Source of the DNA: a virus
Length of the DNA: 35,539 nucleotides
Direction: 5' to 3' (one strand)
Virus record (IMG/VR): IMGVR_UViG_3300049856_000071
Span: 1 to 35,539 of that record
In this document: one piece after another, positions 1 through 35,539 of the stretch
How the letters are laid out: each line of letters opens with the position of its first letter
How positions within the stretch are numbered: position 1 is the first letter of the stretch
Notes under the pieces: model-generated
The model's input: only the letters and a program-made list of their open reading frames with translations
Databases searched by the model: none
Told to the model about the DNA's origin: nothing
Position numbers and translations under genes: made by a program

Positions 1-83
1 GCCGAGATGATGCACTCTCCCCCGAAGTGTTTCTTCGCCTTGCGGATAGCCGCGTCGATTCGTGCTGTGTATGCTGTTGCCAT
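1..83 (-). CDS. Small early protein, 3' end cut by window edge
   Basis: An ATG at 81-83 opens a frame that runs off the left edge after 27 residues, beginning MATAYTARIDAAIRKAKKHF and rich in Ala, Arg and Lys. It lies 39 bp downstream of the annealing-protein gene in the same leftward operon. No clear Shine-Dalgarno precedes it, and the start codon sits inside a copy of a repeated 14 bp motif. Function is not recognisable. An exonuclease or nuclease partner of the annealing protein often lies here in other phages, but this fragment is too short to test that. If the window ends are joined, the frame closes after four more residues. Confidence 0.5.
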   Translation of the reverse strand, partial: MATAYTARIDAAIRKAKKHFGGECIIS

Positions 84-95
84 GTTATGTCACAT
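82..95. promoter_or_regulatory. Motif B copy 1 (14 bp dyad)
   Basis: The sequence ATGTTATGTCACAT is an imperfect dyad (ATGT-N6-ACAT). The identical 14-mer occurs, in either orientation, at 3651-3664 and 34559-34572, and a 12 bp version at 23842-23853. Here it covers the start codon of the leftward gene at 83. A protein-binding site is inferred from recurrence and symmetry only. Confidence 0.45.
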
Positions 96-122
96 CATTT
101 GGTTAACCGGGGGCTGCGGGCG

Positions 123-887
123 TTACCCTGCAGCCACCTCCGGCATTGATTGCGCTGCTAGGTCTGACATATCCGCAGAACCCTGCCAGCCCTGATCTTT
201 CATGAAGCTTCTGATGGCCTCGTAGTCGTCGTGGTTGTCATTTAAGATAGCCATGATCTTCTCACGCCCCAGCTTTTTCCATTTTAAAAAGCTTTTTATG
301 TCGTCGGGTAGTTTGCCCATCCTGGCGTTTTCTGCTTCCCACTGTGCTTGCTTCGTGATGTTTTCTGGCTTGCCCATGATCGGTGCTTGTGCTGGCGTGA
401 TGTCCTTCTCGGCTACCTTCTGCGCGCCTGGTATCGATTCGATCTCTGATTCATCGAGCATCCCCAGCCCGGCAAAGGATAGAGTTACCCGGCGCTTGGC
501 CTTGGTCTCTGCCTTCATGATCGCGTTGGCCCGTTGCTCGCCTTTCAGATGCTCAAGGCTTACCGCTCCTGTCGCTTCATCTGTCCGCCCATTGGCCTCT
601 GCTCGTGCCGTTACGATGTACACGTCAGAGTCTATCTTCTTCTCAGGTAGGGTAAGAGATATCCCACGAGTCTGCCTGATCTGCTCTGCGCAGTTCTTGT
701 TGGCGTACAAGATCAGCTTGCCATTGAGTTTGAGATAGTCGAAGGGCTTGGTCAATGGGTTTAGCTTCATTGACTCACACACTTGGACGTAGTAGCTCAT
801 GCGCTGGTCAGATGTGAGAGGTGACAAGTCACCCCCCATCATCACTGTCTCAAGGATCTTCGCGTCTGGTTTTTGTATGTCGTTCAT
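123..887 (-). CDS. Probable phage single-strand annealing protein (recombinase)
   Basis: 254 residues. The N-terminal two thirds hold a conserved block: residues 37-60 (CESMKLNPLTKPFDYLKLNG), then LYANKNCAEQIRQTRGIS, then KAETKAKRRVTLSFAGLGML at about 125-145. I recall these blocks from a phage family next to Gp157 proteins and usually regarded as RecT/Red-beta-like annealing proteins. The C-terminus is variable, with an acidic and aromatic end. The expected role is annealing complementary single strands during phage recombination or replication, together with SSB. The start follows the Gp157 stop by one base (TGATATG), with AGGT upstream. The family assignment is from memory of motifs and is not certain. 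No exonuclease partner is visible in the window. Confidence 0.6.
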   Translation of the reverse strand: MNDIQKPDAKILETVMMGGDLSPLTSDQRMSYYVQVCESMKLNPLTKPFDYLKLNGKLILYANKNCAEQIRQTRGISLTLPEKKIDSDVYIVTARAEANGRTDEATGAVSLEHLKGEQRANAIMKAETKAKRRVTLSFAGLGMLDESEIESIPGAQKVAEKDITPAQAPIMGKPENITKQAQWEAENARMGKLPDDIKSFLKWKKLGREKIMAILNDNHDDYEAIRSFMKDQGWQGSADMSDLAAQSMPEVAAG

Positions 888-888
888 A

Positions 889-1398
889 TCATTTTACCTG
901 TAAGCTGTGCCGCTTCTCTAGCGTCACGCCCTCGATCTTCTCGCCAGCCTTGAGCGCCTTTTTAAGCGCTGTCTTGTCGGCGTCGCATGTTGTTTTAACC
1001 CGCTGGAACTCTTCGGGCAATAGCTCAGGAGCGCAGTCTACCAACACAGCCTCTGAGGGGTGCCATTTGAGCGTCACAAAGTCTGTCTCGATCTTGTCGC
1101 CGATTGGGAGCAGTTTGCCGATAACCTCGTAGCAGATGTCCACCGCTTTGGATAGGCGTGCTTTCTTAGCTGCCAGTTCTTTAATGACTGAATCCAGGTG
1201 AGCGATCTTTACCGTCTCCATCTCCTTGATAAATGCGCCGAGGTCTTCGATGGCTACGGTCTTTTGCTCCGTAAGGTAGTTCACTTTTTCAAGTGCCAGC
1301 TCGTTGACGATCTCGCCTGTCTCGGCGTCGATAGCCTCGGCCAGTGCGTTCTCGATCTGGACCGGGATGTTGGCTGCGCGCCATGCGAGGCCGGTCAT
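889..1398 (-). CDS. Gp157-family siphovirus protein
   Basis: 169 residues from ATG at 1398, which overlaps the upstream stop by 4 bp (ATGA). A longer frame exists to 1473 but would read into the neighbour. The protein begins MTGLAWRAANIPVQIENALA, followed by the DAETGEIV segment typical of Gp157 proteins, a helical coiled-coil centre (about residues 35-100) and a beta-rich C-terminal half. Siphovirus Gp157 members are early proteins of unknown biochemistry; one Streptococcus thermophilus prophage member was linked to phage resistance. It usually sits beside annealing proteins and SSB, as here. Confidence 0.8.
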   Translation of the reverse strand: MTGLAWRAANIPVQIENALAEAIDAETGEIVNELALEKVNYLTEQKTVAIEDLGAFIKEMETVKIAHLDSVIKELAAKKARLSKAVDICYEVIGKLLPIGDKIETDFVTLKWHPSEAVLVDCAPELLPEEFQRVKTTCDADKTALKKALKAGEKIEGVTLEKRHSLQVK

Positions 1399-1748
1399 GC
1401 TACCGCCTCGAAGAATTCTTCGCGGGTCATGTGGACCATCGCCCCGATCTTGCCGTTCTTTACATAGTAGCAAGACTCACCGAAGTGAATTGAATAGACT
1501 TGATGCGGGTAAGACTCGAAAAAGTAATTCGACATTAGACGCCCGGTAGCATCCGCGTCCCACTGTCTGACTTGGCCATCCTTCAACAGAAAGACTATGT
1601 CCTTCGTGCCGATAGATACAGGGTCAGAGATGGTAGCGGAGTCAGCCACCATCCCCTTCCCTGACAACCGTTTGGAGCCAGTTGCGCCTCTTATGAGGCC
1701 TGACTCCGCTTTAGTGTTGCCGCTGTGTGCGGCGTTTCTTGTTTCCAT
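1395..1748 (-). CDS. Hypothetical early phage protein
   Basis: 117 residues from ATG at 1748, chosen over an upstream ATG at 1775 because GGAGGG lies 5 bp before it. The first 40 residues are Ser/Gly/Thr-rich and probably disordered. The rest alternates short strands and a C-terminal helix (MTREEFFEAVA). No known family recognised. It is translationally coupled to the Gp157 gene by a 4 bp overlap. A strong hairpin with a T tract on the opposite strand lies just upstream, in what would be its leader. Confidence 0.65.
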   Translation of the reverse strand: METRNAAHSGNTKAESGLIRGATGSKRLSGKGMVADSATISDPVSIGTKDIVFLLKDGQVRQWDADATGRLMSNYFFESYPHQVYSIHFGESCYYVKNGKIGAMVHMTREEFFEAVA

Positions 1749-1766
1749 ATGGACCCTCCAAGGTCT

Positions 1767-1815
1767 GCCCGGCATCCGCTACTTCTCAGGGCGGAGGATG
1801 CTGGGCTTTTTTATT
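1767..1815 (+). terminator. Intrinsic terminator on the plus strand
   Basis: GCCCGGCATCC (1767-1777) pairs with GGATGCTGGGC (1796-1806) in an 11 bp stem with one G-U pair, and TTTTTTATTT follows directly. It would stop rightward transcripts, although all surrounding genes run leftward. On the minus strand the hairpin has no U tract after it. It occupies most of the 87 bp gap between two early genes. Confidence 0.6.
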
Positions 1816-1835
1816 TACTTTCGTTCAAGGACAAT

Positions 1836-2084
1836 CTATGTATTGCGCTTCTTGTCGTCAATCTTTTTACTAACAATTTTACTTGATTTTACGTAATTGC
1901 TTACGATACTTTCAATCATACTGGACAAGCTGCGATGGTCGGCCTGTGCAGCGTCTTTCAAATCTTGCAGCACAGCCGGGCTCATGGCCACTGATACAGT
2001 GACTTTCTTTTCTTTGGCTGTTTTTGGAGGTCTACCCATAGACCTAGCCGCTTTGCCTTTGAGACCGCGCGTCAAGCTGGTCAC
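1836..2084 (-). CDS. Ribbon-helix-helix (CopG/Arc-like) DNA-binding protein
   Basis: 82 residues from GTG at 2084, overlapping the upstream stop by 4 bp (GTGA). An internal ATG at 2039 (MGRPPKTAKEKKVTVS) is an alternative and would give a typical short RHH protein. A basic N-terminus is followed by a strand (KVTVSVAMSP) and two helices (AVLQDLKDAAQADHRSL and SSMIESIVSNYVKS), the ribbon-helix-helix pattern. A Lys-rich tail ends the protein. Such dimers bind short inverted repeats, so it is a candidate reader of the repeated motifs in this genome. That link is inference. Confidence 0.7.
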   Translation of the reverse strand: MTSLTRGLKGKAARSMGRPPKTAKEKKVTVSVAMSPAVLQDLKDAAQADHRSLSSMIESIVSNYVKSSKIVSKKIDDKKRNT

Positions 2085-2620
2085 TGACCTATGACCTCGG
2101 CCAAGATACGCACATCGTATGCGTTGACATGGCCCCAGCGCTCGTCTGGGATTTGGGCGATTTCGTAGCCGCGCTCTTCTGAAAGCGCTTTGGCCAGACG
2201 ACTGTGGCGAGTAGCCGTTTCGCGGTCGCAGCGGATGCCACGTTGCCCACAGTAACCCGCCACGCTCATTCTGCTGGGGCTTGGTAACGCATGATGCTGT
2301 TCAGATTTATGAGAAGCCATCGACACGCAAGCATCAGCCATTTTTAGGATTGCGGGCATCATTTCTGATAGGGTTTTCGCAAGCAAGGCATTCTGAGACA
2401 TCAGTGCGTCATTTTGTCGCAGTCCTGCGTCATTTTGTCGCACCTGACGATTGGCTTTAACCCTTAGAGAACCCATCACTTGAATCGCCTGCGAATGATT
2501 TAATTTGAGTGGCTTGCGAGGTTCTGGCGTAATGCCAATTGCGACTGCGGCTCTTTGAACCGTGCGCGCACTAACCCCCGCAACCTCGGCCAATTCCTTG
2601 ACGGTCATGGTGTCGCTCAT
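2081..2620 (-). CDS. Antirepressor-like phage regulator with HTH
   Basis: 179 residues. Residues 5-30 (MTVKELAEVAGVSARTVQRAA) form a clear helix-turn-helix. Residues 60-80 contain a short repeat, RQNDAGLRQNDALMSQNALL. The C-terminal block (SVAGYCGQRGIRCDRETATR to the HVNAYDVRILAEV end) matches the closing domain common on phage antirepressor and Rha-type regulators, where a YEIxxxPDxRxGxVNxY pattern is typical. Expected role: modulating the lytic/lysogenic switch. It overlaps both neighbours by 4 bp. Confidence 0.65.
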   Translation of the reverse strand: MSDTMTVKELAEVAGVSARTVQRAAVAIGITPEPRKPLKLNHSQAIQVMGSLRVKANRQVRQNDAGLRQNDALMSQNALLAKTLSEMMPAILKMADACVSMASHKSEQHHALPSPSRMSVAGYCGQRGIRCDRETATRHSRLAKALSEERGYEIAQIPDERWGHVNAYDVRILAEVIGQ

Positions 2621-2829
2621 ACGATGATGCTCAACAACACATTAGATGTGCGCGTCTTCTCAAGGTTGAGATAGTCCCGAGTCAGGGTAGCGCTGATGAC
2701 ATACTTGCCAACGCGCTCCTCTAGGGTCTGGATGATTTGCAAAACCTCTTGCTCTGCTTCCGCTTTGATCCGCTTGAGCTCTTCAATGGTCATGCTCTGC
2801 ACCGTGTTTTCTGTTGTTTCTGTTGCCAT
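2617..2829 (-). CDS. Small hypothetical early protein
   Basis: 70 residues, preceded by an excellent ribosome site (AGGGGGG, 4-5 bp before ATG). Residues 10-45 are a predicted amphipathic helix rich in Glu and Lys (MTIEELKRIKAEAEQEVLQI), and the C-terminus is a mixed region ending NVLLSIIV. No family recognised. It overlaps the antirepressor-like gene by 4 bp, so it is co-translated with it. Confidence 0.65.
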   Translation of the reverse strand: MATETTENTVQSMTIEELKRIKAEAEQEVLQIIQTLEERVGKYVISATLTRDYLNLEKTRTSNVLLSIIV

Positions 2830-2838
2830 ATGTCCCCC

Positions 2839-3114
2839 CTAATTTGATATTCCTACACATCCGATAGATCGTAAGATTCTCATCCTCGCCCGGCTCTTCT
2901 CGCGGTTTCGCGCGTCTGCCTCTCTGGCGTGTTCCATGATGCAACTAGTCTGTGCGCAATGCTCACGGCTGGACCCATTGGCAAAGTTGAGCTTATAGGC
3001 GTGCGCTGTCTCGCCATAGGTGCAGACCAGAATTGAGTGGATGCTGGCTGTCGTGTTGTGGCTCCAGAATCGCATGCGTAAAACATGCGCCTGGATCTCT
3101 GTCACCTCAACCAT
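2839..3114 (-). CDS. Hypothetical early protein
   Basis: 91 residues, start at ATG 3114, overlapping the end of a small membrane protein gene by 8 bp. It contains scattered His and Cys and a basic C-terminal helix (EADARNREKSRARMRILRSI). Function unknown. Reality is supported mainly by its tight fit between two genes on the same strand. A second overlapping frame at 2880-3086 is taken to be a shadow. Confidence 0.5.
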   Translation of the reverse strand: MVEVTEIQAHVLRMRFWSHNTTASIHSILVCTYGETAHAYKLNFANGSSREHCAQTSCIMEHAREADARNREKSRARMRILRSIGCVGISN

Positions 3115-3253
3115 TGAAGCCCCGGATTACCTCGGGTGATCGTCTCCGTAGATACTTAGCCCGTGCCCAATGGTGGAAACGCAGCACAGCAACGCCGATG
3201 ATGCTTGTGGCCGTAGCCATAGACAGCATTACGCTTAAATCAATTAGACTCAT
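3107..3253 (-). CDS. Small single-pass membrane protein (48 aa)
   Basis: A short gene starting MSLIDLSVMLSMATATSIIG. Residues 4-25 are one hydrophobic segment, followed by a strongly basic tail (RFHHWARAKYLRRRSP). GGAGG lies 4 bp before the ATG. The start overlaps the upstream HTH gene by ATGA and the end overlaps the downstream ATG. The positive tail predicts N-out/C-in topology. Function unknown: such early membrane peptides may be toxins, exclusion proteins or host-takeover factors, and nothing here decides between these. Confidence 0.65.
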   Translation of the reverse strand: MSLIDLSVMLSMATATSIIGVAVLRFHHWARAKYLRRRSPEVIRGFNG

Positions 3254-3546
3254 AAGACCTCCGAAAAATCAATCTTCCTGACCATTTTCTCAACGTCAGT
3301 TTTTTTCAAAGATGCCGCGCGCTGGATGTGTGAGATCCCAGCAGCTATAAGTTTGTTGGCGCAGAAATTAATCTCTGCACGTTCGCTGGCGTGGATGAAC
3401 CCTTTGCCAGTAAACACAACGGGCACACCAGCCCGGTTGAGTTCGTGGATTTCTTGCCGTACTGCGCGCTCGCTCACTCTCAGAGCCTTGGCCAGATCGG
3501 CCCGGCTGATAGGTCCGCGATCCTTTACGACTTCCACAAGGTTCAT
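3250..3546 (-). CDS. Winged-HTH DNA-binding protein
   Basis: 98 residues. Residues 1-50 (VVKDRGPISRADLAKALRVSERAVRQEIHELNRAGVPV) read as a helix-turn-helix with a wing (VVFTGKGFIHA), like the small HTH_11/DeoR-type domains of phage regulators. The C-terminal helices may dimerise (AASLKKTDVEKMVRKIDF). It overlaps both neighbours by ATGA, and lies third or fourth in the operon started by the Cro-like gene. Likely a DNA-binding early regulator or replication accessory. Confidence 0.65.
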   Translation of the reverse strand: MNLVEVVKDRGPISRADLAKALRVSERAVRQEIHELNRAGVPVVFTGKGFIHASERAEINFCANKLIAAGISHIQRAASLKKTDVEKMVRKIDFSEVL

Positions 3547-3719
3547 GCTGCCCTCGCTGCGTTGATCTTGTTCAGCCGAGTAAGCGTTTCAAATAGCTTC
3601 AATACGTCCTGAAAGCCAGTGAATTGCTCGGCCACCTCGGGCATTATCTCATGTGACATAACATGCTTCGACATCGAATCGTGCTCATGCTTGACGCCGT
3701 CAGACCCCATCGGTGTCAT
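3543..3719 (-). CDS. Small hypothetical early protein
   Basis: 58 residues from ATG at 3719, chosen over the ATG at 3728 because it makes a 4 bp ATGA overlap like its neighbours. It is Met- and His-rich at the front (KHEHDSMSKHVMSHEIMPEV) and ends in an amphipathic helix (DVLKLFETLTRLNKINAARAA). No family recognised. Its coding sequence contains an exact copy of repeated motif B. Confidence 0.55.
   Translation of the reverse strand: MTPMGSDGVKHEHDSMSKHVMSHEIMPEVAEQFTGFQDVLKLFETLTRLNKINAARAA
3651..3664. promoter_or_regulatory. Motif B copy 2
   Basis: ATGTGACATAACAT, the exact reverse complement of the copies at 82-95 and 34559-34572. This copy is inside a small early gene about 430 bp downstream of the Cro promoter, so it could be an intragenic operator or simply coding. 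The identity with two other sites argues against chance. Confidence 0.4.
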
Positions 3720-3883
3720 AGCCTGCATGCAGCCGCATCCTTTATCCGGTCGCGTATCATGTCTGCGCGGACTTCGTTTACACAGGATTTGCAGTCATAA
3801 TTCTCTCGGTAGCTTTCCCCATGGACATCACAATATGCCATGCCCTCGCCCTGTGTCGGGAAACGGTATTCTAGGGTTCTCAC
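3716..3883 (-). CDS. Small zinc-binding early protein (55 aa)
   Basis: The frame opens with GTG at 3883, overlapping the Cro-like stop as GTGA, and starts MRTLEYRFPTQGEGMAYCDV. An internal ATG at 3841 is a possible alternative start. C18-x2-H21 and C31-x2-C34 form a C2HC zinc-knuckle-like set, followed by a basic helix. The MAYCDVHGE opening resembles small phage zinc-ribbon proteins. Its role is unknown; binding of nucleic acid or a host partner is possible. Confidence 0.6.
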   Translation of the reverse strand: MRTLEYRFPTQGEGMAYCDVHGESYRENYDCKSCVNEVRADMIRDRIKDAAACRL

Positions 3884-4095
3884 TTGGCCCACGCTTCGAG
3901 GCTAGCGCCCGTGTCTTTATTGATCTTTTGTGCAATCTCTGGATGCCGCTGATGTGGAGTAAACCCGCGCAACATGTTCGTCACTACCGTATACTTCCAC
4001 CTGTTTTTCAGACAGTAATCAGCCATACCACCGTACTCGGCACTAATCAGCGCCCGAATTTCACCACGGCTCTGGGGTATTACCTTCTCTTGCAT
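3880..4095 (-). CDS. Cro-like transcriptional regulator, first gene of the leftward operon
   Basis: 71 residues from ATG at 4095 (MQEKVIPQSRGEIRALISAE). The frame also runs back to a TTG at 4134, but that would place the promoter inside the gene. Residues 10-45 (EIRALISAEYGGMADYCLKNRWKYTVVTNML) look like the helix-turn-helix region of small Cro/CI-type proteins. A near-consensus promoter ends 6 bp before the ATG, and no Shine-Dalgarno is present, so the transcript should be leaderless. The gene is divergent from the repressor across a single operator region, which fits Cro. The assignment rests mainly on context. Confidence 0.7.
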   Translation of the reverse strand: MQEKVIPQSRGEIRALISAEYGGMADYCLKNRWKYTVVTNMLRGFTPHQRHPEIAQKINKDTGASLEAWAK

Positions 4096-4131
4096 ATAGG
4101 TATTATACATCTCATAGATATGTACCGTCAA
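4096..4131 (-). promoter_or_regulatory. Leftward early (Cro) promoter
   Basis: Read on the minus strand: TTGACG (4131-4126), an 18 bp spacer, and TATAAT (4107-4102). The expected start point is about 4095-4096, which coincides with the first base of the Cro-like ATG. The -10 is a perfect consensus and the -35 matches five of six. This is the clearest promoter in the window. Confidence 0.8.
4106..4124. promoter_or_regulatory. Operator dyad in the immunity region
   Basis: TACATCTCATAGATATGTA is a 19 bp imperfect palindrome with seven of nine base pairs symmetric and arms TACAT/ATGTA. It lies between the -35 and -10 of the Cro promoter, where repressor or Cro binding would block transcription. 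No second clear copy was found nearby. A weak rightward promoter for the repressor may overlap it (TTGCAT at 4090-4095), but no convincing -10 is seen. Confidence 0.6.
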
Positions 4132-4153
4132 CAAAAAAGTGATGAGCTAAACA

Positions 4154-4498
4154 TTGCGTGAAAGAATCCTTAAGATTCTGGAGGTTTTTAAGCTAACTCA
4201 CTCGGAGTTTACCAGCCTAATTGGGTTGAATCACAGTCAAGTCAGCTCGTGGATGACCGGAAGGTCCGCCATGCCGCAATCAACCGCTATGGCTTTTCAG
4301 TGTGCATTAGGCGTCCGCTGGCAGTGGCTTCTGCACGGTGAAGAGCCCATGATGCTGGACCTAACCGGCCCCTGCTCAGAATTTGAGGTCCGGTTGTTGT
4401 CTCTGTTTCGTATGATGGACATAACTGCGAAACAAGATCTTTTAGATCAGGCTGAATTCCAGCTTGGCAGATCAGAGCGCAGGGGGGATAAAAAATGA
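4154..4498 (+). CDS. CI-like repressor, XRE family, no protease domain
   Basis: 114 residues starting with TTG at 4154. A stop codon at 4148 precludes a longer form, and the next ATG would delete the HTH. Residues 12-60 (LTHSEFTSLIGLNHSQVSSW, then a WLLHGEEP ending) are a typical XRE helix-turn-helix with its closing Trp-Leu-Leu motif. The C-terminal half is helical and may dimerise (SEFEVRLLSLFRMMDI, KQDLLDQAEFQLG). It lacks the S24 LexA/CI autocleavage domain, so RecA-driven self-cleavage is not expected and induction probably uses another route, such as the antirepressor-like protein at 2081-2620. It is rightward and divergent from Cro. Confidence 0.8.
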   Translation: MRERILKILEVFKLTHSEFTSLIGLNHSQVSSWMTGRSAMPQSTAMAFQCALGVRWQWLLHGEEPMMLDLTGPCSEFEVRLLSLFRMMDITAKQDLLDQAEFQLGRSERRGDKK

Positions 4499-5001
4499 AG
4501 AAACTTCTATTACTTTCACTGGTTTTTGTTGGCTGCCAATCCGGCTCAAGCTTTGTATTGAATAGCTCTGTGGACAAGGTAACAAATGAAACATCTGTTT
4601 ACTCAACAGGGAATTATTTCAAAACAAAACCTTTCGGGGCAAATATGTCATTGGACCTTCAGACAGACGATTATGGCACGCCAAAATCTGCTTCAAAGTT
4701 TATCTTTAATTATTCATGGGCTGGCTGGCTCTTTATTCAGAAGGGTGAATCACTTGTGTTCAATGTTGACGGCACCGTGATTACGCTCAATAGCCAGCTC
4801 GGCAGTGTAAATCGGGAAATTCACAGCGGCTCTAACGTTGAAGAATACGCAGTTTACGACATGGACAAAGCAAAGCTTTCCAAGATTGCCAATGGTAAAG
4901 TCGTCATTGGAAAAGTCATAGGGAAGGAAATGCAGCTGGAATTTGAGGTCTCTAAAAAGAATCAAGAAAACTTCCTGAAAATGTTGCAGTATGTTAAATA
5001 A
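4495..5001 (+). CDS. Lipoprotein translationally coupled to the repressor
   Basis: 168 residues. MKKLLLLSLVFVGC is a short lipoprotein signal with Cys14 as the likely lipidated residue; Gln follows, so outer-membrane sorting is expected in Gram-negatives. The mature part is beta-rich with many Ser/Asn/Thr and no Cys. The ATG overlaps the repressor stop (ATGA), so it should be made whenever the repressor is made, that is in the lysogen. The base composition looks more AT-rich than neighbouring genes, hinting at a moron. Prophage lipoproteins in this position are often superinfection-exclusion or lysogenic-conversion factors. No specific family recognised, and the function is inferred. Confidence 0.75.
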   Translation: MKKLLLLSLVFVGCQSGSSFVLNSSVDKVTNETSVYSTGNYFKTKPFGANMSLDLQTDDYGTPKSASKFIFNYSWAGWLFIQKGESLVFNVDGTVITLNSQLGSVNREIHSGSNVEEYAVYDMDKAKLSKIANGKVVIGKVIGKEMQLEFEVSKKNQENFLKMLQYVK

Positions 5002-5012
5002 CCGACCGGGTG

Positions 5013-5207
5013 TCACTCCCGGCTCGCCTCCAGTAAATAACCCTGCCCGCGTGGCGTGACTTCTCTATCTGGAGTCACATAGCCACGCTGGATAGGGGCT
5101 TTACATAAACACCCGTCCACCATCCAACCGATCTTTACCAGCAGCCTCTCCACTGCCATCTGTGTCATTCCGTACCGCGCCGCGATCTCTGCTAATTTGA
5201 TATTCAT
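5013..5207 (-). CDS. Small HTH protein, candidate excisionase/RDF or int regulator
   Basis: 64 residues. Residues 4-30 (KLAEIAARYGMTQMAVERLLVKIGWM) form a helix-turn-helix-like segment, and the rest is a compact beta/turn region with PDREVTPRGQGYLLE. It is divergent from the serine integrase across about 100 bp that contain two perfect inverted repeats. Size, charge and position fit a recombination directionality factor or an autoregulator. Its C-terminal codons contain a CCGGG-TGTCACT-CCCGG hairpin, facing the end of the lipoprotein gene 11 bp away. The RDF role is inference. Confidence 0.55.
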   Translation of the reverse strand: MNIKLAEIAARYGMTQMAVERLLVKIGWMVDGCLCKAPIQRGYVTPDREVTPRGQGYLLEASRE

Positions 5208-5208
5208 A

Positions 5209-5222
5209 GTCTCTACAGAGAC
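5209..5222. repeat. Perfect inverted repeat next to small regulator start
   Basis: GTCTCT-AC-AGAGAC, 6 bp arms with a 2 bp centre, directly upstream of the ATG at 5205-5207. It would overlap ribosome binding or the transcription start of the 64 aa gene, so it is a candidate autoregulatory operator. Confidence 0.5.
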
Positions 5223-5223
5223 C

Positions 5224-5252
5224 GAGGCGTGAACAAGATTAGAACACGCCTC
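5224..5252. repeat. 8 bp inverted repeat in int control region
   Basis: GAGGCGTG (5224-5231) and CACGCCTC (5245-5252) are perfectly complementary arms separated by 13 bp. The pair lies one base from the previous inverted repeat. A weak leftward promoter can be drawn through it (TTGCAG and TAATCT, 16 bp spacer, on the minus strand). Operator, or part of the attachment site for the adjacent integrase. Confidence 0.5.
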
Positions 5253-5307
5253 AAAGTCTGCAAGTCATTTAAGGCCGTGCGTATCGTATATTTTCGACTT
5301 TTGCACC

Positions 5308-6891
5308 GTGCTATCTGTAACGATTTGTAACACTTGTTATGTCCCGTTTTTGGTTGACGGCGCGACTTTCGAGGCCATCGCTCGCCCTGTGAAAAATGAT
5401 CTCGCTGTCGCCATGGGGCGTGTCTCCACCAACGTCCAGAGGATGGAAGGCTCCAGCCTGACAGATCAGGACATCACATTCCGTAACTACGCCAATAAAC
5501 TAGGCCATGCTATCGTGCACGGGTTTTCATTCAATGAGAGCGCCAGCACCTCCCAAAAGCGCACACGGTTCCAAGAGGTGATTGCCTACGTCAAAGCCAA
5601 CGACATTGGCCATCTGTATGTGGAGAACACCACGCGGCTGTCTCGCGACACTGTAGACCTCCAGTACATCAAAGACCTGTACGAGAATCACGATCTCACC
5701 TTTCACTTCATCTCTGAGAACTACACCCTGAACAAGAACCTAGACGGGGCTTCTAAGATGTTCCTAATCATGCGACTCATGCAAGGTGAGATGATGATTG
5801 ACGACCTGCGCCGTAAGATGCGCGACTCTATGTTAAAAAAGGTGGAGCGAGGCGAGTGGCCTGGGCGTGCGCCGTATGGGTATAAGTTCGAGAATAAAGC
5901 GCTGGTGATAGACACCCTGCGCGCGCCACACGTCAAGAAGCTATTCACCCGCAGATCTGACGGGGCAACACTCAGAGAATTGACAGACGATCTCAACAAG
6001 GCCAAAGCCAGACCACCACGCGGCACCAAATGGCACTTCCAGAGCGTTGAAGGCATTCTCACACAGGTGGCATACAATGGCCAGATTGACTGGAAGGGTC
6101 TCGTCTATCCCGCGAAACACCCGCCACTGGTGCCGCCTGCCACCTTTGAGAAGGTCCGAAAGTCATTTTCTCAGACATCACGAAAGAACGTCGCCAATGG
6201 CCAGCTCCTCAGTGGGTTCATCCGTAACCCTCAAGGCCGACTATTCACACCCGAAGTGCAGAAGGGCAACGTCTACTACAGCGCACCGAATCCAGAGAAG
6301 AAGCGAGTGTGGCTGTCAGAGTCAAAAGCCTTTGACCTGATCAATCCGCAGATCCTCGCCATGCACTGGACCTCCGACTTTGGGGAGTACGTGAAAGAGA
6401 CCGCCAGAGACATGGTGCTGAGAAACAAATCCGACTCCGACCAGATGATCTGGCGGAGAGAAAAAGAACTCTCAGAGCTTAGAGGCAAGGCTGTCCAGGT
6501 CTACGATGACAAACTAGACGGCACCATCACGAAAGAGATGTATCAGATCAAATCAGCAGAGATACAGGCGAGGCAGGTCATACTTGAGCAAGAGCTTCGC
6601 GGCCTTCGATCAGATGACAGGATGTTCTTGAAGAACGTCGAACAGATCACAGATGTCTTTGAGAACCTACCCGTTACCTATGCGAAGTCTGATAATGCCG
6701 GAAAGACCGAAATTCTGAGAGATCTATGCACGGGGTTCCTGTACGATGGTGAGCGAATCATCCCACAATTCAAAGAGACCTTCGCAGTCTTCATCAATCC
6801 CAAGGTGGACAAACTCAAGCGCGCGCGGGTTCGATATTCGTCGTCTATGCGTCCCCTACTGGACGAATACCGAACTCTCTTAGCTGCGTAG
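5308..6891 (+). CDS. int: Large serine recombinase (phage integrase)
   Basis: Up to 527 residues from GTG at 5308; a second GTG at 5389 would still keep the catalytic domain. The resolvase domain starts at AVAMGRVST (catalytic Ser40), with the arginine-bearing NTTRLSRD motif near 107-114. A recombinase domain follows (MRDSMLKKVERGEWPGRAPYGYKF, then the HFQSVEGILTQVAYNG region), then a long helical segment at about 370-450. The zinc-ribbon position (GFIRNPQGRLFTPEVQKGN) lacks the usual CxxC cysteines. Such enzymes join phage attP to host attB and need an RDF for excision. A possible -10 (TATATT, 5287-5292) precedes it. The gene faces the lysis cassette tail to tail. Confidence 0.9.
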   Translation: MLSVTICNTCYVPFLVDGATFEAIARPVKNDLAVAMGRVSTNVQRMEGSSLTDQDITFRNYANKLGHAIVHGFSFNESASTSQKRTRFQEVIAYVKANDIGHLYVENTTRLSRDTVDLQYIKDLYENHDLTFHFISENYTLNKNLDGASKMFLIMRLMQGEMMIDDLRRKMRDSMLKKVERGEWPGRAPYGYKFENKALVIDTLRAPHVKKLFTRRSDGATLRELTDDLNKAKARPPRGTKWHFQSVEGILTQVAYNGQIDWKGLVYPAKHPPLVPPATFEKVRKSFSQTSRKNVANGQLLSGFIRNPQGRLFTPEVQKGNVYYSAPNPEKKRVWLSESKAFDLINPQILAMHWTSDFGEYVKETARDMVLRNKSDSDQMIWRREKELSELRGKAVQVYDDKLDGTITKEMYQIKSAEIQARQVILEQELRGLRSDDRMFLKNVEQITDVFENLPVTYAKSDNAGKTEILRDLCTGFLYDGERIIPQFKETFAVFINPKVDKLKRARVRYSSSMRPLLDEYRTLLAA

Positions 6892-6995
6892 TTATTTCAA
6901 ACCCTGCGGCTACCATATCAGACACGGGGGCTGGCTCAATGCAGGCCAGCCTGTGCGCTCTGGTGGGGCGTGAATTCCGGTTTATGCCGGTTTTC
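6892..6995. other. Intergenic gap, candidate attP region
   Basis: 104 bp between the converging integrase and lysis genes. It holds a 7 bp stem hairpin (GGCTGGC 6929-6935 / GCCAGCC 6945-6951) and a short CCGG-TTTATG-CCGG repeat followed by TTTT near 6977-6994. Neither is a strong terminator. In serine-integrase phages attP usually abuts int, so this gap and 5208-5307 are the two likely places. No core can be chosen from the sequence alone. Confidence 0.3.
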
Positions 6996-7361
6996 CTACA
7001 GAATGAATCTTTTCACGCCGAATGCCAGGAGACCAACGCCGCAAAAACCGGCAATCCACATGAGCCATCGCCACCGTGAAGCGGCTACCGCGTTCGCGTC
7101 GGCGATCTCTTTGTTGTGGTCAACGTCAACACCGAGCGAGCGCGTATCCTGGGCGATTGAATCAAGCACCTCATACGCAATTGCTTTTTGCGCTGGTGCT
7201 AGATTGCTGCCTTCGATTATCTGTTTGACCGTTTGGGTCTTTGCGGCAATCGTCTCGGCTCGCTCTTGTCCAGCGCCTCGGGTTGTAGCGCACCGGCCCG
7301 CACCAAAAAAGACGCATACGCCAACAACAAGAAGGCAACGGAGAACGAAGCTATAGAACAT
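6996..7361 (-). CDS. Two-TM lysis-cassette membrane protein (spanin- or holin-like)
   Basis: 121 residues from ATG at 7361, preceded by GGTGG 5 bp upstream. The longer frame from TTG 7418 would overlap the neighbour. Residues 5-20 are hydrophobic (FVLRCLLVVGVCVFFGAG), the middle is helical and charged, and residues 97-118 are a second membrane segment (WLMWIAGFCGVGLLAFGV). It is last in the lysis cassette. The first segment resembles a signal sequence but lacks a proper lipobox. A spanin or an accessory holin is possible. Confidence 0.6.
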   Translation of the reverse strand: MFYSFVLRCLLVVGVCVFFGAGRCATTRGAGQERAETIAAKTQTVKQIIEGSNLAPAQKAIAYEVLDSIAQDTRSLGVDVDHNKEIADANAVAASRWRWLMWIAGFCGVGLLAFGVKRFIL

Positions 7362-7374
7362 ATCAGCCACCCGC

Positions 7375-7599
7375 TCACTCGCCTTTAGCTCCGGCTTTTG
7401 CACTGAGATACTTGGCAAGCTGTACGCCCACCATCACCAGGACTATGATCACGAGCCCCGAGAAGATCAGGGCGTTGTCAGTTGACTTCCCACCAACGGT
7501 GAACACGACGGGCTTGAATGCCCCGCCTAAGATAAACGCCGTGCCGATTCCTAACCCCGCCCAGCGGACGAAGTCTCTGTTTGATATTGTCTTTTTCAT
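7375..7599 (-). CDS. Putative holin (two TM segments)
   Basis: 74 residues with a basic N-terminus (MKKTISNRDFVRW), membrane segments at about 13-33 and 43-63, and a Lys/Gly-rich tail. Small size, two hydrophobic helices and a position directly after the endolysin candidate (4 bp ATGA overlap) are the usual signs of a holin, which would form pores in the inner membrane. No family assigned by sequence. Confidence 0.6.
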   Translation of the reverse strand: MKKTISNRDFVRWAGLGIGTAFILGGAFKPVVFTVGGKSTDNALIFSGLVIIVLVMVGVQLAKYLSAKAGAKGE

Positions 7600-8141
7600 T
7601 TGGCCTCCAGCCAGTAAACTTTTGTAATTGTTCCCGACTTCTTGCCAGCAGCGCTGTAGACCGTTAAAGTTTCTGCGTCTGCTCTCGTGTCGTTATTGGG
7701 TCCGGGATCGTCGATTGTGAAAACGAGTTTACCGTTCTCAACCGTGAAGCCGTCTATTGATTCGAAGTGCTGCCCGTTGTTAAGAGCAAAAGGGATTGGC
7801 TTATTTTGGAGAAGTAGCTCGTAGATCTTCTCTCGGAGCTTCGACGCCGTCTCTTTACTAACGAGCCTCTGCCCCGCTGCGGCTGCCATCTTGGATCTGT
7901 CGAGGATCTTGAAGTCCTCCCGCATTGCGCCGAGCTTCACACATGCTGCCTTGTACTCGGACCATGTCTGAGAATACCCGTACACCGTCCGAAAGTACAT
8001 GTAGTAACATGTAAAAAAACACGCATACCCGTTGTTCGGGTCTTTGTTTGCGTACTGACTGACACGCTCCTGGCCTAGAGCTTTGGCCGTGATCCCTGCA
8101 GCCTTGTCGGCTATGTCTCCGAATAATTGTGTTAGCGTCAT
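7596..8141 (-). CDS. C39/papain-like cysteine peptidase, endolysin candidate
   Basis: 181 residues. A Cys in GYACFFTCYYM (C41 or C45), His125 in NGQHFESIDGF and Asp144/145 in FTIDDPG appear in the order and spacing of a C39-like peptidase (Cys, then GxHxxxxxGF, then DP). No glycosidase or amidase motif is present and no signal peptide is seen. It lies between a TM/coiled-coil protein and a two-TM protein in the lysis cassette, so it is the only visible candidate for cell-wall cleavage. Activity on peptidoglycan cross-links is inferred; a role in tail or host-protein processing is an alternative. Confidence 0.6.
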   Translation of the reverse strand: MTLTQLFGDIADKAAGITAKALGQERVSQYANKDPNNGYACFFTCYYMYFRTVYGYSQTWSEYKAACVKLGAMREDFKILDRSKMAAAAGQRLVSKETASKLREKIYELLLQNKPIPFALNNGQHFESIDGFTVENGKLVFTIDDPGPNNDTRADAETLTVYSAAGKKSGTITKVYWLEAK

Positions 8142-8398
8142 CGTTTCCCTACCTTGCGAGCTTCACTCGCGCCTTTCTCATATCCTACTACGCCGGCCAA
8201 AGTAGTCCGCATCTCGTTGATGGTGTCAGCCATCTTGTCTTGCGCTGCGCTCATCTTATCCATCGAGGCCACAAGTCTGGTGCCTTCTGTGTTTTGTGTT
8301 CGCTCTACCTGTTTCACTTTGCCCTCAAGTCTTATAAGCCATACGATGCCGCCAGTTGCCGCGGCGATATACGGCCAGTATTGCTGGAGCTCCATCAT
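8138..8398 (-). CDS. TM plus coiled-coil lysis-cassette protein
   Basis: 86 residues. Residues 7-22 are a membrane segment (YWPYIAAATGGIVWLI), followed by a heptad-like helix (about 25-70, KVKQVERTQNTEGTRLV to INEMRTTL). This layout resembles XhlA-type or other small holin-associated proteins. Both ends overlap neighbours by 4 bp, placing it between the last tail gene and the endolysin candidate. Confidence 0.6.
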   Translation of the reverse strand: MMELQQYWPYIAAATGGIVWLIRLEGKVKQVERTQNTEGTRLVASMDKMSAAQDKMADTINEMRTTLAGVVGYEKGASEARKVGKR

Positions 8399-10257
8399 GC
8401 GATCTTCCAGAGTTCAACTACAGTGTATACTTCGGAGACGCTGAAAGCCGTATTCACGCCAAACCCGGTTGTGGCCGCAGTTGTAGCTCCTCGATGTTGA
8501 ATCTCAAAAGCCTTTGCCGATATAATTGTAAACCGTCCACACACCAAAGAATATGTGGTCGCACTTGATCCAGAGCCAGAAAGCGCGACATTGCCAACTA
8601 GGGTATCAGCAGAGTCAGTGATATTTCTAAGCCGTATTTTGTGTTGGTCCACTTGGTGACCTGGCGCCTCTGCTCTAATCAGATAAGTACCTGACTGCAA
8701 AGTGAACTGATTGCCGCTGATAGAGACAATCCCATCAACGTCAGAGTCTTCTGTGTTTAGCACCCTTGTCTGCCATGCACCTGATGTGAAAGTCCCGCCA
8801 TCGGTCCCGCTTGATTGCGTATCCGACAATTTTGCATAGATCATATATTCCTCTGTGTTTCTTGTGATATTCACTGCCTCTGCGACTCCAGACAGTTCCA
8901 ACTCGACAAAGTCATATCTCATGTTTTGCGCGTTGTATCCGTACCCCATAACCACAGCATTCTGATCTGTGAGATCTTGGCCGCGTGATATAGGGAGGGA
9001 TGTTTTGAAGTCGTCAAAGAGTGCAATGGTGTATCTGTTGGATGGTTGGCCTGACTTGGCGCGCTTAAGGCCCACTTTGATTCGTGGCCGTGCCACGCCG
9101 AAATATGATAGGCGCCGCTCGCCAAAGTATGCGGCTGTGCTTTCGTTCCAGTAAAGGATGGTATATTCTCGCAAGTCACTAGACCCCAGAGCGACAGGTG
9201 CCCAGATGTTTGTTGGTGCCGAGTCTTCAAGGGTTGCAGCGTCGACGGTGTTTGAAGTTTTTCTCACCTCGCCGGTAAAGGGGACAGCTATGCCGTTGAT
9301 CTGGACCGATGTTGCCGCGATGGGATAAAGTACGTCATAGCCATAGATCAGCCGTGTGGTGTCGGGTCTTGGCCCTGACAGCGGGGCGATGAGTTCAGCG
9401 GATGAGATAGTCTTTCGTATCGTGACACCGTCATGCGCCAGGCCTCTCCTGGCATAGATCACGCCATTGGCCGAAACGGAGATGTAGATGTCAGCCATCT
9501 CCTGAACTTGTTGGATAAAGTCTTTCAGCTTGATCTTATTCTGAGGCTGTACGAAAAACCAGAGATAGCGTGACTCTGTTGTGTCAGTTGTGCTGATAGA
9601 GTCAAAGGATGCATCCACCCTGTCGCCAATACCTGCGGCTGTGAGTGCTCGCTTGATTGCTGCGGCTGCTGTGACCAGAGTCGGGACCGCTACATTGACA
9701 GACACGCCAGATGGTAAAGCCTCGGCCAGTCCACGATCAAGGGTGATGGTGTCGGTGCCTGTGTCTACTGCCGTGACTAGATATGAGGGCGTGTATTCGT
9801 CGTTAAAAGAGACAACAGAATTGACCACGATGTCTGTGGCTGCCCCGGTGAGGATCACGGTGGTGGAGTTCAGCGAAGTAGCCCCAGACGTAGACCAGCC
9901 TGCGAAGGTGGTGAGGTCACACAGGTCAACATACCAATCCAGCTTAACCCCGAGCGGATCGCGACAGTAGAGAGTTATTGTGCGTTTCTTCCCGTCGTCG
10001 TTTGGCTCGATATCGTAGATCTGCCCGTCAAATACTATGGCACCATTCTCGTCTGTCTCTCTCAGAGACATGGCGCGCCATGCGTAGCGGTTGAAATATC
10101 CCCTTGCGGAATACGGGTGATATCTACCGTCCGGGTCGTGCAAAACATATTCGCGCTGTTTCGCGATCAGTCCGAAGATGTCCGAATAGTTCGCACTGTC
10201 AGAGGTGACTGGCGCGATGTTCGCGGTGACATCAAGTGTGTCATTCAGCGTGATCAT
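8395..10257 (-). CDS. Tail tip/fibre protein with C-terminal jelly-roll-like domain
   Basis: 620 residues from ATG at 10257, giving an ATGA overlap with the upstream gene. A frame extending to 10554 is not used. The N-terminal region (about 1-110) is a compact phage structural domain (YVLHDPDGRYHPYSARGYFN). Residues 128-190 resemble a small beta module seen in other structural proteins here. The last 140 residues (GAWQTRVLNTEDSDVDG, LQSGTYLIRAEAPGHQVDQH, KIRLRNITDSADTL) match the C-terminal receptor-type domain found on many phage tail fibres. Likely at the tail tip and involved in host binding. Confidence 0.7.
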   Translation of the reverse strand: MITLNDTLDVTANIAPVTSDSANYSDIFGLIAKQREYVLHDPDGRYHPYSARGYFNRYAWRAMSLRETDENGAIVFDGQIYDIEPNDDGKKRTITLYCRDPLGVKLDWYVDLCDLTTFAGWSTSGATSLNSTTVILTGAATDIVVNSVVSFNDEYTPSYLVTAVDTGTDTITLDRGLAEALPSGVSVNVAVPTLVTAAAAIKRALTAAGIGDRVDASFDSISTTDTTESRYLWFFVQPQNKIKLKDFIQQVQEMADIYISVSANGVIYARRGLAHDGVTIRKTISSAELIAPLSGPRPDTTRLIYGYDVLYPIAATSVQINGIAVPFTGEVRKTSNTVDAATLEDSAPTNIWAPVALGSSDLREYTILYWNESTAAYFGERRLSYFGVARPRIKVGLKRAKSGQPSNRYTIALFDDFKTSLPISRGQDLTDQNAVVMGYGYNAQNMRYDFVELELSGVAEAVNITRNTEEYMIYAKLSDTQSSGTDGGTFTSGAWQTRVLNTEDSDVDGIVSISGNQFTLQSGTYLIRAEAPGHQVDQHKIRLRNITDSADTLVGNVALSGSGSSATTYSLVCGRFTIISAKAFEIQHRGATTAATTGFGVNTAFSVSEVYTVVELWKIA

Positions 10258-12692
10258 AGCTGCGGGTATTGCCTCACAAATTTGAACGTCGCCCCGTTGA
10301 CATACTCTGTCTCGTTTGACTGTGGACGTGGGATCTGTCGTGACTGGGGCAGATATTGATAGGTGCCGAAGGTTGTGGGCTCTTGTGGAGTGATGACTAG
10401 ATTGTCCGCAACCGATGACAATAAGGCCTGATGCAAGATCAATTTCGTAGGGCTGGTGGATGGGTAGCAGTACAGGATATAGTATTTGTACGCACCTATG
10501 GTCAGAATCATGCCGGCCTTGATCGTAGTGCTGGCGTCTATGTTCAGAATACAATCCCCCACAGCATGCGCACCATTTACCTGGATGGTTGATGTCGGGT
10601 CTGATCTATCTGGATCGAGGCTGATCTCACAGGTCAAATCTGTCAGGCTTTCCAATATATCTTGGCAGGTGATGTGATCGAGAGGCACACCAGCACCGTA
10701 CTTTAGAGTCAAGTATTCTGTGGCGCGCATTGGTTCGTTTACTGCGTCCCATGTGCCATCCATGCCCTGATCTGCTGCGGCTGCTGGTTGCTTCTCTGGG
10801 ATGATGCCCGTGTCTTTCGGCTTGTAGAGGAAAAACGATTGCTTGTAAGCATAGGGTAAAGTCGAATCGTCATACGACCACGCCCCGAAGTCTCTCGGCT
10901 GACCTTGTTCGTTTACATAGTACGCAGAGGCGTTGACCAGTGGCGAATCCTGCGCGTCTCCGTTTGTCACTCGTTGGAGTTTGTAATCTGTGGTATCAAC
11001 GAATACCGGGTCAGAGAATGATACGGCTCTGGTGACAATGGTGTTGGTGCGTGTGCCTCGGATGTTGCCTGATGTTACCAGAACACTATATTTAGCATAG
11101 AGACCGCCTTCGATAAGATTGTCCCTAAGCCTTTCAAATGATGTCGCGCTTGAATTATATAGCCTGAGATATCCCGTAATTGTGTTTGAATTTATATCAA
11201 TTGCATTTGCTATTGATGGCGCGCCAGTGATCGAAAGATCGCCTTCAAATAATGTTGACAGCACGCTCGTAGTGTTGCTGGATATATGGCAGCCAGACTC
11301 TGTGACTCTGCAAGCGTTAAGACTGATTACATTTGAAAAACCTGGTACAACGACAGTGCAATTATATAAAGTCATGGTGCCGCTGTAGTTAACAGCAGTT
11401 ATCGTGAAGCCTGCAGTGCTGGCGCTGATCGTATACTGGTAGGCTGTCGAATACGCGAGCTTCCCAGCGCTGCCGCCTGCAGATATCTTATTCAAAAGCG
11501 GAGAATATGCCATTGCAAAAATTGTGTCCGCGCCAAAGCTTGGAGTGCCGATTTGCGTCCATACGTTTCCATCTGATGAGTAAGCGATCTTGCCGGATTC
11601 TCCACCGGCTACGATTTTGCTGATCTCTGGAGCCATACAAATAGATTGAATACCATCAGCGCCGAAGCTTGGAGTGCCTGATTGTGTCCACACGTCTCCA
11701 TCTGATGAATATGCCAGCTTGCCCGCATCAGCGCCAGCAATAAATTTTGAGATCTGTGAACTCCACGCCACACAATTAATTGTAGTGGTTCCAAAGCTCG
11801 GAGTGGCTGCAGTCGTCCAGTTTATGCCATCTGATGAATAACCAATGAGACCTGATTCTCCGACCGCCACAAAAAGTGTCAACTCTGGAGACCAGCATAC
11901 GGATTGAATAATAATCCCTGAAAAAACAGAATTTATGGCTGTGTTCCATGACACGCCGTCTGATGAATAAATCACTGCGCCAATTGCGCCCACTGCAACA
12001 AAGATGGCAAGCTCAGCGGACCAGCACACAGAGTAAAGATTTCCACCCGTTGCGCCAGATGCCTGTGTCCATGTGTTGCCATCTGAGGATGTCGCGATTT
12101 TACTTGATGCAGCCACGGCGACATAGAGTGACAAGCTATCCGACCACGCCACACCCCTGATGGTTGATGATCCGAAGCTTGGAGTAGTTGCCTGTGTCCA
12201 TACGTTTCCATCGGGCGAGTAAGCAATCTTTCCATTAGCTGCGACAGCCACCCACTTAGACAGAGATCGGCTCCATGAGATATCGCCGACACCATCAGCG
12301 CCAAAGCTTGGAGTGCCTGCCTGTGTGAATGTGTTCACTGGAGTTGTCAGGCTTCCCGATATTGTCCCGCTCACGCCTCGCGTCATCTCAGTTGGCTTTG
12401 TTATATCTACCGCCAGCGCCGCACCATTATTGACCACGCGGATCTTCTTCGTACTACCTGCCGCTGTGGCTGCTGCCGCATAGGTCAGTTTCGCCTGTGC
12501 TATGCTCGCGCCCGTGTTGCCGTCGTTGCCTGTGGAGGTGTTGAGAAAGACGATGTTTGAATCTGAGTAACCGGGGATATATTGCCTAGTCGCCCCCGTG
12601 TGCGCTCCCGGCTGGCTGTTCAGTGTAGGCGACCCAACCTTCTTGCGGTCGAATCTCAGGCGGATTCGTTCGGCTAAATTCAGATAACTCAT
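10254..12692 (-). CDS. Tail fibre/receptor-binding candidate: beta-propeller within beta-helix
   Basis: 812 residues. Residues 48-80 (LNTSTGNDGNTGASIAQAKL) resemble the opening of pectate-lyase-like right-handed beta-helix proteins. Residues about 122-415 contain seven tandem 39-44 residue repeats of the form PSFGxxxIxxVxWSxxLxxF, VAVGxxGxIxYSSDGxxWT: a predicted seven-bladed propeller. Residues about 416-610 return to short strand/turn repeats ending with the FVDTTDYKLQ, SPLVNA and FGAWSYDD elements typical of beta-helix ends. A small beta module lies at 700-767. It sits directly after the tape measure in the tail operon. Virion location is likely; the fold is inferred. Confidence 0.65.
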   Translation of the reverse strand: MSYLNLAERIRLRFDRKKVGSPTLNSQPGAHTGATRQYIPGYSDSNIVFLNTSTGNDGNTGASIAQAKLTYAAAATAAGSTKKIRVVNNGAALAVDITKPTEMTRGVSGTISGSLTTPVNTFTQAGTPSFGADGVGDISWSRSLSKWVAVAANGKIAYSPDGNVWTQATTPSFGSSTIRGVAWSDSLSLYVAVAASSKIATSSDGNTWTQASGATGGNLYSVCWSAELAIFVAVGAIGAVIYSSDGVSWNTAINSVFSGIIIQSVCWSPELTLFVAVGESGLIGYSSDGINWTTAATPSFGTTTINCVAWSSQISKFIAGADAGKLAYSSDGDVWTQSGTPSFGADGIQSICMAPEISKIVAGGESGKIAYSSDGNVWTQIGTPSFGADTIFAMAYSPLLNKISAGGSAGKLAYSTAYQYTISASTAGFTITAVNYSGTMTLYNCTVVVPGFSNVISLNACRVTESGCHISSNTTSVLSTLFEGDLSITGAPSIANAIDINSNTITGYLRLYNSSATSFERLRDNLIEGGLYAKYSVLVTSGNIRGTRTNTIVTRAVSFSDPVFVDTTDYKLQRVTNGDAQDSPLVNASAYYVNEQGQPRDFGAWSYDDSTLPYAYKQSFFLYKPKDTGIIPEKQPAAAADQGMDGTWDAVNEPMRATEYLTLKYGAGVPLDHITCQDILESLTDLTCEISLDPDRSDPTSTIQVNGAHAVGDCILNIDASTTIKAGMILTIGAYKYYILYCYPSTSPTKLILHQALLSSVADNLVITPQEPTTFGTYQYLPQSRQIPRPQSNETEYVNGATFKFVRQYPQL

Positions 12693-15568
12693 GCGGCTAA
12701 GCTCCTACGGTACAATGATTCTAACTCAGCGAGCAGTGACCCGCTGGCTGTTGTGTTCACGCCCTTTGCTATGATTGCCAACAGTTCGCGCGAGTCTCTC
12801 TGGATGGTCTCGATGTTCTGGAGCTTGTCGAGTGAGCGCTCTTGAATAGACTTCTGGATGTCTGTCGCAAGGACTGCCGCCTGTACGGATGCGGGGAGCC
12901 CGGTATTGGTGAGGCCGGGATTGAGTACCTGCCCGAGTGACCGGGTGTATCCACGGGAGATGTCAATTATCGAGCTTTGGCGCTGGGGGGTGTCTACCAG
13001 TTTGGTGGTGTTGTCTGCGGTTTTCTTGGTGTTGGCAGCGATCTCCAGTTCATTCTGCTGTGATTGCTCCAGAAGAGAGACCATGCTTTCTGCAATGCCG
13101 GTATCTGCTGAGACCTCGGATGATAGGCCTTGAATTGAGCCAAGGTTTGAATTGATCTTGCTGCCGATTAGGCTCTGGGCTGATGCCATTAACTGTTCAC
13201 CTTGGTTTGTCAGGTCTGATCGGATTGCTCCAGTTGCTTTGGATAGTGATAGGCCTCTCTTATATTCTGCAATCGCCTGCTCGCGATGCGCAACGAAGTC
13301 ATCAAACGGTCCAAAAAATGCGTCTGGTATTCTGCCCCGATAGTAATTCAGGTTTGCAATCTGCGAGTCACCAATCCCGCGATTGGCCAGATCTTGGCTG
13401 ATGTTTTGAAAACCTGCCACGAATTGCGACACCGCAACGGACTGTGCGCCACGCTCATTAAGGAATTGGATAAGGCCACTAGCAGAGCCGTCAGTGCCTC
13501 CGAATAGCTGGCCGCCACCTATTGCACCTGACTGTGAACGGGTTGTCTCGTCAATGGCCGCCTTTCTAGCTTGCAGCCGGTTAGCGTTAGCCGTGGCTTC
13601 ATCCACGCCATTGAGCTTGTCCTGTTGCGCGTTTATGTCTATGAGTCGGAGTTTTCTTTGCAGTGCCTCGAAAGGCTGCTTTGCCGCTTGCTCTTGTAGT
13701 GCTAGGATGTTTTTCGTGTAGGAATTCTGGAGCTCTAAAAGCGTTTTCTGCTCTTGTAATATCCGCTGAGACTCTGCCGCCTCCCGTGCCCGATCTTCGT
13801 CTGACTTACCGAAGAGGCTGGAGAGAGCTGTGGCCACACCCCCCACAGCACCGACAACTGGACCGAAATCTTTCAATGCAGAGAACGGGCTGAATTTTGA
13901 AAGTCCTGTGACGATCCCGCCAGTAGCACCAAGCGCACTGCCTGCGTCCCGTGAATTACGCAGTGCATTTACACCACCCGCGATGTCCTTGGCTGCGTTG
14001 AGATTGTCGGCCACTGATTGGAGCGTGATGGCTGCTTGCTTTCTGGCGGTGGCTGCGCTAATTGCGGCCATGCGCTTTTCATTCTCTTGCTTGGCCTGTA
14101 ATATTAATCCTTCGTTTGCGCCCGCCTGTTTCAGCTGGGCTTCTAAAAGCTCTTTACTCAGCCTCTTGGCGTTGTCGTACTCCATCTTCTGCGCGGTCAT
14201 CTTGGCAGCAGTGTTGTCTTCGATAAATTGTGCGTAGTATTGGCGCAGGGCGTTTATCTCAGTTCTCGCGTCTATGTTGGCCGATTGTTCTGCATTCTGC
14301 CTGCGCCGTTCCCGTTCGTCTTCAGATATCTTTGCGTTGGCTATGATGGCTAGTGTCTCGCGCCGTTTTTGGAATATCGTTTCAAGTCTGAGGCGTGAAT
14401 CAAGGAAACGCTCTTCTTGACCCTGAATACCACCACCGCCTTCACCCGGCTTAGTCTTTTCCGCCTCGATGAATCCAGTGCCTAATCTGAACTTGGCAAC
14501 ATTGATATTATCCAGATTTCGGCTAATCTCTGGAAGCTCGGCCCGAATCTCTGCCGCTCTTCGTCTTTGTTCTGGTGTTAGCGAGCGCGCGGCACCGCCT
14601 GCCTCTCTGTCTTTTATCAAACGTGCCCGGCGCTGCTCTGTAGTTTCCTTTGATCTATCGACAAAAACTTCACCAGTAATCTTGAAGAATTCGTTTTTTA
14701 GTTGAGACTGCTCTGCCCCTAATGTTGAGGCTGTGGCCTGAAGGCTTTCTAGCTTAGCATTAGACAGCTTTTTGTAAACAGCCAAGAGCTTCTCGTTGCT
14801 GTCGATCTCGCCCTGAATCTTTAGGTTAAGCTTATCAGATTGTTCGATAATCGAGTCTCTAGCTTTTCCGAATTCCTCAGTTCCAACCTTCAAGTCTTTA
14901 AGACCTGCGCCGAGTTTGTTAAACTCGTTTACATCTTTTTTAGCTGCATCGCCTACAGTGAAAAGCGCATCCCGTGTGTTAGTCAGTGCTATAGCTATGG
15001 AGTTTGAAACATTAGCGACCGCACTTAATATCCCAGCAAAAGCGTTGTAAATTCCCTGTGCAACAGGTAGCAACGCCTTCCCGATTGCGTTTGTTATGTT
15101 GTCCCATGACTTGGCGACCGCTTCGGAGGCTTTGGTGTATTTAGCGGAAACACTTTCAGCAGATCTGCCTGCGGCTTTGTCTGCGGCTTCTGCGGACTCT
15201 ACGGCAGACTTCCCCCATGCGATTACTTTGCCAACGCCAAAAGCTATGGCACCAGCGGCACCAATCTTGCCAAGAATACCGACGAGCTTTGAGCCAGAGC
15301 TTCCCGCCACCTCTTCGACTGACTTAAACGCGTTGGCAGCGCTGGCTTTGATCTTACCAAACGCGCCTGTCCCTTCGGCCTCGATAGATCCGAAGCTCTT
15401 TTTCATCGATGGATTGAGCTTGCTCGAAATCCCATCGCCCAGAGATTTGCCGAGGTTTTCGCCGCCCTTCTTGGCCTGCGCCTCGCCCTTCTTGAGATCC
15501 GCGTCTAGCTTAGATAGATCTGCCTCAACCTTGAATCTGACACCATCAATATCTATTTTTTCACCCAT
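12689..15568 (-). CDS. Tail tape measure protein
   Basis: 959 residues, the longest gene. The N-terminus (VRFKVEADLSKLDADLKKGE) is the usual tape-measure opening. A hydrophobic Gly/Ala segment (about 92-120, VGILGKIGAAGAIAFGVGKV) and other membrane-like stretches near 160-200 are followed by long Glu/Lys/Ala/Gln helices (380-520) and a Gly-rich interruption (530-580). GAGGAG precedes the ATG by 5 bp. Its position after the chaperone frameshift pair and before fibre genes is canonical. It sets tail length and is ejected or pore-forming at infection. No lysozyme domain is recognised. Confidence 0.9.
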   Translation of the reverse strand: MGEKIDIDGVRFKVEADLSKLDADLKKGEAQAKKGGENLGKSLGDGISSKLNPSMKKSFGSIEAEGTGAFGKIKASAANAFKSVEEVAGSSGSKLVGILGKIGAAGAIAFGVGKVIAWGKSAVESAEAADKAAGRSAESVSAKYTKASEAVAKSWDNITNAIGKALLPVAQGIYNAFAGILSAVANVSNSIAIALTNTRDALFTVGDAAKKDVNEFNKLGAGLKDLKVGTEEFGKARDSIIEQSDKLNLKIQGEIDSNEKLLAVYKKLSNAKLESLQATASTLGAEQSQLKNEFFKITGEVFVDRSKETTEQRRARLIKDREAGGAARSLTPEQRRRAAEIRAELPEISRNLDNINVAKFRLGTGFIEAEKTKPGEGGGGIQGQEERFLDSRLRLETIFQKRRETLAIIANAKISEDERERRRQNAEQSANIDARTEINALRQYYAQFIEDNTAAKMTAQKMEYDNAKRLSKELLEAQLKQAGANEGLILQAKQENEKRMAAISAATARKQAAITLQSVADNLNAAKDIAGGVNALRNSRDAGSALGATGGIVTGLSKFSPFSALKDFGPVVGAVGGVATALSSLFGKSDEDRAREAAESQRILQEQKTLLELQNSYTKNILALQEQAAKQPFEALQRKLRLIDINAQQDKLNGVDEATANANRLQARKAAIDETTRSQSGAIGGGQLFGGTDGSASGLIQFLNERGAQSVAVSQFVAGFQNISQDLANRGIGDSQIANLNYYRGRIPDAFFGPFDDFVAHREQAIAEYKRGLSLSKATGAIRSDLTNQGEQLMASAQSLIGSKINSNLGSIQGLSSEVSADTGIAESMVSLLEQSQQNELEIAANTKKTADNTTKLVDTPQRQSSIIDISRGYTRSLGQVLNPGLTNTGLPASVQAAVLATDIQKSIQERSLDKLQNIETIQRDSRELLAIIAKGVNTTASGSLLAELESLYRRSLAA

Positions 15569-16222
15569 GGACGCTCCTCAGTAGTATCAGAGGCATCGCA
15601 GCCAGTGACAGATAAGTGATGGCAATGCACCACAGGGCGATGATGATGTCTTTCAGCATGGCTGTAAAAACCCCATTGCAAGAGTCTTTGACTCTCGCCC
15701 GTAGCGGTCGTATTCGATTTTCTTTTTTATGCCCTGAATCTCTTTATTCGCGGACATTACTTCTTCAGTTAACTTCTTCAGCTCATCGATGATCTCTTCA
15801 CTGAACTTCTCAGGAAGGTGATGCGCTTTGATCATATTTAATGACAATTCAAGATCACGCTTCATAATCGCTGTGACCATAGGTTGGATTTCATCCACAG
15901 ACATCGTCTGCGCCACCTCTTCGGGGGTCTTGTTTATACGTGCGCCAATCCAGGCACACACTCGATCCAGCGAGCCTTTCGCCCCTTCTGGAGAGGATTC
16001 GGAATTCTCTTTGAATCCCGCTGCTATCATTAATTTATTTAGTAGGCCAATTTGCCAGAACCAAGCTCTGCGCCCGGTCAAAGCTGAAACGATTCGTTTC
16101 ATGTAGTGACGTTTAAGCCACCCTTTAGATGAGATGTAGAGCTGGGACGCATCAATGCAGGTATAAAGATCACTGATGTGAATCTTGTCCCGCGTGAAAA
16201 CGCCCCAGCCTACGTGCTTCAT
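15561..16222 (-). CDS. Predicted -1 frameshift product (gpG-T-like)
   Basis: Reading zero frame from 16222 to the A_AAA_AAG site at 15728-15722 and then slipping back one base gives 53 further codons (ENRIRPLRARVKDSCNGVFT and onward), ending at TGA 15561-15563, 8 bp inside the tape-measure gene. The extension ends in a hydrophobic stretch (MLKDIIIALWCIAITYLSLA). The same extension frame contains an ATG at 15659 that could instead start a separate 32 aa membrane peptide. The arrangement mirrors lambda G/GT. The fusion is a prediction. Confidence 0.55.
15653..16222 (-). CDS. Putative tail assembly chaperone (zero-frame product)
   Basis: 189 residues between the tail-tube and tape-measure genes, the standard site of the tail assembly chaperone. 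The sequence is mostly helical, with a charged C-terminal third (KFSEEIIDELKKLTEEVMSA). No clear family match is recognised, so the call rests on position and the in-frame slippery heptamer at residues 165-167. It starts at TAATG overlapping the tail-tube stop. It would bind the tape measure during tail assembly and be absent from virions. Confidence 0.6.
   Translation of the reverse strand: MKHVGWGVFTRDKIHISDLYTCIDASQLYISSKGWLKRHYMKRIVSALTGRRAWFWQIGLLNKLMIAAGFKENSESSPEGAKGSLDRVCAWIGARINKTPEEVAQTMSVDEIQPMVTAIMKRDLELSLNMIKAHHLPEKFSEEIIDELKKLTEEVMSANKEIQGIKKKIEYDRYGRESKTLAMGFLQPC
15722..15728 (-). other. Slippery heptamer A_AAA_AAG for -1 frameshifting
   Basis: On the minus strand ATA AAA AAG is in the zero frame of the chaperone gene (codons 165-167), so the heptamer A AAA AAG is in the correct phase. 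It is the most efficient bacterial -1 site known, as in dnaX. About 30 nt downstream GAGTC-AAA-GACTC can form a small stem. The zero frame stops 22 codons after the site. Confidence 0.65.
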
Positions 16223-17331
16223 TAAGCTGCCGTTGCTACAGAGTTGGGTGAGGCTTTAGTATTCACCGTCGCTGTAATATTTGACGAGCCTGTTGAAACC
16301 CAAGCAGCGCGGCCAATCTTAGTTGTGCCCGTGCCTTGGAAGGTTGTGCCAACAGTAACGTCCGCAGTGGATGAGCTTGCCCATGTCGCCACGTCTGTTG
16401 CCTTAATGACTGCAACGTCATCGAGGATGTTCAAAACCGCATTATCCAAATGGATAGCGGCTGTAGATCCCCAGACCCCGCGATTAACCGTCAGGGTTGT
16501 AGAAGTTGCAGCAGTGATGTACATGATCTCTGTACCGCATAGGACGTAATCACCCGCCGCGATTGTTCCACCTGCGAGACCATCATACACAACAGATGTA
16601 TCCGTTGCATTAATGTCCGTACCGTCGTTGATCGCAGCAGTAACCGTGTAAGTTGCCGCAGCATATCCCGCGAAGCACTCCAAATCTTCTTTCTGGCCGT
16701 CTTTCAGGGTAAACGCAGAGAGGTGAACGCCTGGCACTTGTGCCTGTTTAGACATTGCAACCCAGACGCCTTTAGGCACTGCGTTATCAGTGTACGCTGC
16801 ATAGTCACCATAGCCGCCGTATTGGTAGCCGGTTGACTTGGAAAGATCAGGAAAGATCGTGAATGAAACCACAACTTCTTTTACAGTGTTTCCACCATAG
16901 CCGAATTCTGTGCTGCTGAACTTGGGCTCAGCCTTCCAGAATATCCAATCCTTGGTGCGCGTGGTTGAGGTGATGCCGTACTCATGTAGCAAAAGCTCAC
17001 CAGCTGTAGATAGTAGCTCTATTTTAGAGTTACCGAAGCCAATAAACGGATTGCCACCAGTAGACACCATCGAGCTTACCTGATTTTTCATCAGCTTGCT
17101 TTTTAGGAAGTCAACCGATGTATCCATGAAGGTGACTTCAACCATGATATCCCAGCCCTCAAGCCATGATTTGGCGATGCCTGCGAGTTGGTCGATCCTT
17201 ACATCTGTGTAGACGCCATTCACCTTGACCTTGAGTGAATCGGGCTTTATTGCCCCGAGGTTGTCGCCATCCCAGATGGCATCCTTTCGTTCTTTGTCAA
17301 TTGCTTCAATTTGTGCATTTGTAATTGCCAT
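16222..17331 (-). CDS. Major tail (tube) protein
   Basis: 369 residues, start preceded by AGGAG. Position between tail terminator and chaperone/tape measure, length and beta-rich sequence fit a tail-tube protein. The core is about residues 1-235 (VKVNGVYTDVRIDQLAGIAK, FGNSKIELLSTAGELLLHEY). Residues 241-305 form an extra small beta module (SVVYDGLAGGTIAAGDYVLC, then a TLTVNRGVWGS strand). The C-terminal 60 residues are Ser/Thr-rich with an Ig-like feel and may be exposed on the tail. No direct family match was verified. Confidence 0.75.
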   Translation of the reverse strand: MAITNAQIEAIDKERKDAIWDGDNLGAIKPDSLKVKVNGVYTDVRIDQLAGIAKSWLEGWDIMVEVTFMDTSVDFLKSKLMKNQVSSMVSTGGNPFIGFGNSKIELLSTAGELLLHEYGITSTTRTKDWIFWKAEPKFSSTEFGYGGNTVKEVVVSFTIFPDLSKSTGYQYGGYGDYAAYTDNAVPKGVWVAMSKQAQVPGVHLSAFTLKDGQKEDLECFAGYAAATYTVTAAINDGTDINATDTSVVYDGLAGGTIAAGDYVLCGTEIMYITAATSTTLTVNRGVWGSTAAIHLDNAVLNILDDVAVIKATDVATWASSSTADVTVGTTFQGTGTTKIGRAAWVSTGSSNITATVNTKASPNSVATAA

Positions 17332-17341
17332 TTATTTTCTC

Positions 17342-17788
17342 CTATGGCGGCAACCATGCGGCGTAATCAACCAACTGGTCGCACATCCACACATTGCCCC
17401 CGAATCTTGTTGCTGAACCCTGAAAGCCCCCAACCGCTCGCCAGCGCAGGAATTCAACCGTGCCGAGCGTTACTTTCCCCGATATATCATGCAGTAAATT
17501 GCCGGAATCACCGGCCAAGTTGAGCCACCATGCTTGAAGGTTATCAATGGCGGCCTTGTCATTTTTAGCGAAAGAGTACATCATCAATGTCCCTTCTTTG
17601 TAAACTCCGCGTGTTGCTTGTGCGACTTGACTATCTGGCATCTGGGTCACATCAATAATGACGTTGACCTTTTCGCCAGCTCTGAGCTTTCCCTCAATCG
17701 TGGTCTGGTCCAATCCTCGGCCATAAGAGACTTCGATCCCAAGCGTAGGATCTGCGGAGTTGAAGGCTGCGGCTATGTCTGCAATCAC
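17342..17788 (-). CDS. Tail terminator protein
   Basis: 148 residues from GTG at 17788 (overlapping TGA of the upstream gene as GTGA, with GAGGCGG upstream). The fold pattern of an N-terminal helix (MIADIAAAFNSADPTLGIEV), central strands (KVNVIIDVTQMPD, GTLMMYSFAKND) and a second helix (DNLQAWWLNLAG) fits lambda gpU/tail-terminator-like proteins. It lies between the HK97 gp10-like protein and the tail tube, the canonical slot. It would cap the growing tail and join it to the head. Confidence 0.6.
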   Translation of the reverse strand: MIADIAAAFNSADPTLGIEVSYGRGLDQTTIEGKLRAGEKVNVIIDVTQMPDSQVAQATRGVYKEGTLMMYSFAKNDKAAIDNLQAWWLNLAGDSGNLLHDISGKVTLGTVEFLRWRAVGGFQGSATRFGGNVWMCDQLVDYAAWLPP

Positions 17789-18273
17789 GCTGCCGCCTCA
17801 TTGCTTGATGATTTTAAATAATTACGGTAAACCTGCGCCATCTTGTTCTGGATGCCTGAGTCTTCGAGAATGATTCGGAACCAGCGCGCGCCACCGGGAA
17901 AGCGTGTGAGTTTGTCTGTGTCTACCGCGTAACGATAGGCTGCAGCATAGCGCTGGCGGTTTGTCTGGCCCTTCACATTCTTTCTGATGTCTGGCGGGAT
18001 GACTTCGAGAATCCTGCCAAGCGATCCGCCGTCGGTCAAGTGCCGCTCTGCCGTGGCGTATTGGTAAGAGGCATATTTTTCAACGCCTGAACCGGCACCA
18101 CCGAATACGATATTCACACCCTCAGAGTCTGATTCGACCTTTCCAGACTGCCGAAGCCTGCCTGTGTCAATCGGCACAAATGGCATGACGTGCGCCATAG
18201 CGACATACGCCACCTGAGTGAGCGCAGCATTCTGCAGTGATTGAATCTTTGTGAATGCCTGGTCCCGCGTCAT
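17785..18273 (-). CDS. HK97 gp10-like neck/tail-completion protein
   Basis: 162 residues. FVPIDTGRLRQSGKVESDSE near residues 32-50 and a YASYQYATAERHLTDGG block near 67-85 are the hallmarks of the minor capsid/gp10-like family involved in head-tail joining. The C-terminal helix (RIILEDSGIQNKMAQVYRNY) is also typical. It overlaps both neighbours by 4 bp in the connector cluster. Confidence 0.75.
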   Translation of the reverse strand: MTRDQAFTKIQSLQNAALTQVAYVAMAHVMPFVPIDTGRLRQSGKVESDSEGVNIVFGGAGSGVEKYASYQYATAERHLTDGGSLGRILEVIPPDIRKNVKGQTNRQRYAAAYRYAVDTDKLTRFPGGARWFRIILEDSGIQNKMAQVYRNYLKSSSNEAAA

Positions 18274-18551
18274 ATCATGCCATCCTCTTCGAGCAGGTAG
18301 ATGTATATGCCACCCATGCCCACAGATATTGGTCCTACGGTGTAGGGTGTGCGGATGCCGTTTTCTTCGGCTATGACCACAGAGCCCTTTGTGATTGCTT
18401 CTGTGCTGGATATCTTACCAGAAAAGGCAACCGCTGCGCCTTGTTTGTTACGTTGGATGATCGACTTAATCTGGTGAGAGATCACCTTCAGCTTCGGCCC
18501 GATCTTGTGGGTCTGATCGGTGGAGTCGTATTTGCCGCGATAGAATGTCAT
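18270..18551 (-). CDS. Putative head-closure or minor capsid protein
   Basis: 93 residues, mostly beta strands with a Gly-rich loop (YTVGPISVGMGGIYIYLLEE). Size and order between the minor capsid protein and the gp10-like protein suggest a head-closure or stopper-type connector. No family is certain. It overlaps both neighbours by ATGA. Confidence 0.55.
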   Translation of the reverse strand: MTFYRGKYDSTDQTHKIGPKLKVISHQIKSIIQRNKQGAAVAFSGKISSTEAITKGSVVIAEENGIRTPYTVGPISVGMGGIYIYLLEEDGMI

Positions 18552-19522
18552 GCAGCCTGCTCCTTGATGAGCTTGTGATTTTCTGCATCGTCGAAAAACT
18601 GGATTGGGTAAGGCGTGATTATATGCCGACAGTTAAACTTCCACATGTGGGTGTCTTCATCGGCCTTGACTTCATCCACAGTGGACCATTGTGCCATGGC
18701 TGGGAACTTCTTAGACATTATGTCCCGACCGGCTGGGGTAAAGAATAGAATCTTGCCCTCCCATGGGCGACATGAATCTGTCGCGCCGTGTCGGGATACC
18801 ATACCAGTGTGGACGCCAGAAGCAGTCGCATCGAGCTGTGTTGTGACTCGGTGGATGTCGGCGCTGGTCGTGTTCGCCCTGCCCTCCAGGTATGTATTCA
18901 AAGGGTAATTCGCGCCGTTGCGATAGCGTACAGTCTCACGTGTGCCGTACTTAGACTTCAGCAGCTCCCAGCCTTTCTGCAGGTCGATCTCTCCAACGAA
19001 GTCACCAGACAGGAGATCCATGTCTTGAGCATAGGCCAAAGTGCGGCGCGTGATGGATTCTATCTTTAATTGAGTGCCTGTGATCTGAGCCGTGGCGGCA
19101 TTATTGACCGACTTAGCGGCCAGTTCTTGGAGCTTTATCGCCCGTTGCTTCATGCTCAAATCAGCACCAGAGATCAGAGAATCGATGTTCTGCACTAGCT
19201 GAGTCCGCAGGCTTTCAATGATTTGGTCCGTGGTTAGGTTAGGCTTTCCGAGTTTGCCCTCTTTAACATAGGACACAATCGACTTCAAAAACTGGTCGTG
19301 GGCTTCGGTCGTGACAAGCTCCAGAACGTCACCAGTAAAGAATCGCAATAGCGGCTTTCGCAGCTCGTCGCCATACTTGGAGATGGCCGCTTCTATGGCT
19401 CGGATGTCCTGGTCTTTGTTCCAGTTGAAATCATCCAACCGCTTATACTTGCGCTGAATGCCTACGACGGCACCCATCATCCTCTCACGCTCTTCTCTAA
19501 TGGCCCAGTCAGACTTTTTCAT
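18548..19522 (-). CDS. Phage minor capsid/head morphogenesis protein
   Basis: 324 residues. The N-terminal half is helical. The C-terminal half contains VRYRNGANYPLNTYLEGRAN, TSADIHRVTTQLDATASGVH, SRHGATDSCRPWEGKI and FNCRHIITPY. This succession (TT...R...SSHxGARxxCxxWxGKI...NCRH) matches the Phage_min_cap2 / gp-minor-capsid family, with conserved Cys and His residues. These proteins sit inside or at the portal and are needed for head assembly. It overlaps both neighbours by 4 bp. Confidence 0.8.
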   Translation of the reverse strand: MKKSDWAIREERERMMGAVVGIQRKYKRLDDFNWNKDQDIRAIEAAISKYGDELRKPLLRFFTGDVLELVTTEAHDQFLKSIVSYVKEGKLGKPNLTTDQIIESLRTQLVQNIDSLISGADLSMKQRAIKLQELAAKSVNNAATAQITGTQLKIESITRRTLAYAQDMDLLSGDFVGEIDLQKGWELLKSKYGTRETVRYRNGANYPLNTYLEGRANTTSADIHRVTTQLDATASGVHTGMVSRHGATDSCRPWEGKILFFTPAGRDIMSKKFPAMAQWSTVDEVKADEDTHMWKFNCRHIITPYPIQFFDDAENHKLIKEQAA

Positions 19523-20199
19523 CTGCCGATTGACCGCCCTTGATTTACTATCAAATACTCTTTGTATTCGTTGAGAACCTTATCCACATAGAACCTCGCG
19601 TCTGTGTGAAGCACTGGCGCTGCAGCCTGTGCGATGCTTATTGACCCGTCTGAAAACGATCCTTGAGCGAGTGTGGAGATAGTTGCTGCACGGTCCCTCA
19701 TATCGAGATTCCGCGCGTTCTCTATCGCCTGAATGATGTTGGCTTTGTTGAGGTCTGTATTATTAGACAGCCATAAAGTGCCGTCTGTATAGAGCTGCTT
19801 CGTGTAGCGCAGAATGTCCTTACACGCCTGGACCACGCACCGCGTCATGAATGCCGTGGATGAGGTACTTGCGAAAGTCACAATATCACCATCAGCCACG
19901 AGTTCTGCTAGCACGGGGGAGAACGTGAGTTCATACGTGCCCTGGTTGTACTTCGAAGAAATCACCGTGTAGCTCGTCGCCGTCGAGTCTGTTGCAATCG
20001 TAAAGACTGCCCCTGATGAGATTGGATTGGTGTCGTCTCCAAACCCATCAACGGCAATCGACCTATCGCCAGCCGAATAACCCGAGGCGTTATTTATCGC
20101 GCCTGTCAGGTCATTCGACGCCAAAGCACTCCACACCGTCTCACCGTTATCGGTGGCGTATGTGGTGACTTCAACTACTGTGCAATAGGTCGATTCCAT
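19519..20199 (-). CDS. Head-tail adaptor-like structural protein
   Basis: 226 residues. An N-terminal strand (TYCTVVEVTTYATDN) and the C-terminal helical half (FMTRCVVQACKDILRYTKQL, IIQAIENARNLDMRD) resemble head-tail connector adaptors, interrupted at about 41-113 by a small beta module (GDRSIAVDGFGDD ... YELTFSPVLAELVADGDIVT). No ribosome site is obvious; the ATG comes one base after the upstream stop, suggesting re-initiation. It follows the coat protein in gene order. Confidence 0.6.
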   Translation of the reverse strand: MESTYCTVVEVTTYATDNGETVWSALASNDLTGAINNASGYSAGDRSIAVDGFGDDTNPISSGAVFTIATDSTATSYTVISSKYNQGTYELTFSPVLAELVADGDIVTFASTSSTAFMTRCVVQACKDILRYTKQLYTDGTLWLSNNTDLNKANIIQAIENARNLDMRDRAATISTLAQGSFSDGSISIAQAAAPVLHTDARFYVDKVLNEYKEYLIVNQGRSIGR

Positions 20200-20200
20200 A

Positions 20201-20425
20201 TTATTTGATCATGGCAATCATCGCAGGGAGTTGATCCGCTGGGATATCATGCACAATCTTCTGGCCGTCGAGTCTGACATTACGCCCGTAATCGTCGGCC
20301 ACAGCTTTTAAGGCTTTCCAGTTCTTGGGGTCTCGCATGAATGAACTCACGTTCACTTGCGGTGCCTCAACCTTGGGAGCCTTAACGCTCTTTTTCTTTT
20401 CCACCATTGGTGTTGCTTCGTTCAT
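20201..20425 (-). CDS. Small hypothetical head-region protein
   Basis: 74 residues with a Lys/Pro-rich start (EKKKSVKAPKVEAPQVNVSS) and a compact C-terminal half (NWKALKAVADDYGRNVRLDG, DIPADQLPAMIAMIK). It lies between major capsid and adaptor genes. Role unknown: a capsid accessory or a short unstructured head protein is possible. Confidence 0.55.
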   Translation of the reverse strand: MNEATPMVEKKKSVKAPKVEAPQVNVSSFMRDPKNWKALKAVADDYGRNVRLDGQKIVHDIPADQLPAMIAMIK

Positions 20426-20428
20426 GGA

Positions 20429-21601
20429 TTAACCAAGAAGAATCGCAATGTGCTCGGATTGGATCGCTTTATATCCCCAAACAAGCTCGACCTGGAGTCG
20501 TGACGCACCGTACCCTTTGTAATGGGCGATAGAGAAGGTGATCCCAGTGATGGGGTCTTTCACTTCGACAATATCAACGGCCAGGTCTCCACCCGATGGA
20601 CGTGCTGGCCTGCGTGTTGCAAGCGCCAGAGCGTTTCGAGAGAAACCGAAGTTCGCTGTGTAGTTGTTGCCAACAGTAACTGCATCATTGTCAGCAGCCG
20701 CGATCTTAAGACCGGGGTTGCCAATCACGATGTCACCAGAAGCAGCCACAAGTCCTGTATTAACTACATACTTGTTGGTCGTATCAGATGCGTGCGTGAT
20801 GATATCACCAGCCTTGTAACCTGTACCACCAGCGGTGATTGTGTCAAGTGTCAGCGTTGTTTGGCCGATTGCCTCTGTCGCTGCGTTATTGATCAAACCA
20901 CCTGTTGCAGTACCCTTAACATGGCTAACTACACCAGCAGACTCGTAAGGCTGAAAGCCAAACATTGGCAGAAGTATAGATCGACGAAGGGTCGCGTCTG
21001 AGCCTGCCGAATAAACGGTGTTTAGGTTTGCCAGTGACTTGAGATTCACGCCAGCACTAGAACTGACAACCATTGTGCGGTACATTGGATCATTGCGACC
21101 CGGTGCGCCGTTATCGTTGAGGATCTGCTCCAAGCTCGCCGCGATGTTCAGTGTCGAAGCGAAGGGAGTTATCCCAGCGGTACCAACTGCGCGAGATGCG
21201 TTTTTGTACGCCTCTGTGCATAGGTCAGTCTCAACCTGGTTGACGATGGCACGGATAGCTTGTGCAATTCGCTGCTCAAGTACCGTGTTGCCGGTTTCCA
21301 TGCCAAGAGAAAGCTCTTCCTCTCCTGAGAGTGGGATCGGTACAACCTTGGACTTGCTAAGCGTCATATCAACATAAGTGATGGTCGAGCCGCCTGTCTC
21401 TGGTATTGCCATCGCCGGTGTGAAATCTTCCATAGTACCAGCTGGAGCGATAGCTGCACGAATCGTCTGATTCAATGCAGCAGCGGATGCTTTTGCGTCG
21501 ATAGTGACGCCAGCGATTGCGCCGGTCATCTCTCGTGACACGGTCTGCATCGCTCGGTAGAATGTCGGGACAAGTCCCGTAAGTGTATTTGCTATTGCCA
21601 T
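20429..21601 (-). CDS. Major capsid protein, P22 coat (gp5) family
   Basis: 390 residues, GAGG 8 bp before ATG. The N-terminus (MAIANTLTGLVPTFYRAMQT, VSREMTGAIAGVTIDAKASA, ALNQTIRAAIAPAGTMEDF) matches the P22 coat family closely. Residues 245-310 (TLTLDTITAGGTGYKAGDII and onward) correspond to the inserted beta-barrel I-domain of that family. The C-terminus (VWGYKAIQSEHIAILLG) closes the HK97-like fold. It follows the scaffold gene. This is the shell subunit. Confidence 0.9.
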   Translation of the reverse strand: MAIANTLTGLVPTFYRAMQTVSREMTGAIAGVTIDAKASAAALNQTIRAAIAPAGTMEDFTPAMAIPETGGSTITYVDMTLSKSKVVPIPLSGEEELSLGMETGNTVLEQRIAQAIRAIVNQVETDLCTEAYKNASRAVGTAGITPFASTLNIAASLEQILNDNGAPGRNDPMYRTMVVSSSAGVNLKSLANLNTVYSAGSDATLRRSILLPMFGFQPYESAGVVSHVKGTATGGLINNAATEAIGQTTLTLDTITAGGTGYKAGDIITHASDTTNKYVVNTGLVAASGDIVIGNPGLKIAAADNDAVTVGNNYTANFGFSRNALALATRRPARPSGGDLAVDIVEVKDPITGITFSIAHYKGYGASRLQVELVWGYKAIQSEHIAILLG

Positions 21602-21612
21602 TTTTGGGCCTC

Positions 21613-22338
21613 TTAATCTGTGAGTTGTCCGCCCTTAGTGATATACTCCATTTTCGCGGAGTCACCCAAAGCATCAAACTGCGCTCGCTTCATAGTATTT
21701 GCCTGTGTTGCCCTACTCCCACCGGCGGAGCCGCTGCCTGGGTTGAGTTTGTTTTTGAGCAAATTGGCGTTTCGATCAGAGGCCAGCCATTTTGTGAACG
21801 CTTCAGAGAACTCTGTCTCTTCTCCGTTCAGTTTGGCGGATAGCTTAACAGTATCGCCATCGATCGACAAAGTGGGGGAGCACTGTGCTTGAAAAAGCGT
21901 TGTCGTTTGTTCGATGTCGATGATGTCAGGATATTTTGAGGCCTCTCGCATCAGAGCATTGTTGAGCTTTTCGGTCTTGAGAATTGATTCAACTTGTGTG
22001 CGCGCATTGCGCTCGGTCTCCAATTCCTTTTGGAATTTTGTGAGACTCTTTTGCTGTTCTTTCGCTTCTCGATCTTTCGCTGGCAGATTAATGTTTTCCA
22101 GCTCTTCTATTCGAGCTTTTAATTGATCCGCTTCTGAAAGTTGGCCTCTAAGCCCGTCCATCTCTGATTGGTATTTTTTACGGGCGAACTCGTTGCTCTT
22201 AGCTATTACGCCTTCGAGAAATGACTTCATGTCCGTATCACCTACCATTTTTGGCAGTATTACATTCTGGTTCGTTTGGGGGTTCTTGAACTCGAAAGTT
22301 TCTGCCCCAGCTTGCGCTGTTGTTGTTTCGTCACCCAT
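21613..22338 (-). CDS. Capsid scaffolding protein
   Basis: 241 residues between portal and coat genes. Highly charged and helical: a coiled coil at about 60-135 (KYQSEMDGLRGQLSEADQLK, AKEQQKSLTKFQKELETERN), then a compact part and a Gly/Ser linker (NPGSGSAGGSRATQ) before a C-terminal helix that likely binds coat. Acidic N-terminus. This is the typical composition and order for a scaffold. The start overlaps the portal stop by 1 bp (TAATG). Confidence 0.8.
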   Translation of the reverse strand: MGDETTTAQAGAETFEFKNPQTNQNVILPKMVGDTDMKSFLEGVIAKSNEFARKKYQSEMDGLRGQLSEADQLKARIEELENINLPAKDREAKEQQKSLTKFQKELETERNARTQVESILKTEKLNNALMREASKYPDIIDIEQTTTLFQAQCSPTLSIDGDTVKLSAKLNGEETEFSEAFTKWLASDRNANLLKNKLNPGSGSAGGSRATQANTMKRAQFDALGDSAKMEYITKGGQLTD

Positions 22339-23801
22339 TATGGTTGTACCTCTTGTTGAGTTTTCGCAAATTCTGTGCGCGCCGTTAAGAGCGCGTCAGC
22401 CGCTGCGCCACCACTGAGAGGGAAGTCCGGCGCTGTTCCTTCTGTCTCTTGAGACAGGGTTTCAGCGTCGGCCTTTGGTAAAACCGCTTGAATGATCTCT
22501 TTCAACGCCAGCTGTTTAAGCGGACGCAGACCGAGATTAAAGACATCGTACAACCGCTTAAGCCGCAGATCGAGGTCATCGCTCTGGAAGTTTTTGTTGT
22601 ACTCTATCTCTATTGAATCATCAGCGTTTTTATTGAGCCAGCGCGCCATGGTTTTGAAGATGAACTCTTCAGCCTCTGACATCGCTTGACTGCCGTATCT
22701 TAGTAGTGCTTCGACTTTCTCGAACTCTTTGCCCATTGCGGCCCCGGATTGAACATAGGACTTGTCTCTGTCCTGGTCCATGCCGATCTTGCGGAATATC
22801 TCATAGATGTAGAACTTAACCGCAGAGATAAAGGGCTCGATGGTGTCGAGACCTGGCTTCTTGTATTCCGGCATCCCTGCAGGTGCTTCGACAAGTGGGA
22901 TGTCGTAGATCCCCGCCTTCGTGTACTGCTCTGGGATGTCTCCGATCTTGTTCACCGGAAAGAATAGCGTGGAGAATGTGCCAGTGTGGAGCTGCTCATC
23001 AAGTAAAGAAAGCACGTTGTAGATCTGCTGGGATAGGATCGCGACATCTTCCATCGGCGAATCACTGATCTGGTCATCTTCAACGTCTCGCCAGTTGACG
23101 AAGTGAAACGGGACATATCCAACGCCGTGCGCGCGTGGCGCGCCGGGGATTACGTCATATCCACCGGGCTTTTCTTTGCTGACGATGATCTCAAAGTCTT
23201 GGCTGAGTTTAGTGGTCCACAGCCGGTAGATCATGCGCTTCTTCTCTTCGCTGAATGGATCTTCTTTTTCACATCTTGAGTCATCCAGCAGAACCCAAAT
23301 GAGAGCGCCGTCTTCATCGGTTGCGAAGTCCCTGATCTGGTAAGGATAGTAGACGCAGCAATACGGGTTGAGATTCGCATCCCTGCGCGCCGCCTCTGAT
23401 GGGTATTCATTGGGGTTGAATGATGGCGAATCGACCAGGATGCCGACCGTGTAGAGCAGCGAGGTGATAGAGACCCCGTGCATGAACTGATCAATTCCTT
23501 TGCCCTTTGAGACATCATCCTTGAGGTATTCCAGATCTGGGGGCAGAGTGCGAGAGACGTCATTCTTGAATAAGAACCCAGAAAGGATGTCCGCAATGGG
23601 CTGAAGGTAGTTAAAGTAGATCGCCCGATCTTGCCGGGTCTTGTAAATCTCTGTCCATTCCCTCGGGTATTTCTTGAGATGCCCGCCGTTCTTGTAAGCG
23701 AAGCCGCCACGATATGAATCATCGAGCAGCTTGTAAATATCCAGCTTTGACTGAATCTTTTCAGATCGGCGCGTGCGGATAATCTCGTATTGACCGGCCA
23801 C
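22338..23801 (-). CDS. Portal protein
   Basis: 487 residues from GTG at 23801. The early block (YKLLDDSYRGGFAYKNGGHL, then IYKTRQDRAIYFNYLQPIAD) and the later IYNVLSLLDEQLHT region are typical of portal proteins from the DUF4055/phage portal group, with an extended stem helix (LLRYGSQAMSEAEEFIFKTM). It lies upstream of scaffold and coat. There is no Shine-Dalgarno; a promoter-like element places the transcript start at or next to the GTG. It forms the DNA-entry ring. Confidence 0.8.
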   Translation of the reverse strand: MAGQYEIIRTRRSEKIQSKLDIYKLLDDSYRGGFAYKNGGHLKKYPREWTEIYKTRQDRAIYFNYLQPIADILSGFLFKNDVSRTLPPDLEYLKDDVSKGKGIDQFMHGVSITSLLYTVGILVDSPSFNPNEYPSEAARRDANLNPYCCVYYPYQIRDFATDEDGALIWVLLDDSRCEKEDPFSEEKKRMIYRLWTTKLSQDFEIIVSKEKPGGYDVIPGAPRAHGVGYVPFHFVNWRDVEDDQISDSPMEDVAILSQQIYNVLSLLDEQLHTGTFSTLFFPVNKIGDIPEQYTKAGIYDIPLVEAPAGMPEYKKPGLDTIEPFISAVKFYIYEIFRKIGMDQDRDKSYVQSGAAMGKEFEKVEALLRYGSQAMSEAEEFIFKTMARWLNKNADDSIEIEYNKNFQSDDLDLRLKRLYDVFNLGLRPLKQLALKEIIQAVLPKADAETLSQETEGTAPDFPLSGGAAADALLTARTEFAKTQQEVQP

Positions 23802-23804
23802 AGC

Positions 23805-23837
23805 CTTATATCATAGGCGCGCTATGTTTGTCAAGGG
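23805..23837 (-). promoter_or_regulatory. Motif A copy 1 / putative portal promoter
   Basis: Minus strand CCCTTGACAAACAT (23837-23824) followed 18 bp after TTGACA by TATAAG (23810-23805), just before the portal GTG. The spacer contains a perfect 5 bp dyad, CATAG-N5-CTATG (23812-23826). This is the best promoter match among the four motif A copies. Confidence 0.55.
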
Positions 23838-23841
23838 AAAA

Positions 23842-23853
23842 GATGTGACATAA
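23842..23853. promoter_or_regulatory. Motif B partial copy
   Basis: GATGTGACATAA, sharing 12 bp with the exact motif B sites. It lies 4 bp from motif A copy 1 in the 54 bp gap before the portal gene. Side-by-side placement of both motifs suggests a compact control region. Confidence 0.35.
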
Positions 23854-23855
23854 TC

Positions 23856-25340
23856 TTATTCCCAGAAGCCTTCGATCCCGATCAGCGAAGTGATCGAGCC
23901 AACAGTTGTGACAATGCCAACATTCTTTGCAACGATTGCGAAAAACTCTGCAGGGTTGACCACTATCGGCGTCTCAAAAGTGACGTTTACACCACCGGTC
24001 ACAACAGCACCAATAGCCGCTGTGATCGGGAAGTTCTCCGCACCAATAAACATCTTTTTGGGTAGCTTCGTTGCAGCAGTAGTAAACGAAGCGCTTTCTG
24101 TGGTGGCAAGTGATGCCGCTGTGTGTCCCCACGCAGCAGAGTACATCATGTGAACGGCACCACCCGTTAAGGCGGCAGAGACAGCAGAGTTGATCCGAAT
24201 GCCCGTGATGTATAACGTTCGCGGCTGTATATTGACTGTGCCAGTCACGTTCTGATATGACATGAGAAGGCCGTCAGTAAAGGCCGTAAGCGTTGGCAAA
24301 TACGTGGCCTGTCCGCCGAGACCCGCCACTGCAGGCACCGCGCCAATTGCTGTATTGGTCAGAGCCGCAGCAGTTCCAATCGCCTGAGAGTTTGAGCTGT
24401 TACTCGTTCCAGTCGTACCAAATGCCGTACCGTTTGGCGTGATCGCGACGTGCTTACCCATTGAGGCCATGATTGTGGGCAAACTTTTTCCAGTGTCCAC
24501 ATCAAGTGTCTTTGCGGTAACAGCACCGAAACGCGCGTATGTACCGTTAACGCTCGCAATCGTGCCAGTGTTTCGCGCTATCATCGCGATCGGTAACGCA
24601 CCAGACAGGAATGGCTCTGTAAAGCCTGCGGGGATATTGAAGTTTCCAATCTCTACGTCATTGACATAGAAACGGCAAATCTTATCTGTGATGATCATCT
24701 TGGCGCGGAATCCCGTGTCAATCGTGAAGTTCGAGCACGCCCGTGGTGTCGTGATTTGCGTCTCTGATCCCGAGTTATTCACCATTATGCCGTTGAGTCC
24801 AGCCGAAGTGTATCGGAAGAAAACACCATCTGGAGGAGCCACGGCTGTGGCTGGTGGCACGAATAATCCAAACTCTATGACCTGCCCTGCAAGCGGAGTA
24901 ATGACCACCCCTGAAAAGTTCATATCGAACTCTAATAGCAGACCGGCGTTAGTCCAGATCGGGATGTGCCGCCATGTAGAAAGTGCGACTACACCGCCTG
25001 TGGTTACAACCTGTGTTGGGTTGAGGTTAAAGAATCCGCTTGCACCTGTGCCAATTAGCGAGTTTAGAGAAAAGAACTTCCATATTGAGGTATTTTGGAT
25101 AACCGAGTTGAATCGATCCTCAAAAAGTGGAGTACCTACGCCCACCTGCAGATTGAAGTCTTCGCTCACCCTCGGTAGGATCACGTCTTTAGAGCCCGTG
25201 ATTGTACCCGCATCATTCTGACCCGCTAACCCAACAAGGCCAATGTTAGCCTTTGTTTTCGTCGGTTGAACCAAGAGCTCCAGATCTGAGTTTACGTTTG
25301 CCTTTACAGCGGACGCGCCGCCAATGATTTCTACTGCCAT
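23856..25340 (-). CDS. Capsid-associated structural protein with lectin-like fold (putative)
   Basis: 494 residues, Ala/Thr/Gly-rich, starting MAVEIIGGASAVKANVNSDL, an opening I associate with phage virion proteins. Residues about 75-275 (IPIWTNAGLLLEFDMNFSGV, FRAKMIITDKICRFYVNDVE) look like a concanavalin/LamG-type beta-sandwich. The C-terminal 180 residues (TLYITGIRINSAVSAAL, AVVTGGVNVTFETPIVVNPA) are another beta-rich virion domain. Its place between terminase and portal with two fibre-like genes points to a head fibre or decoration protein. AGGGG precedes the ATG. Confidence 0.55.
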   Translation of the reverse strand: MAVEIIGGASAVKANVNSDLELLVQPTKTKANIGLVGLAGQNDAGTITGSKDVILPRVSEDFNLQVGVGTPLFEDRFNSVIQNTSIWKFFSLNSLIGTGASGFFNLNPTQVVTTGGVVALSTWRHIPIWTNAGLLLEFDMNFSGVVITPLAGQVIEFGLFVPPATAVAPPDGVFFRYTSAGLNGIMVNNSGSETQITTPRACSNFTIDTGFRAKMIITDKICRFYVNDVEIGNFNIPAGFTEPFLSGALPIAMIARNTGTIASVNGTYARFGAVTAKTLDVDTGKSLPTIMASMGKHVAITPNGTAFGTTGTSNSSNSQAIGTAAALTNTAIGAVPAVAGLGGQATYLPTLTAFTDGLLMSYQNVTGTVNIQPRTLYITGIRINSAVSAALTGGAVHMMYSAAWGHTAASLATTESASFTTAATKLPKKMFIGAENFPITAAIGAVVTGGVNVTFETPIVVNPAEFFAIVAKNVGIVTTVGSITSLIGIEGFWE

Positions 25341-25341
25341 T

Positions 25342-26682
25342 TTATACCCCTACTTTTTCTGTTAAAACACCTATGATACCAATCGCCCCGAGTGGAGCCG
25401 CACAATATAACGTGTAACCTACGCCAACCGAGATTGCAACCGAGACATCTATGTATTGAATCGCTGCCTCTTCTGCGGTCATGGTAGACCCGCCGACAAT
25501 GTTGCACTGTATGGAGTCGTTGGCTGTTATCGTTGCATCAGCCACGAAGAGCGACACATCACGCGCCCCGGTGCCAAAGTTTACCGATTGCACTGCGCGC
25601 GTATTGTTTACCGCTGCGAATGTGCCGTCACCCCGGAGGAAAGTTGTCGTGTTATTCGGTGGCGTTGGTACTGCCCCACCCACAGTGGCGGTCATCGCTG
25701 GCAGGTCTGCGCCTGTCGCGATTGACGGGGCACCTGTGCCGGTCGTGTTCTTAAGCATTCCTGTTGCGAGTCCAGCCATTGAAACGCCGTTGATCTTGAC
25801 GACGGTCAACGCCGTTGCGCCTGTTGCGTCGCCTGTGTGGGTTGCGTTGGATACCAGGCCAGAGTATTGGCTGTTGGTTGCGTTGTCGCCTGTGTTTGTT
25901 CCAGAGCTGGCGCCAGTGACTGTGCCGCCACCTGTTGCAATATCTCCATCTGATATTGCCGTGTTTAATTGCGCTACCGTAAACGACCCAAGAACTGCAG
26001 CGTTGCCGACTGAGGTCACATGCCCCGTCAAGTTTGCATTGGTCGTAACCGTTGCCGCATTCCCCGTGATGTTAGTCTGATCTCCGGTGTTTGTACCTGT
26101 GGCCGTACCGCCGCCGGTTGCGATGTCTCCATCACTTAGTGCTGTATTGAGTTGAGCAACCGTGAATGATCCGAGCACAGCAGTATTCCCAACAGATGTG
26201 ACATGGCCTGTGAGATTGGCGTTAGTTGTGACCGTGGCGGCATTGCCTGAGATATTCGTCTGATCACCCGTATTCGTGCCGCTTAGATTCGACCCCGTAA
26301 CCGTACCCACCGCAGCGACCGATGAGGGGGTGATTGCCCCGAGCGTTATTGATATCGCTGGTGTGGTCGTGGCGTTAGCAACAGAGCCAGAAACGCCGTT
26401 GGCAGTCGTGACCGAAACAGTTGTTACCGTGCCTGAGCCACCACCACCGCCACCCGTGACCCATTCTGTATTGTAGTTTGTGCCGTCTATTTTCGCGAGT
26501 ACCTGACCGGCTGTGCCACCTACGGGCACACCCTGGCCTGCTGCACCAGTGGCACCCGTTGCGCCCGTGGCCCCTGTCGCTCCAGTGGCGCCAGTTGCAC
26601 CCGCTGCACCAGGAGCGCCCGTAGTCTGAACTACAAGCTCAATGGTCTCCTCTTGGATAAATTCAATTACTTGATCAGGCAC
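25342..26682 (-). CDS. Fibre protein with collagen-like segment and 61-aa tandem repeats
   Basis: 446 residues from GTG at 26682, overlapping the upstream stop by 8 bp. Order: short N-terminal strand region, then a collagen-like run of (Gly-Ala-Thr) triplets at about 22-48, a Gly6 linker, and two almost identical 61-residue repeats (135-195 and 196-256; units begin GTNTGDQTNI), with a partial third. A C-terminal domain follows (FLRGDGTFAAVNNTRAVQSV), similar to the ends of many phage fibres. Trimeric fibre expected. Being next to terminase/portal rather than tail genes suggests a head fibre. Confidence 0.7.
   Translation of the reverse strand: MPDQVIEFIQEETIELVVQTTGAPGAAGATGATGATGATGATGATGAAGQGVPVGGTAGQVLAKIDGTNYNTEWVTGGGGGGSGTVTTVSVTTANGVSGSVANATTTPAISITLGAITPSSVAAVGTVTGSNLSGTNTGDQTNISGNAATVTTNANLTGHVTSVGNTAVLGSFTVAQLNTALSDGDIATGGGTATGTNTGDQTNITGNAATVTTNANLTGHVTSVGNAAVLGSFTVAQLNTAISDGDIATGGGTVTGASSGTNTGDNATNSQYSGLVSNATHTGDATGATALTVVKINGVSMAGLATGMLKNTTGTGAPSIATGADLPAMTATVGGAVPTPPNNTTTFLRGDGTFAAVNNTRAVQSVNFGTGARDVSLFVADATITANDSIQCNIVGGSTMTAEEAAIQYIDVSVAISVGVGYTLYCAAPLGAIGIIGVLTEKVGV
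25915..26280 (-). repeat. Two 183 bp tandem repeats in the fibre gene
   Basis: The units at about 26280-26098 and 26097-25915 encode 61-residue copies differing at only a few residues (for example NISG/NITG, NTAV/NAAV), while their DNA differs more at third positions. The protein sequence therefore appears conserved, and the duplication is not brand new. Confidence 0.7.
26538..26619 (-). repeat. Collagen-like (GXT)n coding repeat
   Basis: About nine Gly-X-Y triplets (GAP GAA GAT then repeated GAT) near the N-terminus of the fibre gene. The DNA is a 9 bp-periodic GC-rich run. Phage collagen-like segments are usually fibre stalks, and are prone to length change by slippage. Confidence 0.7.
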
Positions 26683-27058
26683 TGGTCCCCGTCCATAGTG
26701 GTTGTATCTCGATTGAAGGCGAGAATTTCACGTCTGCGCCACTGGAGAATCTTGTGTCAAAGTAATAGTATTGGCCGAGAGTAAACAGTGCAGTTTGCGC
26801 TGCGGTGAATTGACAGACAGCGATCCCGTTTGTGGGGGTTGGGATGGTGATGCCTGATGTGGCTGTCCCGATTGTGAAAAGGATAGTTGCGCCCGTTTCT
26901 CTTGATGTCATCACATCGATCTTCGCTGCATAGCCGGTGAGATCAAAGCCTGTGTTATTTGATTTGTTCTTGAGACGCACCTTGAAGTTGTACGTGCCAC
27001 CGCGCGGGATGGTGATTCTAATGCCTGGCGCTGATGTCTCCACCATTTGCGGCCACAT
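26675..27058 (-). CDS. Fibre-anchor-like small structural protein
   Basis: 127 residues from ATG 27058; an in-frame ATG at 27046 (MVETSAPGIRITIPRGGTYN) is equally likely. The beta-rich sequence, with YNFKVRLKNKSNNTGFDLTG near the start and FTLGQYYYFDTRFSSG near the end, resembles the immunoglobulin-like N-terminal domain of BppU-type baseplate/fibre adaptors. Overlapping the fibre gene, it is likely its attachment partner. There is no Shine-Dalgarno; a motif A promoter-like element lies immediately upstream. Confidence 0.55.
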   Translation of the reverse strand: MWPQMVETSAPGIRITIPRGGTYNFKVRLKNKSNNTGFDLTGYAAKIDVMTSRETGATILFTIGTATSGITIPTPTNGIAVCQFTAAQTALFTLGQYYYFDTRFSSGADVKFSPSIEIQPLWTGTSA

Positions 27059-27060
27059 AT

Positions 27061-27090
27061 AACCATGTGCCGATGTTTGTCAAGGGGGAT
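27061..27090 (-). promoter_or_regulatory. Motif A copy 2 / putative promoter
   Basis: CGATGTTTGTCAAGGGGGAT at 27071-27090 (plus-strand reading) is identical over 20 bp to 29336-29355. On the minus strand TTGACA is at 27083-27078 and a TATATG lies 16 bp downstream, overlapping the first ATG. The start point would fall near 27049, almost touching the second ATG at 27046. Confidence 0.5.
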
Positions 27091-27091
27091 C

Positions 27092-28348
27092 TTAACGAGC
27101 TTTATGGAAAGCAGGCTTGGCAGGCGCGGAGAATATCCCCATGACTAAATATCTGAGGGCATCAAGCGCATGGTCATCCTCTTTGACAACTTCGTCTTTA
27201 TTGCCGTCTTTCCACTTGTATGATTGAAATTCATTCAATAGATTTTGACATGACCGGTGAACCTTTATCTTCCTCTTTTCTATCAACCCGGTCGTAAGGT
27301 TTATCCCGGCCTTCACGTCTTTAATCGCTGGCGTTGTCTGTATCCCCCCGAATTTCTCCAATTGCGCCACCTCGCCGGAGTCGTGGTCTGCCCATGAATT
27401 CTCGATCCGCCACGGTGTGCGATCCCTGACCTCCTGAGCGTGAACGTCAACGGTGATTCTTGAAATATATCTTTCAGCGGTGATATAAAGCGTGTCATCT
27501 GAGGCGAGCATACCCCAAAGGCATACAAAAGGATTAACAAAGCCAAAGTCGAAACTCCTGTAAAACCTGCACCCTGTATCAATAGGGGGAATGTCATACA
27601 CATTTAACTCAGGGTCAAACGTCGCATAAACCAACCCTTTCAGCTGCCCGAATTCCCCACGAAGAAAGCGGCGCTGGTCTCCCTCGCTCATACTCTCCAA
27701 GGTTTTCAGGTATTCAGGCGAAAGATTTGCCCTATTGTCGTAAGGGTTCATCCTGAGCCATGCCCATTTTTCTCTGTCTGGTAGTGGGTTTCCTGTGTCT
27801 GGGTCTACACCCTCAATAAATACCTTGTGAGTCCAATGCCGCACGGTTGGTGGGTTGAAGTCGAAAACCAGCATTGGCTTGATATAGCCCTTGTGCGTCC
27901 TGTGTGTAGATCTATCCCGTAGTCTTGTGCGTAATGCCGGCACGTTGGCCCATGCTATCTCTGACGCCTCGTTAGGCCATATCGTGGCATAGTCCGGCCC
28001 GAGAACCTTATCAATCTCAGACGGGTGCAGTCCGCCAATGCGTATCTCTGACCCGTTCTTGTAAACCACCTTGGCCGGCTGCTTGTACTCGGTGCAATGC
28101 TTATTCGCTATGTCGCCCTTTAACACCCGGTTAATCATCATGGTTGACCACACCGTGTCTCGGCAGTCTGCCATTGTCTTTCTTAGGATTATCTGGAGAC
28201 AGCCAGGAAATTCGTTCGCCCTTTGCCTGAATTTATGCCCGGCAACATAGGTCTTTCCTGAGCCAGAGCCGCCGAAGAGTGCGGCCTGTTGTATTTTCGG
28301 ATTAGATAGCAGCCCAAAGGCTTCGACTTGCTTTTCTGTCCAAGGCAT
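27092..28348 (-). CDS. terL: Terminase large subunit
   Basis: 418 residues. Walker A GGSGSGKT (26-33), Walker B-like YATIWPNEASEI (120-131) and the RNase H-type nuclease acids Asp267 (SFDFGFVNP), Asp321/323 (WADHDSG) and Asp391/392 (EDDHALDAL) are all in order. It cleaves concatemers and drives DNA packaging through the portal. It overlaps terS by 1 bp. Length and motifs fit the Terminase_3/6-type enzymes of headful or cos phages; packaging mode cannot be told from sequence alone. Confidence 0.93.
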   Translation of the reverse strand: MPWTEKQVEAFGLLSNPKIQQAALFGGSGSGKTYVAGHKFRQRANEFPGCLQIILRKTMADCRDTVWSTMMINRVLKGDIANKHCTEYKQPAKVVYKNGSEIRIGGLHPSEIDKVLGPDYATIWPNEASEIAWANVPALRTRLRDRSTHRTHKGYIKPMLVFDFNPPTVRHWTHKVFIEGVDPDTGNPLPDREKWAWLRMNPYDNRANLSPEYLKTLESMSEGDQRRFLRGEFGQLKGLVYATFDPELNVYDIPPIDTGCRFYRSFDFGFVNPFVCLWGMLASDDTLYITAERYISRITVDVHAQEVRDRTPWRIENSWADHDSGEVAQLEKFGGIQTTPAIKDVKAGINLTTGLIEKRKIKVHRSCQNLLNEFQSYKWKDGNKDEVVKEDDHALDALRYLVMGIFSAPAKPAFHKAR

Positions 28349-28755
28349 TATTCCTGAGCCGTGGCCGGCAATGCCTCGTATTGTATCGGCGCGCCATCTT
28401 TACCGGTTAGCTCCAATCGCTCAGTCAGTAGCCCTACATGCTTGGCTAGAAGCTCAGACGCTTTGAGTCTGTACTGTACATTTTGCTCTTGATCTTGTGA
28501 CACATTGCCCCAGAGGCCTAGTACACGCGCTTTCACTGAATCTCGATCTGCTTCTATTTGCTCGTTTATGGCATTGCTGATATACGTCTTGATGTCAGCA
28601 TTTATCATCAGCCTTTGGCCTGCTACGTTTGCTCGTGTCTTGTAGCCTGCGCGCCTTGCGGCCTCTGAGGCGTTAAGGGTCTTTAGATATTCAATGCAGA
28701 ATCGTCTGCGCCTTTCTGGTAGCTTGGATAATAATACTGGCTCACTCTTCGCCAT
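28348..28755 (-). CDS. terS: Terminase small subunit
   Basis: 135 residues. RRRRFCIEYLKTLNASEAAR followed by RAGYKTRANVAGQRLMINAD matches the Terminase_2 family DNA-binding helix-turn-helix. A central helical region (EQIEADRDSVKARVLGLWGN) likely oligomerises, and the variable C-terminus would contact TerL. It sits immediately before terL, as usual. The packaging start site (pac/cos) is probably in or near this gene, but I see no distinct signature. Confidence 0.85.
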   Translation of the reverse strand: MAKSEPVLLSKLPERRRRFCIEYLKTLNASEAARRAGYKTRANVAGQRLMINADIKTYISNAINEQIEADRDSVKARVLGLWGNVSQDQEQNVQYRLKASELLAKHVGLLTERLELTGKDGAPIQYEALPATAQE

Positions 28756-28864
28756 GTCCGCACTCTTCGCAGTCGTGCGGCGGCTCCCAAGTGAGGTTTA
28801 CCGCTACTGCGTTGGTTTGAGCTGGTTGCTCGGGTTCTGGAGTTACTTGTTCAGCCTGGTTCAT
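28742..28864 (-). CDS. Small acidic protein with CxxC (40 aa)
   Basis: The frame begins MNQAEQVTPEPEQPAQTNAV and ends DCEECGHGEE, with Cys34-x2-Cys37. It overlaps terS by 14 bp and the upstream gene by ATGA. The ribosome site is weak, consistent with coupling. It is Pro/Gln/Glu-rich and probably unstructured apart from the CxxC. Function unknown; its position suggests a role near packaging or late early-gene control. Confidence 0.5.
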   Translation of the reverse strand: MNQAEQVTPEPEQPAQTNAVAVNLTWEPPHDCEECGHGEE

Positions 28865-29025
28865 GGATCTATGTCTTCGCTGTCATGCCTGATCGATGGC
28901 TTGGGCTTTGTTGGTTTAGCCTTGCCGCTGACCTCTGAGAATAGCTCTTCAATGTAGCCCCTGTGTGGCTCGGCCATGGGTTTGGATAATAGAGTCTCGA
29001 AAAACTTGATTCGTTCTGCTGTCAT
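28861..29025 (-). CDS. Small hypothetical phage protein (54 aa)
   Basis: Begins MTAERIKFFETLLSKPMAEP and contains YIEELFSEVSGKAKPTKPKP. The ribosome site AGAGGTGAG is 4 bp from ATG. Overlaps of 4 bp at both ends (ATGA) tie it to its neighbours. The N-terminal helix plus Lys/Pro-rich tail is not assigned to a family. Confidence 0.55.
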   Translation of the reverse strand: MTAERIKFFETLLSKPMAEPHRGYIEELFSEVSGKAKPTKPKPSIRHDSEDIDP

Positions 29026-29246
29026 TTGCTCACCTCTCTGAGAATACTGAAAAATATAATTACGGACGACATAAAGGCGAAGCCGATGAAAGCCACGCCC
29101 TCGAATAGCTTTGACTCTTCATGCTTTTGAATAGCCGTCGCCCGCCAGTCTGTCGCTATTCGGTACAAGCGTTCACAGTCGTTTGTGGTCTTGGCGTAGG
29201 CTGTTTCCAGCTTTTTGTTGCGGTTTTTAACGGATTGATTCTGCAT
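29022..29246 (-). CDS. Tail-anchored small membrane protein
   Basis: 74 residues: a basic, hydrophilic helix (residues 1-45) and one C-terminal membrane segment at about 48-68 (EGVAFIGFAFMSSVIIFFSI). The start lacks a ribosome site, and a 113 bp gap with motif A copy 3 lies upstream. Function unknown; a Rz-like or coiled-coil membrane factor is possible, but the early location argues against a spanin. Confidence 0.55.
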   Translation of the reverse strand: MQNQSVKNRNKKLETAYAKTTNDCERLYRIATDWRATAIQKHEESKLFEGVAFIGFAFMSSVIIFFSILREVSK

Positions 29247-29335
29247 AAAAAAGTGCCGGTACTTGCTGCGAGGTTATGAAGTTTTGGAGACACATGGTTT
29301 TACGGCTTTCCCGGCGTCCATTGGTGAAGTGTGGG

Positions 29336-29355
29336 CGATGTTTGTCAAGGGGGAT
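29336..29355 (-). promoter_or_regulatory. Motif A copy 3
   Basis: CGATGTTTGTCAAGGGGGAT (plus reading), identical to 27071-27090. On the minus strand TTGACA (29348-29343) faces the membrane-protein gene about 100 bp away. No good -10 is seen at 16-18 bp. It lies in the only sizeable gap (29247-29359) between terminase and SSB. Confidence 0.45.
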
Positions 29356-29359
29356 TGGG

Positions 29360-29596
29360 TCATGGTTGGCCCTTTAGCCTTTCGGATAGCTCACGCCATG
29401 CCTCAAAGTTTGACAATTCGTCGGCTGTCCGTTTTGGGTGCTTAACCGATGACGCCGCGTCCATAGCCAGCGCGATTATCTGGCCGACTTCTGAGGCGGT
29501 GAAAACTCGCTCAGGTTTCGGAACCATGTGGCCGCTATCGGTAAACAGGTTTGCGATGTGAGGTGTGCAGTCGTCATGGTATTTAATCTCTTTCAT
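29360..29596 (-). CDS. Hypothetical early protein
   Basis: 78 residues, start with GGAG 9 bp upstream and 4 bp overlap with the next gene. It begins with HDDCTPHIANLFTDSGHMVP and has helical segments (VGQIIALAMDAASSV, NFEAWRELSERLKG). Its ending resembles that of the neighbour at 29593-29793 (EEWRVLAHELKSSG), suggesting the two may be distant paralogues. Function unknown. Confidence 0.6.
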   Translation of the reverse strand: MKEIKYHDDCTPHIANLFTDSGHMVPKPERVFTASEVGQIIALAMDAASSVKHPKRTADELSNFEAWRELSERLKGQP

Positions 29597-29793
29597 GTCG
29601 TTTCTCCTGATGATTTTAATTCATGGGCCAAAACCCGCCACTCTTCACAAGCTTTTAACCCGGCCTCACCTTCGTCGTAAGGGCTTGCAGCTAAAGCAAA
29701 CTCATACGCGCATTGATCTATTATCTCACCCACCGCTTTCCTTTGTTCGTTGTTCAGGTTAGAGAGTATTGGTTTGTAGTGGGAAGGGGTCAC
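29593..29793 (-). CDS. Hypothetical early protein, possible paralogue of its neighbour
   Basis: 66 residues from GTG at 29793, chosen because it overlaps the upstream TGA (GTGA) and AGAGG lies 7 bp before. An ATG at 29811 is an alternative. It is mostly helical (NNEQRKAVGEIIDQCAYEFA, GLKACEEWRVLAHELKSSG). No family recognised. Confidence 0.55.
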   Translation of the reverse strand: MTPSHYKPILSNLNNEQRKAVGEIIDQCAYEFALAASPYDEGEAGLKACEEWRVLAHELKSSGETT

Positions 29794-30110
29794 AGTCCAG
29801 CCTCTTTGCACGTTTTAATGTGCCTCGGTATTTTTGCACCGTCGCACATTTCGTCATCTTGTGTGTTTTGCGAGTCCATCGAAAATACTTTATGCTCACA
29901 CGTCTGTGCAGTCTGAGCTGCCGTAAATCTGCATTGCTTCACAAAATCGTCCGCGTCATCTGTCACCGTTCGCTGACGTTGCCCTTTCATGCAGATTTCA
30001 AAAGTTTTGTCAAACTGCGTTTTGTCGGTTATCTTGCACACCTCTCGCGAGCGCAGCACGTTACCGCACCCGAATATGCTAAATGCTATTATCAAATTTA
30101 TTGTTCTCAC
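29790..30110 (-). CDS. Cys-rich secreted or lipoprotein-like protein
   Basis: 106 residues from GTG at 30110 with GGAGGG upstream. MRTINLIIAFSIFGC is a short signal with a lipobox-like IFGC (unusual Phe at -2). The mature part has several Cys (REVCKITDKT, FEICMKGQ, VKQCRFTAAQ, AQTCEHKVF, DDEMCDGAK, HIKTCKEAG), suggesting periplasmic disulfides. Its place in an early operon is unusual for an exported protein; it could be a modifier of the cell envelope. Function unknown. Confidence 0.6.
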   Translation of the reverse strand: MRTINLIIAFSIFGCGNVLRSREVCKITDKTQFDKTFEICMKGQRQRTVTDDADDFVKQCRFTAAQTAQTCEHKVFSMDSQNTQDDEMCDGAKIPRHIKTCKEAGL

Positions 30111-30418
30111 TTTCCCTCCGGCTTACTGCTCAATAACCAACTTTCAAATTGATTCCAGTATTTGAAATTATCTAATGTGCTATACTTAAACATTCGTTCG
30201 GCCATGGCTATACGTATTTCTTCTGGAATGAGTCTGCGGCCTTGTTCTTCTGCCTGTACCATTTTGAATGAGAACGCCTTTTCCCATGTATTTTTCATCC
30301 ATCGATCGTGAGTTATTAAAAAATCGTCACCCTCTCTCCACACATCCACCCCCGGCCTCAATAGTATGTGGGTCGGCACAAGGGCTAAAGCCTCGTCTAT
30401 TGTCTTGGGGTTGTTCAT
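30107..30418 (-). CDS. Hypothetical early protein
   Basis: 103 residues, GGAG 9 bp before ATG, 4 bp overlaps at both ends. Contains LLRPGVDVWREGDDFLITHD (strand-rich) and C-terminal helices ending in an aromatic cluster (NFKYWNQFESWLLSSKPEGK). No family recognised. It belongs to the run of small genes between terminase and SSB. Confidence 0.6.
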   Translation of the reverse strand: MNNPKTIDEALALVPTHILLRPGVDVWREGDDFLITHDRWMKNTWEKAFSFKMVQAEEQGRRLIPEEIRIAMAERMFKYSTLDNFKYWNQFESWLLSSKPEGK

Positions 30419-30585
30419 GATAAATTCTCCATCATTGCGCGGACTCTTGTTTCTGTTTCTCTATCGTCGTCCAAACACCAATCCAAGTATTTGCGAACTT
30501 CGTCCAACGATAGAAATTTACCTCGTGGGCTTAAATCCATTTGACGGTTTCCTATTCCATATCTGTATACTGTTGGTTCGTTCAT
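30415..30585 (-). CDS. Small hypothetical early protein (56 aa)
   Basis: Starts MNEPTVYRYGIGNRQMDLSP and contains RKYLDWCLDDDRETETRVRA, an amphipathic helix. A GAGGTGAAGCC site precedes ATG. It overlaps both neighbours by ATGA. Too short for family assignment, but its position and ribosome site support it strongly. Confidence 0.6.
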   Translation of the reverse strand: MNEPTVYRYGIGNRQMDLSPRGKFLSLDEVRKYLDWCLDDDRETETRVRAMMENLS

Positions 30586-30986
30586 GGCTTCACCTCTTTG
30601 AGCTTACCGAATAGACGGGCCGCGGTGGAGAATCCAAGCCACTGCTCATCAACGTGAGCCATTTTGTAGCGCCCCAAAGAACCGCTAAAACGCTCAGTGT
30701 TTATGTGCTCACATTCTTTTTCAAACATCGCCCGTAGCTCGTCCTCTGTAACCGGCTGTCCTAATAGCTGACTTGCACCAAGCTCTGTTAGGTGGTTAAT
30801 CTCTGCCGTGAGTTCTGCCTGTCGATCTTCTGCGCGGCGGCAGCGTTCAGCAAGCTTTTCGCATACCTGATAATATTCGTCGGTCGTGTGCGGTTGATTT
30901 TGCCAAAGGCCAATTTGTATCAATGGGTCAGTCAAAACCCAACCCCACTTTCCGTGCATCTCTTGTGGTTCTTGTTTAGTGCTCAT
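30582..30986 (-). CDS. Hypothetical early protein
   Basis: 134 residues. Front: WGWVLTDPLIQIGLWQNQPH. Middle: helical and charged (CEKLAERCRRAEDRQAELTA). End: a conserved-looking block, MFEKECEHINTERFSGSLGR. The pattern recalls small phage accessory proteins with an 'xFExxCxxxN' motif that sit among early genes, but I cannot name the function. Confidence 0.6.
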   Translation of the reverse strand: MSTKQEPQEMHGKWGWVLTDPLIQIGLWQNQPHTTDEYYQVCEKLAERCRRAEDRQAELTAEINHLTELGASQLLGQPVTEDELRAMFEKECEHINTERFSGSLGRYKMAHVDEQWLGFSTAARLFGKLKEVKP

Positions 30987-30991
30987 TTTGT

Positions 30992-31174
30992 TTATCCTTC
31001 ATCCTGAATTTCAATCAGAACGCGCCGCAATGCCTTTATTGTTTGTTGGTCTGCGCCGTGGTCTTTCGCGCATTGTACTGAGCAATATGTCGGAAACCCT
31101 TCGCCATGATAAATAGGAATGCCACACATCTGGCAAGATTCTCCGTCGATTATTGCATCTGCATATTCACCCAT
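30992..31174 (-). CDS. Small zinc-finger protein
   Basis: 60 residues from ATG 31174, chosen over 31192 because GAGGAG sits 6 bp before it. CQMCGIPIYHGEGFPTYCSV followed by QCAKD gives a C-x2-C...C-x3-C set, like treble-clef fingers in phage proteins. The C-terminal half is a helix (QQTIKALRRVLIEIQ). It may bind DNA, RNA or a host protein. The start overlaps the upstream gene by 8 bp. Confidence 0.65.
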   Translation of the reverse strand: MGEYADAIIDGESCQMCGIPIYHGEGFPTYCSVQCAKDHGADQQTIKALRRVLIEIQDEG

Positions 31175-31352
31175 TTGTTTCTCCTCTGACATCAACTTTT
31201 ACGCATTTGTATCCATGCGTTTTTAGCCGTTTCCATTCTTTATCAGTGAATGCATATTCTCTGATTGACTCGCGCCTTTTGGCTCGGAATGTATTTAAGA
31301 TGAATCCATATTTTGCATTCCATACGGCGAATAATGATTCACGCACTTTCAT
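31167..31352 (-). CDS. Small basic hypothetical protein
   Basis: 61 residues with AGGAG before ATG and a 4 bp overlap with the upstream gene. Basic and aromatic (FAVWNAKYGFILNTFRAKRR, DKEWKRLKTHGYKCVKVDV). Possibly nucleic-acid binding. Function not recognised. Confidence 0.6.
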   Translation of the reverse strand: MKVRESLFAVWNAKYGFILNTFRAKRRESIREYAFTDKEWKRLKTHGYKCVKVDVRGETNG

Positions 31353-31588
31353 TTTGTTTCTCCTTGTTCAATCTTCATCGTAAAACCGCTTGCAGGGTAG
31401 GGCTTATACAATTGGCTTTTCAGCCTCTCTATCTCTAAAGCCTGAGAGTCTACGATTTTTAGAAGCTCGCCGCGGTCGTTACATAGCTCAGTCGCGTGGC
31501 GATGAATCGCTGAACCTGATAAATCCCTTGTTTGCTCCAGCCATCGTTGTCGCTCCCGTATGGATTCGATTTGTTCGCTGACTGTCAT
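31349..31588 (-). CDS. Hypothetical coiled-coil early protein
   Basis: 79 residues, GAGGTAAA before ATG. It starts with a charged helix (VSEQIESIRERQRWLEQTRD) and has a second heptad-like helix (GELLKIVDSQALEIERLKSQ), then a short beta end. Small coiled-coil phage proteins of this sort are common but of unknown role. It overlaps both neighbours by 4 bp. Confidence 0.6.
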   Translation of the reverse strand: MTVSEQIESIRERQRWLEQTRDLSGSAIHRHATELCNDRGELLKIVDSQALEIERLKSQLYKPYPASGFTMKIEQGETK

Positions 31589-31911
31589 TTTACCTCACAA
31601 ACTAAAGACTGCGCCGCTGGTAACTCCACCCGGTCCATGTACTCTGACCGGGCCAATGAGTGAAACTCCGCATCAGTCATCACAATGCGCTTGGCTCTAC
31701 CCTCTCCGACAGTGAACACGCATGCACCTTCTGCCATTGCTATCATGTGCTTTTCTGGCGTGGTGATGTCAAAAATTCTGACCTCGTACTTGGATAGGAC
31801 GCACTCAGGCTGGGGCTCGTATGGCTTGCACTTATAAGGCGTCTGGGCGATGTAGAGCAGGCCAGCATAGGCAGACAGTCCAAATAAGGCGGCTGTGGCT
31901 GTGTTGATCAT
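31585..31911 (-). CDS. Membrane-anchored or exported small protein
   Basis: 108 residues from ATG at 31911, two bases after the SSB stop. An ATG at 31935 would overlap SSB. Residues 1-22 (MINTATAALFGLSAYAGLLY) form one hydrophobic segment, signal or anchor. The rest has YKCKPYEPQPECVLSKYEV, with a Cys pair, and a strand-rich part containing GACVFTVGEGRAKRIVMTD. Likely exported or membrane-tethered; function unknown. Confidence 0.6.
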   Translation of the reverse strand: MINTATAALFGLSAYAGLLYIAQTPYKCKPYEPQPECVLSKYEVRIFDITTPEKHMIAMAEGACVFTVGEGRAKRIVMTDAEFHSLARSEYMDRVELPAAQSLVCEVK

Positions 31912-31912
31912 G

Positions 31913-32308
31913 CTAGAAGGGTATGTCCTCGCCATCGAAATGCGCCGCGCCTTGTGGCTCTGGTGTGTTCTGCCCTGCTTCTCCCTTGGGCTTGATTATC
32001 ACCTGCTCGGCGTGGATCTCCACTTTCGAGTGCTTCACGCCGTCCTTCTCCCATGATGACCATCGGATCGGCCCGGCGATGATGAGGGTGTCGCCGCGCT
32101 TGGAATACTTGTGTAGGTACTCCGCTGTGTGCTTCCAGCAAATAAACTCGAAGAAGCCTGGCACTTCTTCCCATGTGCCATCGCTCTTTTTCTTGCTGTG
32201 GTTGGATGCGATAGATCCCCGCACGAAGTATGCGCCGTTGTTGGTGCTCTTGAGCTCATTGTCACGCACAAGGCGACCTGAAATTGAAAGAAAATTAATA
32301 TCATTCAT
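31913..32308 (-). CDS. ssb: Single-stranded DNA-binding protein
   Basis: 131 residues from ATG 32308; GGAGG lies 5 bp upstream and decides against the ATG at 32320. OB-fold core: INFLSISGRLVRDNELKSTN, YFVRGSIASNH, WEEVPGFFEFICWKHTAEYL, YSKRGDTLIIAGPIRWSSWE, KVEIHAEQVI. The C-terminus ends with an acidic tip (FDGEDIPF), the contact used by SSB to recruit partners. It acts with the annealing and replication proteins encoded nearby. It overlaps the HNH gene by ATGA. Confidence 0.9.
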   Translation of the reverse strand: MNDINFLSISGRLVRDNELKSTNNGAYFVRGSIASNHSKKKSDGTWEEVPGFFEFICWKHTAEYLHKYSKRGDTLIIAGPIRWSSWEKDGVKHSKVEIHAEQVIIKPKGEAGQNTPEPQGAAHFDGEDIPF

Positions 32309-32877
32309 ACGTACCTCCATACATATCCGCCAGCCGATTTTTTACGGCCTAACGCAGCATTTGAAATGTTTTTCTTTGGAACTCCTGTTATTTTTGACGC
32401 ATCCACCACAGATGGATGAACCATTATTATCTTATCGTCTCTGCTGACTTGGGCAACTGTCTTTGCACAAGGGTGGTCAGACCCAAATACACCTTTATTA
32501 GTGGCCTGCCTACCAAGAACACGAAACGCATGCTTGTTATTATGTGAATGCGTGCACCATTCTAGGTTTTCTATACAGTTATCGGTTTTGACGCCATTCT
32601 TGTGATTTATGATAGGATGCTTATCAGGGTTTGGTAAATAAGCAAGAGCGACTAGTTTATGCACCCTATACTTTTTCACTTGCCCACTACCGTTGCACAA
32701 GCAAACGTTATTGTACCCATAAACATCGGTTAGCGGCTTCAATATTGACTCAGGTTGCCATCTGACGTTCTTGCTAGTCACATACTTTCCATGAGATATA
32801 ATTTCTCCGCCGTGAGTGACTGAATATAGTCCTTCATACCCAGGTATTGATTTACGCGATGCTGGCTTGCTTCTCAT
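32305..32877 (-). CDS. Free-standing HNH homing-type endonuclease (NUMOD4-HNH-NUMOD1)
   Basis: 190 residues. The front IPGYEGLYSVTHGGEIIS is a NUMOD4 domain. VHKLVALAYLPNPDKHPIIN, HKNGVKTDNCIENLEWCTH and SHNNKHAF form the HNH nuclease core (His73, His92, Asn region at 112-114). The end VDASKITGVPKKNISNAALG is a NUMOD1 DNA-binding part. AT-rich compared with its flanks. It lies between the helicase loader and SSB, spliced in with 1 bp and 4 bp overlaps, typical of a mobile insertion. Confidence 0.9.
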   Translation of the reverse strand: MRSKPASRKSIPGYEGLYSVTHGGEIISHGKYVTSKNVRWQPESILKPLTDVYGYNNVCLCNGSGQVKKYRVHKLVALAYLPNPDKHPIINHKNGVKTDNCIENLEWCTHSHNNKHAFRVLGRQATNKGVFGSDHPCAKTVAQVSRDDKIIMVHPSVVDASKITGVPKKNISNAALGRKKSAGGYVWRYV

Positions 32878-33599
32878 TATATTTTTACCTCTTTGCAGAT
32901 GTCTCGTATCCGCCTCTGCTGCGGTCCTATTCCGTCACGCTTGATGAACATGTCTTCACCCTCCATACGAGAACAGAATTCAGTGAGTGTGATATTGGCC
33001 GGAACGATAAGCTCTGCCTGCCGTGAATAGATCCCGTCGAACATCTCAAAAAGATGCTCCTCTCTGGCCTGAGTGATTCGCCCGGTCTTGTCCAGGTCAT
33101 CGATCACAATGAGGTCATGGCTGCTCAAAGCATAGGCCACGTCTTTCGCGGTGTATCGCTCGGATGGGTCGTCTGAATACTGATCAACCCAAGCCTTGAA
33201 AATCTCACGGGCTTTGAACCATGACCAGGTGAACGGCTGTTTCGCCTCTTGGATCTTCTTCGCCACCATCCAGCCGGCTGCGTGTGTCTTGCCCTTGTCC
33301 GCTGGACCTGACAGCCATACCCCGCCTTTCTGCGGCAGCTCTGAATACCACGCTCGCTTCTCGGTGCGGGTCAGATCGATCTTTGGCAGTAGGATTGACT
33401 TGAGCAGGTACGTCTGTGCGCGCTTCCACTCAACAAGACGCTTGGCCTGCTGGTCTTTGTGGCATTCGCACAGCCCTTCAATCCGGTGCTCTTCGTGGTT
33501 CCAGATGTAGCCAGAGTCTGCGCAGACCGAGCATTCAGCCGGAACTACAGTCAGCTGGCCAATCGCGCGCTCAAAATCTGTTGTGCTTGTGGTATCCAT
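32877..33599 (-). CDS. DnaC-like helicase loader (AAA+ ATPase)
   Basis: 240 residues, GGAG 8 bp before ATG. An N-terminal zinc-ribbon-like region (CSVCADSGYIW ... LCECHKD; Cys23, 26, 44, 46) precedes an AAA+ domain: Walker A GPADKGKT (98-105), Walker B LIVIDDLDK (163-171), and later a sensor/arginine region (VPANITLTEF, PQQRRIRDI). It loads the host or phage helicase at the origin. It overlaps the initiator gene by 49 bp, an unusually long overlap for this genome. Confidence 0.85.
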   Translation of the reverse strand: MDTTSTTDFERAIGQLTVVPAECSVCADSGYIWNHEEHRIEGLCECHKDQQAKRLVEWKRAQTYLLKSILLPKIDLTRTEKRAWYSELPQKGGVWLSGPADKGKTHAAGWMVAKKIQEAKQPFTWSWFKAREIFKAWVDQYSDDPSERYTAKDVAYALSSHDLIVIDDLDKTGRITQAREEHLFEMFDGIYSRQAELIVPANITLTEFCSRMEGEDMFIKRDGIGPQQRRIRDICKEVKI

Positions 33600-34420
33600 T
33601 TTTCTAACTCCTGTGGTATTTCTATTCCGTATCTAAGCAGTGATGTAAGTCGGTCGATGATGTCGGTCTCAGATAGTCCAGACCACCACGATGCGATTTG
33701 TGGTTCAGCTTTATCAGACCACTCAATGAGCTTTGCCGTGTTTGAAAGCAGGTTACTCAATTTTGGGATATAATCCAAGTTACAGCCGGGCTTCTCAGCC
33801 TTGGCAGCGGCATTACTGATAGCATTCCTCACAGTTTCAAGGCTGGTTCTACCAACAGCGATTGTGATATGCGTGGCAATGTATCCGATGTTAGGCTTAA
33901 AGTTTGTGGCTTTCACATATCGCTTGATAGGTTCAACGAGTTCTGGCGGGATCATCCCGTACTCCAATCCATCGCGCGCTGTATGTGTGTTTACATCTGA
34001 GTTTATTATCTGGTTTATATCTGGTATAGGTTCGCCCTTTTGGGCAGATCGATTTGCCTTTTCGGGCACATCCATTTGCCCTTTTGGGCTAATGGCTTGC
34101 CCTTCTGGGCCAATGGCGAGGATGCTCTCATCTGGGATTGAGTACCAGCTAGTCTTGTCATAATTTGCCTTATTGTAGTCGCTTTTGATTATGGCGTTCT
34201 GTTTTACCAGTGACTCAATGGCTCTGCGGATTTGTTTTGGCGTTAAATATGGGAAAAGTCTTGAATAAGCCTGCACAGAATTATACGTCCAAACCTTGCC
34301 GTCATTTATGTTGACCCCATTCGCCTTGTTGACCCGCAACCAATGTAGAATATTTTCATACAAAATAGCCTCAATAACGCCGTACTTGGCTGCGCTGGAT
34401 ATATCGAAAGAATGATGCAT
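33551..34420 (-). CDS. O-like replication initiator
   Basis: 289 residues, GAGG shortly before ATG. Residues 1-90 (DISSAAKYGVIEAILYENIL, DGKVWTYNSVQAYSRLFPYL, TPKQIRRAIESLVKQNAIIK) are the winged-helix origin-binding type of phage initiators. Residues 103-130 carry a PKGQ-like amino-acid repeat encoded by DNA iterons. The C-terminal half (NFKPNIGYIATHITIAVGRT, NAISNAAAKAEKPGCNLDYI) likely contacts the helicase loader next door. This is the lambda O/P-like pair. Confidence 0.85.
   Translation of the reverse strand: MHHSFDISSAAKYGVIEAILYENILHWLRVNKANGVNINDGKVWTYNSVQAYSRLFPYLTPKQIRRAIESLVKQNAIIKSDYNKANYDKTSWYSIPDESILAIGPEGQAISPKGQMDVPEKANRSAQKGEPIPDINQIINSDVNTHTARDGLEYGMIPPELVEPIKRYVKATNFKPNIGYIATHITIAVGRTSLETVRNAISNAAAKAEKPGCNLDYIPKLSNLLSNTAKLIEWSDKAEPQIASWWSGLSETDIIDRLTSLLRYGIEIPQELEKWIPQAQQILSARLAS
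34034..34110. repeat. Four iterons: candidate replication origin
   Basis: Four copies of a GCCCTTTTGGGC-like palindrome begin at 34034, 34056, 34078 and 34099 (22, 22 and 21 bp apart, near two helical turns). The second is GCCTTTTCGGGC and the fourth GCCCTTCTGGGC. They lie inside the initiator gene, as the lambda origin lies inside O. A/T-rich DNA that could melt follows at about 34130-34200. Confidence 0.65.
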
Positions 34421-34558
34421 CTTACCTCACAAAAAACGCCCAGTTGACCACACTCGCAAGCCCGCACAATTGTCCAAAGTTACAAAAGTGCAGAAGTGTA
34501 GCCAACTCGGCGTTCTTCTTACTTTGGCGTATGTGCCAGCCTTGCGAGCTGGCGTCCG

Positions 34559-34572
34559 ATGTTATGTCACAT
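34559..34572. promoter_or_regulatory. Motif B copy 3
   Basis: ATGTTATGTCACAT, identical to 82-95 and (in reverse complement) 3651-3664. It lies 17 bp from the AAACACCG dyad. Confidence 0.45.
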
Positions 34573-34589
34573 CGCGACGAGCCACACCT

Positions 34590-34607
34590 AAACACCGTCC
34601 GGTGTTT
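34590..34607. promoter_or_regulatory. Perfect 8 bp dyad (operator-like)
   Basis: AAACACCG-TC-CGGTGTTT, an 18 bp palindrome except the central two bases. It partly overlaps the TTGACA of motif A copy 4. It looks like an operator for a dimeric repressor. Confidence 0.55.
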
Positions 34608-34615
34608 GTCAAGGG
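34603..34615 (-). promoter_or_regulatory. Motif A copy 4
   Basis: Minus strand CCCTTGACAAACA, sharing 13 bp with the other three copies. TTGACA at 34612-34607 would drive the initiator gene 190 bp downstream, but no convincing -10 is visible at 16-18 bp (AGGTGT). Confidence 0.45.
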
Positions 34616-34642
34616 CGACACCAGACAGAGCTACGTTTTTTT

Positions 34643-34915
34643 TCATGCGCCAACCACTCTGCCTGGTGGCAACGGGGTATATGGCTTGATTGACTTATCA
34701 AGTCGTGGCTTGCCGGCATGCTTGGCCTTGAGGGCTTCCCACCAGGCATCCCGCTGCAGATCTCGCTTTGTCGGGTAGTGCTTGCGCTTAGGATGTGGCA
34801 CTGGTCGGCCAGTGTAGACAGCACCAGCCCGCCTCAGACTGTTGCGCTCTTTCCATTCTCGGGATGCTCTTCTCCGCGCCTCGATGCGCTCTGCTTCTGT
34901 TTCGTAGGCTTTCAT
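34643..34915 (-). CDS. Small basic hypothetical protein
   Basis: 90 residues, GGTGAG before ATG. Very rich in Arg/Lys, with a helix (EAERIEARRRASREWKERNS) and a basic Pro-containing part (VYTGRPVPHPKRKHYPTKRD). Probably nucleic-acid binding. It overlaps the upstream gene by ATGA and its stop borders the regulatory gap. No family recognised. Confidence 0.6.
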   Translation of the reverse strand: MKAYETEAERIEARRRASREWKERNSLRRAGAVYTGRPVPHPKRKHYPTKRDLQRDAWWEALKAKHAGKPRLDKSIKPYTPLPPGRVVGA

Positions 34916-35097
34916 AACTCACCCTGTGTGAGTCGGATCATCTGATCTGGTGTGCGCTGGTTCCGGATCTGCTTGTAGATGACCTTCACAGGGACGCCAC
35001 CTTTGAACTTTGCCAGCGTTCTCTGGTGCCGGGCGAGTTCGGTCCCGTAGAATTCGATGCCGCCGGGTATGGTGTGGCCTACGAATTCGATTGTCAT
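34912..35097 (-). CDS. Small hypothetical early protein
   Basis: 61 residues from ATG 35097, which overlaps the pentapeptide gene stop by 4 bp (ATGA). An ATG at 35109 is possible. Beginning MTIEFVGHTIPGGIEFYGTE, with basic strands (VPVKVIYKQIRNQRTPDQMI). No family recognised; compact alpha/beta size. Confidence 0.55.
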   Translation of the reverse strand: MTIEFVGHTIPGGIEFYGTELARHQRTLAKFKGGVPVKVIYKQIRNQRTPDQMIRLTQGEL

Positions 35098-35539
35098 ACT
35101 TCTATCCATACCATACCAGCTGCTTTAGGGTCGTAGCCTTCTGGTAGTACTGTATATTTGTCATAGTACGCCGAGCGCAGGTCTGCCGAGCTCAGGTTTG
35201 CCGAGCGCAGGTTTGCCGAGCGCAGGTCTGCCCAGCGCAGGTTTGCCGAGCGCAGGTCTGCCGAGCTCAGGTTTGCCGAGCTCAGGTTTGCCGAGCGCAG
35301 GTTTGCCGAGCGCAGGTTTGCCGAGCGCAGGTTTGCCCAGCTCAGGTTTGCCGAGCGCAGGTTTGCCGAGCTCAGGTTTGCCGAGCTCAGGTTTGCCGAG
35401 CGCAGGTCTGCCGAGCTCAGGTTTGCCGAGCGCAGGTCTGCCCAGCTCAGGTTTGCCCAGCTCAGGTCTGCCCAGCTCATTGACCATAGCGGTATCAATC
35501 CGTTTTCATACGCCCAGCCGATGTGTTTACGAAGTCGCG
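35094..35539 (-). CDS. Pentapeptide-repeat protein, N-terminus beyond the edge
   Basis: At least 148 residues. The frame is open through the right edge (RLRKHIGWAYENGLIPLWSM), so the true start is outside; a TTG at 35498 is only an in-frame alternative. Then come about 21 near-perfect A(D/N)LxS/W pentapeptides (SWADL, SSANL, RSANL) that should form a right-handed quadrilateral beta-helix, and a short C-terminal cap (YYDKYTVLPEGYDPKAAGMV). Pentapeptide proteins include DNA mimics that bind gyrase (Qnr/MfpA) and many of unknown role. In this early position an anti-host function is plausible but unproven. Confidence 0.8.
   Translation of the reverse strand, partial: RLRKHIGWAYENGLIPLWSMSWADLSWANLSWADLRSANLSSADLRSANLSSANLSSANLRSANLSWANLRSANLRSANLRSANLSSANLSSADLRSANLRWADLRSANLRSANLSSADLRSAYYDKYTVLPEGYDPKAAGMVWIEV
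35168..35480 (-). repeat. 15 bp tandem DNA repeat (pentapeptide coding)
   Basis: About 21 units of a 15 bp sequence (CGCAGGTTTGCCGAG and variants) differing at only one to three positions, mostly C/T and GC/CT changes. Such uniform DNA suggests recent expansion by slippage or recombination and a real risk of assembly collapse. Frames other than the gene frame are also open but are repeat shadows. Confidence 0.8.

Follow-up and report, generated by a model that had tools for sequence, protein, structure and literature searches.

Gene content of the phage and position of the repeated motif

The window analysed here (35,539 bp) spans an entire IMG/VR record, which is classed as linear. Its head and packaging genes (portal, TerL, TerS and a P22-type coat protein) are accompanied by an O-like replication gene, genes for SSB and a DnaC-like loader, a plus-strand serine integrase and a CI-type repressor. 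Given this content, the virus is most probably a tailed phage with a temperate life cycle. With few exceptions, the lytic genes were found on the minus strand. Prophages and viral contigs, mostly of Proteobacteria, have coat proteins that share 38-52% identity with that of the window, and the top genome match of this protein is a Spirochaetales MAG.

Four exact copies of the 13-mer CCCTTGACAAACA were observed in the window, all on the minus strand, which is the gene strand (Table 1). The sequence-only reading had reported the same four copies, with positions that were off by one base at two of them, and the 20-bp identity that it noted between two copies was found for copies 2 and 3 (ATCCCCCTTGACAAACATCG). 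Copy 1 is located in the 54-bp gap between a 494-aa gene, whose stop codon is at 23856, and the portal gene, which starts with GTG at 23801 and has no good Shine-Dalgarno. Copy 2 lies in a 33-bp gap, 5 nt past the TerL stop codon, and copy 3 lies 8 nt past the stop of a 78-aa ORF, in a gap of 113 bp that precedes the terminase block. Copy 4 lies ahead of the O-like replication gene, inside an open frame (34646-34422) that has no coding signal in any reading (mean codon score -0.08; most accepted neighbour genes score above zero), so the 222-bp region around it, which precedes the replication gene, is probably noncoding.

Table 1 Coordinates of the motif copies, neighbouring genes, candidate regulators and related features in the window.
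Feature	Position	Strand	Remark
Arc-like ribbon-helix-helix protein	1836..2084	-	another candidate regulator
179-aa early HTH protein	2081..2620	-	one candidate reader of the site
Divergent early (immunity) promoter	4102..4131	-	TTGACG-18-TATAAT; top-scoring promoter of the window
CI-type (XRE) repressor gene	4154..4498	+	candidate immunity repressor; phrog_2328, E 6e-13
Portal protein	22338..23801	-	downstream of copy 1
Copy 1, 37-bp element	23804..23840	-	core 23837-23825; TTGACA-18-TATAAG
Second repeat, 11-bp version ATGTGACATAA	23843..23853	+	5 bp upstream of copy 1
Copy 2, 37-bp element	27053..27089	-	core 27086-27074; TTGACA-16-TATATG
Large terminase subunit (TerL)	27092..28348	-	upstream of copy 2
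Copy 3, 37-bp element	29318..29354	-	core 29351-29339; no -10
O-like replication initiation gene	33551..34420	-	downstream of copy 4
Second repeat ATGTGACATAACAT, dyad ATGT-N6-ACAT	34560..34573	-	about 30 bp downstream of copy 4
Copy 4, 37-bp element	34582..34618	-	core 34615-34603; no -10

Gap placement was evaluated on a plausible gene set. Copies 1-3 are wholly inside gaps, and a 13-mer fits wholly in gaps at 1.2% of positions (329/28,112) if frame 34646-34422 is counted as a gene and at 1.9% if it is not, which gave p = 6e-6 for three of the four copies in gaps and p = 1.4e-7 for all four. Two other gaps of at least 30 bp look partly coding by eye, so the motif fills essentially all true gaps of the lytic gene cluster. 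CCCTTGACAAACA is also the only 13-mer in the window with four copies outside tandem repeats, and any dispersed 13-mer reached at most three copies in 200 order-4 Markov genomes. The window was read for patterns, so that a look-elsewhere effect exists, but the gap statistics and the Markov simulations make chance an extremely improbable explanation, in agreement with the earlier claim that chance does not predict copies in the few noncoding gaps. The worry raised with that claim, that many equally good copies would lie inside genes, was dispelled, as no other match with zero, one or two mismatches was found on either strand of the window.

The conserved unit, T..CCCTTGACAAACA..G........T.A.....GG, spans about 37 bp and is longer than had been seen at first. 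Six extra invariant columns were observed within 6 bp upstream and 24 bp downstream of the core, where a mean of 0.49 is expected and six were reached by 0 of 20,000 random quadruples; this narrow range was picked after looking, and the conservative figure is 0.001, from all 70 flank columns considered (p = 1.2e-3). The 19-position extended pattern has four perfect matches, by construction, and every other site in the window has at least six mismatches, the same as in shuffled sequence, which indicated that the extended element is a discrete class of site. A coding repeat was considered and rejected: one frame reads LDKH[R/S] in all copies, stopping at once in copy 1, and copies 1-3 have no start codon. 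The copies are located at module borders (replication, terminase, head, portal), as would follow if a short sequence (a module-boundary or mobile fragment) had spread recently and served no regulatory purpose. We consider such spread very unlikely, because the core is identical while the spacers have diverged, which requires selection, and because neither longer homology nor terminal repeats were found.

A search for the motif in relatives, which had been proposed as a check, found no copy with at most one mismatch in 1.93 Mb around the 127 capsid relatives of the MCP alignment (38-52% identity). The motif sequence is therefore lineage-specific, and its absence from capsid relatives is expected if the sites drift with their regulator, as those of cluster A phages do (PMC6550527). 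A TerL search found relatives only at 34% identity or less, and MCP, portal, rep and a 959-aa protein used singly found no relatives.

Promoter features of the four copies

TTGACA, which had been put forward as a -35 candidate, matches the -35 hexamer at all six positions in every copy. The TATAAG and TATATG hexamers named for copies 1 and 2 are both present at the spacings given, and nothing comparable was found at copies 3 and 4, again as had been stated. We scored the copies with a simple sigma70 model built from approximate E. coli frequencies; the model is supported by the divergent immunity promoter, which ranks first in the window. Among 70,998 positions, copies 1-4 ranked 4, 35, 292 and 457, and the p values of their -10 scores were 0.014, 0.116, 0.44 and 0.51, respectively. 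Copy 1 is thus a good sigma70 promoter candidate and copy 2 a fair one. A -10 hexamer at 16-18 bp is clearly lacking at copies 3 and 4 and arguable at copy 1, and none of the four copies passed a consensus promoter scan.

The main rival to a binding site is an internal promoter family of the lytic operon, in which TTGACA would be the -35 of the host's sigma70-type holoenzyme or of a variant sigma and the downstream T.A.....GG would be a degenerate -10 or discriminator. Copy 1 would then produce a near-leaderless portal mRNA and copy 2 a near-leaderless mRNA from the ATG at 27046; the genes after both copies have no Shine-Dalgarno and start near the predicted +1. The perfect -35 in all four copies, the high ranks of copies 1 and 2 and the conserved length, which equals a promoter footprint, argue for such a family, as does the occurrence of the 16-mer CCCTTGACAAACAYMG in 62 other, unrelated viral contigs, since 37 of these 62, which amount to about ten sequence families as judged by eye, have a good -10 after it. 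CCCTTGACAAACAYMG is a common phage -35 region; in the window it is conserved, but no -10 is conserved along with it. The same -35 with its flanks, CCCTTGACAAAC, was found in sigma70 phage promoters (for example at loci L049, L012 and L045), which carry a TATAAT-like -10 at 16-17 bp, unlike copies 3 and 4.

Because CCCTTGACAAACAYMG elsewhere usually comes with a clear -10, the window copies are not simply a promoter family. The -35 flanks are conserved beyond what sigma70 needs, and a sigma70 family would not be expected to lose its -10 while these flanks stay letter-perfect, so a binding site fits better. Together with the missing -10 of copies 3 and 4 and the failed consensus scan, this leaves the promoter family as a serious but tentative alternative. 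The part of that earlier option which stood is TTGACA in all four copies; a -10 is plausible at copy 1 and perhaps copy 2, and it failed at the other two. A sigma32 promoter was also considered, as CCCTTGA resembles the sigma32 -35, and was rejected: visual inspection showed no CCCCAT-type -10, and the hexamer is TTGACA, not TTGAAA.

Comparison with dispersed sites of other phages

As a positive control we used the cluster A mycobacteriophage TipsytheTRex (MF919536, locus L074), whose sites, CTTGACA[GT]NCACC, were found to be asymmetric, adjoining stop codons, oriented mostly along transcription and without a -10, the same layout that is described for cluster A operators and stoperators (PMC9283540, PMC6550527). 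Among seven genomes, only the window and TipsytheTRex passed a filter for dispersed same-strand 13-mers with at least four copies. The window shares with cluster A phages (L5, TipsytheTRex) a 13-bp asymmetric core with CTTGACA in the direction of transcription (4/4 copies on the gene strand), the location in short intergenic spaces beside stop codons, and mostly no -10. The cores differ, however, being CTTGACAAACAYC in the window and CTTGACA[GT]CCACC in cluster A, a consensus that the window copies do not match. Against the TipsytheTRex site profile, copy 4 scored 16.6 bits, within the range of the called sites (16.2-23.1 bits, consensus sites about 23), copies 2 and 3 scored 11.3 and copy 1 scored 6.1.

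There are four sites in the window, a record that may be incomplete, in contrast to 20-30 in each cluster A genome (PMC6550527). Cluster A phages have one site at the early promoter, whereas no motif copy was found at the divergent promoter of the window or elsewhere near 4100-4155. Cluster A genomes encode a cognate monomeric repressor with an HTH and a Stoperator domain, whereas no homologue of the TipsytheTRex repressor was found by tblastn and phmmer in all frames of the window (best E 0.24). With this repressor absent, cluster A membership was rejected; the window also differs in its CI-type immunity locus. By analogy, the motif may work like an operator/stoperator set, without being a demonstrated member of that system, and copies 3 and 4 might act like the orientation-dependent elongation block of the cluster A repressor.

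Two other systems were compared. Microbacterium cluster EC phages carry an 18-bp oriented intergenic motif in 12 copies, 21-30 bp from start codons (PMC7302621). Like the window motif, it is asymmetric, in one orientation and in small gaps, with a similar placement between terminase and portal and among nonstructural genes; it differs in sequence, in its constant spacing from start codons and in belonging to lytic phages with a sigma factor gene. The start-associated sequences (SAS) of cluster K are 13-bp, asymmetric, intergenic and present in 11-19 copies (PMC3203893), mostly in one orientation, and about half of them adjoin a second repeat. SAS differ in sequence and occupy the ribosome-binding position directly before start codons, whereas the window cores end at least 15 nt before the starts at copies 1 and 2, 92 nt before at copy 3 and about 180 nt before at copy 4.

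These systems bear on whether the motif acts in RNA, as a translation start-associated sequence, a nut-like site or a leader hairpin. The starts that follow copies 1 and 2 at a distance of about 15-27 nt have no Shine-Dalgarno, and this spacing resembles the 21-30 bp of cluster EC (PMC7302621; also SAS, PMC3203893). Downstream of copies 1, 2 and 4, the sequence allows small hairpins. The hairpins differ between copies, though, and folding was no better than that of shuffles (z -1.8 to +0.8, none below -1.9), on which ground an RNA hairpin or nut site was rejected. There was no Rfam match, copies 3 and 4 have no plausible gene start at that distance, and the core, unlike SAS, has no purine-rich stretch for rRNA pairing. 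All these make an RNA-level signal improbable. The motif is very probably regulatory, like sites that some other phages have scattered over their genomes, and as stoperators, SAS and the cluster EC motif are already known, its novelty is modest.

Candidate regulators and the operator-like reading

The compact immunity region (4100-5001) contains the CI-type repressor gene divergent from a strong promoter, between whose boxes a dyad TACAT-N9-ATGTA was observed. A lipoprotein-like ORF (4495-5001, plus strand) adjoins the serine integrase and is a possible lysogenic conversion gene. The CI-type protein has weak Pfam matches (CI/HTH_3) and a weak structure model (pLDDT 60). The 179-aa early protein is predicted to carry a small DNA-binding-like domain at each end with a long helix between them, the N-terminal HTH being MerR/RacA-like; its structure matches are partial, with no E below 1e-3. 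Neither phage records nor PDB chains yielded a sequence relative for it, and it has no structural homology to the cluster A repressor.

Further copies of ATGTGACATAACAT, the repeat found beside copy 4 and, in an 11-bp version, beside copy 1, are located at 83-96 (minus strand) and 3651-3664 (plus strand), and one copy overlaps the start of an ORF that runs off the left end. In IMG/VR, this second motif gave single scattered matches. Its location beside copies 4 and 1 suggests composite regulatory regions.

Our preferred reading, with a probability of roughly 0.4, is that the copies are asymmetric, oriented, putative binding sites of a DNA-binding protein that controls leftward lytic transcription. 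It builds on what was observed directly, namely four all-or-nothing copies in one orientation, their location in gaps, the conservation over about 37 bp and, for copies 3 and 4, a missing -10. The reading is supported because the exact copies were unmatched in simulations and had no near-matches, and because the motif occupies no places but real gaps and its copies do not share a conserved -10; the likeness to the TipsytheTRex sites and the second dyad repeat flanking copies 1 and 4 were also counted in its favour. Against it, an ordinary-promoter reading suits copies 1 and 2, no copy is present at the CI-type immunity promoter, the cluster A repressor homologue is absent, there are only four sites, the searches found no close relative, and the CTTGACA likeness owes most to TTGACA, itself a -35 hexamer. 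A sequence-specific protein, most likely phage-encoded, would bind the CCCTTGACAAACA core. At copy 1 this protein would cover the -35 of an internal promoter and act as at an operator, and the same may hold for copy 2. At copies 3 and 4, inside the operon as it is transcribed, it may have another role, in the simplest case that of an oriented polymerase block. Of the two options posed at the outset, both of them apt, the evidence leans to the binding site, with TTGACA in it by coincidence, over the promoter family. A binding site fits all four copies better than sigma70 promoters do, with copy 1 (perhaps copy 2) doubling as a promoter.

A narrower version, which we regard as unlikely, has a stoperator-like system for immunity or lytic timing arising independently in phages other than actinobacteriophages; a different DNA-binding protein would read a CTTGACA-containing asymmetric site that serves as an operator where it meets a promoter and, in the late operon, as an oriented block to transcription. 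Some phages use repeated oriented intergenic sites to coordinate long operons or to keep them silent, and the best descriptions of such sites come from actinobacteriophages. If clear, a case from another phage lineage, here one with capsid relatives mostly in Proteobacteria, would be a testable convergent use of a -35-containing site as an operator and possible block.

Other dispersed elements were observed among the sequences compared. In a Sphingomonas MAG locus (L240, which carries a 42% coat-protein relative), the GC-rich hairpin CCCTCCCGCAAGCGGG occurs four times around the head genes (L240:75, 894, 3133 and 6890); this repeat is probably terminator-like and not of the same kind as the window motif. 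Viral contigs of up to 169 kb (L049, L012, L020, L031, L036 and L064) form a family with many promoters that share the extended -35 CCCCTTGACAAAC and a TATAAT-like -10, often with an ACACC..GGTGT dyad in the spacer.
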